Assembly (NCBI GenBank): GCA_016839055.1
Contig: JAEKNX010000005.1
Span: forward strand, 248,001-312,000
Origin: Spirochaetales bacterium
Lineage (GTDB): Bacteria; Spirochaetota; Spirochaetia; UBA9216
Reading direction: 5' to 3'
DNA length: 64,000 bases
Each line of letters starts with the position of its first letter. Within the stretch, counting starts at the first letter, position 1. Positions 1-64,000 of this stretch are shown piece after piece. The position numbers and the translations under genes were made by a program. The notes under the pieces are model-generated. The model was not told the origin of the DNA. It ran no database searches and saw only the letters and a program-made list of their open reading frames with translations.

Positions 1-1
1 T

Positions 2-649
2 TCCGACATAATAGAGGTTATTAATAATATTGCTTTTCAGACTAATCTTCTTGCATTGAATGCGTCGATTGAGGCGGCCCGGGCCGGAGAACAGGGCAAG
101 GGTTTTGCTGTAGTCGCGGTAGAGGTTCGGAAGCTTGCGAAGCGTTCAGATCGGGCTGCACGAGAAATTGCGGATATAATCAAGGAGAGCGGCCGAAAGG
201 TCGAAGAAGGCGTTGATGTAGCAAGTAGTGCCGGAAGCATGCTGGAAGAGATCAATTCAGCCGTAAAGAAGGTGACCGCGCTTGTGGCGGAGATATCTGC
301 CGCCTCGCAGGAACAGCTGTCGAGCGTTGAGCAGATAGACCAGACTCTTACCAGCCTGGATGAGAATACTCAGAAGAACGCGGCTATGGTCGAGGAGGCT
401 GCTTCTGCAACAGAGGAACTCTCCTCGCAGGCTCAGGAGCTTAATTCCACTATACAGTTTTTCAAGATCGGGCATGGCACTCGACTGAATAAGCAGAAGA
501 CTTCTGTCGGAGTTCGCCTAATGAGGGACACAAAGACAAAGAACAAGAAACAGGGCAAATCCTCAGAAATTGAGTCCGAAACGGATTCAGAAGGTTCGTA
601 CGAAACCTTTTCTAATCTGGCAAGCGAAGGTGAGTTCGATGAATTCTGA
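2..649 (+). CDS. Methyl-accepting chemotaxis protein, C-terminal part (5'-truncated by window edge)
   Basis: The reading frame is open from base 2, so the start lies outside the window. The visible part begins in the receptor hairpin tip: [21 protein letters not shown], split here as [10 protein letters not shown] then [11 protein letters not shown], is the kinase-control consensus that contacts CheA and CheW. A long helical methylation/adaptation arm follows, rich in Glu, Gln and Ala, then a polar tail of about 55 residues ([12 protein letters not shown], ending GEFDEF). No classical NWETF pentapeptide ends the protein, though a loosely similar SYETF lies about 14 residues from the C-terminus. 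cheW starts inside the last codons of this gene, so the receptor is the first visible member of the chemotaxis operon. Confidence 0.95.
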
Positions 650-1229
650 TAGTTTTGAAAGTCCGAATCCGGCCGATCCCTCAGCCGAAGAGCGTTTTAC
701 CGAACTTTATAAAGATATTGATCACGAAGACGAGGATATGCTGGTAAGCCAGCTTAATATGAATGTCTCAAACCAGTATGTCGTCTTTTCAGTTGGCGAT
801 GAGGAATATGGAATTCCGATATTGGCTGTGCAGGAGATTATCTCTCTACCTAATCTAACCCGGATTCCCGGGATTCCTGAATACATTCCCGGAATAATAA
901 ATCTTCGGGGAAATATCATTCCTCTTCATCTGCTTCGGAGTAAATTCCAACTTTCACTTGAAGCGCTGAACAACAACACCATTGTTATAATTGTCCAGAT
1001 AGGCGATAAGCAGAAGAAGACAGTCGGGCTGATAGTGGATGCGGTTTCAGATGTAGCGAGCATTACTGAGGAGAATCAGCGTGAAACTCCTGATTTTAGC
1101 GGTAATATTGATGTCAGCTATGTTGAAAAGATAGGTCAGATTGGGCAGAAAATGGTAATAATAATCAATCTGGAAAGGTTTTTTACGGAAAAAGAGATAT
1201 CTGTAATAGAGAATGCGAGCAAGGGATAA
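639..1229 (+). CDS. cheW: CheW chemotaxis adaptor
   Basis: A 196-residue protein. The CheW fold spans about residues 48-190, with [15 protein letters not shown] at the start and the [13 protein letters not shown] segment typical of the beta-barrel. It couples receptor tips to the P5 domain of CheA. I chose the ATG at 639 because a GAAGGTGAG ribosome site lies just upstream and the longer frame from 570 overlaps the receptor gene without adding conserved sequence. The start overlaps the receptor's last codons by 11 bases, and the stop overlaps the next gene by one base (TAATG), so translation is probably coupled. Confidence 0.95.
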
Positions 1230-1894
1230 TGAAAACCACAATTGTTCTTGAGACAGACAAAAAACGGTTAGCCGGAAATCTGGCCAGCCCGGAGAGGCGG
1301 TTTGAATTCTTTGAATCCGAGCAGAGTGCCTACCTGTTTCACCTGGAACAGACTGAAGTGGATTCTTATATCCTGGAAGACACTGGAAACGACGTCCGAT
1401 CGCTTATTCGAAATGTGCGTAATATAAGGTTTCTAAACGAAATGGTGTCAATTATTCTGTTTGGAGAGGGAAGTATTCCTGATGAATTGCATCAAGACGA
1501 ACATAACATAACTAAATGCTCAACGATAGAAGAACTTGTGCTGATGCTGGAAGCCATACCTGAAAACAAGAGGAAATATAACAGGGTAAGGTGGCCGGTA
1601 TCTGCGTGGTTTAACGGTACGAATTCTCTGGAGGGACAGCGTGATAAGGGTATGGTTACTTCAATATCTTCCGGCGGATGTATGATTTTTTCAGATCGAA
1701 TGCCTGCTGCGGGTGAGGCACTGTTTATAACGATTATTTTTAATGATTTCGATTTTCTTGTCGAAGGAGTGATTCTTCGACAAGATACAAGAGGGTTTGC
1801 CGTTCAGTTTAGGGAGATATCATCCTGGACGCAGACAATAATCCAGAGGATAGTCGATGAGAGGATCTTAATAGAACTCAAAAATATCGACTAA
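1229..1894 (+). CDS. PilZ-domain protein in chemotaxis operon
   Basis: A 221-residue protein. The first 110 residues match nothing I recognise. The C-terminal half reads as a PilZ domain, the c-di-GMP-binding beta-barrel: RKYNRVRWPV corresponds to the arginine-rich N-terminal switch and SISSGGCMIF to the (D/N)xSxxG loop, here with Ser at the first position. Both halves of the ligand site are roughly present, so c-di-GMP binding is plausible but not certain. Its place between cheW and the rest of the che genes, with one-base overlap at the start, suggests that c-di-GMP level feeds into this chemotaxis pathway or the flagellar motor. Confidence 0.8.
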   Translation: MKTTIVLETDKKRLAGNLASPERRFEFFESEQSAYLFHLEQTEVDSYILEDTGNDVRSLIRNVRNIRFLNEMVSIILFGEGSIPDELHQDEHNITKCSTIEELVLMLEAIPENKRKYNRVRWPVSAWFNGTNSLEGQRDKGMVTSISSGGCMIFSDRMPAAGEALFITIIFNDFDFLVEGVILRQDTRGFAVQFREISSWTQTIIQRIVDERILIELKNID

Positions 1895-1911
1895 GCAGCA
1901 TATAGGTTGTT

Positions 1912-3792
1912 ATGGGATTATATAAAACAGAACAAAATATTACGATAAACTCCAGGCTGCAACCGTTCATATCGAGTTTGCAGATTTTCATTCATAGATA
2001 TGAAGAAATCATTGTAAAGATATCGGACACACTTCCTGGAATCGAGAAACAGATAGAGGATAATATTCTGGAGGCCAGAGAATTATTGCATTTTTTGTTT
2101 CACTCCTCTTCTGATGAGCAACTTTTTGGGGTTAAACAGGAGATAAAAAATTTTCATGAGCAGCTGGAGAAGATTCTTTCAGATCTGGAAGAAACGAACC
2201 TGATGGATAAGAATATTCTCAATGATTTAAAGACTTCGATAGAGATATCGAATACAACAAGCGACGAGATCAAAAGCATATTCGACATCTCGGAAAACCT
2301 GAAGGTCTATGCAATTAACTCAATAGCCAATTCCCGCAAGGCCGGAGACAGAGGTCGTGGATATCAGGTGATCTCATCAGAGTTCATAAAACACTCGGAA
2401 AGTATTGCTCTGGGAACTAAGGAAATATCCTCTATCGGAGATCTTGTTCAGAAGGATATACAGGACTTCCTGTTTGCAGTGCAGGAGCTTGAGGAGTATT
2501 CAAATATTAATATCAAGACAATCTCGACTAGTTCGGGTGATATCCTTAGCAAGGCGAATAGCAGCATAGAAAATTTTTCCGAGATCCTTCATGATCTGCT
2601 CAACCGTGTTGAATGCTCAAAGAATCCGACCTACCAAATTATGGTTGAGCTACAGCAGCATGATATCATCCATCAACAGCTAGTTCATCTGATAGAGAAT
2701 ATCGATGATATCATGATAATTCTTGATAATAATTCCGACAGGCTTGATCTAGCTGAACACTCAATGACGGAATATGATAAGGCGGAGAACAGGAGTCTGT
2801 ACACCCTGCTGATATTTCTTATAGAAAACACAGAACATCAGATGAACAGGATAAGCGGCGATTTTATTGTCATGATTAATAATCTTGAAAGACTATTTCA
2901 AGAGATGAACAATACTATCAACGATGTTAATACCGATAAAAACGAGTTTTCTCAAATTGTTGTAGACAGTAAGACTGAACCTCTCGACTGCCAATTACAG
3001 AGTAATACCAGTCGCCCGTCTGTACTCAACTATATATTCGACTCTCCATGCGTCGTTATCAGGGAGATGAGAGATAATATCGACTCTCTGAAGAAAAAAA
3101 AGAGGAGCATACTGGAGCTCTTCTTCAAACTGGAGAAGCAGATAAATAATAAGAGAATCCACGCTCAATCCTTTCTCCCTGTTATAGAAGTAATAAACAA
3201 CCTTTTTTTTCTCTCGCGTATAGAACAGGCGCGTTATAATCTGAAATTTTCTATTGCAGGGGCGGGAATGGATGATAACTTTTTTGAGGACACCTTCTCT
3301 GAGCTGTCAAATATTATTGAGGCTATAGGATATTCCCATGATCTGGTGATTAAAAACTTCCACAAGACCAGGGATTCCTTCAATATCCAGGAGAATAAAT
3401 ATGACGAGATGGAAAAATGTTTTATTGAATCACTCAGAGCACTAAACGAGACGAAAAAAATCTTTCTGAAACACTTTAATACCGTTATGGAAATCACAAA
3501 CGAGCTATTGTCGGAGATCTCCGGTTATACGGTGGTTTTTGAGGAGCTGAGGGCTCTGAATGATGACATTGGTCGCAATATTGCTATCTGTGCTGAGATT
3601 AAGGGCACAATTTCTCTACGGATAAATATACTCGGAGGTGCGCTGTCGTTGAACGAGTGTGATTTCAAGGATGTTATCTACCAGAAGATAGTGCAGAAAT
3701 GCACCGTCGCACAGGAACTGGAAACAATAAAGGAAAATTTTCAGGGTTTCGAGATAGAAGAGGCCGGCAGTAACAGCATAACCTTGTTTTAG
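1912..3792 (+). CDS. Soluble receptor-like coiled-coil protein with degenerate MCP tip
   Basis: A 626-residue protein with no transmembrane segment, predicted largely helical and coiled-coil. Around residues 126-160 it reads ISENLKVYAINSIANSRKAG then DRGRGYQVISSEF, a degenerate match to the receptor tip [26 protein letters not shown]. Near residues 247-262 QQHDIIHQQLVHL resembles the D-I-x-x-Q-x-L segment seen in CheZ-like and some receptor proteins. A second weak tip-like stretch lies near residues 430-450 (INNLFFLSRIEQARYNL). It sits between PilZ and STAS genes in a che operon. It could be a cytoplasmic scaffold or receptor for this CheA. The catalytic or sensory role is unknown. Confidence 0.7.
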   Translation: MGLYKTEQNITINSRLQPFISSLQIFIHRYEEIIVKISDTLPGIEKQIEDNILEARELLHFLFHSSSDEQLFGVKQEIKNFHEQLEKILSDLEETNLMDKNILNDLKTSIEISNTTSDEIKSIFDISENLKVYAINSIANSRKAGDRGRGYQVISSEFIKHSESIALGTKEISSIGDLVQKDIQDFLFAVQELEEYSNINIKTISTSSGDILSKANSSIENFSEILHDLLNRVECSKNPTYQIMVELQQHDIIHQQLVHLIENIDDIMIILDNNSDRLDLAEHSMTEYDKAENRSLYTLLIFLIENTEHQMNRISGDFIVMINNLERLFQEMNNTINDVNTDKNEFSQIVVDSKTEPLDCQLQSNTSRPSVLNYIFDSPCVVIREMRDNIDSLKKKKRSILELFFKLEKQINNKRIHAQSFLPVIEVINNLFFLSRIEQARYNLKFSIAGAGMDDNFFEDTFSELSNIIEAIGYSHDLVIKNFHKTRDSFNIQENKYDEMEKCFIESLRALNETKKIFLKHFNTVMEITNELLSEISGYTVVFEELRALNDDIGRNIAICAEIKGTISLRINILGGALSLNECDFKDVIYQKIVQKCTVAQELETIKENFQGFEIEEAGSNSITLF

Positions 3793-3802
3793 GAGAATAA
3801 TA

Positions 3803-4090
3803 ATGAAGATGGAAATACCCCAGGAATTGAAGATCTTCAATATTGGAGAGAATCTAAAAATACAACGAGAGTTTTTTAACAGCGGGAGATCTGAGGATGA
3901 TCTGATATCTTTCGTTAAGCTGCAGGATTTCGACGGGGCAGGGCTGCAGCTTCTGGTCTGGTTATGCAGGCAGGCGGCGAATATTCCAGGAATCAGGATA
4001 GAGGTTCCTTCAAATATGATAGTTGAAAGACTTAAGTCGTATGGGTTCAGAATCGATGAGTTTTGTGAAAGAACAGGTAGGAAAGAATGA
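3803..4090 (+). CDS. STAS-domain protein (MlaB/anti-anti-sigma fold), no phospho-acceptor Ser
   Basis: A 95-residue single-domain protein. VKLQDFDGAGLQLLVWLCRQA matches the core STAS loop-helix, which in phosphorylatable antagonists reads D-S-S-G-L. Here it is DGAG, so the usual acceptor serine is missing and the protein more likely acts as a constitutive binding module. The ATG at 3803 follows an AGGAG-rich stretch, and the stop overlaps the cheY start by four bases (ATGA). A STAS gene next to cheY and cheA is common in operons for specialised chemosensory arrays. Its partner here is not visible from sequence. Confidence 0.75.
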   Translation: MKMEIPQELKIFNIGENLKIQREFFNSGRSEDDLISFVKLQDFDGAGLQLLVWLCRQAANIPGIRIEVPSNMIVERLKSYGFRIDEFCERTGRKE

Positions 4091-4458
4091 AAACAGTTTT
4101 TGCGGTGGATGATTCTCCGACAGCAAGGGCTTCAATAAAGTATACGTTGGAAAAAGAAGGTTATAATGTCGTCTTGTCCGATGACGGAGTCAATGCACTG
4201 AAGATCCTGGATGGTTATTCCGATTTAATCAACGTTTTTTTATTTGATGTAAATATGCCGAATATGGATGGAATAACATTAATCAGGGAGGTGAGGGCAA
4301 TTGAAAAGTATAAATTCACCCCCATCCTCTTTTTGACGACTGAATCGCAGGAGTCAAAGAAGATAGAGGGAAAGAATGCCGGTGCAAGCGGATGGATCGT
4401 TAAGCCCTTTGAGCCGACTCAGCTTATTGAAATAATCAAGCGCTTCGCCGGAGCATGA
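4087..4458 (+). CDS. cheY: CheY single-domain response regulator
   Basis: A 123-residue receiver domain. The acidic pair is Asp8-Asp9, the phospho-acceptor is Asp54 in LFDVNMPNMDG, the switch Thr is Thr84 (FLTTES) and the invariant Lys is Lys106 (VKPF). All catalytic residues are intact and there is no output domain, so it should carry phosphoryl groups from CheA to the flagellar switch or another target. It is overlapped by the STAS gene upstream and by cheA downstream, four bases each, which points to tightly coupled translation and matched stoichiometry. Confidence 0.95.
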   Translation: MKTVFAVDDSPTARASIKYTLEKEGYNVVLSDDGVNALKILDGYSDLINVFLFDVNMPNMDGITLIREVRAIEKYKFTPILFLTTESQESKKIEGKNAGASGWIVKPFEPTQLIEIIKRFAGA

Positions 4459-6473
4459 ATCTGATGGAAAATCCCTTATTCGAGATATTTGTTGAAGAAG
4501 CGGAAGATAATCTTGAGATCCTTGAATCCAGAATTATCAGTATAGAACAGAATCCTCATGACAAGGAACGGATAAACGAAGCCTTCAGGGCCATCCATTC
4601 TCTCAAGGGTGGGGCCGGGCTTGCGGGATTCAACAAGGTAAAGGATTTTGCTCACAAGGCGGAGGATCTTTTTGAAAACATTCGGAACGGAAGTTTGAAT
4701 GTTACGGGCGAAATCATAAGCCTGCTGCTGGAAATCTTAGATGTCCTGAAAATTATGATCGACAACATAAAGGGTGAAAAAGAAGCGAATGATGGAATTG
4801 AAACAGACGAGCTTTTAGCGAGAATGTCGGAATTCTATGAAGGCAGTGCAGCCGCTCCTGTAGAGAAACAGACAGCAAGCGATACGGAACAGGTCTTATA
4901 CTACCTGAGACTCGAATACTATCCGGAAATATTCAGAAGCGGTATCGATCCGCTTATGTTTCTGAACGATCTGCGCAGCGCAGGAGAGATCATAGACACC
5001 GAATTGATTACACATGAGCTTACAGACGCTGCTGATTTTAATCCGGAGAATCTTTATTTATCCTGGCAGTTATTTTATCTATCTCCTCTTGATCAAAAGG
5101 CAATAGAGGATATTTTTTGTTTTGTGATAGACGAAAGCAGCATAGAGATAATCAGTCTGACGGCACTTGCATCTGATCATGAAAAGCTTAAGAGCTACAG
5201 GGTAAACAATAAAGATGCGACTACATTATTGTCGAAAGTAGTCGCAGTGAAGGATGGGGCTGAACCGGAGCAAGAAAAAGCCGGCTATCGTCGCGTTTCT
5301 GATATGAATACTTCTTCATATATAAGGGTCCCGACTGAAAAGCTTGAGAATATTTTCAACACGGTGAGCGAACTGATAGTGTCTCAAGCCCGAATTAGTA
5401 TGCTCTCTGAGGAATATGAAGAGAGTCTGCCCGATAATTTTATAGCGGTGACTGATATGCTGAGGAATATTACCCAGATACTGCAGGAGCAGGTTACATC
5501 TCTGCGAATGATTAGCCTTAGCGGCACCTTTGATCGTTTCAAGCGGGTCGTCCGCGACATGGCCTCGGATCTGGGTAAACAAGTCGAACTTGAAATTTCC
5601 GGACAGGAAACTGAGCTCGACAAGAACATGATTGAAAAGCTGAATGACCCCTTAAAGCATTTAGTGAGAAACTGTATCGATCATGGAATAGAAAAAGAGG
5701 AAGAGCGGATAAAGAAGGGCAAGTCTCCGGCAGGTCTTTTACGTCTGGCAGCCTATCTCGAGGGCGGTAAGGTCGTGATTGAAATTGCTGACGACGGACA
5801 GGGAATAAACAGGGAAAAAATTCTTAAGAAGGCAATCGAACGGGAAATTGTCCTGCCGAATCAGCAGCTGACCGACGGAGAAATTCTTAATCTGATCTTT
5901 CATCCAGGGCTCTCGACCGCGGAAAACATTACAGATATGTCCGGGCGGGGGGGCGGTATGGATGTCGTTAAGAATGCGATTACAGAATTGAACGGAAGCA
6001 TCGATATAATTTCCGAAGAGGGCAAGGGCTCGAGTTTTCGCCTGTTTCTTCCGTTAACGCTGGCGATAATGGATGGAATGCTCATTTCAATAGGGGCTGA
6101 GAAGTATATTATTCCGACCCTTTCCATTATTGAGATATTCAGGCCCGAGAAACAGCAGATAAAAACTGTTTCAAACCGCGGTGAGCTGGTCTTTTTTCGT
6201 GGAGATTATATCCCTGTAATAAGGCTGTATGAAATACTGCAGATAGAGGACGCAGCTCTGAATCCGCTCGAGGCCGAATTAATTGTAATAAACAGTAACG
6301 GTATGAAGGCGGCTCTTTTTGTAGATTTGGTTCTGGAACAGTATCAGATAGTGATTAAATCATTGCTGAAAAACTTCCGTAGGGTAGATAACATCTCAAG
6401 CGCTACAATTCTAGGAAATGGAGATGTGGCTCTTATTTTGGATATACAGAGCATTCTGCAAAGGCGAAAGTAG
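4455..6473 (+). CDS. cheA: CheA chemotaxis histidine kinase
   Basis: A 672-residue kinase with the standard order of domains. The Hpt domain (about 1-110) carries phosphorylated His48 in IHSLKGGAG. A middle domain at about 145-245 (YYLRLEYYPEIF, DPLMFLNDL) resembles the regulator-binding module. A helical dimerisation domain lies near 300-350. The HHPK-less ATPase has its N-box at LVRNCIDHGIE, the G1 box at IADDGQGI and the G2 box at GRGGGMD. A C-terminal CheW-like domain starts near 515 (LAIMDGMLISIGAEKYIIP). It phosphorylates the adjacent CheY and CheB. Its ATG overlaps the cheY stop. Confidence 0.97.
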   Translation: MNLMENPLFEIFVEEAEDNLEILESRIISIEQNPHDKERINEAFRAIHSLKGGAGLAGFNKVKDFAHKAEDLFENIRNGSLNVTGEIISLLLEILDVLKIMIDNIKGEKEANDGIETDELLARMSEFYEGSAAAPVEKQTASDTEQVLYYLRLEYYPEIFRSGIDPLMFLNDLRSAGEIIDTELITHELTDAADFNPENLYLSWQLFYLSPLDQKAIEDIFCFVIDESSIEIISLTALASDHEKLKSYRVNNKDATTLLSKVVAVKDGAEPEQEKAGYRRVSDMNTSSYIRVPTEKLENIFNTVSELIVSQARISMLSEEYEESLPDNFIAVTDMLRNITQILQEQVTSLRMISLSGTFDRFKRVVRDMASDLGKQVELEISGQETELDKNMIEKLNDPLKHLVRNCIDHGIEKEEERIKKGKSPAGLLRLAAYLEGGKVVIEIADDGQGINREKILKKAIEREIVLPNQQLTDGEILNLIFHPGLSTAENITDMSGRGGGMDVVKNAITELNGSIDIISEEGKGSSFRLFLPLTLAIMDGMLISIGAEKYIIPTLSIIEIFRPEKQQIKTVSNRGELVFFRGDYIPVIRLYEILQIEDAALNPLEAELIVINSNGMKAALFVDLVLEQYQIVIKSLLKNFRRVDNISSATILGNGDVALILDIQSILQRRK

Positions 6474-6476
6474 AAG

Positions 6477-7085
6477 ATGTTTAGAAAATACAATTCGAAG
6501 TTGAAGAGTCATGTTCTCACGATTTTTGCAGGAGAATTTTATGTGAGTTCGGCTCAGGAGGTCATCTCGACTGTTCTGGGGTCTTGCATAGCTGTGTGCA
6601 TGTATGACGAGAGAACTAAAATCGGCGGAATGAATCATTTCATGCTGCCTAATAGCAGCTTAACGGAGGAATTACATCTAAGCGGAACTCTCCTGCAGGA
6701 AGATGAGCTTACTAAAAAATCTATGAGGTATGGACTTACTGCAATGGAAGTGCTGATTGCTGAGATGTTAAAGTCCGGTGCGCAGAGAAGAAATCTGAGT
6801 GCAAAGATCTTCGGTGGCGGCAAGGTCCTGAAATCTTCCACTAAGATACCGAACATCGGAGATCAAAATATCGGTTTTGCAAGGGCATTTCTCAAAACAG
6901 AGGGAATCCCTCTGTTAAAAGAGAATGTGGGAGATTCTGTTGGACGAAAGATTTTTTTTCTTACAAAGCAGAACAGCATCTTTGTAAGAAGGGTGGAGAT
7001 AGAATCAGCCGTTGCTGAGGAGAGAAAGTATATGGATAAGTTGGCGCAGATGAAGAACGAAGAATCGAATATAACGATTTTCTAG
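6477..7085 (+). CDS. cheD: CheD chemoreceptor glutamine deamidase
   Basis: A 202-residue protein of the CheD family, which deamidates specific receptor glutamines and binds CheC or CheY in other species. The catalytic triad is visible: Thr32 and Cys37 in STVLGSCIAV, and His54 in GGMNHFMLP. RRNLSAKIFGGGKV and the NIGDQNIGFA stretch are also family features. Length is slightly above the usual 160-170 residues because of a C-terminal tail (about 165-202) rich in charged residues. It lies three bases after cheA. No cheC or cheX gene is in the window, so the phosphatase partner, if any, is encoded elsewhere. Confidence 0.93.
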   Translation: MFRKYNSKLKSHVLTIFAGEFYVSSAQEVISTVLGSCIAVCMYDERTKIGGMNHFMLPNSSLTEELHLSGTLLQEDELTKKSMRYGLTAMEVLIAEMLKSGAQRRNLSAKIFGGGKVLKSSTKIPNIGDQNIGFARAFLKTEGIPLLKENVGDSVGRKIFFLTKQNSIFVRRVEIESAVAEERKYMDKLAQMKNEESNITIF

Positions 7086-7090
7086 GCTGG

Positions 7091-7912
7091 ATGCTGATGT
7101 TTACTCTTGAGGAACGCGAATTCAAATATATATCAAATGAAGTATACCAATTTGCCAGGATTAACCTGACGCAGAAAAAGAAGTTTCTTATTGTATCAAG
7201 ACTGTCTAAACGTATCAGAGCCCTGAAGTTGAATGGATTTCCCCAGTATGTGGAATTTCTAAAGAATAATGACCCCGAAAGGACAGAGTTTCAGCGCATG
7301 GTTGACGCGCTGTCCACGAATTATTCCCTTTTTTTCAGGGAGGAACATCATTTCGAATATCTTGTCGAATCAATACTTCCACAATACGGGAGTGACAGAC
7401 TTAATATCTGGTCAGCAGCTGCGTCAAATGGACAGGAGATATATTCGATATTAATAACCTTGCTTGAATACAAGAAGCAGAGCGGAAGTATGTTGTCATA
7501 CAAGCTATTTGCCTCAGATATTTCCTCTGATGCATTAAGATATGCTGCCTCCGGTATATATCCTCAGAGGGATATAGAGAAGATTCCTCATGCGCTCTTA
7601 TCGACATATTTTCTGAAAGGCAGAGACAGCAGTAAGGATATGGTGAAAATTAGAAATGATCTGATTCGGCAGGTAAGGTTTTTCAGGCTGAATTTGTCTG
7701 ATGAAAAATACCGGATACCCATAATGGATATTATCTTTCTCCGAAACGTCATAATTTACTTTGATAAATCCACGAAGATCGAATTGATATCCCGCTTGTA
7801 CGACTATTTAACCCCAGAAGGATATCTTTTTTTGGGACATAGCGAATCTCTGTCCGGAATTTCGGATCAGTTTATCCAGGTCGGCAGAACAATCTACAGA
7901 AGGAGGGACTAA
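7091..7912 (+). CDS. cheR: CheR chemoreceptor glutamate methyltransferase
   Basis: A 273-residue S-adenosylmethionine-dependent methyltransferase of normal CheR length. The N-terminal helical domain is present (residues 1-75). The SAM site reads NIWSAAASNGQEIYSI where the usual form is SAxCSTGEEPYS, a mild deviation that keeps the fold. The second SAM-contact region is KLFASDISSDAL, and FLRNVIIYFD matches the family's RNVLIYF motif. It methylates the receptors that CheB demethylates. A second in-frame ATG six bases downstream (7097) is also possible. The stop overlaps the cheB start by one base (TAATG). Confidence 0.95.
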   Translation: MLMFTLEEREFKYISNEVYQFARINLTQKKKFLIVSRLSKRIRALKLNGFPQYVEFLKNNDPERTEFQRMVDALSTNYSLFFREEHHFEYLVESILPQYGSDRLNIWSAAASNGQEIYSILITLLEYKKQSGSMLSYKLFASDISSDALRYAASGIYPQRDIEKIPHALLSTYFLKGRDSSKDMVKIRNDLIRQVRFFRLNLSDEKYRIPIMDIIFLRNVIIYFDKSTKIELISRLYDYLTPEGYLFLGHSESLSGISDQFIQVGRTIYRRRD

Positions 7913-8976
7913 TGATAAATGTGCTGGTGGTCGATGACTCTGCCCTTGTGCGAAAGATCCTTACTGAGATAATAATCAAAACCCGGGGGCTGTTTTTATC
8001 CGCTGTTGCAATGGATCCTGTCTTTGCAATAGACCGGCTCAAGACTTTCAAGGTCGATGTGATAATTCTGGATATTGAAATGCCGAGAATGGACGGGCTG
8101 ACCTTTCTCAGACGCCTGATGACTTCCATGCCGACTCCGGTTATTATTCTCTCATCTCTCGCCACGAAAAATGCAGATGTAACACTTCAGGCCTTCGAAT
8201 ACGGAGCATTTGATGTTATTACCAAACCGGAAGATATTCTCGAACTTCCGGAGCTTGAGGAACGTCTGGTGAGTACTATTCGTCAGGCGGCAGGAAGTGA
8301 TGTCAAGGCAAAACTGGTACGTCAGTTCAAGAAAGCATCCGCTCCGGAGGCATTGAAAACAATCCATACTATGAGCGCTTTTACCGGCAGGACAAAAACA
8401 ACCAATAAGATAATCGTTATAGGCTCTTCCACCGGCGGTACAACAGCTATCCAGGAAATTCTCTCCGGATTACCGGTAGACATTCCCGGAATAGTGATAG
8501 TACAGCATATGCCGGTTCAGTTTACCGAGGCCTTTGCCAAAAGGCTTGATTCGCTCCTTCCCTTTACTGTAAAGCTGGCCGAATCAGGAGAGCAGATACA
8601 ATCCGGCTTTGTTTACATTGCCCCGGGCGATGTTCATTGTTCCATTTCAGCTTCCGGAGCAAGGTCTCTTCTAAAACTAAGGGACGGTCCGAGAGTGAAT
8701 TATCATAGACCTTCGGTCTCGATGTTGTTCAACTCGGTAGCAAATTATGCAGCCAGAAACGCAATAGGGATAATGCTTACCGGTATGGGAGACGACGGCG
8801 CCAAAGCCATGAAGATGATGAAGGAAGCAGGAAGTTATAACATTGTACAGGATGAGGCCTCAAGCGTTGTATGGGGAATGCCGGGAAAGGCCTTCGAGTG
8901 CGGGGCGGCCGATGTTGTTCTTCCTCTGGATAGGATAGCTTCTGAAATCTGTCAGGTACTGAAAAGAATAAAATAA
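7912..8976 (+). CDS. cheB: CheB receptor methylesterase / glutamine deamidase
   Basis: A 354-residue two-domain response regulator. The receiver has Asp8-Asp9, phospho-acceptor Asp54 (ILDIEMPRMDG) and KPED. A linker (about 125-165) leads to the methylesterase domain, whose triad is Ser in IGSSTGGT, His in VQHMPVQF and Asp in MLTGMGDDG. It removes receptor methyl groups when phosphorylated by CheA, opposing the adjacent CheR. Start and stop contexts fit the packed operon. Confidence 0.97.
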   Translation: MINVLVVDDSALVRKILTEIIIKTRGLFLSAVAMDPVFAIDRLKTFKVDVIILDIEMPRMDGLTFLRRLMTSMPTPVIILSSLATKNADVTLQAFEYGAFDVITKPEDILELPELEERLVSTIRQAAGSDVKAKLVRQFKKASAPEALKTIHTMSAFTGRTKTTNKIIVIGSSTGGTTAIQEILSGLPVDIPGIVIVQHMPVQFTEAFAKRLDSLLPFTVKLAESGEQIQSGFVYIAPGDVHCSISASGARSLLKLRDGPRVNYHRPSVSMLFNSVANYAARNAIGIMLTGMGDDGAKAMKMMKEAGSYNIVQDEASSVVWGMPGKAFECGAADVVLPLDRIASEICQVLKRIK

Positions 8977-8992
8977 GTCTGTAGTAGATGAA

Positions 8993-9319
8993 ATGGAGAA
9001 AGTCGTGAGTATAAACAAGATTGAAAAAGATGGCGCAGTAGTTCTGGAAATTGACGCAGAATCCCTGATAAAGGATGAAGCAATGCTGTTGAAAAAGACT
9101 GCGACTGAAATTATCGATGAAGGACAGACTCGGTTGCGTCTGGATTTGAGTCGAACAAAATTTATCGACAGTTCAGGGATAGGAAAGCTTCTCTTTTTGA
9201 ACAAAAAGCTGGAACAATGCGGCGGAAGCCTGGAAATTATAGCCATAAACAACAAGCTCTATGATTTTCTGGATTCGCTCGCTATTACAAGAGTAATAAA
9301 GATTGTAAATCCAAACTAG
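8993..9319 (+). CDS. STAS anti-sigma-factor-antagonist-like protein
   Basis: A 108-residue STAS domain. LRLDLSRTKFIDSSGIGKLL is the classical antagonist motif, with Ser60-Ser61 in DSSG forming the potential phosphorylation site, unlike the DGAG version near the start of the operon. The family works by binding an anti-sigma kinase or another partner, with serine phosphorylation breaking the contact. No anti-sigma kinase is present in the window, so the partner could be distant or part of the chemosensory array. It is the last clear gene of the chemotaxis operon, 16 bases after cheB. Confidence 0.85.
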   Translation: MEKVVSINKIEKDGAVVLEIDAESLIKDEAMLLKKTATEIIDEGQTRLRLDLSRTKFIDSSGIGKLLFLNKKLEQCGGSLEIIAINNKLYDFLDSLAITRVIKIVNPN

Positions 9320-9463
9320 GCTTACAATAGTCTTGTCTAATTGGGGGTCGATCCGCCTCTTTATATCAGAAGCAGGTCGGAGGATGTTTGTGAATATAAT
9401 AATAGATCTGAATGACGAATTTGAAAGTATCAGCCTTGGAATTTCTTCTATTTTTTAAACTTA

Positions 9464-9493
9464 TTGAAAAGAAAACCCCCATTGTGATACAGT
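9464..9493 (+). promoter_or_regulatory. Candidate sigma-70 promoter for the macroglobulin-pbpC pair
   Basis: TTGAAA at 9464-9469 and TACAGT at 9488-9493 are separated by 18 bases. They lie 50 bases before the preferred macroglobulin ATG. The rest of the 194-base gap from 9320 holds no convincing terminator for the chemotaxis operon, only an unpersuasive 22-codon frame. Confidence 0.4.
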
Positions 9494-9543
9494 ATTTTAG
9501 AAACATTTAAGGCTTGGGAAATTTAAAAAGGATCAGGTGCATT

Positions 9544-12500
9544 ATGGAAGAAAAGAATGAAAAACCTAACACTACCTTATTTAGTAATATCATCGATAAG
9601 CTGAAACAAAACAAAAAAATATTAATTGGAATAATCCTTTTAATTGTATTGTTTGCAGCTTTTGCGATTTGGAGCTTGTATTTAGCATCAAAACCGCAGC
9701 CGATTATGATTGATTACTCGGTCAACAAACCTTCAGAAACAGATTATGAAGAAAATAAAATATATCCGCTTGAGATCGATTTTAAAGGCTCCGCTGCCAG
9801 GCTTGAAGATTCAGGCAAGGTACCGGTCGTCCCGCCTGTTATTTCACCTGAAATAGAAGGTGAATGGCTCTGGAAGGATGACAGTGAGCTTGTTTTTACA
9901 CCCGGTTCGGCCTGGGTGATTGGTGAGCATTATCAGGTCAAGCTGCCGAAAGAACTTTTTCCATCTCATATTGAGGTAGCTGATCGAAGTTTTGAATTTG
10001 ATATTAATCCCTTTCAGATCTCTTTTTCCCGTACCGAGTTTTATATAGATCCAGAGGACAGCCGGGTAAAACGCGTGATAGCTGACATCAGCTGTAATTA
10101 TCCGGTTGACAAAAACAGTGTGGAAGATCGAATTTTTATAAAACCGGATATAAGGGCCGGCTCCGGCGGCGTCCAGTTCAGGAATTATAATTTTTCAACA
10201 ACATTCAGTGATGACGGCAGATATATCTATATTGTGTCCGAACCAGTGGGAATGCCTGCTGAGGATATCAAGATGGAAATCATTATTGAGCCCGGACTTG
10301 TTTCGGCACACGGCGGAAAGGAGATTAGGGACAGGAAATCCTCTTCGGTTACTGTTAACGGCGTTTCAAGTTATGTGAGGGTAAATTCCATAGATCATCA
10401 GATGATCAAAAACGAGCAAATGAAGTATGAGCAGGTTGTAATGATCAACACCAAGGGAAAGGCCAGCCTTGACGAGGTCTATGATAACCTCGAACTATGG
10501 CTTCTGCCTGTGGACAAGCCGGAGCTTCCGGGCTTGAAAGGACAAAAGAATTACAGGTGGCGTCATATCGATGATGTAGCCCCTGAGGTTCTTAATCTAA
10601 GCAGCAGGATAAAGAGCGAAGCCATACCGGTGGAACTCGAATATAATTCTATTAATAGTTTTAAAATAGATGCGACGCCTGATCGCTATGTTTATTTGAA
10701 GTTGAAAGCTGGAACTGAGTTTTTCGGAGGATATTATTTATATAAGGATTACGAGACCATATTCCAACTGAAAGATTATCCGAGAGAGCTTTCAATATTA
10801 TCTGAAGGTTCGGTTCTTTCGCTTTCCGGCAGTAAAAAGCTGTCAATGCTGAGTCTCGGCATTAATGCTGTTGATTATACAATTAGCCGAATCCGTCCTG
10901 ATGATTTGAACCATCTTGTCAGTCAGTCAAACGGGAATTTAAGTAATTTTAATTTCTCAAATTACCGCTTCAATGAGTATAATATTTCCGAGGTGTACAG
11001 AAAGACTGAAAAAATCTCCAATTCATCAGACCCTCAAAATCTGACATATTTTTCTTTCAATTTTAATGATTACCTTTCAGACGTTCCGGATAAGAACCTG
11101 AAACACGGGCTCTTTATGTTTGAGGTTGAAGGGGAGCGTCCATACTCCCATTATTCCGAGAAACGCTTCGTACTTGTAACAGATCTGGGTATTTTTATTA
11201 AAACAAACGATGAAGGTAATAAAGATATCTTTGTACAGTCCATTGCAGACGGGCTTCCTGTCTCAGGCGCTGTTGTTGAACTTTGGGGCAGAAACGGAAA
11301 TGTTGTGGAATCGATTGTTACCGGCCGTGACGGCCATGTCGGTTTTGAGGGGCTTTCTCGGTTTAAGAATGAGAATTCACCGACTGTATGGGTTGTGAGG
11401 AAGGGCAATGATCTGTCATTTATGTCCTTTGAAGGAAACGACAGAAGGCTCGATTATTCTGACTTTGATACAGGCGGTATCAGGGGTGCCCAGAATCCGC
11501 GAACCCTGACGGCATTCCTGTTCTCGGACAGGGGGATATACCGTCCGGGAGACAATTTTAATATTGGTATGATTATAAAGGCCGGTGATTGGGGGATTGA
11601 TCTTGCAGATACCCCGCTGGAATGTATTATAAGTGATCCCTCGGGTCTTCAGATATATTCTGAACCGATAAAACTTTCATCCTCTGGTTTTGAGGAAATT
11701 AATTACAGGACTCAGGACTATTCACAGACGGGGCTTTACAATGTTTCCCTGTATGTAATCAAGAATAATAAACGCAGAGATTTTCTGGGTTCGACGCAAT
11801 TAAAGATTGAAGAATTTCTTCCGGATACATTAAATGTAGTCGCCGGTTTCACTCCAAAGCCTGCGGACGGATGGATATCGCCTGACGACATTACCCTAGA
11901 AGTTAAAGCGCGGAACCTGTTCGGAACTGCCGCGGAGGGGAACAAGGTTAAACTCAGCATGTCGCTGAGCCCAGGTTATCAGTACTTTCGTCAATATTCG
12001 GATTATGAGTTTTTTGATCCGCTGTTAAAGAATGAGAGCTATCATGAAGAGCTTGGCAGCCGTACTACCGATGCTGCCGGAAGTGTTATACAGAAGATAA
12101 ATCTTGGTAAATTCGATACGGGAACCTACAACCTTAGGGTTGATTCGGAGGTCTTTGAGAAAGAGAGCGGCCGCAGCGTACAGGCTGCCGCTTCTGTTAT
12201 TGTCTCGCCGCTTAAATATCTTGTCGGTAAAAAACTCGACGGGTCGGTTAGGTACATCAATAAAAACACCGAACGCAGCATCAGTTTAATTGCTGTTTCA
12301 GATAAACTCGAACAGATAGAAGCAGATGATTTAAAACTCAGAATCAGCGAGGTGAAATACGTTTCATCCCTCGTGCGTGAGCCAAATGGTGTTTACAAGT
12401 ATAAATCAATCAAAAAAGAAGATACGCTGAGCGAAGAATCCCTTGTGATTAGGGCATCGGGAACCAGGGTAAACTTCCCAACCGGAACAGCAGGTGAGTT

Positions 12501-15198
12501 TGTTCTTTCGGTTGTAAACGATAAGGGAACCGTTGTTTCAAAAACATCCTTCTCGATTGTCGGAGCAGAAAACATACAACGAAGTCTTGACCGTACCGCC
12601 GAGCTTGATCTCAAGCTGGACAAGAAGGATTACAAACCCGGCGAGACTGCAGAAATCTTCATTAAGGCCCCCTATTCAGGCGGCGGACTGATAACAGTTG
12701 AGCGAGATAAGGTTTACAATTACAAATGGTTCACCCTTGACGGAAGTTCGACTGTACAGAAGATAGTTATTCCGGAGGAAATGGAAGGAAACGGTTATAT
12801 TACCGTTTCTCTTACCCGAAGTCTTGATTCGAATGAAATATACATGAGCCCCTTGAGTTACGGCCTGCTTACATTTTCCGTCAGCAAGGAAAAGCATACG
12901 AATAAAATTGAAATAGAGATCCCGGAAGAGGCCCGGCCCGGCGAAGCTTTTTCGATAACCTACAGTTCCTCAAAGTCCGGGCGTATAGCTGTTTTTGCTG
13001 TGGACGAGGGTATCCTTCAGGTAGGCCGGTATGAAACTCCCGATCCGATTTCTTTCTTCTTTAAGAAGCGGGCGCTTGAGGTCGGCACCTCGCAGATTCT
13101 TGATCTTGTACTTCCCGAGTTCGATGTTGTAAAAGCCTTATCAGCGATGGGAGGCGGTGCCGGTGCGGATGAACTTTCCCGTAATCTTAACCCGTTTAAA
13201 CGCAAAAAAGTTGAGCCTGTTGCCTACTGGTCAGGCATAATAGATTGCGGGCCGGAGAAGCGTACGCTCGAATATATGGTGCCGGATTATTTCAACGGCA
13301 GTCTGCGAGTTATGGCTGTAGCTGTTTCGCAGGATGCCCTCGGCGCGGTTGATAAGAGCTCGCTTATACGAAGTCCCTGGGTGATTCAGCCTAATCTGCC
13401 TTCAATGGCTGCCCCGGGTGATGAGTTCGACATTTCAGTGACAGTTACAAATATGAATAAGGGAAGCGGTCCGGACTCTAAGGCTGTTCTAAAAGTCGAT
13501 CCGGGTGAGCGTCTGAGCATAATCGGAGACAGAGAGTATACTCTTTCAATGGCTGAAGGAAAGGACGCTGTTGTCAAATTCAAACTTAAGGCTCTGGATA
13601 AAAACGGAGGCGCGGAGCTTAAATTCAGCGTCAGCGGGCTTGGTGAGCAGTCTTCAATATCCAGTTATCTGAGCATAAGGCCGCCCGTACCCTACCGCAC
13701 CGAACTACAGGCAGGTGTTGTTGAGAAGAATCTTGTCAGGCTTGATATTGACCGCGATGTCTATGACGATTTTGCCGAACGAAAGGTCTCGGCTTCATAT
13801 CTGCCGTTGAGCCTTGCCGACGGTCTTAATTTCTACCTCGAAAAGTTTCCTTACGGATGTACCGAGCAGATAACGAGTATGACTTTTCCGAAATTGTATC
13901 CGAAGATGGTTGAAGGACTTGATATGGACAGGTCTGAAATAAAGGAAGATGTTAACCGCACTATCAATATTCTTCAGGCACGGCAGAAGAGTTCGGGCGC
14001 CTTCGGTTTGTGGACATCTAATTCAAATCCGCATCCTGTTATCGACAGCTACGTAATGCATTTTCTCACTCTTGCCCGTGAAAATAACTATTATGTCCCA
14101 GAGTCCATGTTTGACAAAGGCCTGAATAGACTTAGGGAAATAGCCTCTTCAAAGAAAACCGGGGAAAATGATTTAACAGATAGGTGTTATGCCGTATATA
14201 TCCTGACTCTTAACCAGATTGTAACGACGAGTTATATCGAAAAGCTGACCTCTGATCTTAAAACCAATTTCGAAGATTGGGAGTCCGGCTTCTGCGGTAT
14301 GTTCCTGTCAGGCTCATACGCGCTAATGAAACAACAGCGCGAGGCAGAATCTCTTATTCGAAAGGCTTCCGGCAGCATAAAGCGCGAGATATATCTGGAT
14401 TACTACAATGAACTTTGTTATCCGTCCATCTATCTGTACATGCTGGGTGAATACTTTCCTGAAAGCATAAAATCGGTCTCGGCTGATCTGCTGAAACAGA
14501 TTTCCGAAGACATAGATCGCGGTGTTTACAGTACCTTCTCCGCGAATTACGCGATGCTCGGAATCAGCTCCTATCTTGAAGCTGTTCAGCCGGCCGTAAA
14601 TCGCGGACTTGAGCTCTCGGAAGAAGACGCACAGAAAAATGCAGTTGTGCTTAAGCCTGAAGGCGATACCTTACTGAGCGCTGATTATTCGGCAAAGGCC
14701 GAGAGCGTCAGTATCCGGAACAAAGACTCTGTACCCCTGTTTTATCAGCTGACATCGGCAGGTTTTGATCTTGAAATACCACAGCAGAGCAACAACGGAA
14801 TCGAGGTCTTCAGGGAGTATGTGACTGATGAGGGCGAGGTTGTAAACGAGCTGCCTGTCGGAAGTAATATAAACGTCAGAATCAGGTGCCGTGCGCTTGA
14901 GAGCAAACGAATCAATAATATTGCTATCGTGGATTTACTCCCGGCCGGGCTTGAAGCCGATATCCGTTCAATCAGGGATTCAGCTTCCTCCGGGAATATG
15001 AAGCCAGAATACATTGATATCAGGGAAGACAGGGTAATCCTGTTTGTCGATATCAATCAGGATATGAAAGAGTTCACATACAAGGCAAGGGCAATTAATA
15101 CCGGAAGCTTCGTGACGCCGCCGGCATTTGCCGAATCGATGTACGACCTTGATATCTGGTCTCTTAATCCATGTGAACGGCTGGTAATAACGGAATAG
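9544..15198 (+). CDS. yfhM: Bacterial alpha-2-macroglobulin family protein (YfhM-like), thioester type
   Basis: A very large protein of about 1884 residues. Residues 25-50 (KILIGIILLIVLFAAFAIW) form a membrane anchor, after which the whole chain would face the periplasm. Many macroglobulin-type beta-sandwich domains follow. PYGCTEQ near residue 1439 is the Cys-x-Glu-Gln thioester signature, followed by the alpha/alpha-toroid helices expected there (HPVIDSYVMHFLTLA). The family traps attacking proteases by covalent capture. I prefer the ATG at 9544 to the TTG at 9514, since AAGGATCAGG precedes it. It abuts pbpC without a gap, the usual partnership linking protease defence to wall repair. Confidence 0.93.
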   Translation: MEEKNEKPNTTLFSNIIDKLKQNKKILIGIILLIVLFAAFAIWSLYLASKPQPIMIDYSVNKPSETDYEENKIYPLEIDFKGSAARLEDSGKVPVVPPVISPEIEGEWLWKDDSELVFTPGSAWVIGEHYQVKLPKELFPSHIEVADRSFEFDINPFQISFSRTEFYIDPEDSRVKRVIADISCNYPVDKNSVEDRIFIKPDIRAGSGGVQFRNYNFSTTFSDDGRYIYIVSEPVGMPAEDIKMEIIIEPGLVSAHGGKEIRDRKSSSVTVNGVSSYVRVNSIDHQMIKNEQMKYEQVVMINTKGKASLDEVYDNLELWLLPVDKPELPGLKGQKNYRWRHIDDVAPEVLNLSSRIKSEAIPVELEYNSINSFKIDATPDRYVYLKLKAGTEFFGGYYLYKDYETIFQLKDYPRELSILSEGSVLSLSGSKKLSMLSLGINAVDYTISRIRPDDLNHLVSQSNGNLSNFNFSNYRFNEYNISEVYRKTEKISNSSDPQNLTYFSFNFNDYLSDVPDKNLKHGLFMFEVEGERPYSHYSEKRFVLVTDLGIFIKTNDEGNKDIFVQSIADGLPVSGAVVELWGRNGNVVESIVTGRDGHVGFEGLSRFKNENSPTVWVVRKGNDLSFMSFEGNDRRLDYSDFDTGGIRGAQNPRTLTAFLFSDRGIYRPGDNFNIGMIIKAGDWGIDLADTPLECIISDPSGLQIYSEPIKLSSSGFEEINYRTQDYSQTGLYNVSLYVIKNNKRRDFLGSTQLKIEEFLPDTLNVVAGFTPKPADGWISPDDITLEVKARNLFGTAAEGNKVKLSMSLSPGYQYFRQYSDYEFFDPLLKNESYHEELGSRTTDAAGSVIQKINLGKFDTGTYNLRVDSEVFEKESGRSVQAAASVIVSPLKYLVGKKLDGSVRYINKNTERSISLIAVSDKLEQIEADDLKLRISEVKYVSSLVREPNGVYKYKSIKKEDTLSEESLVIRASGTRVNFPTGTAGEFVLSVVNDKGTVVSKTSFSIVGAENIQRSLDRTAELDLKLDKKDYKPGETAEIFIKAPYSGGGLITVERDKVYNYKWFTLDGSSTVQKIVIPEEMEGNGYITVSLTRSLDSNEIYMSPLSYGLLTFSVSKEKHTNKIEIEIPEEARPGEAFSITYSSSKSGRIAVFAVDEGILQVGRYETPDPISFFFKKRALEVGTSQILDLVLPEFDVVKALSAMGGGAGADELSRNLNPFKRKKVEPVAYWSGIIDCGPEKRTLEYMVPDYFNGSLRVMAVAVSQDALGAVDKSSLIRSPWVIQPNLPSMAAPGDEFDISVTVTNMNKGSGPDSKAVLKVDPGERLSIIGDREYTLSMAEGKDAVVKFKLKALDKNGGAELKFSVSGLGEQSSISSYLSIRPPVPYRTELQAGVVEKNLVRLDIDRDVYDDFAERKVSASYLPLSLADGLNFYLEKFPYGCTEQITSMTFPKLYPKMVEGLDMDRSEIKEDVNRTINILQARQKSSGAFGLWTSNSNPHPVIDSYVMHFLTLARENNYYVPESMFDKGLNRLREIASSKKTGENDLTDRCYAVYILTLNQIVTTSYIEKLTSDLKTNFEDWESGFCGMFLSGSYALMKQQREAESLIRKASGSIKREIYLDYYNELCYPSIYLYMLGEYFPESIKSVSADLLKQISEDIDRGVYSTFSANYAMLGISSYLEAVQPAVNRGLELSEEDAQKNAVVLKPEGDTLLSADYSAKAESVSIRNKDSVPLFYQLTSAGFDLEIPQQSNNGIEVFREYVTDEGEVVNELPVGSNINVRIRCRALESKRINNIAIVDLLPAGLEADIRSIRDSASSGNMKPEYIDIREDRVILFVDINQDMKEFTYKARAINTGSFVTPPAFAESMYDLDIWSLNPCERLVITE

Positions 15199-17571
15199 AT
15201 GAGGCGCCTTAATAAGTTTCGTTTGACCGGGAAGAAAGTAATCCTTGCATCAGCGGCAGTAGCGGTAATCTTGTTTTTGATGCTCCTTCTGCTGATGCCT
15301 GCGGGGGCTTGTCTTGATGATTTTACGTTTTCAACAGCGGTACTTGACCGCAATGGAGAGATGCTCAGGATCTTTCTGACTGAGGATGAGAAATACCGGA
15401 TCAGGGAGCCTCTCGCTGGTTTTTCCCCGCAGTTTATTGAGATGATTCTGCTGAAGGAGGACCGGTATTTTTACTCACATCCGGGTGTTAATCCGGCAGC
15501 CCTTGTTAAAGCCGCCTGGAGTACCTATGTGTCGAAGGATTACCGCATGGGAGCCTCGACAATTACCATGCAGCTTGCAAGACTTAAATACCATCTGCAT
15601 ACAACCCGGATTCCAGGCAAAATCGATCAGATCTTTAAAGCCTTTTATCTGGAAATAAAATACTCCAAACAGGAAATTCTTGAAGCTTATATGAACCTTG
15701 CTCCCTGCGGGGACAATATAGAAGGATTTCCTGCGGCTGCATATTATTACTACCATAAAAACCTGGGCGAACTTACCCTTTCAGAGATGTTCTTTCTCGC
15801 GGTGCTTCCCCAGGCTCCGAACGCCAGGGCTCCGCAGCCTGGGCATGTTCCTGCTGAGAGCTTGGAAGCCCGCAGTCTGCTGTATTCGGATTGGCTCAAG
15901 GAGCATCCTGAAGACGCGGAGTACTCTGCGCAGATGGATATGCCGGTGTCGTTTTATTGCAGCTTCCCGTTTAAAGCTCCCCACGCGGCAGACTATGTAA
16001 AGGCTCTGACGCCTGCGGAGCAGGGCCCACCCGGTGAGGCATTAAGCTCAATGATATCCACAAGCCTTGATCTGCATTATCAGGAATTGGTTGAAAGACA
16101 TGTTGAGAACTACCTCCGTTCAAAGCGGAGCATCGGGGTAAACAACAGCAGTGTGCTGCTTCTTGATTTCTCAACAATGGAAGTTCTTGCGGCTGTTGGA
16201 TCGGCCGACTTTTTCGATGACGGGATTGAAGGTCAGGTAAACGGGTTTACGGCCAAACGTTCGCCGGGTTCTACCCTTAAACCGTTTATATATGCGATGG
16301 CTATTGAGCAGGGTATTATTCACCCTGATTCGATGCTGAAAGATACTCCTACCAGCTACGGCGTATATACACCGGATAATTATCAGAGCGACTTCAAGGG
16401 GCCGGTTAAGGCCTGGGAAGCCCTGGTTCACAGCCGGAATATTCCCGCCATTAATCTTGCTGTCGAAATTGAAAACCCCGATCTCTATGATTTTCTCATC
16501 AATGCCGGCGTTACCGGTCTTAAAGACCGGGGATATTACGGATTGTCGATAGTTCTGGGCAGCGCTGAGGTTACGATGCTTGAGCTTGTCTCAATGTACG
16601 CCGCCCTCGGGAATGAGGGACTGCAGTATCCGCTGCAATTTCTAAAAGAAACGCCTGTTGAGCCGGTAGAAAAACGTTTATTGTCGATGGAGTCAAGTAT
16701 TCTGACTCTTCGAATGCTTCAGAAAAATCCGGAGCCTACTGAACACCGGCCGGCACGGGCGCGATCAGTTCCCGTTGCCTATAAAACCGGTACATCGATA
16801 GGCTTCAAGGACTGCTGGTCGGTGGGTATCTTTGACCGATATGTAATCTGCGTATGGATAGGAAATTTTAACGGCGACGGCAACCCTGCCTTTCTAGGGC
16901 GTAATACGGCGGCGCCGCTTCTGTTTTCAATTGCCGATTCTATTATCCTGGAAATTCCGGCTGAAAAGAAATACCGCCCCATGATGCCTCCCAATACTAT
17001 ATCGCAGGTTGAGGTCTGCAGCGTTTCCGGCTGTATTCCGAACGATAGCTGTCCTGACACCATTATGACCGACTTCATTCCGGGTGTATCCCCGATAACA
17101 AGATGCCGGATTCACCGCGAGGTTTTTATTGATACCGCGACAGGATATCGAACCGCCCGGATTGGCGACCCCGGGGTAATAAAAACAGTGAGAGAGTTCT
17201 GGTCTTCCGATATGCTCAGGCAGTTCAAGCTTGCAGGTCTTCCGCGGATTACCCCTCCGCCCATGGAGCCTGAAAACAACAGCAGGAATCAAATTTCAGA
17301 GGGAAGTCCGCCAATGATCATCAGTCCTCTTACCGGCGGAACTTATATAATAAGGCGGACAAGAACAAGAAACAACTCCATACCTCTGGTGGCCGTGGCG
17401 GATGCCGACACCACAACGCTTTTCTGGTTTTCAGATAATAATTTTATTGGAAAAACCGCCCGTGACGGAAGACTCGAATGGTTCCCCAAAGAGGGTGAAT
17501 ACAGCCTTACCGTTCTTGACGACATAGGCCGATCAGATACGGTTATGGTCATAATAGAATCAGCGCAGTAG
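15199..17571 (+). CDS. pbpC: Penicillin-binding protein 1C (bifunctional glycosyltransferase/transpeptidase)
   Basis: A 790-residue protein anchored by a transmembrane helix at about 13-35. The GT51 glycosyltransferase domain has catalytic Glu87 in KEDRYFYSHPG and GASTITMQLARL. The transpeptidase domain has Ser358-x-x-Lys361 (GSTLKPF), S-x-N in HSRNIPA and K-T-G in AYKTGTS. The C-terminal 150 residues match the PBP1C-specific tail (PLTGGTYII). It polymerises and cross-links peptidoglycan. The ATG directly follows the macroglobulin stop codon, so the two genes form one transcription unit. Confidence 0.95.
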   Translation: MRRLNKFRLTGKKVILASAAVAVILFLMLLLLMPAGACLDDFTFSTAVLDRNGEMLRIFLTEDEKYRIREPLAGFSPQFIEMILLKEDRYFYSHPGVNPAALVKAAWSTYVSKDYRMGASTITMQLARLKYHLHTTRIPGKIDQIFKAFYLEIKYSKQEILEAYMNLAPCGDNIEGFPAAAYYYYHKNLGELTLSEMFFLAVLPQAPNARAPQPGHVPAESLEARSLLYSDWLKEHPEDAEYSAQMDMPVSFYCSFPFKAPHAADYVKALTPAEQGPPGEALSSMISTSLDLHYQELVERHVENYLRSKRSIGVNNSSVLLLDFSTMEVLAAVGSADFFDDGIEGQVNGFTAKRSPGSTLKPFIYAMAIEQGIIHPDSMLKDTPTSYGVYTPDNYQSDFKGPVKAWEALVHSRNIPAINLAVEIENPDLYDFLINAGVTGLKDRGYYGLSIVLGSAEVTMLELVSMYAALGNEGLQYPLQFLKETPVEPVEKRLLSMESSILTLRMLQKNPEPTEHRPARARSVPVAYKTGTSIGFKDCWSVGIFDRYVICVWIGNFNGDGNPAFLGRNTAAPLLFSIADSIILEIPAEKKYRPMMPPNTISQVEVCSVSGCIPNDSCPDTIMTDFIPGVSPITRCRIHREVFIDTATGYRTARIGDPGVIKTVREFWSSDMLRQFKLAGLPRITPPPMEPENNSRNQISEGSPPMIISPLTGGTYIIRRTRTRNNSIPLVAVADADTTTLFWFSDNNFIGKTARDGRLEWFPKEGEYSLTVLDDIGRSDTVMVIIESAQ

Positions 17572-17636
17572 TTTTCTTTTATTCTTCAGCTGTTAAGCTC
17601 CGCATTTTGAAATTCGGTATTTCCTGCCGCTTTAAA

Positions 17637-17684
17637 ATACTTGGCCGTCTTATCTGTTGCGGCCAAGTATTAGTTCTTTTTTTA
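17637..17684 (+). terminator. Rho-independent terminator after pbpC
   Basis: An 11-base perfect stem (ATACTTGGCCG at 17637-17647 and CGGCCAAGTAT at 17660-17670) with a 12-base loop is followed by a T-rich run. It separates pbpC from the convergent cleavage-enzyme gene, and may partly stop the opposite strand as well. Confidence 0.85.
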
Positions 17685-18500
17685 CTTTTTTATACTGAGG
17701 ATTTCTTTAGCTTCAGCGACGTTAGCTATTGGTCTATCCAGCATTCCTGCTATTTTAACAATCCTTTCAACAAGCATTGAATTCGTAGCGGGAACATCTT
17801 TTTTATATGTCAGGCAGTCTTCAATACCTGTTCTTACATGCCCTCCGAGGAGAATAGCGGTTGTTATCATCGGCACCTGAGCGCTGCCTATGCCGCTGAC
17901 AGTCCAGGTTGAGCCGGGAGGAAGACTATCAACGAGGAATGATAAGTTTCTAATAGTTCCCGGCATGGAGCCGGGGACACCCATAACCAGATTGAAATGA
18001 AGAGGTCCTTTCAGGACACCCTTTTTTTCAAGCCATAGTGCATTTGTCATCATCGAATAGTCGAAGATTTCCAGTTCAGGCTTTATTCCGTTATCATTCA
18101 TCTTGACGGCAAGCTTCTCTATTAGTTCAAAGGAATTAGCATTAACCATCTTTGCAAAGTTCGAGGAGCCCGTTGCAAGGCTTGCCATATGGCAATCCAG
18201 ATCAAGCATCTGGCCGCGCCATTCGAAGGTGTTCTCTCCTCCGCGGGCACCGGTCGAGAGCTGTTTGATGACATCAATTTTTTCATCATCAATTCTCTTT
18301 AATACCTTTTTAAAGACCTTACGGTCACTTGTCGGTTTAAGATCCTCATTACGAACATGAATATGAGCAATGGAGGCTCCGAGCTCAACACAGTTTTTTA
18401 TATCCGCAACAATTTCATCTACTGTCAGCGGTGCCTGCGGATGCTTTTCTCGTGTGGGAACATTTCCTGTTGGAGCAATAGTTACAATCAGTTTTTCCAT
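17682..18500 (-). CDS. Beta-keto acid cleavage enzyme (BKACE / Kce family, DUF849)
   Basis: A 272-residue zinc-dependent TIM-barrel enzyme. The family condenses a beta-keto acid with acetyl-CoA to give acetoacetate and a new acyl-CoA; the founding member, Kce, cleaves 3-keto-5-aminohexanoate in lysine fermentation. Zinc ligands His46 and His48 lie in AHIHVR, with Glu227 in GIEDCL, and the substrate loop VMGVPGSMPGT is present. The N-terminal loop reads PTGNVPT rather than the CGAEVTK form I recall from Kce, so the keto acid may differ. It starts nine bases after the carrier gene's stop. The neighbouring CoA-transferase could activate the acetoacetate product. Confidence 0.88.
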   Translation of the reverse strand: MEKLIVTIAPTGNVPTREKHPQAPLTVDEIVADIKNCVELGASIAHIHVRNEDLKPTSDRKVFKKVLKRIDDEKIDVIKQLSTGARGGENTFEWRGQMLDLDCHMASLATGSSNFAKMVNANSFELIEKLAVKMNDNGIKPELEIFDYSMMTNALWLEKKGVLKGPLHFNLVMGVPGSMPGTIRNLSFLVDSLPPGSTWTVSGIGSAQVPMITTAILLGGHVRTGIEDCLTYKKDVPATNSMLVERIVKIAGMLDRPIANVAEAKEILSIKK

Positions 18501-18509
18501 ATTAAACCT

Positions 18510-19907
18510 CTACAGGAAAATCAGGAAAGCTGAGATTACAATGCCGGCAAGAATTGCTACCATCATACAGTAGCCCATTATATCCTTAACAGATAAACCG
18601 GCTATAGCCAGAATAGGCAGGGCCCAGAAAGGCTGAATCTGATTTGTCCATGAGTCACCCCATGCCAGAGCCATGGCAACCTTGGCCGGATCAGCACCGA
18701 TGGCGTGTGCTGCGGGGATCATTATGGGTCCCTGAACCGCCCACTGTCCTCCTCCGGAAGGAACAAAAAGATTAACAAAACCTGCGCTTAAAAAAGTAAA
18801 CAGCGGGAATGTTGTTGCCGTTGAGAAACTAACAAACCAGTTTGACATTATTCCTGCAAGTCCTGAAGTCTTCATCATGCCCATTATTCCGGCATAGAAG
18901 GGGAAAAGCAATGCCACACCTCCACAAGTTTTGATGGCTTCATTTATTGCCTGAACATATTTGATCGGCGTTTTATGGGCTATCATTCCAAGGATAAGGA
19001 AGATGAATATAACGATATTGAGATTAAGATCAAATCCGTTCAACCTGAAATGGTTGAAAATGATAATTAAACCGGGTACCGCAATTATTAACGATAGAAT
19101 CCTGCTGTTGTTCAATCTAGCAGAAGGGGTATCGAGGACCACTTTAACTTCTTCGATTTTATCTTCCATGACAAGGCGCTCATCAATTTCGATGATTTTG
19201 TCTTTTCCCTTAGGCATCATTTTCATATATAGAAGGGGAATGAGAATGAATAAGGTTACAGTCATGATAATATTCCATGAGCTGAATAATGTACTGGAAA
19301 CTGGAACTATCCCGATAATATCCTGTAGGAAGTGTCCATCGGTCGCGATAACAAGCGGAATTGATGAGGAAGGTCCTCTGACGAGGTTCCCACTATAGGC
19401 CGCGGCTATCAGGATGGGGTAATGCAGTCCCTTTCCACGATTCTGGATGGCTACTTCCTTCGCTATTAGAGCTCCAGCTATAAGACCGAATCCCCAGCTG
19501 ATATACGAGCAAATATAGGCTACCATCGCCGTAAACATAACTGCCTGGGTAGGAGTCTTGGGTATTTTCGCGAGAGCCTTAAGTATTTTTACTACAAAAG
19601 GTGATCTAGCCAGAGCATAACCTGTTATCAACACGAATATCATCTGCATTGTAAACTTCAGCAGACTGAAATATCCCTTGTACCAGAAATTAAGCATCTT
19701 CATTGGCCCGTGCTCTGTCAAGATGAGGCCTAAAGCGAATACTATTACAGTTAGTATAATTGCAAATACAAAAGGGTTCGGCAGGTATTTTGCAACCAGC
19801 TTGACCAGGGCATTGGTCATAATCTTAATTATTCCGACACGGCCCTCTGGCTTGTCGGTTGATTTTTTACGTCCTTTATTCGGCAGGACATCAGAAACAT
19901 TACTCAT
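18510..19907 (-). CDS. atoE: AtoE-type short-chain fatty acid carrier
   Basis: A 465-residue polytopic membrane protein with about a dozen hydrophobic segments. GLIAGALIAKEVA, AYSGNLVRGPSSSIPL and FVPSGGGQWAVQGP are characteristic of the AtoE short-chain fatty acid transporter family. It would import or export a short-chain acid, or perhaps the keto acid used by the adjacent cleavage enzyme. The ribosome site AAGGAG precedes the ATG at 19907. Upstream lies the first copy of the structured terminator element, so expression is likely controlled by read-through at that element. Confidence 0.88.
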   Translation of the reverse strand: MSNVSDVLPNKGRKKSTDKPEGRVGIIKIMTNALVKLVAKYLPNPFVFAIILTVIVFALGLILTEHGPMKMLNFWYKGYFSLLKFTMQMIFVLITGYALARSPFVVKILKALAKIPKTPTQAVMFTAMVAYICSYISWGFGLIAGALIAKEVAIQNRGKGLHYPILIAAAYSGNLVRGPSSSIPLVIATDGHFLQDIIGIVPVSSTLFSSWNIIMTVTLFILIPLLYMKMMPKGKDKIIEIDERLVMEDKIEEVKVVLDTPSARLNNSRILSLIIAVPGLIIIFNHFRLNGFDLNLNIVIFIFLILGMIAHKTPIKYVQAINEAIKTCGGVALLFPFYAGIMGMMKTSGLAGIMSNWFVSFSTATTFPLFTFLSAGFVNLFVPSGGGQWAVQGPIMIPAAHAIGADPAKVAMALAWGDSWTNQIQPFWALPILAIAGLSVKDIMGYCMMVAILAGIVISAFLIFL

Positions 19908-19963
19908 CTATTTTCTCCTTTTTCAAAGCGGATACGGGGCCCCTATACCAACGCTCAGAATAT

Positions 19964-20068
19964 AAAAAAAACCAGCACAACGCAGACCTCTGATTAAAAG
20001 GTCTTTGAAATACTGGTTCTTATCCACTCAAGCATACCGGGTTACGGTATGCCCATAAATAAAACAGT
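19964..20068 (-). promoter_or_regulatory. Structured RNA element with intrinsic terminator, copy 1 (riboswitch-like)
   Basis: Read on the minus strand: an ACTG-T4-AT strand (20059-20068); a hairpin GCATACC/GGTATGC with loop GTAACCC (loop 20039-20045); the 17-base block ATAAGAACCAGTATTTC; an inner hairpin AGACCT/AGGTCT; then CTGGTT followed by eight T. AACCAG (20013-20018) can pair either upstream with the ACTG strand or downstream with CTGGTT to form a terminator (19964-20018). That mutually exclusive layout is typical of riboswitches and attenuators. It lies 56 bases before the atoE start, inside the 250-base gap after the CoA-transferase beta gene. Confidence 0.75.
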
Positions 20069-20157
20069 TCTTAATACTATATGTCAGGAATAAATCACTA
20101 TTGCGATATTATTACATGCTTTTTTTTAAAGCGCAAGCTAAGTTTATCTTTTTTATC

Positions 20158-20823
20158 TTAAGATAAATCTATACGTTTGAAATCGGGCGCTATTATGAGA
20201 TCAGCCTCAGTACTCGAAGCTATAAAATCTTCATCATAGGGGCTGAATGCTTCTTTCAGAATGAAGGTATTATCCCTTATCTCAAAGTGACCGAGATCGG
20301 TTATAAGAATGTTTACCTCATTCTGTGCAGTAAGGGGAAGGCTGCATTTTTTTAACAATTTAGATTTTCCATTCTTATCAAAATGTACGGTAGCAGCTAT
20401 TACCACCTTTGCCCCGACAGTGAGATCCATGGCTCCACCCATACCGGGAACCATCTTGCCGGGCACCTTATAATTAGCAAGGTTGCCGTTCTGGTCGACC
20501 TCAAGTACTCCGAGTACAGTATAGTCAACATGACCGCCGCGAATGATTCCGAATGACGTTGCCGAATCAAAGTAACATCCGCCGTTTTTCATTGTAACAG
20601 GTTGTCCTCCTGCGTTTACGAGAAAAGGATCTGCTTGCCCTTCAGCGGGAACAGGCCCGAGGCCCAGGAAACCATTCTCGGATTGTAGAATTATATCAAC
20701 ACCCTCGGGAAGGAAATTACCTACAAGGGTAGGTAGACCAATTCCAAGGTTTACGACATCTCCAGACTTGAAAAGTCTTGCTATACGCTTTGCTATGATG
20801 TCTTTTCTAGGTTTATATTCCAT
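20158..20823 (-). CDS. atoA: CoA-transferase subunit beta (AtoA/ScoB-like)
   Basis: A 221-residue beta subunit of a family I 3-oxoacid CoA-transferase. The catalytic glutamate is in QSENGFLGLG, the subunit B signature. GVDIILQSENG and NAGGQPVTMKNGG are also conserved, as is GGHVDYTVLGVLEVD. With the alpha subunit it moves CoA between acyl-CoA and a free acid such as acetoacetate. Its ATG overlaps the alpha gene's end by 11 bases. After its stop comes a 250-base AT-rich stretch that holds RNA element copy 1. Confidence 0.92.
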   Translation of the reverse strand: MEYKPRKDIIAKRIARLFKSGDVVNLGIGLPTLVGNFLPEGVDIILQSENGFLGLGPVPAEGQADPFLVNAGGQPVTMKNGGCYFDSATSFGIIRGGHVDYTVLGVLEVDQNGNLANYKVPGKMVPGMGGAMDLTVGAKVVIAATVHFDKNGKSKLLKKCSLPLTAQNEVNILITDLGHFEIRDNTFILKEAFSPYDEDFIASSTEADLIIAPDFKRIDLS

Positions 20824-21511
20824 TTTTAACCTCCCTGTTTTCAGTTCTTACAAGATAATTAACGAAGATCGACGGGGTAATAACATTCTCAGGATCTATT
20901 TCACCTATTTCGACAATTTCATCCGCCTGTACAATAACGGTACTACATGCCATTGCCATCAGCGGGCCGAAGTTACGGGCTGATCTTGCGTACTGAAGAT
21001 TCCCAGCCTTGTCTGCTCGGCTTGCATGGATGAGGGCAATATCGCCCTTCAATGGATATTCGAGAAGAAATTTTTTCCCGTCCACTTCAATTACCTGTTT
21101 GCCTTCTTCTACCTCTGTTCCGACACCGGTTGGAGTCAGAAAGCCGCCTAAACCACAGCCTGCTGAACGAATCTGTTCGGCCAGAGTTCCTTGCGGAACA
21201 AGTTCTACTTCCGTTTCTCCGTTTAGCAGCTGCCTCTGTATTTCCGGATTAAGTCCAATATGGCTCGTGATAACCTTTGAAAATTGTTTTTTCTTCACAT
21301 TTTTCGCTACGCCGGTTGCGATATTTTTTACTGAATCATAGAGTCCGCAGTCGTTGCAGATCAAGGTCAATCCGTCTGTATCAGATTCGGCAAGTGATTT
21401 CAGCAGCTCGGGCGGTGAACCGCAGCCCATGAATCCTCCGACCATTACTTTTTGACCAGAAGAAATTAGTTTAGCCGCATCTGCTGAACTTATTATTGGT
21501 TTTTCAATCAT
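20813..21511 (-). CDS. atoD: CoA-transferase subunit alpha (AtoD/ScoA-like)
   Basis: A 232-residue alpha subunit. GGFMGCGSPPELL is the family I signature near the N-terminus, and AGCGLGGFLTPTGVGTEVEEG and GDIALIHASRADKAGN are typical. I place the start at the ATG at 21511 because AAGGAGAG lies just upstream and the longer open frame to 21688 runs back through the RNA element into the DUF3870 gene. The most likely substrate is acetoacetate or a related keto or branched acid, judging by the cleavage enzyme in the same unit. Confidence 0.93.
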   Translation of the reverse strand: MIEKPIISSADAAKLISSGQKVMVGGFMGCGSPPELLKSLAESDTDGLTLICNDCGLYDSVKNIATGVAKNVKKKQFSKVITSHIGLNPEIQRQLLNGETEVELVPQGTLAEQIRSAGCGLGGFLTPTGVGTEVEEGKQVIEVDGKKFLLEYPLKGDIALIHASRADKAGNLQYARSARNFGPLMAMACSTVIVQADEIVEIGEIDPENVITPSIFVNYLVRTENREVKNGI

Positions 21512-21541
21512 CAGAATCTCTCTCCTTATATTTTTGGATAT

Positions 21542-21642
21542 AAAAAAAACCAGCACGACAAAGAACCATAGTTGGCCTTCGAAATACTGGTTCTTATTCA
21601 CTATAGATCGGCGGGTTACGCCGGCCCTATAAATAAAACAGT
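21542..21642 (-). promoter_or_regulatory. Structured RNA element with intrinsic terminator, copy 2 (riboswitch-like)
   Basis: The element has the same architecture as copy 1: ACTG-T4-AT strand (ending at 21642); hairpin with the identical 7-base loop GTAACCC (21613-21619) on a different stem sequence (CGGC/GCCG); the identical block ATAAGAACCAGTATTTC; a different inner hairpin (AAGGCCA/TGGTTCTT, one bulge); and CTGGTT plus eight T (21542-21549). Loops and joining segments are conserved while stems change in a pairing-preserving way, which is the signature of a selected RNA fold. It begins directly after the DUF3870 stop codon and ends 30 bases before the CoA-transferase alpha start. Confidence 0.78.
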
Positions 21643-22428
21643 CTAAACTATAAAAGTATTTAAATAATCTATATTTTCGTTCTTCCATTCAGTAAAAATA
21701 GTAAAATTACTTCTAAATATAACACATGCTGCCTTCTGTGCTGAACAGTGAAAATTAAATTTCACTAATTCTACAAGACAATCAACATCAGCTTCGGAAT
21801 TAAATTTTTTACCGACTGAAAGGCTTTTAATGAAGTCTTCAGCCTCATCGGTAATAAATGTTCCACAACAGTCAAGTATTAAATTTGTCGGCAGCTCGAT
21901 AACAAAACCTATACCAAGCGCCCCCTTGAAAAATGCCAGCGAGTTATTCTGTGGTATTCTGGCATAAGAAATCAGATAAATTGAATGTTCTGGATAAACT
22001 TTCATTGTTTCCAGATTCGGGATTTCTTTTAAAGCCGTATTTTCATCACATTTTTTTTTTTGCTCCGCAAGTTTGCCCTGATTCTCATTTTCCCATTCAT
22101 GATAGCGTCTGAAATTCTCATGCATTATTACACATACCGATTTCTGTGAAAAGCCATGAAAATGCAGTTTTATATCATCAATCAAGGGTTCAATATCGTC
22201 ATACAATGAAAAGCCGATGATTATACCCTTTAGAAAATTCCGGGCAACCTCAGTAAGGAGGGTACAGCTCACGTCTTCGATAATTCCAGTATGATAATTT
22301 ACAACTATTCCTACGCCTATATAACCTTCATAGACCGCTGCCGAAATATTAGACGGCAGTTTAGAATAGGAGATAAAATAAACATGCTTTTCGGTATTAT
22401 ATTTAAGTTCTATTACAGGCACCTTCAT
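21643..22428 (-). CDS. Tandem DUF3870 protein
   Basis: A 261-residue soluble protein made of two copies of the same module (about residues 10-110 and 145-250). Each copy has a VYFISYSKLP or IYLISYARIP strand, a GxGxV loop, an acidic helix and a C-terminal F-x-x-SQK or CSAQK segment. I recognise this as the DUF3870 family, whose function I do not know; single-copy members are about 95-110 residues. It heads the CoA-transferase unit and is separated from it by RNA element copy 2. A sensing or small-molecule-binding role for this catabolic unit is possible but unsupported. Confidence 0.7.
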   Translation of the reverse strand: MKVPVIELKYNTEKHVYFISYSKLPSNISAAVYEGYIGVGIVVNYHTGIIEDVSCTLLTEVARNFLKGIIIGFSLYDDIEPLIDDIKLHFHGFSQKSVCVIMHENFRRYHEWENENQGKLAEQKKKCDENTALKEIPNLETMKVYPEHSIYLISYARIPQNNSLAFFKGALGIGFVIELPTNLILDCCGTFITDEAEDFIKSLSVGKKFNSEADVDCLVELVKFNFHCSAQKAACVIFRSNFTIFTEWKNENIDYLNTFIV

Positions 22429-22442
22429 ATATGATTTTCAGG

Positions 22443-22471
22443 ATTATAACAGCAAAAATTTCATTGTGCAA
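22443..22471 (-). promoter_or_regulatory. Strong sigma-70-like promoter for the DUF3870-CoA-transferase unit
   Basis: On the minus strand TTGCAC (22466-22471) and TATAAT (22443-22448) are 17 bases apart. The -10 box ends only 14 bases before the ATG, so the transcript leader would be under 10 bases. A second TATAAT lies farther upstream near 22550. The rest of the 22429-22612 gap is AT-rich without other clear features. Confidence 0.6.
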
Positions 22472-22612
22472 GATATTTTTCTGCGGGAGTCCTTGGGAAA
22501 GGAAGTTTACAAAAATTTATCGTCTCATTTGCTCACATAAATATAACTAAATTATAGCGAGCTTGATATAGTCGAGGCAAATAGTCGATTATGACTAGCA
22601 GCACAGAGCGCC

Positions 22613-23779
22613 CTAATATTCTTCTTCCTTTTGAACTTCCGCCTCTTTTGTCTTCACATCTGTCTTCAGCTGAATGTGAGGGAAGGGGATGGTAACTTCA
22701 TTTTTCTGGAAACTCTTCCATATCGCCCGGTTTGTCCAGTCACGGGCATCGTATTTATATTCAACATCGCTTATCCAGGTATACAGGCATAAATCTATCC
22801 CGGAATCTCCAAAGCCCTTAAGCCTTGCCTTCGGTTCCGGAAAGCCCATAGAAAACGGGTTTTCCCGTCCTATTGTAAGCAGCAGGCCTAAAACTTTTTC
22901 CGGATCATCATCATAGGAAATTTGAACAGGATTTGAAATTACTATTTTTCGATCTTCGTATGAGTAATTATGTACGACATTCTGAACAAGATTAGAATTG
23001 GGAATTATTATACTCTCATTCATCATTGTAGTTATACTGGTTGAGTTGAGCCTTATCTGGGAGACTGTTCCTTCTATTCCGTTTACAAGGATTCGGTCTC
23101 CTTCTTTTACCGGTCTTGAAAATATTATCTGCAGACCCGCGATGAAATTTGCTATTGTATGCTGGAGTCCAAAACCAAGTCCAATTCCAAGTACTCCGAA
23201 TATGAGAGTCAGGGCGGAAAGATCTATTCCTATAAAAGATAAACCAATGAGAACAATAACAACCATCACCGCGTATTGTACTAAAGAGGTGAACCCGAAC
23301 TTTCGTGACTCATCAAATCCGATTTTATCGAGCAGATCATGATTTATCAATTTTTTGACTGATTTTCCAGCCCAGGATGCAAGATAGAAAACGGGTATTG
23401 TCAGAATAACCGTAATTATTGTTATTCGAGTTCCGCTGGATTCAATAATAGGCTGATTAAGTATTTCATACAGCATCCGTAAATAACGCAGCGTATCAGC
23501 GCCGAGAAGGTTACTTAGAAAAATTGCCGTTATTATAAAATATATTATATTAAAAACGCGCCTTACCCATTTTTTAGCGGTGTTCTTGTTTTCATCTTTA
23601 GCCTTTGATTTATTTACAAAGTGGGATATTCCTTTTTTTATGTATTTGAATACAATAAAGATAGCAATCAGCGGCAGTACTAGCCTCAGCAGAAGACCGG
23701 TTAGGTGAAAAGAAAAATTAAAGTCACCAATTGCAATTTTTGTAAGAAAAATATCGTAAAGTAGTTGTTTGATGTCCAT
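22613..23779 (-). CDS. MscS-family mechanosensitive channel
   Basis: A 388-residue membrane protein with about five transmembrane helices followed by a soluble domain. The pore helix and beta-domain entry read LGIGLGFGLQHTIANF and SRPVKEGDRI, the MscS core. The soluble part continues with the IIIPNSNLVQNVV segment of the cytoplasmic cage. It has two extra N-terminal helices compared with the minimal 286-residue E. coli MscS. It would release solutes on hypo-osmotic shock, in keeping with the OpuC and Trk genes elsewhere in the window. It is transcribed away from the hydrogenase promoter. Confidence 0.92.
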   Translation of the reverse strand: MDIKQLLYDIFLTKIAIGDFNFSFHLTGLLLRLVLPLIAIFIVFKYIKKGISHFVNKSKAKDENKNTAKKWVRRVFNIIYFIITAIFLSNLLGADTLRYLRMLYEILNQPIIESSGTRITIITVILTIPVFYLASWAGKSVKKLINHDLLDKIGFDESRKFGFTSLVQYAVMVVIVLIGLSFIGIDLSALTLIFGVLGIGLGFGLQHTIANFIAGLQIIFSRPVKEGDRILVNGIEGTVSQIRLNSTSITTMMNESIIIPNSNLVQNVVHNYSYEDRKIVISNPVQISYDDDPEKVLGLLLTIGRENPFSMGFPEPKARLKGFGDSGIDLCLYTWISDVEYKYDARDWTNRAIWKSFQKNEVTIPFPHIQLKTDVKTKEAEVQKEEEY

Positions 23780-23852
23780 GGTGAATTTAAACCTAAAAAA
23801 TCTGTTTTGTAAATAGAAAACGAAGGATCAATTTCAATATTTAACAATATTT

Positions 23853-23890
23853 ATATCGATATCTATATATAGAAATGATTATATCGATAT
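23853..23890. promoter_or_regulatory. Pair of ATATCGATAT palindromes upstream of hydrogenase promoter
   Basis: Two perfect copies of the 10-base palindrome ATATCGATAT lie at 23853-23862 and 23881-23890, with centres 28 bases apart (about 2.7 helical turns). The second ends 15 bases before the -35 box of the hydrogenase promoter. The same palindrome occurs once at 32096-32105, touching another -35 box. They look like operators for a dimeric regulator that I cannot identify. Confidence 0.55.
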
Positions 23891-23905
23891 TTTTTTATAA
23901 TCTTT

Positions 23906-23934
23906 TTGACAAGTCGCAGATTCCATTTTATCAT
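23906..23934 (+). promoter_or_regulatory. Sigma-70 promoter of the hydrogenase operon
   Basis: Consensus TTGACA at 23906-23911 and TATCAT at 23929-23934 are separated by 17 bases. The transcript would start near 23941, giving a leader of about 95 bases before the first hydrogenase gene. The palindromes upstream suggest regulation. Confidence 0.7.
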
Positions 23935-24034
23935 GTATCATAAATGTGCTACTGATAAGCCAATAATTGATTCATCAGCCTTTCTTTGATATTTACCGGC
24001 TAAACAGCCTAAAATTCAAGAAGGAGAGATGCCC

Positions 24035-24553
24035 ATGGCAGATACTGCCCAAACCTTACCTCACCAGAGAACAGATGCAGAAATTATTCAACAGACAGAC
24101 ATCGTCGTCGGTGAATTCATCGGAAGAAAGGGAGCCCTTATTCCCGTTCTTCAAACACTTCAGGATATTTTCGGACACTTACCGGAACTTTCTCTTAAAA
24201 GAGCAGGGGAACTGCTTGAAATACCGTACAGCGAAGTTGCGGGAGTAGTAAGTTTCTACAAGTACTTTTCAACCGTTCCGAGGGGTAAATACCTGATAAG
24301 GGTATGCCTTGGAACCTCATGTTATGTGCGCGGAGGAAAAGAGGTTCTCGAAAGCTTCAAAAATAATCTTGGAATTGGTATCGATGAAACGACTGAAGAT
24401 CAGCTTTTTTCACTCAAGGTTGGCAGATGTTTCGGAGCATGCGGTCTTGCGCCTGTAGCAATGATTAATGATGATATTTACCGGCGGGTAAAGCCTTCTA
24501 AGGTTGGTGAAATACTCCAGAGCTATAAGGTGATGGAGGCCACTGATGATTAA
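24035..24553 (+). CDS. hydC: NuoE/HydC-like [2Fe-2S] subunit of NAD(P)-linked [FeFe]-hydrogenase
   Basis: A protein of about 173 residues with the thioredoxin-like [2Fe-2S] fold of the 24-kDa complex I subunit. The four ligands are in CLGTSC and CFGAC. The N-terminal helical bundle (PVLQTLQDIFGHLP) is also typical. It passes electrons between the flavin subunit and HydA. I prefer the ATG at 24035, since AAGGAG at 24021-24026 gives better spacing than to the ATG at 24029. The next gene overlaps by eight bases. Confidence 0.93.
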   Translation: MADTAQTLPHQRTDAEIIQQTDIVVGEFIGRKGALIPVLQTLQDIFGHLPELSLKRAGELLEIPYSEVAGVVSFYKYFSTVPRGKYLIRVCLGTSCYVRGGKEVLESFKNNLGIGIDETTEDQLFSLKVGRCFGACGLAPVAMINDDIYRRVKPSKVGEILQSYKVMEATDD

Positions 24554-27500
24554 GAATATTAAAGATCTGAAAAAAATTAAAAACGATAATAAAGAAAAGC
24601 TGGATTTCAGGATGCTCGCAATTGATGCAACGGATGATATCGAAAATCAGATGATATCTAAAAGCGGTCGTTACGATATTGCGCTCTGCATGGGTACCAG
24701 CTGCCAGTCATCAAAGTCAACAGAAGTTGCTGCCGCCCTTGAAGAAGAAATAAAAAAATATGGAATGGAAGATAAGGTTACAATAGTCAGAACAGGTTGT
24801 AACGGATTCTGCGCCGTCGGACCTATTATGGTCATGTACCCCGGCGGTATTCTGTACAACGGAATGGAAGCTTCCGACGTTCCTGAAATTTTTAATGAAC
24901 ACATTAATAATCACAGACTCGTTGAGCGCTGCATGTACCGTCATCCGGTTTCCAATGCCGTTATACCGCGTTATATGGATCTTCCTTTCTTTGCGAAACA
25001 GGAACTTCGTGTCCTGCGAAACAAAGGCATAATTGATGCCGACAGTATTGATGAGTACATCGGACGCGACGGATATTTCGGTTTTGCCAAAGCTATTAAT
25101 GAGTTTAGTCCGGAGCAGGTTGTAGCTGAAGTAAAAGAATCAGGACTCAGAGGGCGCGGAGGCGGAGGCTTTCTGACAGGCCTTAAATGGTCGTTCTGCA
25201 AGAACTCAGAGAGTGACAAGAAATACATCCTCTGTAATGCCGACGAGGGAGACCCCGGCGCTTTCATGGATAGAAGTATTCTTGAATCTGATCCGCATTC
25301 TGTAATTGAAGGAATGCTGATTGGCGCTTATGCCATCGGTGCCGATGAAGGTTATATTTACTGCCGTGCCGAATACCCTCTGGCCTTAAAGCGCCTCGAA
25401 ACCGCTATCGCAAAATGCGAAGAATACGGCCTGATTGGCGATAATATTCTGGGCAGCGGATTTAATTTTAAACTGCAGATTTCGCGCGGTTCAGGAGCAT
25501 TTGTCTGTGGTGAAGAGACCGCTCTTATGAACTCCATAGAGGGCAAGCGCGGTGAGCCGCGGCCCCGTCCGCCGTTTCCTGCAGTCAAGGGACTCTGGGG
25601 AAAACCTTCTGTTCTCAACAATGTTGAAACCTTCGCGAATATTCCTCTGATACTCTTTAACGGCCACGAGTGGTACCGCACTACTGGAACCGAGAACTCT
25701 CCGGGAACTAAAATTTTCGCGTTGACAGGTAATGTCAGAAATGTCGGTCTTGTGGAAGTTCCCATCGGAACGAGTCTTGGAGATTTAATTTATGATATAG
25801 GCGGAGGAATGCAGGAAGGCAAGATATACAAATCTGCCCAGATTGGAGGCCCCTCAGGCGGCTGTATACCAAAGAGTCATCTCAGCGTATCTCTTGATTT
25901 CGAATCTCTGCAGGAGCTAGGGGCAATAATGGGCTCGGGCGGACTTGTGGTTATGAGCGAAGACACCTGTATGGTGGATGTTGCAAAATTTTTCCTGGAA
26001 TTTGTTCTCGAGGAATCCTGCGGAAAATGTGTTCCCTGTCGTGTGGGCATTAAAAGAATGCACGAAATTCTTGAACGGATTACCGAAGGCCAAGGAGAAG
26101 AAGAGGATATAGAGCGTCTAATAACCCTTGGAAACATGATAAAGCTAACCTCGCTCTGCGGACTGGGCCAAACCGCTCCAAATCCGGTACTTTCGACCAT
26201 CCAGCATTTCAGACATGAATATGAGGATCATATTGTTCATAAACACTGTGCCGCCGGCGTTTGTCCGGGTCTTGTACGCGCACCCTGCCAGTCTGCCTGC
26301 CCTGCAGGTGTTGATATTCCGGGCTTTGTATCTCTTATCAAAGAAAAACGGTATGCCGAGGCACTGCAGCTGCACCGGGAGAAGAACCCCTTTGCCGCAA
26401 TTTGCGCCCGGGTCTGTTTTCACACCTGTGAAGATAAATGCCGTCGCGCCATGCTCGATGACTCTGTCTCAATCAGGGCACTGAAGCGGTATCTCGTGGA
26501 GCAGGAAATCGTCGTTCAGCTGCCTGAAGTTCTTGAGAACAATAAGAACGCCGTTAAAAAGGTCGCCGTAATCGGCGCCGGTCCGGCAGGTTTGTCCTGC
26601 GCATATTTTCTCGCGCGGCTGGGATATCAGCCTGTGATATATGAGGCCGAGAGCAGACCAGGCGGTATGCTTACTCAGGCAATTCCCGCGTACAGACTTC
26701 CACGTGAAGAAATCGCCCGGGAGATAAGGATGATTGAACGTATAGGAGTTGAAATAAACTGCGATATGAAACTCGGCCGGGACATCACTCTTAAACAGCT
26801 CAGGGATGACGGCTGTGATGCCATCTTCTTCAGCGGAGGCGCGCCCATAGGTACAGGCCTTGGTATACCAGGCGAAGATGCCGACGGAGTCGATGATGCT
26901 CTGAGCTTTCTCAAGCAGTATAACATCCGCGGAAATGTCAGGATTAATCGAAACATACTTGTTATTGGCGGTGGAAACGCGGCAATAGATGCTGCAAGAA
27001 GTGCAGTCCGACTCGGTGCCGATTCGGTAACAATAGTATATCGAAGAAAGCGTAGTCAGATGCCGGCCTACCAGGAAGAGGTTGAAGAAGCAATTGTTGA
27101 GGGTGTAAAGATAATTGATTTAACCCAGCCGGTAGAAGTTATTAAATCAGCCGACGGTAAGGTTGCAGGATTGAAATGTCTTCATATGACCCTAGGCTCT
27201 TTTGATAAGCAGGGCCGCAGGCGCGCGGTGAAGGAAAACGAGGAGTACTTCGTTATAAAAGGAGATCAAATAATAACCGCAATCGGTCAGAATATTGACG
27301 CTTCTGGTTTCAGTGAGATAGATGGTCTAGAGCTTAACGAAAAGGGATATATAAAAATAAATCCAAGTACCGGCCGAACCTCGGTTGACTGGCTCTATGC
27401 CGGCGGAGATACCACATCTGGTCCATCTTCAGTTGTGAAGGCAATTCATGCCGGGGAAATAGCTGCTGTCGGTATAGATTATCACTTAAGCGGTGAAGAT

Positions 27501-27731
27501 CATGCATTCTGGCGGGAAGAACGAAAACTTGAGATTCCCTTTGATCCTGATGCCGATCCGGCTCCTTATCCAAGAGAGAAGGTGCCATTAATTCCTGCCG
27601 AAAAACGAAGATCAAATTTTGATGAAGTTGAGCTTCCATGGTCTGAAGCAGTGGCTCTCAGACAGAGCTCGAGATGTCTTCGCTGTGATTACGGCAAACC
27701 TGTTATCCCCAGAGAGGTATTAAATGATTGA
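24546..27731 (+). CDS. hydB: HydB/NuoF-like NADH-binding subunit fused to GltD/NfnB-like flavoprotein
   Basis: A 1061-residue fusion. Residues 35-125 are a thioredoxin-like [2Fe-2S] domain (CMGTSC, CNGFC). Next comes the FMN/NADH domain (GLRGRGGGGFLTG, CNADEGDPGAFMD), the SLBB loop (IGGPSGGCIP) and the 4Fe-4S site (ESCGKCVPCR, SLCGLG). From about residue 575 a second enzyme begins: a cysteine-rich helical domain (CQSACPAGVDIPG, CEDKC), an FAD site (VIGAGPAGLSC) and a pyridine-nucleotide site (VIGGGNAAIDAARSA, YRRKRSQMPA), as in glutamate synthase small subunit and NfnB. The last motif favours NADPH. The usual C-terminal 2[4Fe-4S] module of HydB is absent. Confidence 0.93.
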   Translation: MIKNIKDLKKIKNDNKEKLDFRMLAIDATDDIENQMISKSGRYDIALCMGTSCQSSKSTEVAAALEEEIKKYGMEDKVTIVRTGCNGFCAVGPIMVMYPGGILYNGMEASDVPEIFNEHINNHRLVERCMYRHPVSNAVIPRYMDLPFFAKQELRVLRNKGIIDADSIDEYIGRDGYFGFAKAINEFSPEQVVAEVKESGLRGRGGGGFLTGLKWSFCKNSESDKKYILCNADEGDPGAFMDRSILESDPHSVIEGMLIGAYAIGADEGYIYCRAEYPLALKRLETAIAKCEEYGLIGDNILGSGFNFKLQISRGSGAFVCGEETALMNSIEGKRGEPRPRPPFPAVKGLWGKPSVLNNVETFANIPLILFNGHEWYRTTGTENSPGTKIFALTGNVRNVGLVEVPIGTSLGDLIYDIGGGMQEGKIYKSAQIGGPSGGCIPKSHLSVSLDFESLQELGAIMGSGGLVVMSEDTCMVDVAKFFLEFVLEESCGKCVPCRVGIKRMHEILERITEGQGEEEDIERLITLGNMIKLTSLCGLGQTAPNPVLSTIQHFRHEYEDHIVHKHCAAGVCPGLVRAPCQSACPAGVDIPGFVSLIKEKRYAEALQLHREKNPFAAICARVCFHTCEDKCRRAMLDDSVSIRALKRYLVEQEIVVQLPEVLENNKNAVKKVAVIGAGPAGLSCAYFLARLGYQPVIYEAESRPGGMLTQAIPAYRLPREEIAREIRMIERIGVEINCDMKLGRDITLKQLRDDGCDAIFFSGGAPIGTGLGIPGEDADGVDDALSFLKQYNIRGNVRINRNILVIGGGNAAIDAARSAVRLGADSVTIVYRRKRSQMPAYQEEVEEAIVEGVKIIDLTQPVEVIKSADGKVAGLKCLHMTLGSFDKQGRRRAVKENEEYFVIKGDQIITAIGQNIDASGFSEIDGLELNEKGYIKINPSTGRTSVDWLYAGGDTTSGPSSVVKAIHAGEIAAVGIDYHLSGEDHAFWREERKLEIPFDPDADPAPYPREKVPLIPAEKRRSNFDEVELPWSEAVALRQSSRCLRCDYGKPVIPREVLND

Positions 27732-29487
27732 TCTAACAATAAATGGAATACAAATGTCAGTTGAAAAAGGAACGACTATCCTTGATGCGGCTGCATTGAT
27801 AGGAGTGAAAATCCCTACATTATGTCACCTTCAGGGACAGCATCCGCTTGGAGCATGCAGGATTTGCGTTGTTGAGGTGGAAGGGGCTAAGGTCCTTATG
27901 CCGTCCTGTGCCACGCCGGTGACAATGGGAATGGTTGTTCAGACAAACAGCAGGAAGGTTCGTGAGGCGAGGACGCTTGTTGCGGAATTGCTTTTGAGCG
28001 AGCACGAAGGCAACTGTCAGTACTGTGACAGAAGCAGTGATTGTGAGCTTGAGGCCATTACTTCACTTCTTGGAATAAACAAACCGCTCTATATAGGAGA
28101 AAAACCTGAGAGCCGTTTCGACTACACGACTAAGGCGCTTATTCGCGACACCGGGAAGTGTATAAAATGCCGGCGGTGCGTCACCGTCTGTAACGAGATA
28201 CAGAAGGTGGGAGCGCTATTCCCTCAGAATCGCGGATATGAAACTGTCATAGGCCCGGCATTTACCCTGGATCTCGCCGACGTGCAATGTGTACAGTGTG
28301 GACAGTGTGCCGCCGTCTGCCCTGTCGGCGCCATTGTAGAACGCTCGAGTATAAGCGAAATATGGGATGCAATTGAAGATCCGACAAAACACGTTGTCGT
28401 ACAGACGGCGCCTGCAATCCGCGCGGCCCTCGGTGAATGCTTTGACTACGAACCCGGAACCCTCGTGACCGGTAAGATGGTCTCGGCGCTGCGGTTACTA
28501 GGTTTTAACGCCGTTTTTGATACGAACTTCGCAGCTGATCTGACTATTATGGAAGAAGGAACCGAACTGCTTACAAGACTGAAGAAGAAGCTTGTTGACG
28601 GTGAGGACATAGCACTCCCAATGTTCACCAGCTGTTCTCCCGGCTGGATTAACTACGCCGAGTATTTTCAGCCCGATTACCTCGATAATCTTTCAACCTG
28701 CAAGTCGCCTCAGCAGATGTTCGGGGCGGTAGCCAAGACCTACTATGCGGAAAAGATGGGAATAGATCCGAAAGACATCATAGTAGTGTCCGTCATGCCC
28801 TGTACCGCGAAAAAGTATGAGGCTGCAAGAGAAGAAATGGCTGACTCAGGCTTCACCGACGTTGATTATGTTCTCACAACTCGTGAGCTCGGAGGTATGA
28901 TTAAATCAACGGGAATAAACTTCAGGGAACTGCCTGACGGCGTAATGGATAATCCCCTCGGGCAGTCCACCGGCGCAGCCGACATTTTCGCCAACACCGG
29001 CGGAGTTATGGAGGCGGCAATCCGTACGGTTTATGAGCTGGTAACAGGCAGAGAAATTCCGTTTGAGAATCTCCATCTCACACCAGTTGCCGGACTCGAA
29101 GGCCTGAAGGAAGCAAGTCTGAAAATTGAGGGAACAGTAAAAGAATGGAGTTTTCTTGAGGGTGTCGAGCTAAGCGTTGCTGTAGCCCACGGTCTCGGAA
29201 ATGCCGCGGAAGTCTTCCGTAGACTGAAGGCGGATCCCGGCCGGTATCATTTTGTCGAAGTAATGACCTGTCCCGGCGGATGTATAGGCGGAGGAGGTCA
29301 ACCGAGATTTACCGATGATTCTACGAGGCTAAAACGTATGAAAGCAATTTATGCCGAAGATGAAGGTAAGCCGCTCAGGAAATCGCATCTGAATCCGTCA
29401 ATCGCAAAGATTTATGAAGAATATCTCATACAGCCGCTTGGAGAGAAATCTCATCATCTGCTTCATACACATTATACAAAAAAATAG
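27724..29487 (+). CDS. hydA: [FeFe]-hydrogenase catalytic subunit HydA
   Basis: A 587-residue group A [FeFe]-hydrogenase. The N-terminal [2Fe-2S] domain has Cys34, 45, 48 and 62. A His-ligated 4Fe-4S site follows (HEGNCQYCDRSSDC), then two ferredoxin clusters (CIKCRRCVTVC, CVQCGQCAAVC). The H-cluster ligands are Cys304 (TSCSPGW), Cys360 (MPCTAKK), Cys516 and Cys520 (CPGGCIGGGGQP). The small-subunit helix ends the chain (HLNPSIAKIYEEYL). It makes or consumes H2 with NAD(P)H, and possibly ferredoxin. Its start overlaps hydB by eight bases. The maturase gene hydE is about 33 kb downstream. Confidence 0.97.
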   Translation: MIDLTINGIQMSVEKGTTILDAAALIGVKIPTLCHLQGQHPLGACRICVVEVEGAKVLMPSCATPVTMGMVVQTNSRKVREARTLVAELLLSEHEGNCQYCDRSSDCELEAITSLLGINKPLYIGEKPESRFDYTTKALIRDTGKCIKCRRCVTVCNEIQKVGALFPQNRGYETVIGPAFTLDLADVQCVQCGQCAAVCPVGAIVERSSISEIWDAIEDPTKHVVVQTAPAIRAALGECFDYEPGTLVTGKMVSALRLLGFNAVFDTNFAADLTIMEEGTELLTRLKKKLVDGEDIALPMFTSCSPGWINYAEYFQPDYLDNLSTCKSPQQMFGAVAKTYYAEKMGIDPKDIIVVSVMPCTAKKYEAAREEMADSGFTDVDYVLTTRELGGMIKSTGINFRELPDGVMDNPLGQSTGAADIFANTGGVMEAAIRTVYELVTGREIPFENLHLTPVAGLEGLKEASLKIEGTVKEWSFLEGVELSVAVAHGLGNAAEVFRRLKADPGRYHFVEVMTCPGGCIGGGGQPRFTDDSTRLKRMKAIYAEDEGKPLRKSHLNPSIAKIYEEYLIQPLGEKSHHLLHTHYTKK

Positions 29488-29550
29488 TATATAGGTTATA
29501 ACATATGGTGTATGATAACGACAGAGTAATTAACGTAACCGGAGGTACAG

Positions 29551-29985
29551 ATGAATTTAGGTGAATTACTAAAAAAGAAAGGCACAGCGGTAGAGACAAT
29601 CAGTGCTGACGACAAGATTGGAGATGCTTTATTAAAGCTGAACGAGAAGCACATTGGTGCTCTGATGGTCGTTGATGCTAATGGCAGAGTTGAGGGTATT
29701 ATCAGCGAAAGAGACCTGCTGATGATTTGCTCCGATTGTGCTAAAGACCAGAAGGTTTCGGAGTTTATGACCGGTAAGGATAAGCTTCTGAGTCTTGGAT
29801 TAAAAGATTCACTTCAGAAGGCTATGCAAATCTTTACTGAGAAGAGAATCAGACATCTGCCGATTCTTGAAGGCGAGAAACTGGTTGGAATTATCTCAAT
29901 CGGTGATGCGGTAAAGGCACTCCTGGACGCTGTTGAGCTTGAGAACAAGTACCTTAAAGAATATATTATGGGACAGGATATTTAA
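29551..29985 (+). CDS. CBS-domain pair protein
   Basis: A 144-residue protein consisting of two CBS motifs (about residues 8-62 and 70-130; GALMVVDANGRVEGIISERDLL and HLPILEGEKLVGIISIGDA). CBS pairs bind adenine nucleotides or derivatives such as AMP, ATP or SAM. GGAGG precedes the ATG. It follows hydA by 63 bases without a terminator, and the first strong terminator comes after it. It may therefore be the last gene of the hydrogenase operon and link an adenylate signal to it, but a stand-alone role is equally possible. Confidence 0.85.
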   Translation: MNLGELLKKKGTAVETISADDKIGDALLKLNEKHIGALMVVDANGRVEGIISERDLLMICSDCAKDQKVSEFMTGKDKLLSLGLKDSLQKAMQIFTEKRIRHLPILEGEKLVGIISIGDAVKALLDAVELENKYLKEYIMGQDI

Positions 29986-30026
29986 TCAGCTGAAGACTCG
30001 CAGGATTATATTTTGAATCTAATAAA

Positions 30027-30056
30027 GGAGCCGGCTGTAAGGCCGGCTCTTTTTTG
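30027..30056 (+). terminator. Rho-independent terminator after the CBS gene
   Basis: An 8-base stem GAGCCGGC (30028-30035) / GCCGGCTC (30042-30049) with a 6-base loop is followed by six T. It closes the hydrogenase-CBS unit before the convergent kinase gene. Confidence 0.9.
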
Positions 30057-30116
30057 CAATTGGCTTTTGCATTCCGGACTGAAAGCCTGTTGTCAATAAG
30101 CCCATCCAGTTTCCTC

Positions 30117-32078
30117 TTAATCAACCTGCATGAGAAAGTCGTAAGCCTCATCATCAGCCTTCCTGGTGAAGGTCTTAAGACCGTCATCTGAAAGCTTCGC
30201 GAACTCGCCGAAGGTCGTGGAACTATAGGTGTCAATATCCCGATTGTGATTTATGTATGTAGTCTGATAGAAGGCCAGTCTCTTCTCGGTGTGAATACCT
30301 ATTTCGAGCATTTTCCCGGCGGCTTTCCGTATCAGTTTCAACTTGGTAAATAGATCTTCCTCCGAATCAACATTCCAGACCCCGAGAAATATTGGCTTTG
30401 AATCATTGTTGAGATCCCCTACAAACTCGCCTCTTAGAAGCCGGTCACGTTCGTTTCCGAGATAGGGGACGAAATCCAGATGTTCGGCAAGCTTACGATC
30501 TGAGGCGAGGAAATCTCCGGTTTCCGGGTCGAGGGTGAATATTATTACATTCTCAAGTGCCTGACCGTAGCTCTTCAGCAGCGCACCCTGATAATCGTCA
30601 TTAATGTTTGAAGTCTCAATTAAATGTTCTTTTCTGTTTTTTATTTCTACTGAAATTTCAAACAGCCATTTACGGAGAACTTCATTGTCAGACCTTAGTG
30701 AAAATATAAAATCCCTGAGCTTCTTATCATCATTCGTATCCTCAATAAATGCCAGTATAGTACGGTAAATAGTCCTGATGTTATGGTAATTACTGAACAT
30801 CAGAATTAAGTCAAAAAGAAATATCTCCATCTTGCGGAGCTGCCAGATGTAGGTTATGAAGTCAGTCCTGTCCTCGGCTTCAATCAGGTTGTAGTCTTCC
30901 CAGAGGTTCTTGAACTCATTAAACCGCCTGTTCATTCTCACAAAACGGCTGTCCATTTCATTCTTTGACTGTGAGAATTTAATCTTCCATCCGGTACCGC
31001 CATGGCCGCTTGAGATTGAAATATTCTCAGGACCGAATGCTGAATAAATTTGAAGGGTGCCCAGGCCCTCTCCGGACTTTCTGTCCTTAGTGGTTCTACC
31101 GACGAAAAGAGGAAAACCCTTGTCGTCAAGTTCCAGAAGATTATCTTTTATCCCTATCCCATTGTCTCTGATTGAAAGGATGATATCATCACCTCTCTCG
31201 GCAAGTGATATTTTTATAAACCCCTTGATGCCTCTTTCTTCAATCGCGTCCAGTGAGTTGGAGACGATGTTTACAAGGGCCCGTCCTATATTCTCATGAT
31301 ATCCCAGGACAACAGAGTTCTTCGTATTTATCTTGATCTGCAGGCAGCATTTTATAGGGGAGGCCTGAATGTATGCGACAATCCTCTCGAGGATAAGATC
31401 TTTCAGATTGACTTCGTGGAGGATCTTGCGGGAATCACGGAAGATATTAAGCATATTAATCAGGGTAGTTGTCTCACGGTTGATGTCTTCGACTAGCTTG
31501 TCACAGTTTTCCACCGAAAGGGTCTCAACCATGTGGGAGAGCAGGCGGACGAGCTTGCGGGCATCATGCCTTGTCTTGCCTATTTCGGCAGCCTTTGGAC
31601 TATTTTTCTGCCCGCTTATGCCTTTCTCTAGCAACCTCTCCTTGGAGGCATGGATATGATAGTAGACGAGATTCCTGTATACTATTGAATCGCCGAGCTT
31701 GAATCCCCTGGTCTGGAAAAACTCAAGGGTATCAGTCTGTTTCTCCCATAAGTAAAGATAGATCTCAGATTTGATCGGGACATTTTCCGCAAGATGGGTT
31801 AGAAACGCCTGTCCGATTCCGCGGCCTCGGCCGAATGGACTCGAAACAAGTTTGTATATATGAAAGTATTTCTGCTGTTTATCAGAGTAGACAAGAAGGT
31901 ATCCGAGAATCTCCCGTTCCTCCATCCAGACATAACTGTGATCATAGTCTTTTTCAATTCCGACATCACGGACATAGGGTGAAGGTATTATGAAGGTATC
32001 CATATTAAGCAGCGGATTCTTCTTTATCCTCGATTCAATTACCGGAGTAAGTTTAACAATTGAGTTTTTACTGGTCAT
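30117..32078 (-). CDS. GNAT acetyltransferase-histidine kinase fusion protein
   Basis: A 653-residue soluble protein with an unusual layout. Residues 1-145 form a GNAT acetyltransferase domain, with SPFGRGRGIGQAF matching the acetyl-CoA loop R-x-x-G-x-G. Residues 165-215 contain His171 in KTRHDARKLVRLL, placed like a phospho-acceptor histidine. Residues 262-370 form a GHKL ATPase with the N-box NIVSNSLDAIE, G1 IRDNGIGI and G2 SGEGLG. The C-terminal 280 residues are helical and unidentified. No receiver gene is adjacent. It runs divergently from the membrane-protein gene at 32208. GNAT-kinase fusions are rare, and the target of either activity is unknown. Confidence 0.8.
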   Translation of the reverse strand: MTSKNSIVKLTPVIESRIKKNPLLNMDTFIIPSPYVRDVGIEKDYDHSYVWMEEREILGYLLVYSDKQQKYFHIYKLVSSPFGRGRGIGQAFLTHLAENVPIKSEIYLYLWEKQTDTLEFFQTRGFKLGDSIVYRNLVYYHIHASKERLLEKGISGQKNSPKAAEIGKTRHDARKLVRLLSHMVETLSVENCDKLVEDINRETTTLINMLNIFRDSRKILHEVNLKDLILERIVAYIQASPIKCCLQIKINTKNSVVLGYHENIGRALVNIVSNSLDAIEERGIKGFIKISLAERGDDIILSIRDNGIGIKDNLLELDDKGFPLFVGRTTKDRKSGEGLGTLQIYSAFGPENISISSGHGGTGWKIKFSQSKNEMDSRFVRMNRRFNEFKNLWEDYNLIEAEDRTDFITYIWQLRKMEIFLFDLILMFSNYHNIRTIYRTILAFIEDTNDDKKLRDFIFSLRSDNEVLRKWLFEISVEIKNRKEHLIETSNINDDYQGALLKSYGQALENVIIFTLDPETGDFLASDRKLAEHLDFVPYLGNERDRLLRGEFVGDLNNDSKPIFLGVWNVDSEEDLFTKLKLIRKAAGKMLEIGIHTEKRLAFYQTTYINHNRDIDTYSSTTFGEFAKLSDDGLKTFTRKADDEAYDFLMQVD

Positions 32079-32095
32079 GAGTAATTCTATTTTGA

Positions 32096-32134
32096 ATATC
32101 GATATTTGACAAGAACAGTTTGTATATATATATT
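32096..32134 (+). promoter_or_regulatory. Promoter with ATATCGATAT operator-like palindrome
   Basis: ATATCGATAT at 32096-32105 directly abuts TTGACA (32106-32111), followed after 17 bases by TATATT (32129-32134). It drives the gene at 32208. The same palindrome stands in two copies upstream of the hydrogenase promoter, and both -35 boxes continue as TTGACAAG. Confidence 0.6.
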
Positions 32135-32207
32135 AACGATTCACATGCTTGTACATGGTATAAAACGTTCTTGACATCAGTCTCAACATAAATAATAGGG
32201 AAGTATA

Positions 32208-32945
32208 ATGACAAAAAAATCATTTTTTCTGCTCGCATTAGTGCTTGTAATATCTTCTGTATGTATGTTCATCCTGCATTATGCTGTTTTTCAGGATTTT
32301 CATCATATAATGATCTACACAATTCATGACCTGGCATTCCTGCCGCTTGAAGTCCTGCTTGTGAGTCTGGTCCTTCACCGGATTATAGATTCAATTCAGA
32401 AGAAACTCATGCTTAACAAGATGAATATGGCCATAGGAATGTTTTTCAGCGAATGCGGGACAGCTCTGCTGAAATCAGTAGTCCTTATGGATGACGATGA
32501 GAATGAGATCTCTGAGCATCTGCTGATAAAAAATAGCTGGGATAAGAATGATTACCGAAGGGCGCTCGTTCAGGTTGAAAAACTTGAAGGAAACCTCGAA
32601 ATGTCGACAGAGGCGCTTTCCTCTCTTTATCAGCTTCTCTCATCAAAGCGTGATTTTCTGTTGAGACTGCTGGAAAATCCGAACCTGCTTGAGCATGAAT
32701 GCTTTACAGATCTGCTCTGGGCTGTCTTTCATCTTACCGAAGAGCTCTCTGTCAGGCCGGATTACTCGATTCTGCCGGGTAACGATCTTAAGCATCTTGA
32801 GATAGATATAATGAGGGCATATAAACTGCTGGTCCGCGAATGGCTCAACTATATGAAGAAACTTCAGAAAGATTATCCCTATCTTTTTTCGATGGCTGTC
32901 CGGACAAATCCAATGGACAGGAACGCTGATCCTGTTTTTAAATAA
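32208..32945 (+). CDS. Small two-helix membrane protein of unknown function
   Basis: A 245-residue protein with two N-terminal transmembrane helices (about residues 5-27 and 38-60) joined by a short histidine-containing loop, then a cytoplasmic helical domain of about 180 residues. I do not recognise the family. It is divergent from the acetyltransferase-kinase gene across a 129-base promoter region that carries the ATATCGATAT palindrome. The short periplasmic loop (FQDFHHIMIYTIHD) could sense something. Co-regulation with the hydrogenase operon is inferred only from the shared palindrome. Confidence 0.75.
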   Translation: MTKKSFFLLALVLVISSVCMFILHYAVFQDFHHIMIYTIHDLAFLPLEVLLVSLVLHRIIDSIQKKLMLNKMNMAIGMFFSECGTALLKSVVLMDDDENEISEHLLIKNSWDKNDYRRALVQVEKLEGNLEMSTEALSSLYQLLSSKRDFLLRLLENPNLLEHECFTDLLWAVFHLTEELSVRPDYSILPGNDLKHLEIDIMRAYKLLVREWLNYMKKLQKDYPYLFSMAVRTNPMDRNADPVFK

Positions 32946-33013
32946 AAATATTTTCATTTTATAATTAGTAATCTTCCGTGATATAATTCACAAAATGTCA
33001 AAGGAGAAAAAAC

Positions 33014-33994
33014 ATGAAAAAAATTGTCATTGTATTTGTTCTGTTGCCTGCACTTGCTATTACCTTTCTATCTTGTGTTACAACCGCTGAGACTTCAGGA
33101 AAGATGGTTTCAGAACGCTCTGCAGAAAACACTCAGAAAATCAAGCCTCCGGTAATTAACAGTCCTCTGGATATCGATGAATGGGGAGGGGCCGATTCCT
33201 ATGGTTTCACCGGCGATAATGCGGATTCCAGATATTACAAGAACCCTGATTATTACAATCTCAGCGGCGCTCCCAATGTGACAATAATAGATGAGTTTGA
33301 AACCTATCAGCAGACATCGGAATGGTCCTGCGGTTGCTGCGCAGCTCTGATGGTACTCAATGAACTCGGTATTACCGGTTATACAGAATGGGATATAGCG
33401 CTGGCCATGGGGACATCACTTGATGAGGACACAGCAGGTGCCGAACCAGGATCAGCAGACAACTTTTATGAGTTTGGTACATCAGTAAAGAAGATGTATG
33501 ATTTCTTTAAAACTGTTCCCGGTGTGAAGATTGTTGAAACAAGTTACGTTGAGGACTATTCTGTAGAAGATCTCATTCCCGAAGGATCCACCAGTTTCAC
33601 ACCTAACAGCGCGGGAAACCTGCCCGGAAAAATCTCGTCGATGTCGCTTTATACTACCGAAAACAATGATCTGTCTGAAAATTGGGTCGATGATGCCGCT
33701 GATTCCTGGTTCGTAATGTGGCTCAGAAGCAACCTTGAAGCCGGCCGGCCGATCATGGTTGAATGGGGTGACTGGGACGGCCACTGGCAGACAATAATAG
33801 GGTATGACAGTAATGGTACTCCAGGAATAGGTGATGATATTCTGATTCTCGCTGACTCCTATGATACGTCTGACCACTGGCAGGATGGTTATTACTGCTA
33901 TCCGCTTGAAAGGTGGTTCTACATGTGGGCCGACAGAAATATAGCCCCAAAGCCCTTTCAGATTCAACCTTATATTATAATTGATCGGGAGTAA
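33014..33994 (+). CDS. Lipoprotein with papain-like (C39-type) peptidase domain
   Basis: A 326-residue exported protein. The lipobox TFLSC places the acylated cysteine at residue 21. The catalytic core follows the C39-like pattern: Gln100 and Cys106 in QQTSEWSCGCC, His in GHWQTIIGYD and Asp in ILADSYD. After a 75-residue linker rich in Asp, Gly and Tyr, the domain fills the rest of the chain. It likely cuts peptides or acts as an amidase at the cell surface or periplasm. It is not next to a peptide exporter, so a bacteriocin-leader protease role is unlikely. AAAGGAG precedes the ATG. Confidence 0.8.
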   Translation: MKKIVIVFVLLPALAITFLSCVTTAETSGKMVSERSAENTQKIKPPVINSPLDIDEWGGADSYGFTGDNADSRYYKNPDYYNLSGAPNVTIIDEFETYQQTSEWSCGCCAALMVLNELGITGYTEWDIALAMGTSLDEDTAGAEPGSADNFYEFGTSVKKMYDFFKTVPGVKIVETSYVEDYSVEDLIPEGSTSFTPNSAGNLPGKISSMSLYTTENNDLSENWVDDAADSWFVMWLRSNLEAGRPIMVEWGDWDGHWQTIIGYDSNGTPGIGDDILILADSYDTSDHWQDGYYCYPLERWFYMWADRNIAPKPFQIQPYIIIDRE

Positions 33995-34014
33995 TTTTTT
34001 CTTTCCATTTCATG

Positions 34015-34044
34015 CCTCTTGGTGTTATTTTTAATACCAAGAGG
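34015..34044 (+). promoter_or_regulatory. Hairpin sequestering the ribosome site of the DOMON gene
   Basis: CCTCTTGGT (34015-34023) pairs perfectly with ACCAAGAGG (34036-34044), and TTA/TAA extend the stem inward. The right arm contains AAGAGG, the ribosome site five bases before the ATG at 34050. No T-run follows, so this is not a normal terminator for the upstream lipoprotein gene. Confidence 0.55.
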
Positions 34045-34049
34045 TAGAT

Positions 34050-34547
34050 ATGAAAAAATTGATAATAGTCCTTTTATTAACCCTTCCTTTGTTTTACGCC
34101 GCGGCCGACGGCTGGAAAAATCAGAATATTAACGGTTATGATTTTAGCTGGCGTTTTATTGATGAAAATATTGAGGTGGAGCTTAGCTATCCAACGAAAG
34201 GCTGGATATCGGTAGGTTTTGATGCCGAAAACAAGATGGCCGGAGCAAATATTATAATAGGCACCGTTAAAGACGGAGAGCTTCTTATTGAGGATCACTT
34301 TGGAAACGGAATGTTTAAACATGCCGAAGACCTAAAGCTTGATGGAAATGATGATATTACAGAAGCAACAGGCCTGGAATCTCTGGATACAACAATATTG
34401 AAATTTACTATTCCGGCAGACTCGGGTGATAAAAACGATAAGGCTCTTGAAGAAGGCGGTACTTATAGAATAATCTTCGCCTCATCTAAGTCAGATGATA
34501 TAGGAAAAAAACACAGCAAGCGCGCAGGAGCCGATATTAAGCTCTGA
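34050..34547 (+). CDS. Secreted DOMON-domain protein
   Basis: A 165-residue protein with a signal peptide (about 1-19, ending LFYAAADG) and one DOMON domain. GWISVGFDAENKMAGANIIIG is the characteristic strand pair of that fold, which binds haem or sugars in redox proteins of the periplasm or surface. No haem-ligating partner domain or cytochrome b561 is fused or adjacent, so the ligand is undetermined. Its ribosome site lies inside a stable hairpin, suggesting translational control. Confidence 0.85.
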   Translation: MKKLIIVLLLTLPLFYAAADGWKNQNINGYDFSWRFIDENIEVELSYPTKGWISVGFDAENKMAGANIIIGTVKDGELLIEDHFGNGMFKHAEDLKLDGNDDITEATGLESLDTTILKFTIPADSGDKNDKALEEGGTYRIIFASSKSDDIGKKHSKRAGADIKL

Positions 34548-34573
34548 ACCATCACCTGATGCAGTTGCCGATT

Positions 34574-34882
34574 CTACCAGCCTTTCTCATCGGATGGCAG
34601 AACAGGAATAAACATTCGTCCGAATCTTGGTTTTGCCATCCAGTCGGCAACTGTTTCTCTCCATTTTGCATAGTGAGCCGTCTGCTTGTGAGCGTTAACC
34701 GCGGCTTCATCCTTATAGACTTCATAGAGGAAGAACAAGGCATCCTCATCATCTGATCTGCTTAAATCGAAACGTAGGTTGCCGGGCTCTTTCCTTGTGC
34801 TCAGGTGATTTTTCTCCGTTGCTATTATAAAGTCATCTACATTATCAGGTTTAACATACACTTCTACACAATACACTATCAT
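34574..34882 (-). CDS. ABM-family small monooxygenase (YgiN/LsrG-like)
   Basis: A 102-residue protein with the dimeric alpha/beta-barrel ABM fold. IVYCVEVYVKPDNVDDF, EPGNLRFDLSRS and FFLYEVYKDEAAVNAHK are typical, the last carrying the conserved E-x-Y and the helix with H-x-x-T-x-H. Members are quinol monooxygenases or autoinducer-2-degrading isomerases, and the substrate cannot be told from sequence. AGGAGCG precedes the ATG. It converges with the DOMON gene. Confidence 0.87.
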   Translation of the reverse strand: MIVYCVEVYVKPDNVDDFIIATEKNHLSTRKEPGNLRFDLSRSDDEDALFFLYEVYKDEAAVNAHKQTAHYAKWRETVADWMAKPRFGRMFIPVLPSDEKGW

Positions 34883-34903
34883 TATTCGCTCCTATAATAT
34901 TTT

Positions 34904-34932
34904 ATATTAACCAAAGGGCAGCAGGCTGTAAA
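34904..34932 (-). promoter_or_regulatory. Candidate promoter for the ABM gene
   Basis: On the minus strand TTTACA (34927-34932) and TAATAT (34904-34909) are 17 bases apart, and the -10 box lies 22 bases before the ATG. Confidence 0.5.
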
Positions 34933-34959
34933 TACCGTTGTTAATAAAGTAGCAATTAT

Positions 34960-35215
34960 GAATTTGACTGCAATTCCCCCGAATGTCGGCCCTTGCTGAC
35001 CCCAATACCATCAGAAAAAGGTTCGGAAGACCTCAATTTTTCCTGACGGCACCGGGGCCCCCAGCGGCGGCATACAAAGGCAGCCAAATTCAGAACTACT
35101 GACGTCCCGGAAGCGGGAATTAGAACTTTTCAACAGGCGGCAAAGAGGAATGATTTAGATATTTAGACATTTTAAAGATTATTCAGGGGCTTCCGGAGGT
35201 CAAAATTAGAATTGT
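34960..35215. other. Unexplained GC-rich, hairpin-rich intergenic block
   Basis: The 347 bases between the ABM and nuclease genes hold no convincing gene. The block is richer in G and C than other intergenic regions here. It contains an extended imperfect hairpin at about 35008-35052 (CCATCAG side with CTGACGG side) and a small TCCCG-GAAG-CGGGA hairpin near 35107. On the minus strand a frame of about 55 codons containing AAFVCRRWGPRCRQ is open but lacks a good start. It could be a non-coding RNA, a decayed gene or an interspersed repeat. Confidence 0.35.
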
Positions 35216-35229
35216 TGCAAATAAAGACT

Positions 35230-36150
35230 TCAGCCTCCGCAAAACCCGCAGGCTTTCCCTGTTTTGCCATTTGTATAATAGCCTTTTTTTGTGTTTCCAT
35301 AATATTTGCAGGAAGGGTTGTGCCTCGTTCCCGAGCCTGAGTTTATCCAGTAAAGGTATTCAGCCTCCGCCGGGTTTTGAGTATCAATAGCAGGGCGGGA
35401 TCTGAAATCAAATTCCGTGAAATTCCAATCGGTGATATCATATTCCGCCTCCAAGGCTGTTTCGATATCATCGGGCAGCTGATAATAAAAATCCAACCCG
35501 GTTATCTGCTCAACGCGATCGACGCTGACAGCATATTTCGTCAATGGATGTGCGCAGTCTTCATTGGGAAGAAAAAAGCCGATTGCTTTCTTATCAGGAC
35601 CCGATGCATCGAGGATTACCTTGAAAAAATAAGGGGGAACTGCAACTTCGTTTTCTCCGATAGTCTCCACAGGACCTGCCGCAATGACCGGCCCGGTTAC
35701 GATGTATACCGAGTCATATTCCCAGGCCCATGTTCTAACACATGATTCTAGTTCAAGCCAGATTCCGCGGTTAAAGGCAGGCAGCTGCGGGCAAATATTG
35801 CTTAAATAAAAAGATTCACTCATCGACTCCGCCGACATCTTTAAATCCGCTGCGGGAATAAGGTGCCCTCGGTCATAACCGGAGCCTTTGTAGTCAGAGA
35901 GTTCCGCCGAACCGGTTACAATTGCCGGATCAGGTTTGAAGCTGTCAATTCTTTTTGTAGTCCCGGTTAATTCTTCTCTGGTCAGCTCATAGGCCAGCCA
36001 CTGCGGCTGCTCCCACTGCTCGTTATATTCGAGAACAAACCAATTGTGATCTATTATCCTTGATGGATCACCGCCAGGAACTTCCAGACCAAAAGAAAAG
36101 GCCGAGATTGGAATTAGCATTAACAGAATAAATGTATTTACGCGTCTCAT
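35230..36150 (-). CDS. Secreted DNA/RNA non-specific endonuclease (NUC1 family)
   Basis: A 306-residue protein with a signal peptide (about 1-20). The active-site motif is YDRGHLIPAAD, the DRGH signature of beta-beta-alpha-metal nucleases; the histidine activates water and the Mg-binding Asn lies in the following helix (SNICPQLPAFNRGIW). After residue 262 comes a small Cys-containing module (YLYWINSGSGTRHNPSCKYY, ending CGFCGG) often attached to secreted nucleases. It probably degrades extracellular nucleic acid for nutrients or biofilm turnover. It stands alone as a transcription unit. Confidence 0.9.
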   Translation of the reverse strand: MRRVNTFILLMLIPISAFSFGLEVPGGDPSRIIDHNWFVLEYNEQWEQPQWLAYELTREELTGTTKRIDSFKPDPAIVTGSAELSDYKGSGYDRGHLIPAADLKMSAESMSESFYLSNICPQLPAFNRGIWLELESCVRTWAWEYDSVYIVTGPVIAAGPVETIGENEVAVPPYFFKVILDASGPDKKAIGFFLPNEDCAHPLTKYAVSVDRVEQITGLDFYYQLPDDIETALEAEYDITDWNFTEFDFRSRPAIDTQNPAEAEYLYWINSGSGTRHNPSCKYYGNTKKGYYTNGKTGKACGFCGG

Positions 36151-36231
36151 TATTATGTATCCATGGGCTTAAATTAAGGAAGGAAATCTCCCCACAGTTG
36201 CTGCTGAAATGTCAACGACTGCGGGTTGATA

Positions 36232-36280
36232 CTGTTCAATTCCCCTGGGCCGGGGTAAACTTTGGAGGTGGGGGGAATCG
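36232..36280. repeat. 49-bp direct repeat, distal copy (att-like duplicate of tmRNA 3' end)
   Basis: This stretch matches 36380-36428 with one mismatch. The tmRNA-proximal copy includes the last 18 bases of tmRNA, and this one reproduces them 148 bases farther out without the rest of the gene. That is the arrangement left by site-specific integration at an ssrA 3' end. Confidence 0.75.
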
Positions 36281-36290
36281 CCTTCCAGGT

Positions 36291-36353
36291 GTTCACATCC
36301 TGTGAACCCCCTTCAGGCCGCCTCACTCACTGGCGCAAAACATCGTGTTTTGC
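36291..36353. repeat. Palindromic hairpins between the two ssrA-end repeats
   Basis: GTTCACA-TCC-TGTGAAC (36291-36307) and GCAAAACA-TCG-TGTTTTGC (36335-36353) are perfect inverted repeats with 3-base loops, within the 99-base spacer between the 49-bp direct repeats. They resemble REP or MITE-like palindromes. Confidence 0.6.
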
Positions 36354-36379
36354 TACCGGCCTCCGCGGCCGCGTTCGTT

Positions 36380-36428
36380 CTGTTCAATTCCCCTGGGCCG
36401 GGGTAAGCTTTGGAGGTGGGGGGAATCG
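36380..36428. repeat. 49-bp direct repeat, tmRNA-overlapping copy
   Basis: Bases 36411-36428 of this copy are the 3' end of tmRNA (T-arm and acceptor side). The remaining bases flank it and include a CCCCGG/CCGGGG palindrome that may serve as a weak terminator. Confidence 0.75.
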
Positions 36429-36767
36429 AACCCCCGTCCTAACGGGCCCAATACAAGCGTCTACAGGTTTAGTTTCTTCTTAAGTGTTCGGATACAGGAC
36501 GGTGAAAAAACCTACCACCTATATCTATATTCTGAATAGTTGTCCTCATTATTGATCAGACTCAATAACAAGTAAGCTCTGGTTTGTTACAGGAGCAGCC
36601 GACCTTCGGAGCAGCATGTCGGCGTCCCGCACAGCTTAATTAAGCTGCTAAAGCGTAATTTGCTTCGGTTTTATCGTTGGCAATTACTAGTTTTTCCAGT
36701 TTTAAGAGTTAGAGCTCTACCTGCAGCCTATACCGTAACATCCGCCAGTCGAAACCGGTGCACCCCC
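36411..36767 (-). ncRNA. ssrA: tmRNA (transfer-messenger RNA)
   Basis: About 357 bases. The 5' end GGGGGTG (36767-36761) pairs with CACCTCC at the 3' end to form the 7-bp acceptor stem, followed by A as discriminator; CCA is not encoded. GGTTTCGACTGG near the 5' end and GGTTCGATTCC at the T-arm are diagnostic. The tag frame runs from GCC at 36681 to TAA ending at 36640 and encodes ANDKTEANYALAA, so the full tag on stalled proteins would be A-ANDKTEANYALAA. The LAA end is the ClpXP degradation signal. smpB, its protein partner, lies 1.0 kb away on the same strand. Confidence 0.97.
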
Positions 36768-36851
36768 GGCACAGTAATACAATATAACTTTATAATAAAA
36801 AAATTACAATATGGATTTGTAATATCCTTCCTGTATATTATAATCATTGCT

Positions 36852-37799
36852 ATGGAAGAACTTATTAAACGAATAATACCAGTATTTTTGATTATTTTTA
36901 TCGGTTACATTCTCCGTCGTAAGGAAATTATAGGTGAGGGCGGAGTCAAGACCCTGAAGACCCTGATAGTAAGCCTGTTTCTCCCGGCAAGCCTTTTTTA
37001 TGCTTTTTTAAATGCCGAACTGACTTCAAAATACTTTTTTCTAATAGCCGGTGTAATAATCATCTGTTTCTTGCTTTATCTGATAGGGCTTATTTTCAGG
37101 AAGACCTCAGTGCTCGATTCCATATACGGTGCCGAGTTCTTCACGGGTTTTGAGTTCGGGATGGTCGGTATTGCCTTATTCTCGGCAATATTCGGTGTTA
37201 AAGCGCTGCCGGTTATCTCGCTGATAGGCCTTGGGCATGAGTTTTTTATCTGGTTTATCTATCTGCCGCTATTAAAATCTCACGCACCGGACTCAAAAAA
37301 CAGCATGGCTGATATTCTTGTGTCATTCGTTAAGTCGCCGATAATAATAGCTATAATTGGTGCAATAATCCTTAATAAAACAGGTCTCGCGGGCACAGCG
37401 CAGAACCACTTTATAACCGGTGGAATTCTTACAACCTTAAGTTGGTTCTCGTCAGTTACCGTATCGGTAGTTCTGATTGTTCTTGGATGCAGCCTGCGTT
37501 TTGATCATCTTGAGCTCAGAAGGAGTCTTAAATATTCTCTTCTGCGTCTTTTTTTCGTATTGCTGATAGGAATACCGGCGTATTTTGCAGTAAAACGGCT
37601 TATTCCGGATCTTCCCGTACTTTTTCAGTATGCATGGCTTACGTTTTTTCTGCTGCCGCCGCCCTACATAATTCCAATATATGTACCATCAGATCAAGGC
37701 AATGAGAACTCTTTTCTTTCAAATACAATTGTTCTGTATACCTTGATTAGTCTCGCGGCATTCGTGATTTACCTGTTTATAAATCCTCCGCTTCTGTAA
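36852..37799 (+). CDS. AEC-family permease (auxin efflux carrier-like)
   Basis: A 315-residue membrane protein with about ten hydrophobic segments arranged as two five-helix bundles. IPVFLIIFIGYILRR and SLFLPASLFYAF at the N-terminus are typical of AEC carriers, which move small organic anions such as malate or malonate. I start it at the ATG at 36852, since the upstream extension of the frame to 36660 lies in tmRNA and has no conserved sequence. No substrate-linked gene is adjacent. It converges with smpB two bases after its stop. Confidence 0.85.
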   Translation: MEELIKRIIPVFLIIFIGYILRRKEIIGEGGVKTLKTLIVSLFLPASLFYAFLNAELTSKYFFLIAGVIIICFLLYLIGLIFRKTSVLDSIYGAEFFTGFEFGMVGIALFSAIFGVKALPVISLIGLGHEFFIWFIYLPLLKSHAPDSKNSMADILVSFVKSPIIIAIIGAIILNKTGLAGTAQNHFITGGILTTLSWFSSVTVSVVLIVLGCSLRFDHLELRRSLKYSLLRLFFVLLIGIPAYFAVKRLIPDLPVLFQYAWLTFFLLPPPYIIPIYVPSDQGNENSFLSNTIVLYTLISLAAFVIYLFINPPLL

Positions 37800-37801
37800 G
37801 G

Positions 37802-38290
37802 TTATTTTCTATCTCTGAACTCACGTGCTATAGAAAGCTTGTCCTCACGATCGCGGATTGTATTTCTCTTGTCCTGAACATTCTTGCCACGGCAGACGCC
37901 TATCTCAATTTTGATCTTGCTGTTTTTGAGATAGATCTTGAGCGGTACGAGGGTGTATCCTTTTTCATCTACCTTACGTGAAAGCTTTTTTATTTCTATT
38001 TTGTGGGCTAGTAGTTTTCTTCTTCTGTCGGGATCATGATTGTTGATATTACCGAAATCGTAGGGAGATATGTGGAAAGCGATTAGATAGAGCTCTAAAT
38101 TATTTACTATCACATATGAGTCTGAATATGCAAATTTACCGTTTCTAAGTGATTTTACCTCTGTTCCCTTCAGCTCAATTCCACATTCAAGCGTCTCTTC
38201 AACCGAATAGTTGAATCTGGCCTTACGGTTAACTGATAATATTTTAATACCGTCCGCGCTGAATTCGTTTTTCTTGCCTTTTTTAGCCAT
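37802..38290 (-). CDS. smpB: SmpB, tmRNA-binding protein
   Basis: A 162-residue protein of normal length. ARFNYSVEETLECGIELKGTEVKSLR contains the E-x-G-I-x-L-x-G-x-E-V-K-S-L core, split here as ECGIELKGTEVKSL. DRRRKLLAHKIEI and IGVCRGKNVQDKRNT (K-x-x-D-K-R) are also diagnostic, followed by the basic tail ending EFRDRK. It loads tmRNA onto stalled ribosomes. The closeness to ssrA is a common pairing. The upstream gene on the same strand ends 43 bases before its start. Confidence 0.97.
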   Translation of the reverse strand: MAKKGKKNEFSADGIKILSVNRKARFNYSVEETLECGIELKGTEVKSLRNGKFAYSDSYVIVNNLELYLIAFHISPYDFGNINNHDPDRRRKLLAHKIEIKKLSRKVDEKGYTLVPLKIYLKNSKIKIEIGVCRGKNVQDKRNTIRDREDKLSIAREFRDRK

Positions 38291-38333
38291 TTATGACTCC
38301 AGTGAAAAAAAGTTCGTCGATTAATGAGCTCAT

Positions 38334-39884
38334 CTATTCCTTCACAATTACAGGTCTGAATCCGAGGAAATCGGTGCACCACGACGGAGGCTGAGATCCG
38401 CGAGTAGAAGTACTGATGTTTCTCTCGTTGGCCCAGCTTCCTCCACGGACAGATTTCTCTATTCCCGGGTATTCGCCAATATATGATTCGTTATAGAGGG
38501 GGTCACGGGATGTAATAAGGCTTGACGCCGGAGCATACCAGTTACCGCACCATTCCCATAGATTACCCTTTAAATCATACAGTCCGCTGTTATTCGGATA
38601 TCTGCCCTTGGCAGACTCAGGGCCTTCGAATCCGCTTTCCTTGAAAATTCCGCCGTTATTCGACTCAGTCAGAGCGGCCCATTCCCATTCAATTTCGTCG
38701 GGCAGCCTTACAGTGTATCCTGAAAGATAAGCGGGCAGCTTTGTCTCTATCCATCCGCAGAACGCGTCTGCCGCAAACCATGATATGAAGTTAATCGGTT
38801 TATTACCCTCTGATTGATCGAAATCTCTCAGATAATCCTGGTTTACATCACCTTTCTCAATAAGCTCGGCTATGTTTTCTGTCCGCCACTGTGGGTTCTC
38901 ATTGAGGAATATGCGGTAGAGATCATTGGATACTTCACGGTCCATCATGAAAAAATCATCTGTTGATGCAGGATAGGGAAAGGTGTTCCCGTCGGTTCCC
39001 ATTAAAAACTGTCCGCCTGAGAGCATGATGAATCTCATTCCGTTCACAGTAACCGCGGCTGTCGCAGATGGATAATCATTGCTGAAATCACGGAGAAAAA
39101 CTCCGTATTCTTCCTGCATTGCCGGATACCAGTTTGTATTGCTCCCGCGGTTTTCATCTGAAATAAGGCTGTAATACCAGAACGGCAGATTTTCAAAGAA
39201 AGACGCTGTGTCCTGGAAAAACGGTATCTCGGCGAAATCCTGTGAGAGTATATTTTCCTGCAGTCCTTCTCCTGATTTGACAGCCTCAAACCACATTAAT
39301 CCCTCAAGGAAATCTGAGTATAGCAGTTCATTGTGAACAAACGGCATTGCACTGTATAAAAAAGCAGACAATTTTACCCTGTCATTATATCCTGACTTAT
39401 ATAAATCCTTGAACAGCGGTCCTACAACCGGCTCAGGCTGATAATTATCGAAATAGGTATCAATCATTCCCCAATTGGCGAATTCAGTGAAGCTGCTTTC
39501 AAGAAGAGCATCAGGCTCTGAAAGAACCAGTTTAATATTGAAATTCTCTTTTCGCGGAACGAATAATGATGCAAAGATCCTTTTACCGCTGACAATATCC
39601 TGCTCAATGTCGGTGAAGTATTTTCGAGATATGGTTAATCTATGCTCTCCGGCACGCACAAAGACATCACAGGGGGCAGCGCCCTTATAAATACCATCAA
39701 CCAGCACGGCGGCGTTTTCTACACCCACTTCTATGTGGTAAACTGTTCCGGGCCTGATGATTCCCGGCAGAAAAAATAACAGAAAAAATATCAATGAAAT
39801 AATCATGGCATAGAATATTACAAGATATTTTCCCGGGTGGATTCCGAATAATGGTTTTAATTTGACTTGATCATTTTCGCTCAT
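38334..39884 (-). CDS. Membrane-anchored PEGA and SUMF1/FGE-domain protein
   Basis: A 516-residue protein. One transmembrane helix lies at about 20-42. A PEGA-like domain follows (VLVDGIYKGAAPCDVFVRAG), then a helical linker. From about residue 285 a formylglycine-generating-enzyme/sulfatase-modifying-factor fold runs to the C-terminus (SGGQFLMGT, NFISWFAADAFCGW, RLPDEIEWEWAA, LYDLKGNLWEWCGNWY, VRGGSWAN, LGFRPV). Domains of this class act as lectin-like or signalling modules more often than as true formylglycine enzymes, and I see no sulfatase nearby. It is probably exposed outside the membrane. Confidence 0.88.
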   Translation of the reverse strand: MSENDQVKLKPLFGIHPGKYLVIFYAMIISLIFFLLFFLPGIIRPGTVYHIEVGVENAAVLVDGIYKGAAPCDVFVRAGEHRLTISRKYFTDIEQDIVSGKRIFASLFVPRKENFNIKLVLSEPDALLESSFTEFANWGMIDTYFDNYQPEPVVGPLFKDLYKSGYNDRVKLSAFLYSAMPFVHNELLYSDFLEGLMWFEAVKSGEGLQENILSQDFAEIPFFQDTASFFENLPFWYYSLISDENRGSNTNWYPAMQEEYGVFLRDFSNDYPSATAAVTVNGMRFIMLSGGQFLMGTDGNTFPYPASTDDFFMMDREVSNDLYRIFLNENPQWRTENIAELIEKGDVNQDYLRDFDQSEGNKPINFISWFAADAFCGWIETKLPAYLSGYTVRLPDEIEWEWAALTESNNGGIFKESGFEGPESAKGRYPNNSGLYDLKGNLWEWCGNWYAPASSLITSRDPLYNESYIGEYPGIEKSVRGGSWANERNISTSTRGSQPPSWCTDFLGFRPVIVKE

Positions 39885-39957
39885 ACAGAGAGATTATATT
39901 TATATCACGGCCTTGTCAACTTTCGATATAAAATGATATTGTTTGAGTGAGGTGAGT

Positions 39958-40932
39958 ATGGACAGCTTTTTTGATAATGTGCAGCTTTCGACTGAAAGAT
40001 TTATAAGCTGGAACAGGAAAAGAAGAAGAATAAAAAAAGAAAAAGTAAAGAAAAAAAATCCTGTCCTTGACTGGGTAGAAGCTTTTTTATGGGCTGCTGT
40101 TGTTGTGCTGATTATTAATCAGTATTTTTTTCAGGCATACCAGATACCTTCGCCTTCAATGGTAGAAACCTTAAAGATTAAAGACCGCCTCTTTGTAAAT
40201 AAAATAATATACGGACCGGAACTCGTTCCCGGAAAGTTCAAGATTGACAGCCCGAGAGACCCTTACCGTAACGAGATTATTATTTTTGAAAGCCCGACCT
40301 ATCTTTCAAAGGGTCCGGTCTTCGATGTATTCCAGCGCCTAATATATATGATTACTTTCTCTCTTGTAGACATCGATAAGGATCAAAACGGAAATCCCAA
40401 ACCTCATTTTCTTATTAAGCGGGCAATGGGTCATGCCGGAGACAGAATCAGACTAACCGACGGTGAAGTTGAAATTATGCCTGCCGGCTTTACGCACTGG
40501 CTCAATGAAGCCGACTTTAAGACTATGACTGAAAAAGAATACGAGACCAGACGTCTCATAGAGAAGGAAGATTATACTGGAATCAGGGCATCCGCCTTTC
40601 TAGATGCATATGATTATGCCGGAATAAAGCCGGCGGCCTCCTATGTTAATGAATCTAAAATCCGGAAAACAAATTATTCCGACGGATATTCCTGGAGTGG
40701 TTATCGTTATCAGGCTATGTATGAGATAAATCCTCATCTGCATCAGTATGGCGGAGCCTGGAGGAAAACAGATACCGGCTGGTTTATACCTGCAGGGTGG
40801 ATCTTTCCGATGGGTGATAACCGTGATAACTCAAGAGACGGAAGATATTTTGGTCCTGTTAATCTTGATGATGTTCTTGGGAAAGCCAGTTTTATTTACT
40901 GGCCGGCAAACCGAATCAGAATTATAAATTAG
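39958..40932 (+). CDS. lepB: Signal peptidase I (LepB)
   Basis: A 324-residue enzyme. A lysine-rich cytoplasmic N-terminus leads to one transmembrane helix (about 40-60). The catalytic serine is Ser67 in PSPSMVETL and the general base is Lys154 in LIKRAMGHAGDRI. MGDNRDNSRDGRYFGPV is the box E motif. A long insert of about 100 residues (185-285) separates the catalytic lysine from box E. I choose the ATG at 39958, preceded by GAGGTGAG, over the upstream TTG. It removes signal peptides from exported proteins. A paralogue lacking the nucleophile follows after 11 bases. Confidence 0.93.
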   Translation: MDSFFDNVQLSTERFISWNRKRRRIKKEKVKKKNPVLDWVEAFLWAAVVVLIINQYFFQAYQIPSPSMVETLKIKDRLFVNKIIYGPELVPGKFKIDSPRDPYRNEIIIFESPTYLSKGPVFDVFQRLIYMITFSLVDIDKDQNGNPKPHFLIKRAMGHAGDRIRLTDGEVEIMPAGFTHWLNEADFKTMTEKEYETRRLIEKEDYTGIRASAFLDAYDYAGIKPAASYVNESKIRKTNYSDGYSWSGYRYQAMYEINPHLHQYGGAWRKTDTGWFIPAGWIFPMGDNRDNSRDGRYFGPVNLDDVLGKASFIYWPANRIRIIN

Positions 40933-40943
40933 GTGGGATAAGC

Positions 40944-41705
40944 TTGTCATACGTAAGCAGAAGCAGCTGGAAAAGAAGATCAGGCAGTAGAACCGGATAT
41001 ACAAAGAAAGCCGACAGCGGAATAAGGGGTTTTGCCTTTTTTATAATTCTCTTGTTTATAGCCTTTCAGATACTAACTTCAATGTTTATTACTTCCTATA
41101 GGCAGGAATCAATTGCCATGGAACCGACAGTACCATCCGGAGCACTGCTCCTTGCGTCTCCGCTGATATATGGAGCGGAAATTCCCTTTACAAACATTAA
41201 ACTGCCTGAAATTAGAAAGCCGAAACGGGGAGACTTGGTAGTCTGTACTCCGGCTTTTCACCCGGATTCAGCCTGGTATGAGAAGGGCCTGAATTCTATA
41301 GTAAGGTTTTTCACCTTACAGCGTAAGAGCTTCGGTTCAGCAGATTACAACTGGCTTCACAGCAGGATGCTCAAGCGTGTTATCGGCCTTCCCGGTGATA
41401 CTATCAAGATGGTGAATTTCGAGATACTCATAAAACCTCAAGATAAACAGTATTTTTTCTCAGAACATGAAATAATCCAGACAGCCTATGAAATAAGCAG
41501 TTATTCAGTACCCGATAGCCTGCCGGAGGAATTTCCACTATCCGGAAATATGCGGGAAATCACCTTAAAAGATGATGAGTTTTTTGTGATGGGAGATAAT
41601 AGATCGATGTCTAATGATTCCTATTATTGGGGACCAATCAGCATTGAGCACATGAAAGCGCGGGCAATACTCGAATATTTTCCCGATATAATTCTTCTTC
41701 AATGA
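40944..41705 (+). CDS. Signal peptidase I paralogue lacking the usual catalytic serine
   Basis: A 253-residue S26-family protein with one transmembrane helix (about 28-50). Box B reads ESIAMEPTV: the residue before Met, normally the nucleophilic Ser, is Ala58. Ser56 lies two positions earlier. The catalytic-lysine box is intact (Lys144 in MLKRVIGLPGDTI), as is box E (MGDNRSMSNDSYYWGP). The TTG start has a good AGGTGGG ribosome site. It may be an inactive partner of the adjacent LepB, or use Ser56 in a shifted active site. hemW overlaps its stop by four bases. Confidence 0.85.
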   Translation: MSYVSRSSWKRRSGSRTGYTKKADSGIRGFAFFIILLFIAFQILTSMFITSYRQESIAMEPTVPSGALLLASPLIYGAEIPFTNIKLPEIRKPKRGDLVVCTPAFHPDSAWYEKGLNSIVRFFTLQRKSFGSADYNWLHSRMLKRVIGLPGDTIKMVNFEILIKPQDKQYFFSEHEIIQTAYEISSYSVPDSLPEEFPLSGNMREITLKDDEFFVMGDNRSMSNDSYYWGPISIEHMKARAILEYFPDIILLQ

Positions 41706-42904
41706 AAACATCCTTATACGTTCACATTCCTTTCTGCAGTGCGAAATGCCGATACTGCGATTTTTTCTCCATTCCGCTTAATGAAAAAACCGGACAAGGC
41801 GAAAGTGAGAATCTTCAAAAGAATCTCCTTGACGGGATACTCAGTGAGCTTAAGATCAGGCTTTCCGAGCTTGTCCCGAAAAAAATAGAAACAATTTTTA
41901 TTGGCGGCGGAACCCCGTCATCTATTAAGCCGGAGCTTCTCGACAACTTTCTTACAGGAATGGAGGAGCTTTTGCTCGGTTTAATAGGTGATGATGCTGA
42001 AATTTCTATCGAGGCAAATCCTGAATCTTGCAGTGTGGATTTTCTTGATGTACTTTCGAACCACCGAATTAACCGGCTGAGTATAGGAGTCCAGAGTTTT
42101 GATTTGAAGACTCTGAAGAAAATTGGAAGGGCATCCTTCCCCGAGAACATCTATGATACCGTAGCGGGAATAAGAGCATCCTGGCATAAGAATCTTTCCC
42201 TCGATATTATTTCCGGGGTAACTGCCGATTATATGGATGACATAGAAAAAGCCTTGTCATTGTCGCCGGAACATCTTTCCGTATACTCCCTTACCATCGA
42301 AGAGGATACGCCTTTATACGATGATCTACTTAACAGCCGCATCCAGCCTCCTGATGAAGAACTTCAGGCGGAGTCAATGACTTCTGTTAGCGCCTTTCTT
42401 GAAAAACATGGCTTTTATAAATATGAGATCTCAAATTTTGCCCTGGCCGACCCGGCATTTTCTAACGAATGCCGCCATAATCTCATGTATTGGAATATGC
42501 AGTCGTATATCGGTATTGGACCCGGGGCTGTATCATCCCTCTATTTTGACGATCGAAAAATAAGGATTACTAATACCGTCGATCTTGATCTTTATATCAG
42601 TTGTTTCACGGATGGGCTTCGTGCTCCTTTGACCTGCCGCACAACCGAGGTGCTCAGTAAATTTGATTTCCTGCTAGAACACTATCTGATGGGCATCCGG
42701 CTTAAAAAAGGCATCAATCCGGATATTTTCAGAGCGAGATTCGCTCATGGACCTGAGTACTTCATTCCTGAAACACTGTCTAAATGGCAGGCCTCCGGGC
42801 TGACCGGTCCGGGCTGCTGCGCTTTAAATGAAGATGGAATGCTTCTTCTGAACCGTTTCATGTCCGAAGTATGGGACGAGTTGAAAAAAAAAGATTTTTT
42901 TTAA
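41702..42904 (+). CDS. hemW: HemW-like radical SAM haem chaperone
   Basis: A 400-residue radical SAM protein. YVHIPFCSAKCRYCDFFS carries the C-x3-C-x2-C cluster motif; the D-F after the third cysteine, rather than a fourth cysteine, points to HemW and not to coproporphyrinogen dehydrogenase HemN. FIGGGTPSS, SIEANPES and RLSIGVQSF are further family blocks. HemW is thought to hand haem to respiratory enzymes. No other haem genes are present. The frame overlaps the signal-peptidase paralogue by four bases, so the three genes probably form one operon. Confidence 0.9.
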   Translation: MKTSLYVHIPFCSAKCRYCDFFSIPLNEKTGQGESENLQKNLLDGILSELKIRLSELVPKKIETIFIGGGTPSSIKPELLDNFLTGMEELLLGLIGDDAEISIEANPESCSVDFLDVLSNHRINRLSIGVQSFDLKTLKKIGRASFPENIYDTVAGIRASWHKNLSLDIISGVTADYMDDIEKALSLSPEHLSVYSLTIEEDTPLYDDLLNSRIQPPDEELQAESMTSVSAFLEKHGFYKYEISNFALADPAFSNECRHNLMYWNMQSYIGIGPGAVSSLYFDDRKIRITNTVDLDLYISCFTDGLRAPLTCRTTEVLSKFDFLLEHYLMGIRLKKGINPDIFRARFAHGPEYFIPETLSKWQASGLTGPGCCALNEDGMLLLNRFMSEVWDELKKKDFF

Positions 42905-43107
42905 TTTTTCACTTTTTCATCATTTTTCGATGTTCAATTAATTTAGTTTGAAAATATCTATTGAAAACCTAAAAAAATCTCGATAATTATTAGTAATATC
43001 TCAATAAGAGATTTTTCATTCTTTCTTCGTTTGATTTTTACGGGTTGAGGGCATTCAAACAAAAAGTTATAACCACTATATACTTTTAAAATATAACAGG
43101 AGATGCG

Positions 43108-44391
43108 ATGTACTCGGCATTAGAGAAATATGATCCTCAGTTATTTGAGCTGATCAAACAGGAAGAAGCCCGTCAGAGCGGCGTTCTGAGACTTATCCCC
43201 TCAGAGAACTATGTATCACAGGCTGTCCGTATGGCGACTGGAAGCTGTCTGACTAATAAGTATTCCGAAGGCTACCCCGGGAAAAGATACTATGAAGGAC
43301 AGCAGATCACCGACCTTGTCGAAGACGTCGCCCGAAATCGTGCCAAGAAAATTTTCAAGGCAGATCATGCTAATGTTCAGCCTTATTCGGGTTCTGTTGC
43401 CAACCTGGGAGCATATAACGCCCTTATCAAGCCTGGTATGAAAATAATGGGCCTGACCCTCGGATCCGGCGGACATCTCACGCACGGCTCCAAGGTCAGC
43501 ATTACAAGCAAGTTTTTTAAGGCTGTAAATTATACTGTTAATGAAGACGGCTATCTTGATTATGATGTAATACGTGATATGGCAAGGAAAGAGAGGCCGA
43601 ATATAATTATCTCCGGAACTACCGCTTATCCGCGGGCTATCGACTTTAAAATTTTTGGAGAAATAGCAAAGGAAGTAGGCGCCTACCATGTCAGTGACAT
43701 TGCTCATCTTTCAGGTCTGGTAGTAGCCGGCCTGCATCAATCACCAATTCCTTATGCTGACATTGTATCGACAACAACACATAAAACCCTGAGGGGGCCC
43801 CGAGGCGGAATGCTTCTGTGTAAAGAAGAACACGCGGTCAAACTCGACAAGGCTATCATGCCCGGACAGCAGGGCGGACCTCATATGCATACAATTGCCG
43901 CAATAGCTGTCGCCCTGGCGGAGGCGGACACTAAGGAATTCCTGGTTTATGCAGAGCAGATACTGAAGAACTCTAAGAGGCTTTCGGAAAAACTGATGGA
44001 AAAGGGTTTTGACCTTGTAACGGGCGGAACAGACAATCACATCATTCTTATTGACCTTAGAAAAAAACACATCCCGGGACGTGATTTTGCGAAAGCTCTC
44101 GACAGGGCAAGGATAGTTGGTAACTTTAATACCATTCCTCATGACTCGGCGCCTCCGACAAAACCGAACGGCCTTCGAATCGGAACACCCGCTATTACGA
44201 CAAGGGGGATGAGAGAGCCTGAGATGGACATTATTGCTGATCTGATGAGCAGGGTTGCAGACAATATGGGTAATGAAGAAGCAATTTCTAAAATTTCCCA
44301 GGAAGTATTATTACTTACTTCGAGATTTCCTGTTCCTGAGCATTTCACCATTCCCAAGAAAATGGAACATCCGTTTGGATGTAACGAATAG
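43108..44391 (+). CDS. glyA: Serine hydroxymethyltransferase
   Basis: A 427-residue pyridoxal-phosphate enzyme, normal length. The cofactor lysine is in STTTHKTLRGPRGG, and RLIPSENYVS, NKYSEGYPGKRYYEGQ and NVQPYSGSVAN are conserved substrate and cofactor contacts. It converts serine and tetrahydrofolate to glycine and 5,10-methylene-tetrahydrofolate, feeding one-carbon metabolism. AACAGGAG precedes the ATG. The 203-base upstream gap is very AT-rich, with only a weak ATCTC/GAGAT hairpin that might end the hemW operon. Confidence 0.97.
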   Translation: MYSALEKYDPQLFELIKQEEARQSGVLRLIPSENYVSQAVRMATGSCLTNKYSEGYPGKRYYEGQQITDLVEDVARNRAKKIFKADHANVQPYSGSVANLGAYNALIKPGMKIMGLTLGSGGHLTHGSKVSITSKFFKAVNYTVNEDGYLDYDVIRDMARKERPNIIISGTTAYPRAIDFKIFGEIAKEVGAYHVSDIAHLSGLVVAGLHQSPIPYADIVSTTTHKTLRGPRGGMLLCKEEHAVKLDKAIMPGQQGGPHMHTIAAIAVALAEADTKEFLVYAEQILKNSKRLSEKLMEKGFDLVTGGTDNHIILIDLRKKHIPGRDFAKALDRARIVGNFNTIPHDSAPPTKPNGLRIGTPAITTRGMREPEMDIIADLMSRVADNMGNEEAISKISQEVLLLTSRFPVPEHFTIPKKMEHPFGCNE

Positions 44392-44410
44392 TCTATAGTG
44401 TGAAAATTAG

Positions 44411-44437
44411 AGGGCGTTCTGCGGAACGTCCTTTTTT
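44411..44437 (+). terminator. Rho-independent terminator after glyA
   Basis: AGGGCGTTC (44411-44419) and GAACGTCCT (44424-44432) form a stem with a TGCG tetraloop, followed by T. It lies between convergent glyA and the sirtuin gene. Confidence 0.9.
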
Positions 44438-45164
44438 AAAGTAAAGCCTGGCGCAGGAGGGTGCAGAATTCTTCCAGATCGGGAAACAGCATGCATGCAT
44501 ATCCGTCAAGCGGTGTTGGCATATCGTTTACTATAATAATTTTTCCGCCGCTCTGGACGGTCTCAAGCGGTATTGATGCCGCCGGCTGTACAAGGAGCGA
44601 AGAACCAAGGACAAGCATTAAATCTGAAGCCGCGGCATGCCTGAAGGCATCTTTGACAGCCTTTCCGGGTAAAGCTTCCCCGAAAAAGGTAATATCAGGT
44701 TTAAGGATTCCGCCGCAGAGCTCGCATGCCGGGAGTTCATCGCGCTGAACAACAGCGGCAATTTTTTCGTAGCTATAGGTTTTACCGCAGTTCAGGCACC
44801 GGTGGATCGAAGGGGAGCCGTGAACTTCAATAACATTAGAAGAACCCGCTTTCTGGTGAAGCAGATCAATGTTCTGGGTAATAAGGGTTTTTAGACGGCC
44901 TTGATTTTCAAGTTCGGCAAGCAACAGGTGCACAAGGCCGGGGGTCTTGTTTTCTATATTGTATATAAAATCCTTAGTACGGCTGTAATAAAAAGCAGGA
45001 TCCTTTAAAAAATATTTTAGGTCAAATATTTTCCCGGCATCTTCATCATTATAAAGACCGTTTTTTCCACGAAAATCACGTATTCCTGAAAAAGTTGAAA
45101 CTCCGGCTCCGGTAAAAGCGCTTATGTATGAAGAATTAGTTATAATATTTCTTAAATCATTCAT
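44436..45164 (-). CDS. cobB: Sir2-family NAD-dependent protein deacylase
   Basis: A 242-residue sirtuin. AFTGAGVSTFSGIRDFRG binds NAD, TQNIDLLHQKAG contains the catalytic-site Asn and Asp, and VIEVHGS holds the active histidine. The zinc site is C-x2-C (CLNCGK) and C-x2-C (CELCGG). It removes acetyl or acyl groups from lysines, for example of acyl-CoA synthetases. The start overlaps the end of the MarR gene by four bases, so the two are co-transcribed with the regulator first. Confidence 0.93.
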   Translation of the reverse strand: MNDLRNIITNSSYISAFTGAGVSTFSGIRDFRGKNGLYNDEDAGKIFDLKYFLKDPAFYYSRTKDFIYNIENKTPGLVHLLLAELENQGRLKTLITQNIDLLHQKAGSSNVIEVHGSPSIHRCLNCGKTYSYEKIAAVVQRDELPACELCGGILKPDITFFGEALPGKAVKDAFRHAAASDLMLVLGSSLLVQPAASIPLETVQSGGKIIIVNDMPTPLDGYACMLFPDLEEFCTLLRQALL

Positions 45165-45673
45165 TTATTTATTATATTATCATTCAATCCAACAGCCTCA
45201 AAGGGAGTTGCCAGAAATGCTGTATCGATCTTCTCGTCAGATTCAGTCATCATATGGGCGATCCTCTGCAACATTGCCATGATCAGATTTTTTTCCCATT
45301 CACAAAGTTTCTCGAATTTATCAATAAAACCCGGATCCAGCAGCGAAGGTTTCTGAGCGAGTATTTCTTGGGCCTTATCAGTCACGCTTACAAGTACCAT
45401 TCTTTTATCATTCTCGGTTTTGCGCCTCCTAAGAACCCCTCTCAGCTCAAGACGTTCAACGATGTTTGCAACAGTAGCCTGGCTCAGACTTACTTCTTTG
45501 GCGAGGGTTCCCAGAGTTATTTCACCCTTATTAGCAATTACCTGTACAAGGATTAGCTGCGGACCGGTTAGACCGTATTTTTTTACAAGCTGCTTGGAAT
45601 GAAGATCTGTACATCTGATTACCTGTCTTAAGGCTATCAGCATGTCATAGTAAATATTTTCTTTGTTCAGCAT
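45161..45673 (-). CDS. MarR-family transcriptional regulator
   Basis: A winged-helix regulator of about 170 residues. KYGLTGPQLILVQVIA, TLGTLAKEVSLSQATVANIV (recognition helix) and LERRGVL-type wing residues (ERLELRGVLRRRKTENDKR) mark the family. The C-terminal helices form the dimer. I prefer the ATG at 45673, preceded by AGGTGAGG with good spacing, over the GTG at 45685. It likely regulates its own operon with the sirtuin gene. Its ligand cannot be predicted. Confidence 0.9.
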   Translation of the reverse strand: MLNKENIYYDMLIALRQVIRCTDLHSKQLVKKYGLTGPQLILVQVIANKGEITLGTLAKEVSLSQATVANIVERLELRGVLRRRKTENDKRMVLVSVTDKAQEILAQKPSLLDPGFIDKFEKLCEWEKNLIMAMLQRIAHMMTESDEKIDTAFLATPFEAVGLNDNIINK

Positions 45674-45733
45674 AATAAACCTCACCTAAAAGGATAGAAA
45701 TAATATATGTTTAAATCACATTTTTCACAATGA

Positions 45734-47803
45734 TTATTTCTGTAAACTATCATACGCGCTGATAAAACCAGATGCAGACCATGCTTGAAATGCTTTTCCC
45801 ATCGGCCGGCCTGTTTTCCCATGCATCCACTCGTTGAATTCCCATTCATTTCTTATTCCCGCCTCATTTATCTTTGCAAGCCTGTATAATTCTCTTTGTG
45901 CAAGATCTCTCATTCCCAGACTATTTACAAATTGAACCCAATATCCGCCGATGAAAGGCCAGACTCCTCCGTTATGATAGTGATGAGGTAGGTTTAGAAG
46001 ATTAACGGTATAATACGGCCGCCAGCCGGGATCCCCGGCATTTACCGGCGGATAAAGATTATTAACCGGTGCAGGTTCATTGATACCGACGCCCCACATG
46101 AAGCCGAAGGCTGTTCGGGCACGTTCGATAGAGATTACATTGAAAAGACCTGCAAGAATATTTCCGAAAACATCACATCTCCAGTCGAAGCCGAAAGGCG
46201 TAATCTCGGCTATAAGATACTGGGCTTCTCCGAGACTATACTGTTGTTCCGAGAAATTTTTCAGATTCTCGCTGTTGATACTCGGCCAGAAATTTCGGTT
46301 AATTACTTCTCTTATTATCTGAGCGTTTCTAAGATAACCCTCAGCTTCAGTGTACGAGCCCAGGAGTTCTTCAATTCTGCCCGCGCATAAATTACAGTAA
46401 TACCACAATACTTCATCATACAAAACGTTGTAACTTCTACCGAAGAGATCTGTCCAGTCTCCAGCCTCAGGAACCTCTATAAGATAGTCCGAGTTACTGT
46501 CATGAGCCCAAAGCCAGCTCATGATTTTTCGAATTACCCCTGCATATCGCCTCAGGAAATCATAATCACGTTTTGCTCTTATATAGTTGTATACAGCTAT
46601 AATAAGCCACAAGCCGCTGTCGATTGAACATATTCCTCCGACCCCTGAATAATCCGGCGAGGAATCATCAATTCGGACATTGCTCGGCACCTGTCCGCTG
46701 GCCGATACATTATCGAGCAGGGTAACAAGCGTCTGCAGCTGGCAAATCTGTATTTCTTCATCATCTGTTATAGATAAGGAATTTATTACGGTGATAGATC
46801 CGTCGCGACCCCATATGCTGCGGTAGTTTTCATCGGTATTTTTAAAACTGTTATCCGAAAGACTGCATGCGGAAAAGCCCATGGGAGTAATGTTTTTTTT
46901 AAGCGCGTCAACGGCTTTTCCATAAGCAAGCCGAACAAAATCCGCCTGCTCATCATCGAGTCCATTGAAGGTCTCAGCCTTCAGTACAGCTCTTATTGTG
47001 GGAGCAAATCGGCGATGCCCTATATCATGAGTTCTTGTATCAGCAATTTTACAAATCACACCGTAGTGAAGAAGGCCTTCCAGAATACCGTCGGCAATCG
47101 TCTGTTTTGCTATATATGTAGGGACTTTTATTGTAGCGGCATACAGCTCAGGCTGGGCATTCTCGACAACTATTCCTTTAATGCCCGGAATAAGAAACAT
47201 GGATGAATCATTACCTGTGTCGCCTCCGACAATAACACTTTCAGCTTCGATTCCAATCTGATCAATAAGCCATTTCAACGCGTTTCCCTTGTTTGCATAT
47301 ACGGGAAGTATGTCCAGATCACGCGAACTTGAGTAGACAAGATTAACCTTAAGTCCGGCTTTGGTGAGTTCGGAATTGACTTCTTTAATTTTTTCCAGAG
47401 AGGCGTCATATAGGAACCAGGATGATTTAAACCGGTCCTGGAATTTCGCCGGCTGTTCTTTAATATCTTCAAATGTATTTAATATTTCTCTGACCTTTCC
47501 TAAATCCCATCCTGTTGTAAGTGTTGATAAAAACTCTTTGATTTGTGAATCTTTTTTGTAATCATATATTAAGGTTCCGACCCCGCAGATACAGTAATCA
47601 GGAGCCGGGAGATCGGAAAAATCTATCAGTTCCAGGGTACTTTTTAGAAGCCTGCCGGAATTATAACACAACAGAGGCCGTTTTTCCTCTTCAAGACCTT
47701 CCCATGTTTTTCTGAACCTTAGAGTTGCGTCCGGATTTCCGGTTAACGTTCCATCAAGATCAAACGAGAGCAGCTGGATATGCTCTTTCAGCCTTTGTTT
47801 CAT
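45734..47803 (-). CDS. Sucrose-phosphatase-like HAD domain fused to an invertase/glucosidase-like domain
   Basis: A 689-residue bifunctional protein. Residues 1-245 are a HAD-IIB phosphatase of the sucrose-phosphatase type: nucleophile Asp15 in FDLDGTL, CYNSGR, NKGNAL and GGDTGNDSS. Residues 255-689 form an (alpha/alpha)6 toroid resembling GH100 invertases and related amylo-glucosidases, with WGRDGSI, PHHYHNGGVWPF and WMHGKTGRP. The gene follows the synthase with a four-base overlap. The first half would release a disaccharide from its phosphate, and the second could split it again, an arrangement that suggests turnover of an osmolyte. The exact sugar is not established. Confidence 0.82.
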   Translation of the reverse strand: MKQRLKEHIQLLSFDLDGTLTGNPDATLRFRKTWEGLEEEKRPLLCYNSGRLLKSTLELIDFSDLPAPDYCICGVGTLIYDYKKDSQIKEFLSTLTTGWDLGKVREILNTFEDIKEQPAKFQDRFKSSWFLYDASLEKIKEVNSELTKAGLKVNLVYSSSRDLDILPVYANKGNALKWLIDQIGIEAESVIVGGDTGNDSSMFLIPGIKGIVVENAQPELYAATIKVPTYIAKQTIADGILEGLLHYGVICKIADTRTHDIGHRRFAPTIRAVLKAETFNGLDDEQADFVRLAYGKAVDALKKNITPMGFSACSLSDNSFKNTDENYRSIWGRDGSITVINSLSITDDEEIQICQLQTLVTLLDNVSASGQVPSNVRIDDSSPDYSGVGGICSIDSGLWLIIAVYNYIRAKRDYDFLRRYAGVIRKIMSWLWAHDSNSDYLIEVPEAGDWTDLFGRSYNVLYDEVLWYYCNLCAGRIEELLGSYTEAEGYLRNAQIIREVINRNFWPSINSENLKNFSEQQYSLGEAQYLIAEITPFGFDWRCDVFGNILAGLFNVISIERARTAFGFMWGVGINEPAPVNNLYPPVNAGDPGWRPYYTVNLLNLPHHYHNGGVWPFIGGYWVQFVNSLGMRDLAQRELYRLAKINEAGIRNEWEFNEWMHGKTGRPMGKAFQAWSASGFISAYDSLQK

Positions 47804-49149
47804 AGGTTTTCTGACTTCACATTAGCCAGTAGTCTCGATGCTATTTCTGCCCAGGAGAATTGTTCTCTGGCAATTCTGCTTCCTTCCTCGGAGAGATGCA
47901 GTCCTATACCCTGATGTTTTAAAACAGCAGCCATATCAGAGGCCATTGCCTCAGGCTTGAAAGGGTCGGTAACAATCGCGTGCTTCCCATCTTCAAGAAC
48001 TTCACACAGGCCTCCGTGTTTTGTTACCAGGGTAGGGGTTCCGCAGGCCATAGCTTCTACCGCGGTCATCCCGAAGGGTTCATATCTGCTTGATAAAACG
48101 AATAGATCCGAGGCGCGATAGATATCGGCAAGTTCTTCATCAGGAATAAAACCTATGAAATGAATTTTGTCTTTGATATTGTATATTTCTACAATTTTTA
48201 AAATATTCTGAAATATTTCCTCTTCTACCTCTGATCTGTCATCGTGACCAATTGCGAGTATCAGTTGAGCGTCGAAGTGATTGGTGACAAGCAGTCCGAA
48301 AGATTCAACAAGTAAATCCAGCCCCTTGTTATGAGCTAGCCGGGATAAAGCGAGAATACAGTTATCTTTAAAATTAAATTTCTCCTTCAGCATTGTCTTT
48401 GAAGCCTCAGCCATCGGATAAAATTTATTATCATCATAACCCGGCGGTATCATCTCTATCTTTTTACGCGGTAGATTATAATCTGCTGCAATTATATCTT
48501 TCTGGATTGGTGTAGTGGCTACTATATTATCAGCACTGTTGAATATATTTGTTTCAGTCCCTATTCTCACGCTGAAATTATACTGTTCTTCAAAACTATC
48601 CATACTCTCTGGGTAATCCCTTTCCATTTTTTTCTTTTTCCAGCTTCCTAGTGAATGAGGAGTATGAATATGTGATATTGAAAGTCTTTTAGACAGTTCC
48701 TGACCGGCATATCCGGCATCCCAGTAATGACTGTTAATAAACAAATATTTTTTTTGATTACTTTTGATAAATGAAAAAGCGTTTTCAATCCACTCATCCA
48801 TGCTGTCGATCATGTATTCTTTCGGAATGAAATTATTTCCTCCGCAAGGTATTCGAATAATATTAACACCTTCTGCGACCTTTTCATTTATAACCTGATC
48901 CTCAAAAAGTCTTGTGTAGATATCAACGGTGTAACCTAGTCGGGCCAGTACTTTTGATAATTCAAGAACATATACAACCTGACCTCCGGTGTCGGGAGCA
49001 CCCAGTGGTGGTTCTGCGGATACATATCCATGCGTTGATATCATGGCTATGCTGTTAAAATGCGATCCTTCCGCGTCCGCGTCCGAATCAGGGATTATCT
49101 GGTCTTTCTTCCGTTTTTTATTACTTTTATATTTCAGTGAGATATTCAA
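47800..49149 (-). CDS. GT4 glycosyltransferase, sucrose-phosphate synthase-like
   Basis: A 449-residue GT4-family enzyme. The N-terminal acceptor-site loop reads STHGYVSAEPPLG then APDTGGQVVYVLEL, typical of sucrose-phosphate synthase and mannosylfructose-phosphate synthase. SHYWDAGYAG, HTPHSLGSWKK and the GT4 donor motif EPFGMTAVEAMACGTP are present. It transfers a hexose from a nucleotide sugar to fructose-6-phosphate. Which donor is used is not visible. The TTG start at 49149 has AAGGAGG six bases upstream. The partner phosphatase overlaps its stop. A compatible-solute role fits the osmoprotectant transporter next door. Confidence 0.85.
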   Translation of the reverse strand: MNISLKYKSNKKRKKDQIIPDSDADAEGSHFNSIAMISTHGYVSAEPPLGAPDTGGQVVYVLELSKVLARLGYTVDIYTRLFEDQVINEKVAEGVNIIRIPCGGNNFIPKEYMIDSMDEWIENAFSFIKSNQKKYLFINSHYWDAGYAGQELSKRLSISHIHTPHSLGSWKKKKMERDYPESMDSFEEQYNFSVRIGTETNIFNSADNIVATTPIQKDIIAADYNLPRKKIEMIPPGYDDNKFYPMAEASKTMLKEKFNFKDNCILALSRLAHNKGLDLLVESFGLLVTNHFDAQLILAIGHDDRSEVEEEIFQNILKIVEIYNIKDKIHFIGFIPDEELADIYRASDLFVLSSRYEPFGMTAVEAMACGTPTLVTKHGGLCEVLEDGKHAIVTDPFKPEAMASDMAAVLKHQGIGLHLSEEGSRIAREQFSWAEIASRLLANVKSENL

Positions 49150-49172
49150 AACATCCTCCTTAGGTTGTTTTT

Positions 49173-49201
49173 ATTATGGAACATTCTACTTATGTTTACA
49201 A
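49173..49201 (-). promoter_or_regulatory. Promoter of the sucrose-synthesis pair
   Basis: On the minus strand TTGTAA (49196-49201) and CATAAT (49173-49178) have a 17-base spacer, and the -10 box lies 24 bases before the TTG start of the synthase. Confidence 0.55.
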
Positions 49202-49325
49202 TACTTAGTTTCTGTACTGCATAATTAATAAGAATGAATTTATTTTGAATTATATAAGTTGTTATTTATATATGTAATTATTAAAAATACTAATATTTAA
49301 AACATTAAGAATAGAATGCTATGTC

Positions 49326-49354
49326 TTGTAATTAGTTATGTATTGTAATATAAT
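49326..49354 (+). promoter_or_regulatory. Promoter of the osmoprotectant transporter operon
   Basis: TTGTAA (49326-49331) and TATAAT (49349-49354) are 17 bases apart. Transcription would begin near 49361, just upstream of the ribosome site GGAGG at 49369-49373. The leader is therefore very short. Confidence 0.65.
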
Positions 49355-49379
49355 TGTTCAAAAGTAATGGAGGCAATAT

Positions 49380-50057
49380 ATCAGCATATTTGAATATCTA
49401 GGATATTACGGCAGTAGTATAGGAGAACAGTTTCTCCGACATCTTCTGATTATTTTTCTGAGCATACCACCTTCGATAATAATTAGTGTGCCAATAGGAT
49501 TTTTCATCTCCAATAGGCCGAGGGCTGCAAGGGTGGTTTTATATATCGCCAGTATTTTGATGACAATTCCGTCACTCGCGTTGTTTGGACTGATGGTGGT
49601 TCTGCTTGCACCGGTAAAACTTGGAATCGGCATTACTCCGGCAATTCTTGCAATAATGATTTATTCCCTGCTTCCAATTATCAGAAACACTTATACCGCT
49701 CTTAATCAGGTTAATCCCCGTATGATCGAAGCCGCTAAAGGAATAGGGATGACACAAATTCAGATTCTATTAAAAATAAAACTCCCTCTCTCAATACCTG
49801 TAATCATGGCGGGCGTTAGGAACGCTATCGTACTCGGCATCAGTGTTGCGACCTTTGCCTCTCTAGTTGGCGCAGGAGGTCTTGGATACTTCATTTTTTC
49901 TGGTATCAGCAGAACTAATTTTTATATGATTCTGACCGGAACAATTCTTGTATCATTTCTTGGAATAGGCATGAACTATCTTCTTATGAAAACTGAAGAC
50001 TGGCTGACTCCCAGGGGGCTGAAAATTACATCGATAACCGAAGGAAGAAAAAAATGA
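49380..50057 (+). CDS. OpuCB-like osmoprotectant ABC transporter permease 1, start codon unclear
   Basis: A permease of about 226 residues with five to six transmembrane helices. The EAA-type cytoplasmic loop reads EAAKGIGMTQIQILLKIKLP, and SLVGAGGLGYFIFSGI is typical of OpuC/ProW permeases. Conserved sequence (FEYLGYYGSSIG, then the first helix) begins near 49380, just after the ribosome site GGAGG, but the in-frame codon there is ATC. The first canonical in-frame start is a GTG at 49488, which would remove the first helix. An 8-codon ATG frame from 49367 ends at ATT-TGA next to the conserved region. The ATPase start overlaps its stop by four bases. Confidence 0.82.
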   Translation: MSIFEYLGYYGSSIGEQFLRHLLIIFLSIPPSIIISVPIGFFISNRPRAARVVLYIASILMTIPSLALFGLMVVLLAPVKLGIGITPAILAIMIYSLLPIIRNTYTALNQVNPRMIEAAKGIGMTQIQILLKIKLPLSIPVIMAGVRNAIVLGISVATFASLVGAGGLGYFIFSGISRTNFYMILTGTILVSFLGIGMNYLLMKTEDWLTPRGLKITSITEGRKK

Positions 50058-51151
50058 TTGAGCTGAAAAATCTAACCCGAAAATATGGAAAAAAGATTGC
50101 AGTTAACAAACTTAACATGACAATGGATAAACACCGAATTACAATGCTTATAGGGCCGTCGGGCTGCGGAAAAACAACAACCTTGAAAATGATAAACAGG
50201 CTCATTGAATCAACTGAGGGTGATATAATTATAAATGGAGAATCAATCTATAATCTTGACGCTGTGCAGTTGCGCCGCAGCATAGGTTATGTAATACAGG
50301 AAATCGGGCTTTTTCCCCATATGAATGTATTTGACAATATTGCAGCCGTGCCTCGTCTTCTTCAATGGAATGAAAAGAAAATAAAAAGCAGAGTCGAAGA
50401 TCTGCTTGATTTGGTGACTCTTAATACTTCATATATGTATAAGTATCCTCTCCAGCTTTCAGGCGGAGAAAGTCAGCGTGTGGGCCTGGCAAGAGCATTG
50501 GCCGCTGATCCTGAAATACTATTGATGGATGAACCATTTGGGGCTATTGATCCTATAAACAGGGCGAAACTTCATGAGTCATTCATGTCAATTCAGGAAA
50601 AGATTAAAAAAACAATTGTCTTTGTAACTCATGACATAAATGAGGCAATTAAACTGGGAGATAAAATCGCAATCCTCAAAAACGGTGACCTCATACAGCA
50701 CGACAATGTAAATAATATTCTCTATGAACCGGAGAATGAATTTGTAGAAAAACTCCTTGGTCACGACAGAAATATAAAGGCTCTTGTTCTTAAGAAAAAC
50801 AAGGACTACATCCAGCGTGATGGTTTTCTTGTTGTAAAACGCGGGGAAAAACCGGAAAAGGTCCTGGATTTAATTACTGCCGCCGGAAAAAAATCAGCAC
50901 TGGCAGTAGACAGTGAAGGGCGCTTTGAAGGTGAGTTCTTCACCAGAATAAGCAAGCATACAAAGGAATTACGTCTTGAGTTCAATGATGAAATAGTGAG
51001 CCTTGAGAAGAACGGTAATCTTCAGGAAACCCTGTCGCTCATGATTGAAACAGGCGAGAGCATTATGCCGGTCACCAGCAATAAAAATAATTTCGAAGGC
51101 ATTATCAATCTGAATGATATTTTCTCTGAACTTGGAAGCGGGGAGAAATAA
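50054..51151 (+). CDS. OpuCA/ProV-like osmoprotectant ABC transporter ATPase
   Basis: A 365-residue ATPase. Walker A GPSGCGKTT, Q-loop VIQEIGLFPH, signature LSGGESQRVG, Walker B ILLMDEPFGAIDP and switch VTHDI are all intact. The C-terminal 120 residues are a CBS-like regulatory region (FLVVKRGEKPEKV, ending GIINLNDIFSELG), as in OpuCA, which senses osmotic or nucleotide signals. It energises uptake of betaine-like solutes together with the two flanking permeases. It overlaps permease 1 by four bases and precedes permease 2 by two bases. Confidence 0.94.
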   Translation: MIELKNLTRKYGKKIAVNKLNMTMDKHRITMLIGPSGCGKTTTLKMINRLIESTEGDIIINGESIYNLDAVQLRRSIGYVIQEIGLFPHMNVFDNIAAVPRLLQWNEKKIKSRVEDLLDLVTLNTSYMYKYPLQLSGGESQRVGLARALAADPEILLMDEPFGAIDPINRAKLHESFMSIQEKIKKTIVFVTHDINEAIKLGDKIAILKNGDLIQHDNVNNILYEPENEFVEKLLGHDRNIKALVLKKNKDYIQRDGFLVVKRGEKPEKVLDLITAAGKKSALAVDSEGRFEGEFFTRISKHTKELRLEFNDEIVSLEKNGNLQETLSLMIETGESIMPVTSNKNNFEGIINLNDIFSELGSGEK

Positions 51152-51153
51152 CA

Positions 51154-51801
51154 ATGTTCTTTGAATATCTGATTAATAATCAGGCAGAAATCCTACGTAT
51201 GATCATACAGCATCTTTTTCTTTTCAGTGTATCGACCATGATTGCAATTATTTCCGGTATTTTTATTTCAATTATTTCAACCCTTGAAGGTTATGAAAAG
51301 TTCGGACGTGTACTGCTCACGGTATCGGGTATGGCCCAGGCTGTTCCGTCGATAGCAGTCGTAGCTCTTGTTTTTCTGGTTGTAGGAATTGGAATGAAAC
51401 CAGCCATTATCGCGCTTATTATTTACAGTATCGTTCCGATTATATTCAATACCTCATCCGGGCTGCTCAGCGTGAATGCAAAGACAATCGAGGCGGCCAG
51501 AGGAGTCGGTTTTACAAATAACCAGATTCTCTGGAAGATAAAGATGCCCATTGCCTCTCCTGTCATAATTGCTGGAATACGCAGCGCGGCGACGATTAAT
51601 ATCGGAACAGCAACGATAGCATCTCTTATAGGCGGCGGAGGCCTCGGAGATCTTATCTTCATAGGGATAAAGCTGCAGAAACATCATATCACAATCATTG
51701 GAGCGGTTTTAACAGCTCTAATTGCCATAATCGTAGATATTAGTCTTCAGGCCGCTGGGAAAAAGATTATCCCCAGAGGATTAGCAATAGTCACAAAATA
51801 A
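51154..51801 (+). CDS. OpuCD-like osmoprotectant ABC transporter permease 2
   Basis: A 215-residue membrane protein with about five to six helices. AQAVPSIAVVALVFLVVGIG matches the family's substrate-passage helix, and EAARGVGFTNNQILWKIKMP is the EAA loop that docks on the ATPase. ASLIGGGGLGDLIFIGI is typical. It is a paralogue of permease 1, and together they form the heteromeric channel. The ATG lies two bases after the ATPase stop. Confidence 0.94.
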   Translation: MFFEYLINNQAEILRMIIQHLFLFSVSTMIAIISGIFISIISTLEGYEKFGRVLLTVSGMAQAVPSIAVVALVFLVVGIGMKPAIIALIIYSIVPIIFNTSSGLLSVNAKTIEAARGVGFTNNQILWKIKMPIASPVIIAGIRSAATINIGTATIASLIGGGGLGDLIFIGIKLQKHHITIIGAVLTALIAIIVDISLQAAGKKIIPRGLAIVTK

Positions 51802-51812
51802 AGGAGAAATAT

Positions 51813-52709
51813 ATGAAAAAATTATTAATTGTTCTACTGATGCTCAGCCTGATAGCAGGTTTCGCGGTAGCGACTGGAACACAGGAAAAGAAGGAACTGA
51901 CAGTAGGAGCGAAAAACTTTACTGAACAGTATGTTTCGGGTAATCTAATTGCGCTTCTGCTTGAAGAAAATGGGTTTGAAATTAAGAAACAATTCGGTAC
52001 AGGTTCAGCTATAACCAGGGACGGACTATTAACCGGACAAACTGACCTTTATGCTGAGTACACAGGAACAGCCTGGCAGGTTTACTTAAAGCATGAGGAA
52101 ATAGTTAACAGTCCTGTCGATCTTTACAATAAGGTGAAAGCTGAAGATGAGGCCAACGGTATAATATGGCTTGACAGGTGGCCGCTGAATGATACTTACG
52201 CGCTCGCGGTTAAAAAAGATTCAGTGTCAAAATTCGGAACATCAATAAGCTCTCTTGGGAAATATATTACGAAAAATCCGGAAAAAGTCCTTGTTGGTCT
52301 TGACTCTGAGTTTTATGAAAGGCCGGACGGATTTTTCGGAATGGCGTCAGTTTATGGCTTCGAACTCGAAAAAAAATATGTTAAAACCATGGATCTAGGA
52401 CTCGGCTATGAAGCCCTGAACCGTGATCAGGTAAACGTAGCCATGGTGTTCTCAACTGACGGTCTTCTTAAGAAATTTGATCTTCAGGTGCTCGAGGACG
52501 ACAAGAACTTTTTCCCGGTTTACAACTTAGCTGTTACCGTAAGAAAGGAAATCCTTGAAATGTATCCTGAAATAGAAGAAATACTGAGGCCGCTGGCTGT
52601 AATGGATGATGTTACCATGCAGAATCTTAACTACCAGGTTGACGCCGAAGGACTGCCTGCTGAGGTCGTTGCTAAAAAGTATCTGCAGGAGAAAGGACTT
52701 ATTAAATAA
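51813..52709 (+). CDS. Glycine betaine/choline-type substrate-binding protein
   Basis: A 298-residue exported protein. The signal peptide is about 1-22 (ending GFAVATG) without a lipobox cysteine, so it is probably a free periplasmic protein rather than an OpuCC-type lipoprotein. LTVGAKNFTEQYVSGNLIALL and DLYAEYTGTAW are the family's ligand-site strands, with conserved Tyr residues likely forming the aromatic cage for quaternary ammonium. It delivers the solute to the upstream permease pair. AAAGGAG precedes the ATG. Confidence 0.93.
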   Translation: MKKLLIVLLMLSLIAGFAVATGTQEKKELTVGAKNFTEQYVSGNLIALLLEENGFEIKKQFGTGSAITRDGLLTGQTDLYAEYTGTAWQVYLKHEEIVNSPVDLYNKVKAEDEANGIIWLDRWPLNDTYALAVKKDSVSKFGTSISSLGKYITKNPEKVLVGLDSEFYERPDGFFGMASVYGFELEKKYVKTMDLGLGYEALNRDQVNVAMVFSTDGLLKKFDLQVLEDDKNFFPVYNLAVTVRKEILEMYPEIEEILRPLAVMDDVTMQNLNYQVDAEGLPAEVVAKKYLQEKGLIK

Positions 52710-52847
52710 AGATTTATTGAGGCAATTTCAAAAGTCAGTGACTTTTAAAATTGCAACCTTAGATGTTAAGGAGTATTTTTTAGCAATTCATATACTGTAT
52801 GTAATTAATGCAATGGTGGTAAAAAAGGCTCTACTAAGCAAAGATTT

Positions 52848-52889
52848 AAAAAGCAAAGACTGTCATTGCCGTCAGTTTTTGCTTTTTTT
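52848..52889 (+). terminator. Rho-independent terminator after the transporter operon
   Basis: A 15-base stem (left arm 52848-52862, right arm 52873-52887, one G-T pair) with a 10-base loop ends in seven T. The rest of the 208-base gap after the binding-protein gene holds nothing else clear. Confidence 0.85.
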
Positions 52890-52918
52890 AAAATAAATAT
52901 AAAAGGATTAATATTATT

Positions 52919-53062
52919 TTGGAAACTGAAAACAAGGAAAGCATTATTTTCAACTGCCCGGAGTGCAGTCTTAAGTTACGTGTAGATATAGAACACGCGG
53001 GTATTACCGCCAGATGCCCAAACTGCGGAAAGCGAATAAAGATACCGGCAAAGAATAAATAA
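52919..53062 (+). CDS. Small zinc-ribbon protein
   Basis: A 47-residue protein that begins with TTG at 52919; AAAGGA lies upstream at 52902-52907. NCPECSLKLRVDI and RCPNCGKRIKIP give two C-P-x-x-C-type knuckles in a treble-clef or MJ0042-like zinc ribbon. It ends two bases before the flavoprotein ATG, so both are in one transcription unit. Small ribbons like this bind nucleic acid or protein. The target is unknown. Confidence 0.65.
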   Translation: METENKESIIFNCPECSLKLRVDIEHAGITARCPNCGKRIKIPAKNK

Positions 53063-53064
53063 AA

Positions 53065-53661
53065 ATGAAAATACTTGCCATAGTCGGAAGCAGACGTAAA
53101 AACGGAAATACAGCAGCACTGGTAGAAAGGGCACTCGAGCCTTTTAGGGAGGATGGCTCGGATATTGAAATTATATATCCAGGTGAGCTCAATATTGAAG
53201 GATGCAGCGGTTGTGAGGGTTGTTCAAAAACCGGCCTTTGTGTTGTAAATGATGATATGCAGCCGATCTACAGGAAAATTCTTGAGGCGGATGCAATAAT
53301 AGCCGGTTCGCCTACATATTTTTACAATATGACCTCTGATATGAAAAAATTTATCGACAGATGTTATTGTTTCTTCTCATTTGATAAAAATGATCGTTCA
53401 GTCTGGATAAGCCGCTTGTCCAAAGGCAAACTTAAACTTGCAGGCTTGTTCGCCATTTGTGAGCAGAACAGCAGCGAAGACATGGGTTATACCTCCGATG
53501 CTATGAAATCAGCATTCGAAGCTCTAGGGTTCAGGATTGTCTTTACCCAGAAGGTTCTCCATGTTTTTAAGGCGGGTGATATTTTGAAAAATGAAAATGA
53601 CCTGAGGACAGCCTTTGGTAACGGCCTTAAATTACTAAAAACCCTAAAATTAAATTCATAA
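53065..53661 (+). CDS. NADPH-dependent FMN reductase / iron-sulfur flavoprotein-like protein
   Basis: A 198-residue flavodoxin-fold protein. IVGSRRKNGNTAALVE is the FMN-phosphate loop and AGSPTYFYNMTSDMK is the second FMN loop. Between them GCSGCEGCSKTGLC has a compact four-cysteine pattern as in iron-sulfur flavoproteins, though single-domain NAD(P)H oxidoreductases carry a similar motif without a cluster. It would reduce flavin or a metabolite with NAD(P)H. It is probably co-transcribed with the zinc-ribbon gene. Confidence 0.87.
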   Translation: MKILAIVGSRRKNGNTAALVERALEPFREDGSDIEIIYPGELNIEGCSGCEGCSKTGLCVVNDDMQPIYRKILEADAIIAGSPTYFYNMTSDMKKFIDRCYCFFSFDKNDRSVWISRLSKGKLKLAGLFAICEQNSSEDMGYTSDAMKSAFEALGFRIVFTQKVLHVFKAGDILKNENDLRTAFGNGLKLLKTLKLNS

Positions 53662-53781
53662 TCGACATTATTATAAAAAATATTTGAAAATTAATTCTTC
53701 TTATGATGTATCTTTTAACTGATTTGGATCATGAAGTATACAGCTAAAAGATTTCTCATACCCTTGACAGCAGATTTTTCA

Positions 53782-53810
53782 TTGTGGTAATTTGTTTGAA
53801 CTGCTATAAT
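53782..53810 (+). promoter_or_regulatory. Candidate promoter for yebC-ruvCAB-queA
   Basis: TTGTGG (53782-53787) and TATAAT (53805-53810) are separated by 17 bases; the -10 box lies 28 bases before the yebC ATG, which has AAGGAG. A consensus TTGACA at 53764 lacks a good -10 partner. Confidence 0.5.
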
Positions 53811-53837
53811 TAATGAAACCAAATCTAAGGAGATTCT

Positions 53838-54584
53838 ATGTCTGGCCACAGTAAATGGGCTTCTATTAAACATAAAAAAGGCGCTATCGACGCAAAGCGC
53901 GGAAAAATTTTCACTAAAATTATAAAAGAAATAACGGTAGCCGCAAGAATGGGCGGCGGAGATGTAGAAGCAAACCCCAGACTCAGGACGATTGTTCTCA
54001 AGGCAAAAGACGCCAATATGCCCAAAGATAACATTGAGCGGGCTATTAAGAAGGGAACCGGAGACCTTGACGGGGTCAGCTATACTGAAGGAATGTATGA
54101 AGGATACGGTTCCGGCGGAGTAGCCATACTCGTTGAGACCCTGACCGACAACAAAAACCGAACCGCGGCTGATGTCAGAAGTATCTTTGCGAAGGCAGGC
54201 GGAAATCTCGGTGAAACCGGCTGTGTTTCCTATATGTTCGCGAGAAAAGGTATTATTACCTTCAGTGCCGAGACTTGTGATGAAGATAAGATTTTCAACG
54301 CCGCTCTTGAAGCAGGCGCGGAGGATGTTTCAAATGATGATGGTACGATTGAAGTCATAACCGAACCCGATGACTTCGAATCTGTCCTCAATGCCCTTGA
54401 GGCAGCAGGATTTACTCGTGAGATGGCTGAAATTTCGATGATAGCCGATCAGAGGCTGACCCTCGACGATGAGAAAACCCGAAAAGTTCTCAGACTTATC
54501 GATAAACTCGAAGACAATGATGACGTTCAGAATGTTTATTCCAATATGGATGTTCCCGACGATTTTGATCATGAAGCTGAATAA
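53838..54584 (+). CDS. yebC: YebC/PmpR-family translation or transcription regulator
   Basis: A 248-residue protein. [20 protein letters not shown], split here as [20 protein letters not shown], is the universal N-terminus, and [28 protein letters not shown] and [17 protein letters not shown] are also diagnostic. Members act as DNA-binding regulators or help ribosomes through proline stretches. In many bacteria it precedes ruvC, as here, where the two overlap by one base (TAATG). Confidence 0.97.
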
Positions 54585-55087
54585 TGATTCGTGTGCTGGG
54601 ATTTGATCCCGGACTCGCAAATACCGGCTGGGGTATTATAGACGCCGATACAAGCAGGCTTGTTCCTGTTGCATACGGCAGTATTTCGACTCCGGCCGGA
54701 CTTCCTTCCGGCGAAAGACTGAATATGATTTATGAAAAATCGGTAGAACTCATAAAGAAATTCAACCCCAGGCTGGCCGGCATTGAGAATCTTTTCTTTG
54801 CGAAAAATGTAACAAGTGCCCTGCCTGTAGCACAGGCAAAGGGGGTTCTGCTATTATCCCTGTATAGAAACGGGATTGAAGCCAATGAATATACGCCGAT
54901 GCAGATTAAACAGAACATAACCGGCAACGGCCGGGCAGACAAGAATCAGGTACAGGAACTCATTAAGCTTCTGCTCGGACTTAAGGAAATACCCAAACCC
55001 GACCATGCAGCAGACGCCCTGGGCGCCGCCGTCTGCTGTTATAATAGTCACATAATCCAGGAGAGGGGGGTGCGCCAGAGTGTTTAA
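54584..55087 (+). CDS. ruvC: RuvC Holliday-junction resolvase
   Basis: A 167-residue endonuclease with all four acidic catalytic residues: Asp in GFDPGLANTGWG, Glu in AGIENLFF and the Asp pair in KPDHAADALG. GNGRADKNQVQ corresponds to the junction-binding region. It cuts Holliday junctions together with RuvAB encoded downstream. Start and stop overlap both neighbours, by one and eight bases. Confidence 0.97.
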   Translation: MIRVLGFDPGLANTGWGIIDADTSRLVPVAYGSISTPAGLPSGERLNMIYEKSVELIKKFNPRLAGIENLFFAKNVTSALPVAQAKGVLLLSLYRNGIEANEYTPMQIKQNITGNGRADKNQVQELIKLLLGLKEIPKPDHAADALGAAVCCYNSHIIQERGVRQSV

Positions 55088-55670
55088 CAGTCTTTACGGT
55101 ACGATTACTCATAAGGATGATCAGAAAGTTTTTCTCGATCTGAACGGTATTGAGTGGCAGATTTTAATGCCTTATATGTCGATTATGAAACTTCCGTCAT
55201 CAGGAGAGCAGGCCAGAGTTTACACCTATCTTCAGCACAGCAAAGATTTGATGCAGCTCTTCGGCTTCTCTTCTCCGCGAGAGAGAATTCTTTTTCTCGA
55301 TCTGCTGAAGGTCGGCGGAATTGGCCCTAAACAGGCCATAAAGATTCTCTCAGGCATCGAAGTTGATAACTTTATAAAACAGCTCGATGACAATGATCTC
55401 GACGCCCTGACACGGCTGCCGGGGCTGGGGAAGAAGACAGCTCAGAAGATAATCCTGACTCTGCGGGGAAAACTCAGCTTTGATGATCAACTCTCAGAGA
55501 AGGGAGCGGACAGTGATATTGTTAACGCCCTCGTTGATATGGGTTTTGACCGAAAGGCATCAGAAGCCGCGGTTAGAAAGGCAACCGAAGAGGCCGATCT
55601 TCAGAAGGTCCCGGATGAAGAGAAAGAGAAGATGATATTCAGACGTTCCATTATTCTTCTCTCAGGCTGA
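55080..55670 (+). CDS. ruvA: RuvA Holliday-junction-binding protein
   Basis: A 196-residue protein starting with GTG at 55080. Domain I is an OB fold ([16 protein letters not shown]). Domain II has two helix-hairpin-helix motifs ([14 protein letters not shown] and [14 protein letters not shown]). Domain III (about 150-196; [20 protein letters not shown]) contacts RuvB. It binds four-way junctions as a tetramer. Confidence 0.97.
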
Positions 55671-55683
55671 TAGGAGAACCCTC

Positions 55684-56778
55684 ATGAACGATAACTTACA
55701 GGACGACAATGACAGTCTCTCGCCAGTGCTGACCGGTGAATATGATCTCCAGAGAGACGGGAAGGAAAACCCTCTGCGCCCAAAAAACCTCTGTGATTTC
55801 CAGGGGCAGGACGGGATAAAGGACAATCTCTCCATTTTCATCAAGGCTGCGAACGATAGGGAAGAGAGTCTCGACCATGTATTTCTCTGCGGTCCTCCGG
55901 GGCTCGGCAAGACTACTCTTGCCGGTATTATCGCAAATGAGCTGAAAACCGAGCTTAAGGTGACCAGCGCTCCGGCCATTGAAAAACCTAAAGACCTTGC
56001 CGGAATTCTGACCAGTATAACCGAACGCTCGGTTTTTTTTATAGATGAAATCCACCGGCTGAAACCGGCTATCGAGGAAATGCTCTATGTTGCCATGGAA
56101 GACTACGAGATGGACTGGATAATCGGCCAGGGCCCGTCGGCGCGCAGTATCAGGATTCCTATTCCTCCATTTACGCTCATCGGCGCCACCACAAAGGCCG
56201 GACAGGTTGCATCTCCGCTCTACAGTAGATTCGGAATATCCTGCCGCATGGAGTTTTATCAGAAAAAGGACATAATGAGTATTATCAGCCGCTCGTCAGG
56301 CATTCTTAATATCGAGATTGATGACGATGCCGTCGAACTGCTCTCCGAATGCTCACGCGGCACACCAAGGGTTGCCAACCGGCTTCTTAGGCGGATGCGT
56401 GACTTTGCCCAGGTTGAAAACAGCCGCATAATTACCCGCAATATAGTCGAAGGCGGCCTTCGTAGGCTCGATATAGACTCTCTGGGCCTGGAACGGCAGG
56501 ACCGGATCATCCTCAGGCTCATTATAGAACGGTATAACGGCGGCCCTGTCGGCGCCGAGACACTGGCAATATCGGCCGGAGAGGCCGTCGAATCGCTCGA
56601 AGATTTTTACGAACCCTATCTTATCCAGCAGGGTTTTTTGAAACGGACTTCCAGGGGACGGATGGTAACCGAACTTGCCTACACCCACCTCGGCCTGGAT
56701 CCGGCAGACTTTATCTCTAATCCGCAGAATGATAGAGGCGGAAAGGACTCCAATGAAAACCAGTCACTTCTCTTTTGA
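55684..56778 (+). CDS. ruvB: RuvB branch-migration ATPase
   Basis: A 364-residue AAA+ motor. Walker A is [12 protein letters not shown], Walker [11 protein letters not shown], sensor [12 protein letters not shown], and the arginine finger is in SPLYSRFGI. The C-terminal winged helix ([14 protein letters not shown]) binds DNA. It has a longer N-terminus and C-terminal tail than the typical 340 residues. It drives branch migration with RuvA. queA starts inside its last 26 bases. Confidence 0.97.
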
Positions 56779-57793
56779 TCTTCCCGAAGAACTTATAGCG
56801 CAGTTTCCATCAGATAAACGCGGCGAATCACGGCTTTTAAAACTCGACAGGAAGAGCGGGGAATTATCCCATCACATGATCTCGGATATCACCGGATTAA
56901 TTCCGGAAGATACGCTGATAGTATTTAACAACTCAAAAGTCCGAAAAGCCCGGCTGATGGCAAGGTCTGAAACCGGAGGACTTGTCGAATTTCTTCTCCT
57001 TAGGCCCCTTCCCGATGAGTCAGGCTTCGCCTTCGAATGGCTTGCCATGGTATCCAAGGCAAAAAAACAGCGGCCCGGGAAGAAATACAGCTTCCCTGCC
57101 GGCATGGAAGGACAGATCATCAAGATAGCCGATGGGGGCCGCGTGGTGCGGTTCTCAAGCCCTGTAGACGATGATTGGCTCGATGTTCATGGTCATATTC
57201 CGCTGCCGCCCTACATTAAGCGTGAGGACGAGTTCTCGGACGCCGAGCGCTATCAGACAATCTTCTCCGAGAACCCCGGATCTATTGCGGCGCCGACCGC
57301 GGGGCTGCATTTTACCAAGGACATCCTCGCCTCGATAGAGGCAAAGGGCATTGATACGGTCTTCATCAGCCTGCATGTAGGCCGGGGTACCTTTCTTCCG
57401 GTGAGAACCGAAAATATCCTGGATCATAAAATGCATTCGGAGGATTATGAAATCTCGGCGACGACAGCAGGGAAGATAAACCAGGCGGCAGCCGATGGTA
57501 AGAAAATTCTGGCTGTCGGAACCACATCGGTCAGGACCCTGGAATCCGAAGCCGTCCGAACCGGCGGCAAACGGGTTGAAGAGGGAATACGAAGTACAGA
57601 TATTTTCATATATCCGGGTTATGAGTTTAAACTTGTCAATCATATGCTCACTAACTTTCATACCCCCGAGTCATCCTTATTAATGCTGGTTTCTGCCTTT
57701 GCCGGCAAGCAGACCATAGACAAGGCATACAGAGAGGCAATTGAACAGAGGTATCGTTTTTATTCTTACGGAGACGCAATGCTTATTTTATAA
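56753..57793 (+). CDS. queA: S-adenosylmethionine:tRNA ribosyltransferase-isomerase
   Basis: A 346-residue enzyme that makes epoxyqueuosine from preQ1-modified t[25 protein letters not shown], split as [22 protein letters not shown], is the conserved N-terminus. [38 protein letters not shown] and [10 protein letters not shown] follow. I choose the ATG at 56753, since the upstream frame lies within ruvB. No other queuosine genes are in the window. Confidence 0.96.
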
Positions 57794-57887
57794 GCATATG
57801 AGGATGGAAATTGAATAATTTCTATTTTTTGAAATTTCCTCATATGACTTGAATTATTTTTCAGCTGACGTTAAGATCGGAGTTCTT

Positions 57888-59234
57888 ATGAAAATTATAA
57901 TACTAGGAGCGGGCAACCGCGGCTTTCAGATTGCGAGACATCTTATAGAAGAGAAGAAGGACGTAGTACTCATAGAGTCCGATCCAAAAAAAGCTTCCTA
58001 CGCTTCATCCAAGCTGGACTGTCTTGTCATCAACGGTTCAGGTACATCTATAGAAAAGCTGCGCGAGGCAGGCATCGAAGATGCCGACATGTTCATCAGC
58101 ATGACTGACTCCGATGAGGTCAACATGGTAGCCTGCGGACTGGTCTCAAGTGAATTCAACGTGCCTCATAAGATAGCCAGTATAAGGAATTTGACTTACA
58201 TCGGATCCCATGGGTTTTCAGGATCAATTCTTGGAATCGACTATATCGTAAACCCGGAAGCCGAGGCGGCAAGGGCTATTTATGAAGTTGTGGATAAGGG
58301 CGTGTTCAGCGACATGATTTCTTTTCAGAAATCAGATCTGCTGCTTAACAACGTTCATGTAACTTCAAACTCCTCGTTTCTTAATAAGGATATAAAGACT
58401 ATTCGTAAGGTCATAGGCGGTAACTTCCTCGTGGCGGCAATCCACCGGAAGGATAAGCTTATTGTTCCTTCAGGCGATACTGTTGTAAAAGAGGATGATA
58501 CTCTCTCCATAGTGACTGAGGAGGGCGGACTCGAGAAAGTTTTCAATGCCCTCGGCAAGAAGAAGAAAAAACTCAAGAAGATCCTCTTTGTCGGCGGCAG
58601 CAAGACGGCTAACTTTCTCCTGAAAAATTTCTCTTTATCCGACAGGCGTTCTTTTGCGCTGGTTGATCAGGATGGGGAGGTATGCAAAAACTTCGCGGAA
58701 CAGTTCCCTGAAATTCTGATAATAAAGGCCGATGTAACCGACGAGACCCTCTATGAGGATGAAGATATAGCCAGTTATGATCTGATCATAACCCTCACAG
58801 GTAATGATGAGCTTAATATTCTCACCGCTATCTACGCGAAAAAGATCGGTATTGATAAGGGGATGGCCCTCATTAAACACAATAATAACTACCTCCGGCT
58901 TGCCCCTCATCTTGATATTGACTCGGTAATCGCGGTAAGCAGCTCTACTGTCAACTCGACACTCAGGTATATAAGGGGTGAAAATTTCACGAGTGTTCAC
59001 TCACTCTTTGAAGGAAAGCTTGAGGTCTTCGAGTTTATAATAAAGAGCGACACGCCGGTTTTCAACAAGAAGATCAAAGATATAAATCTCCGGACCAAGG
59101 GACTGATAGCAGGAATTACCAGGGATGGAAAAAATCTCATTCCGTCGGGTGAAAATATTCTTAAAGAGGGTGATGTTATCCTCGTTACCGTCGAACGCAG
59201 TCATATAGACTATGTTCAGAAGCTGTTTCAGTAA
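57888..59234 (+). CDS. trkA: TrkA potassium-uptake regulatory subunit
   Basis: A 448-residue peripheral protein with two tandem RCK modules. The first Rossmann fold begins IIILGAGNRGFQIARHL and the second ILFVGGSKTANFLLK; each is followed by a TrkA-C domain. It binds NAD(H)/ATP and gates the TrkH channel. I chose the ATG at 57888 with GGAG five bases upstream over an earlier TTG, because the glycine loop normally stands at the very N-terminus. trkH follows after 15 bases. Confidence 0.95.
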   Translation: MKIIILGAGNRGFQIARHLIEEKKDVVLIESDPKKASYASSKLDCLVINGSGTSIEKLREAGIEDADMFISMTDSDEVNMVACGLVSSEFNVPHKIASIRNLTYIGSHGFSGSILGIDYIVNPEAEAARAIYEVVDKGVFSDMISFQKSDLLLNNVHVTSNSSFLNKDIKTIRKVIGGNFLVAAIHRKDKLIVPSGDTVVKEDDTLSIVTEEGGLEKVFNALGKKKKKLKKILFVGGSKTANFLLKNFSLSDRRSFALVDQDGEVCKNFAEQFPEILIIKADVTDETLYEDEDIASYDLIITLTGNDELNILTAIYAKKIGIDKGMALIKHNNNYLRLAPHLDIDSVIAVSSSTVNSTLRYIRGENFTSVHSLFEGKLEVFEFIIKSDTPVFNKKIKDINLRTKGLIAGITRDGKNLIPSGENILKEGDVILVTVERSHIDYVQKLFQ

Positions 59235-59249
59235 ACAGGGAGAGTTAAA

Positions 59250-60704
59250 TTGAATCCTTTTTATATACTTAGACTCACATCTGTCATTCAGATTGTAGTT
59301 TCAGCCTTTATGATTATTCCTGCCGGGATAGCAGCATATTACGGAGAGACAGTTGAGTTCTACTCATTTCTCGGCACAATTTTTCTAATCTGGATATTCG
59401 CCGCCTTCTATATATATTTCACAAGGAAGGCGCCGAACCGGGTTCTCTCGTCCAGGGACGGATTTTTCTTTGTTACATCAAGCTGGATATTAGCGGCAGG
59501 TTTCGGCGCGCTTCCGGTTTACTTCAGCGGCGCAATTCCGTCATACACCGATGCGTATTTTGAGATAATGTCAGGCTTTACAACAACGGGGGCTTCAATC
59601 CTAACAAATATTGAGGCGCTGCCGCGAAGCATGCTCTTTTGGCGTTCACTCACACACTGGCTAGGCGGTATGGGAATTGTCGTGCTGGTAGTTGCCCTGA
59701 TACCTCTTCTGGGAGTAGGCGGCACAAAACTCGTCGGGGCCGAATCTCCCGGGCCGTCGGTTGATAAATTTACCCCTAAAATCAGGAATAACGCATTAAT
59801 CCTCTGGATTATCTATCTTGGACTCTCGGTCCTCGAGACAATTCTGCTTATGATAGGCGGCATGGATCTCTTCGATGCCTCTACCCATACCTTCGGAACC
59901 ATGGCAACCGGCGGATTCTCTCCAAAGGCCGCAAGCGTCGGTCACTACAACAGCGCCTACATTGACGCGATAATAACCATCTTCATGGTCCTCGCGGGCT
60001 GTAACTTTGCGCTATATTTCAAAGCATTCAGGGGCAAGATAGGCGAGGTGATAAGGGACGGGGAATTTAAGGTCTATATTGGATTGTTTCTGATAGTCTC
60101 GGTCTTGATAGCCGCTAACCTGTTTTTAAGCGGAGATTACGAGAGCCCGGGCAAGGCATTCAGATTCTCGTCATTCCAGACTGCCTCAATAATCACAACA
60201 ACAGGTTACGCCACGGCCGACTTCGAGCTGTGGCCCAACTTTTCGAAGGTGCTTCTCTTCTTTCTCATGTTTATCGGAGGATGTTCGGGCTCGACCGGGG
60301 GCGGCATCAAGGTAATTCGAATTGTTACTATGGCCAAGGTTGCCATGAACAATATAAAGTACATGCTTCACCCGCGGGGAGTCTTCAACCTGAAGGTAGG
60401 GAAGAATACAATCAGGAAAGAAGTAGTCTATACAATATCAGGCTTTTTCGCCCTCTATATTTTCACCATTCTCGGCACGACAATTATCGTATCCACCTGC
60501 GGTGCCGATATTGAGACCTCTCTTACCGCGGCTCTGGCGACAGTCGGGAATATCGGACCCGGATTCGGAAAAATTGGGCCGAGCGAGAATTATTTCTTCT
60601 TCCCGGCCTATGTTAAATGGTTTCTCTCGCTCGCCATGATGGCCGGAAGGCTTGAGCTTTTTACCGTATTCGCTCTGCTTACTCCCCAGTTCTGGAAAAA
60701 ATAG
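59250..60704 (+). CDS. trkH: TrkH potassium channel/transporter subunit
   Basis: A 484-residue membrane protein of the SKT superfamily with four pore repeats. Selectivity-filter-like loops are visible at SGFTTTGAS, FGTMATGGFSP, ITTTGYATADF and ATVGNIGPGFG. SGSTGGGIKVIR is the family's cytoplasmic segment. It imports K+ in complex with the upstream TrkA. TTG start with GGGAGAG upstream. It fits osmotic adaptation along with OpuC and MscS. Confidence 0.95.
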   Translation: MNPFYILRLTSVIQIVVSAFMIIPAGIAAYYGETVEFYSFLGTIFLIWIFAAFYIYFTRKAPNRVLSSRDGFFFVTSSWILAAGFGALPVYFSGAIPSYTDAYFEIMSGFTTTGASILTNIEALPRSMLFWRSLTHWLGGMGIVVLVVALIPLLGVGGTKLVGAESPGPSVDKFTPKIRNNALILWIIYLGLSVLETILLMIGGMDLFDASTHTFGTMATGGFSPKAASVGHYNSAYIDAIITIFMVLAGCNFALYFKAFRGKIGEVIRDGEFKVYIGLFLIVSVLIAANLFLSGDYESPGKAFRFSSFQTASIITTTGYATADFELWPNFSKVLLFFLMFIGGCSGSTGGGIKVIRIVTMAKVAMNNIKYMLHPRGVFNLKVGKNTIRKEVVYTISGFFALYIFTILGTTIIVSTCGADIETSLTAALATVGNIGPGFGKIGPSENYFFFPAYVKWFLSLAMMAGRLELFTVFALLTPQFWKK

Positions 60705-60714
60705 CCGCTCTGCC

Positions 60715-61686
60715 TTAAAGCCGGGTCATTTTGTTATCTTTAATTATCTCCAGGATGTTTTCATAGCCGGCAAGTGCCCGGCCGCCTACTATTGAGAAGT
60801 CTTTCTGCACGGCTGCCGGAGTTGCGTCGATGAAGAAGATGTTCGCGCCGGCCTCAAGGGCCGCGGCATTTCCCGCAGGGTCCGCGAAACCAAGTTTCGA
60901 GCCCGCAGCCGGCTGGCCTGCTGTTATCTTAGTATCTTCGATTAGAAGACGGAATATTGAAATCACCTTCAGCGTCAGTTCAATGTCGCCCATCTTCGTT
61001 GTCTCGGCCATGGGGGTGCCCGGTGCGGGAATATAGGGAACAATGGGAATCCAGCTGGGGTTGAAGGTGAGAGTATACCTTATATCGTTTATTACGTCCT
61101 CGAGACTCTGGCCCCCGAGGCCAATTATTCCTCCGGTTGCAATAGTAAAACCCACTGATGAGGCCGTATTCAGGCATTTGATTCTCTCATCGAAGTCTGA
61201 TGAAGGCTTTATCTTCCTGAAAAGCTTTCTGTTTGAACTTTCAAATTTCAGGCAGAATTCACGGGCCCCGGCGTGGTAGAATTCCTTCATCTTATCATCC
61301 TCGAAAATCCCGGCGCCGATGGTAATATAAAAACCCTTGCCGGCCGCATAAGAAATTATTTTAGTAATATCTCCGGAATTATAACCGGCGTCTTCCCCGG
61401 AGATCAGGAGGATGCGCTTCACATCGATGCTCTCGAGGTAATCAACCCCTGTTTTAAGCTGCGCCAGGTCAAGCCTGAACCTGTTTACCCCGCTCTCTGA
61501 TCTAAGTCCGCAGTAGAGGCAGTCATTCACGCAATAATTACTCAACGCGAGAATTCCGGTTAGAAACAGGCCTCTACCGTAGACTCTTGTTCTAGCTTCT
61601 CGGGCCTTTTGCCCGTAGGTCTGTGAGAATTCGGCATAATCGAGCCTGAGAATATCACTGAGATTATCCAGTATTGTATTTTTCAT
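60715..61686 (-). CDS. hydE: [FeFe]-hydrogenase maturase HydE
   Basis: A 323-residue radical SAM enzyme of the biotin-synthase-like group. The cluster motif is SNYCVNDCLYCGLR, and RILLISGEDAGY, FESSNRKLFRKIKP, GGIIGLGGQSLED and VPYIPAPGTPM match HydE. HydE helps build the dithiolate-bridged H-cluster for HydA. PylB is a close relative, but the hydrogenase in this window makes HydE the better call. It overlaps nadE at its start (TGATG). hydF and hydG are not in the window. Confidence 0.9.
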   Translation of the reverse strand: MKNTILDNLSDILRLDYAEFSQTYGQKAREARTRVYGRGLFLTGILALSNYCVNDCLYCGLRSESGVNRFRLDLAQLKTGVDYLESIDVKRILLISGEDAGYNSGDITKIISYAAGKGFYITIGAGIFEDDKMKEFYHAGAREFCLKFESSNRKLFRKIKPSSDFDERIKCLNTASSVGFTIATGGIIGLGGQSLEDVINDIRYTLTFNPSWIPIVPYIPAPGTPMAETTKMGDIELTLKVISIFRLLIEDTKITAGQPAAGSKLGFADPAGNAAALEAGANIFFIDATPAAVQKDFSIVGGRALAGYENILEIIKDNKMTRL

Positions 61687-63677
61687 CAGTCTTCGAGCTC
61701 CTCAAGCCAAAGCTGAACCGACGCGTCACTGGGCATCCGCCAGTCCGCCCTCGGCGACAGGGCTATTGTTCCGACCTTAGGCCCGTCGGGCACACAGGAG
61801 CGCTTGAACTGTTGACTGAAGAACCTGCGGTAGAAGAGGGCGAGCCATTTTTTTATTTCTTCCCGGCTGTACTTTGCCTGGCCGTCCTTTGTGAAAGCGG
61901 CCTGCGCGAGGAAGATTACCTTCCGGGGGGCGAAGCCGCATCTAACTATCTGGTACAGGAAGAAATCATGGAGTTCATAGGGACCTATCTTGTCTTCGGT
62001 CTTCTGCGCGATATTTCCGTCGGCGTCGGGGGGGAGAAGTTCAGGGGAGATCGGCGTTGCGTTTATATCGGCGAGAACAGCCGAAGTTTTCCTGTCGGCA
62101 ATGTGAGTGATATAATATTCTACGAGAAACCTGACAAGGGTCTTTGGAACCCCCGTGTTGACCCCGTAGTTAGACATATGATCCCCGTTGTAGGTGCTCC
62201 ATCCCATTGCCTGCTCGGAGAGGTCTCCGGTTCCTATTACTATCCCGCCGAGTTTGTTGGCGATGTCCATCAATATCTGGGTCCTCTCGCGTGCCTGGGT
62301 ATTCTCATAGGTTATATCAGTTGTTACCCCGTCATGATCGATATCGGCAAAATGCTGCCTGCAGGCTTTTTTAATATCTATACTCTTAATCTCCAGGCCG
62401 AGGGCCTCGCAGAGCTTTTTCGCGTTTCCTTTGGTTCTCTTTGTTGTTCCGAAACCCGGCATAGTTATGCAGTTGATTCCTGAAGTCGGAAGCCCTAGTG
62501 ACTTGAATGCCTCAAGGGCAACCAGGAGGGCCAGGGTTGAGTCGAGTCCTCCCGAGAGACCCAGGATTACATTGCTGCAGCCAATATGGCTGATTCGCGA
62601 GGCAAGGGCCGCGCTCTGAATTTTGAAAATCTCGCTGCACCGGGCCTCGCGTCCAAGGTCCGCCGCGGGAACAAAGGGCCTCGGGTCAACAGTTCGGCAG
62701 AGCTCCTCCGGCTTGAATACCTTTTTAGCACTCGAGGCCGCGGAAGCATCAGCCTCTAGTTCAACAAGCCTGTAAATGCGTCCGGACGGAACCCGGGCAA
62801 GCTCAATTGAGGAGCATTCCGAGAAGGTCCGGTTGTTTATCCTCTCATGGCCAAGAAAGTCCGAGTCGACATCGGCAATTGTCATCGTCAGCTTCCTCGA
62901 AAAACGCTCACCCTCGGCAAGAATATGACCGTTCTCGGCAATAATCTGATGACCGCCGTAAACCGTGTCGGTGGTAGACTCGAAGGCTCCGGCCGAACAG
63001 TAGGCGTAGGCGCAGAGCTGCTGTCCCGAGAGCTTGGCTATAAGGCTGCGCCGGTATTCTGCTTTTCCGGCAAGCTCATTGCTCGCCGAAAGATTAAGAA
63101 TAATATCCGCCCCCGCCAGGGCCATCCTGGCCGACGGAGGAATCGGGGCCCACATGTCCTCACAAAGCTCGATACCTATTGTTCCAATGCCGTTACCGGA
63201 CTGGAAAAGCAGATCGGTTCCGAAGGGTATCTCAATTCCCGAGATGGAGATGCTGTCGGACAGGGTATCAATTCCCGAGGTGAACCACCTTGCCTCATAA
63301 AACTCATTATGATTGGGTATATAAGTCTTAGGAACCAGCCCGAGGATGCTGCCTTTATACAGGACGGCGGCGACGTTATACATCCTTCCGTCAAGAAAAA
63401 CCGGCAGCCCCACGGTTATGATGGCCGGAAGGCCCGAAGTTTCCCCGGCACATCTTGCTAGCTGATCCAGTGCGGTACGGTACAGGCTGCTCTGCTGAAA
63501 AAGATCGCCGCAGGTATAACCTGTAAACGACATCTCAGGAAAGATGATGATGTCGCATCCCTCATTATATGCTGTGAAGGCTTCTCTTATAATTATATTG
63601 GTGTTGCCGCGAACGTCTCCGAGCCTAAGCTCGGGGCTCACACAGCCTATTCTTGTATATCCGAATTCATTTTTCAT
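61686..63677 (-). CDS. nadE: Glutamine-dependent NAD+ synthase
   Basis: A 663-residue two-domain enzyme. The N-terminal nitrilase-type glutaminase has Glu in FPEMSFTGY and the nucleophilic Cys in GIELCEDMW. The C-terminal synthetase has the pyrophosphatase loop LGLSGGLDSTLALL and the TGDLSEQAMGW region. It makes NAD+ from deamido-NAD and glutamine. hydE overlaps its stop, forming one transcription unit although the functions are not obviously linked. Confidence 0.96.
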   Translation of the reverse strand: MKNEFGYTRIGCVSPELRLGDVRGNTNIIIREAFTAYNEGCDIIIFPEMSFTGYTCGDLFQQSSLYRTALDQLARCAGETSGLPAIITVGLPVFLDGRMYNVAAVLYKGSILGLVPKTYIPNHNEFYEARWFTSGIDTLSDSISISGIEIPFGTDLLFQSGNGIGTIGIELCEDMWAPIPPSARMALAGADIILNLSASNELAGKAEYRRSLIAKLSGQQLCAYAYCSAGAFESTTDTVYGGHQIIAENGHILAEGERFSRKLTMTIADVDSDFLGHERINNRTFSECSSIELARVPSGRIYRLVELEADASAASSAKKVFKPEELCRTVDPRPFVPAADLGREARCSEIFKIQSAALASRISHIGCSNVILGLSGGLDSTLALLVALEAFKSLGLPTSGINCITMPGFGTTKRTKGNAKKLCEALGLEIKSIDIKKACRQHFADIDHDGVTTDITYENTQARERTQILMDIANKLGGIVIGTGDLSEQAMGWSTYNGDHMSNYGVNTGVPKTLVRFLVEYYITHIADRKTSAVLADINATPISPELLPPDADGNIAQKTEDKIGPYELHDFFLYQIVRCGFAPRKVIFLAQAAFTKDGQAKYSREEIKKWLALFYRRFFSQQFKRSCVPDGPKVGTIALSPRADWRMPSDASVQLWLEELED

Positions 63678-63763
63678 ACCGGAATTGTATCACAATGATG
63701 GCGGAAAGGTGTAGCAAGGATTGAAAAAATTCTTGTGTCTAGCCTTTAACTTTAGTGTATAGT

Positions 63764-64000
63764 ATGGCCATGAATACAGACAGCCGAAGCTTTTACATTA
63801 TTACATCAAACATCAAGGCAAGAATTCTTCTTAAGCAGGAGCTTGGTTCCGGCAGCTTGGAAAAAGTCCGCTTTTTTTCAAGTACGGAGGAAGCAGACAC
63901 GGAAATAGATGGTCCTGCTCTCATTCTAATTGACATTGATCCGGGGGATGAGTTTAACATCGATCTGAAGCAGTTCAGGAATCAGAGCCTCGGCGAGGAT
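63764..64000 (+). CDS. Unidentified protein, N-terminal fragment (cut by window edge)
   Basis: An open frame from ATG at 63764, with a second ATG at 63770, runs to the window end, about 79 codons. It has an alternating strand-helix pattern (FYIITSNIKARILL, PALILIDIDPGDEF) vaguely like a receiver or Rossmann fold. The Asp in LIDIDP sits where a receiver phospho-acceptor would be. A TTGTGT/TGTATA pair lies immediately upstream, so the leader would be very short. I do not recognise the family. Confidence 0.5.
   Translation, partial: MAMNTDSRSFYIITSNIKARILLKQELGSGSLEKVRFFSSTEEADTEIDGPALILIDIDPGDEFNIDLKQFRNQSLGED

Follow-up and report, generated by a model that had tools for sequence, protein, structure and literature searches.

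The window analysed here is a 64,000-nucleotide stretch of a Spirochaetales genome. Its minus strand carries, in order of transcription, a gene for a tandem DUF3870 protein, an RNA element (copy B), atoD, atoA, a second RNA element (copy A), atoE and the gene of a beta-keto acid cleavage enzyme (BKACE):

21643..22428, minus strand: tandem DUF3870 protein, 261 aa, two copies of PF12986 (Pfam PF12986, 6.3e-30, two stretches; genome-level association)
20813..21508, minus strand: CoA-transferase alpha subunit (AtoD-like), first gene behind copy B (PF01144, 7e-61; TIGR02429)
20158..20823, minus strand: CoA-transferase beta subunit (AtoA-like; TIGR02428, 1.9e-84)
18510..19907, minus strand: AtoE-type short-chain fatty acid transporter, first gene behind copy A (PF02667, 8e-147)
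17682..18500, minus strand: BKACE, last gene of the operon (PF05853, 2e-87)

This gene order agrees with the first-pass annotation, which had placed one copy before the CoA-transferase genes and the other before the carrier and cleavage-enzyme genes. That annotation covered positions 19964-21642 and did not mention the DUF3870 gene, which lies outside them (21643-22428); copy B starts at its stop codon. A mechanically called ORF running across copy B (20813-21688) is merely an open frame, and atoD starts at 21508, downstream of the copy B terminator. The BKACE scored below the equivalog cut-off for the lysine-fermentation enzyme KCE (297 versus 382 bits). DUF3870 was the only Pfam domain found in the 261-aa protein, whose two domains are 35% identical. 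We found DUF3870 in none of the 59 other spirochaete relatives searched, which suggests that the operon was acquired by horizontal transfer. No DUF3870 gene was found in viral contigs.

Judged from translations, NuoE/NuoF-like and iron-only hydrogenase-like genes lie next to each other at 24029-29487 and resemble an electron-bifurcating hydrogenase cluster, and 9514-17571 encodes a large alpha-2-macroglobulin-like protein followed by a PBP1C-like transglycosylase/transpeptidase. A tmRNA gene lies at 36410-36767.

Two RNA copies with alternative helices

Both RNA copies lie on the minus strand where the first-pass annotation had put them (copy B, 21642-21542; copy A, 20068-19964). They can be aligned over about 109 nt with 74% identity (mean column identity, 82%), and their likeness ends at the edges of the element. 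As had been described, the loop GTAACCC, the block ATAAGAACCAGTATTTC and CTGGTT followed by eight T are identical in both, and the stem bases differ between the copies with pairing kept. Measured against dinucleotide shuffles, the two copies folded with z-scores of -6.8 and -4.9, and none of 200 shuffles was equally good. The parts of the two copies are as follows:

21586..21642, minus strand: copy B antiterminator (sequence, fold, covariation in 76 relatives)
21642-21639 (ACTG) and 21638-21629 (TTTTATTTAT), minus strand: 5' strand of the copy B antiterminator
21601-21592 (GTGAATAAGA), 21591-21590 (bulge AC) and 21589-21586 (CAGT), minus strand: 3' strand of the copy B antiterminator
21619-21613, minus strand: loop GTAACCC of the copy B apical hairpin
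21542..21595, minus strand: copy B intrinsic terminator (sequence, fold, terminator covariation)
21595-21584 (AAGAACCAGTAT, pairing with GTGCTGGTT) and 21549-21542 (U8), minus strand: copy B terminator arms and U run, overlapping the antiterminator 3' strand
20012..20068, minus strand: copy A antiterminator (sequence, fold, covariation in relatives)
20068-20065 (ACTG) and 20064-20055 (TTTTATTTAT), minus strand: 5' strand of the copy A antiterminator
20027-20018 (GTGGATAAGA), 20017-20016 (bulge AC) and 20015-20012 (CAGT), minus strand: 3' strand of the copy A antiterminator
20045-20039, minus strand: copy A apical loop GTAACCC
19964..20021, minus strand: copy A intrinsic terminator (sequence, fold, terminator covariation)
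20021-20010 (AAGAACCAGTAT, pairing with GTGCTGGTT) and 19971-19964 (U8), minus strand: copy A terminator arms and U run

In the antiterminator, ACUGUUUUAUUUAU pairs with GUGRAUAAGA, then a 2-nt bulge AC, then CAGU, and encloses a hairpin with the loop GUAACCC. Counted as ACUG plus UUUUAUUUAU against GUGRAUAAGA plus CAGU, with AC bulged out, the stem has 14 bp, so that the alternative pairing of a shared segment proposed in the first-pass annotation is real and more extensive than claimed. The terminator helix joins AAGAACCAGUAU to GUGCUGGUU and is followed by U8. Because AAGAACCAGU belongs to both, antiterminator and terminator are mutually exclusive, and each element has what defines an intrinsic-terminator attenuator: exclusive helices that share a strand, one of them a hairpin with a U tract.

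Relatives of the RNA and their link to DUF3870

Comparison with the covariance models of Rfam 15 at the curated gathering scores returned no family for the two window copies, and none for the elements of 15 homologous loci, where the only matches were cobalamin riboswitches elsewhere in L067 and L087; the conserved element is thus apparently undescribed, as had been supposed. A covariance model built from the two window copies only (R1) found just these copies in 40 spirochaete relatives. An exact-pattern scan of 84,980 genomes gave 15 matches, a number within chance, none of them convincing by R1. DUF3870 was then searched for in 391 Clostridia genomes, where R1 matched directly downstream of the gene at L069, L074, L088, L065, L072 and L064.

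A second model (R2, eight sequences) was run on the same 391 genomes. At E<0.001 it recovered its training sites and three new ones (L116, L120 and L117), which are 5' leaders of dipeptide epimerase or DUF819 transporter genes behind -35/-10-like promoter sequence. Two of the host genomes were already known to carry DUF3870 elsewhere; the third, G395, has a DUF3870 gene in the same operon as the RNA, overlooked by our search with the window protein. R2 matches at E~0.1 in G410 and G425 (L118, L119) were dropped for want of a fitting context. When 40 genomes were searched at higher sensitivity, every match fell in a genome with DUF3870 and none in the 14 genomes without it, nine of which are of the same order.

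A third model (R3, 16 sequences) was run on 249 genomes of the order of G395. The final alignment, A10, has 79 rows, 76 of them distinct; two come from the window and the rest from Clostridia. One row is an antisense match and was omitted from the counts given below for stability, U runs and column 120. Homologues with covarying stems, which the first-pass annotation had named as support, were thus found. In A10, which was fitted to the antiterminator structure and so favours it, 86.3% of antiterminator cells are paired versus 27-42% with the partners slid, and 18 of 21 antiterminator pairs show double changes (275 such cells versus 91 in shuffles). For the terminator helix, which is absent from the covariance model used for A10, the figures are 92.9% paired versus 37-57% slid, with double changes at eight of ten pairs. 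Column 120 takes part in both helices and changes in step with its partner in each (39 rows read A-U-A or A-U-G, and 19 read G-C-G). This three-way covariation is direct evidence that selection maintains both alternative structures.

The terminator is the more stable structure in 63 of the 78 elements, by a mean of 3.9 kcal/mol, and 69 of the 78 have a U run of at least five. The best-conserved unpaired feature is an asymmetric internal loop, in which most rows have C (or U) facing ACC. The apical part is small; its loops vary in sequence and size across relatives. The apical loop G-Y-W-H-CCC proved not to be universal: only 4 of 23 loci that have no R3 match contain it (0.09 in shuffles, counting loops carried by a stem of 4 bp or more), and we treat it as a lead and no rule.

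Among the 249 genomes, R3 found the RNA in 46 and DUF3870 (PF12986) was present in 67. The covariance models had been seeded largely beside DUF3870 and the genome search itself made no use of it; DUF3870 was present in 43 of the 46 genomes with the RNA versus 67 of 249 overall (one-sided Fisher test, 2.7e-27, phylogeny ignored), and at E<=0.01 in 40 of 42 (8.6e-26, phylogeny likewise ignored). The 55 sites at E<=0.01 comprise 18 that share the strand of DUF3870 and start no more than 120 nt beyond its 3' end, 26 that lie up to 6 kb upstream of it and lead its operon, two further downstream of it, seven elsewhere in genomes with DUF3870, and two in genomes without detected DUF3870 (G584 and G609); none is antisense to DUF3870. 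Some of the seven unlinked sites could be due to contig breaks. L204 is unlinked inside a long contig, L205 (G457) is 20 kb from DUF3870, and L129 (G116), in a contig of 250 kb, is unlinked as well; the stretches read around L129, L130 and L204 contain no DUF3870 gene, making these trans sites. The site in G609, a draft genome, precedes a methylmalonyl-CoA mutase gene. In G584, the R3 element L213 (G584:C1:305487-305582) follows secA, with no epimerase, DUF819 or DUF3870 operon behind it, and is apparently a relic site. The DUF3870 gene of Sporolactobacillus (L063) was set aside, since the terminator behind it is a plain one without antiterminator strand.

The first genes behind the elements include those for glutamate/dicarboxylate symporters (SDF), dipeptide epimerase, M20 peptidase, methylmalonyl-CoA mutase, D-glutamate cyclases of two families, DUF819 and DctM/DcuC-like transporters, M19/M55 peptidases and AtoE. 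The closest counterpart of the window is the Clostridia operon L221 (G463), which reads DUF3870, element, AtoE, thiolase, AtoD, AtoA and thereby provides the homologue upstream of atoE that had been anticipated. G463 also has two DUF3870 domains in one frame, of 246 aa. A recurrent layout, seen for example at L208, L225 and L125, consists of a leader element, one or more genes, DUF3870, a second element and one or more further genes, and parallels the repeated use of the element in the window.

A putative DUF3870-operated attenuator

The genes behind homologues of the RNA belong to four or more unrelated pathways, and with downstream genes so diverse no common substrate accounts for the RNA. 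Because the target pathways vary while DUF3870 is constant, DUF3870 is the most likely trans-acting partner. We therefore propose, with a probability of roughly two in three, that the element acts as a transcription attenuator under the control of the DUF3870 protein, whose RNA binding we infer. Such an attenuator explains the shared DUF3870 and the varied pathways better than a riboswitch for a pathway metabolite does.

The nascent RNA can form either the antiterminator hairpin (lower A/U stem, asymmetric internal loop with C/U opposite ACC, ACUG/CAGU base and apical hairpin) or the terminator, which captures the antiterminator's 3' strand. In the proposed mechanism DUF3870, alone or with a catabolite, would bind the antiterminator at the internal loop, the stem and/or the apical loop and stabilise it, allowing RNA polymerase to read through; without DUF3870 the terminator would usually win and the downstream catabolic genes would be off. 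Default termination relieved by DUF3870 is the simplest model because the antiterminator holds the conserved unpaired bases and the terminator is on average 3.9 kcal/mol the more stable of the two; the presumed direction of control is read solely from where the conserved features are located. In the window, the DUF3870 gene comes first and would be transcribed ahead of the switch. Copy B would gate atoDA and copy A atoE and BKACE, so that each segment would be tested separately, as by the three pyr attenuators.

A protein-independent metabolite riboswitch, in which the antiterminator or its apical hairpin would form a small aptamer and DUF3870 would serve the same metabolism as an enzyme or accessory protein, seems unlikely to us. 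Leader position, two-state architecture and covariation are typical of riboswitches, conserved unpaired features are present (the C/ACC internal loop and the apical loop), and with many targets touching glutamate or muropeptide metabolism a shared ligand such as glutamate is conceivable. The targets nevertheless span atoDA/atoE-BKACE, methylmalonyl-CoA mutase operons, dipeptide epimerase and D-glutamate cyclase; besides the base and the flanking A/U stem there is just a small apical part of variable loop sequence, unlike most aptamers; and near-obligate co-occurrence with one protein family, at unlinked sites too, is unexpected for a self-sufficient RNA. A short-chain acid or CoA ester of this pathway, which the first-pass annotation named among possible ligands, is not supported in view of the same spread of pathways, whose common factor is a DUF3870 gene next to the element or at another place in the genome.

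We think it improbable that DUF3870 instead destabilises the antiterminator or stabilises the terminator and so represses the downstream genes, as PyrR or TRAP would: a separate anti-antiterminator is lacking, the antiterminator itself holds the conserved unpaired bases, and the targets are catabolic and uptake genes, which usually need induction, even though a regulator gene inside the operon with attenuators between later genes resembles the pyr operon (PMC7430163). Tens of homologues, with heavy covariation of both structures including the three-way case, contradict the first-pass annotation's fallback, a mere repeated terminator or a recent duplication within the operon that regulates nothing, and a terminator alone has no need of the upstream strand; two similar copies in one operon, and the lack of R1 matches elsewhere in 40 related spirochaetes, are what such a repeat would give, and we assign it almost no weight.

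The DUF3870-operated attenuator that we prefer appears to resemble HutP, LicT/RAT, ANTAR and PyrR systems in its working and to be unrelated to them by the membership features tested. HutP of the Bacillus subtilis hut operon is likewise a small single-domain protein with a catabolic operon, and its ligand-gated antitermination is the mode proposed here. The NAG repeats that HutP binds are located in the terminator region (PMC7430163, PMC8934654), whereas the conserved features of the DUF3870-linked RNA are in a separate antiterminator hairpin; hhalign showed no profile-level likeness of DUF3870 to B. subtilis HutP (probability 0.4, single sequence on the HutP side), and the DUF3870 profile found no HutP chain in the PDB. 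The RAT of BglG, SacY, LicT and GlcT is also a bulged antiterminator hairpin that precludes a terminator, and LicT contacts its two bulges and the stem between them (PMC7430163); the RNA described here exceeds it in length and has both a lower A/U stem and an apical hairpin, and a Pfam scan of the 261-aa protein detected no CAT or PRD domain. In the pyr operon, too, the regulator gene lies in its own operon with several attenuators between genes (PMC7430163), but the anti-antiterminator helix and ARUCCAGAGAGGYU consensus of PyrR targets are absent from our alignment, with no Rfam match, and Pfam detected no phosphoribosyltransferase domain in the window protein. The ANTAR protein EutV acts in trans to stabilise an RNA that excludes the terminator (PMC8934654), as proposed for DUF3870; that RNA has a pair of hexaloops, whereas ours has one hairpin with apical loops of various sizes and sequences, and Pfam found no ANTAR match in the window protein. 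The T-box sequence GGGTGGNACC is absent from both copies, with no Rfam T-box match, and no regulatory codon run of a leader peptide was evident in frames across them.

As for the protein, no PDB relative of DUF3870 was found by sequence, AlphaFold models, one made from the window protein by itself and one from an alignment of its two domains, had pLDDT values of 37 and 40, too poor for a fold search, and DUF3870 is not especially basic (median pI 6.8). Our literature search on DUF3870 or attenuation at these target genes returned nothing relevant, its sole near match concerning DUF3869 proteins; the main texts of two large structured-RNA surveys do not mention these targets by name, and their supplements may hold the motif unnamed.

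Taken more broadly, and with slightly less assurance, DUF3870 (PF12986) is probably a hitherto unrecognised family of antiterminators that bind RNA, probably respond to metabolites and have a structured RNA target of their own. In Clostridia and, via horizontal transfer, in a spirochaete, the family would control several catabolic regulons (short-chain keto acids, methylmalonyl-CoA pathway, glutamate uptake, cell-wall peptide recycling), and the GCC/GGC-stem variants would go with other DUF3870 subfamilies. Pairing with this RNA would provide a testable role for a Pfam domain that so far has none assigned, add a regulator-RNA pair to the few known protein-dependent antitermination systems, predict regulons for muropeptide, glutamate, methylmalonyl-CoA and acetoacetate metabolism in anaerobes, and offer a compact, portable switch.

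Variant elements

Under stricter filters, 24 of the 67 genomes with DUF3870 had no RNA match. Variant elements with the base stem GCC/GGC occur downstream of DUF3870 at L066, L067, L086 and L087, including methylmalonyl-CoA mutase operons. Another architecture lies between DUF3870 and acyl-CoA transferase genes at L245, L260, L261, L262 and L263; it has a promoter-like sequence of its own, a terminator GCACG...CGTGC and apical loops of which GGTATCCCC is an example. The two types suggest that RNA and DUF3870 subfamilies diverged together. Since R3 scores both types weakly or not at all, they may account for part of the 24 genomes; in other cases the DUF3870 stop is immediately followed by the next gene, as at L250 and L251.

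At L127 (3266-3677, G456) about 410 nt more than in close relatives, perhaps an insertion, separate the DUF3870 stop from the element. Cobalamin riboswitches lie upstream of the DUF3870 genes in the methylmalonyl-CoA mutase operons of L067 (1226-1403) and L087 (1209-1383), where they and the DUF3870-linked RNA may act in series.
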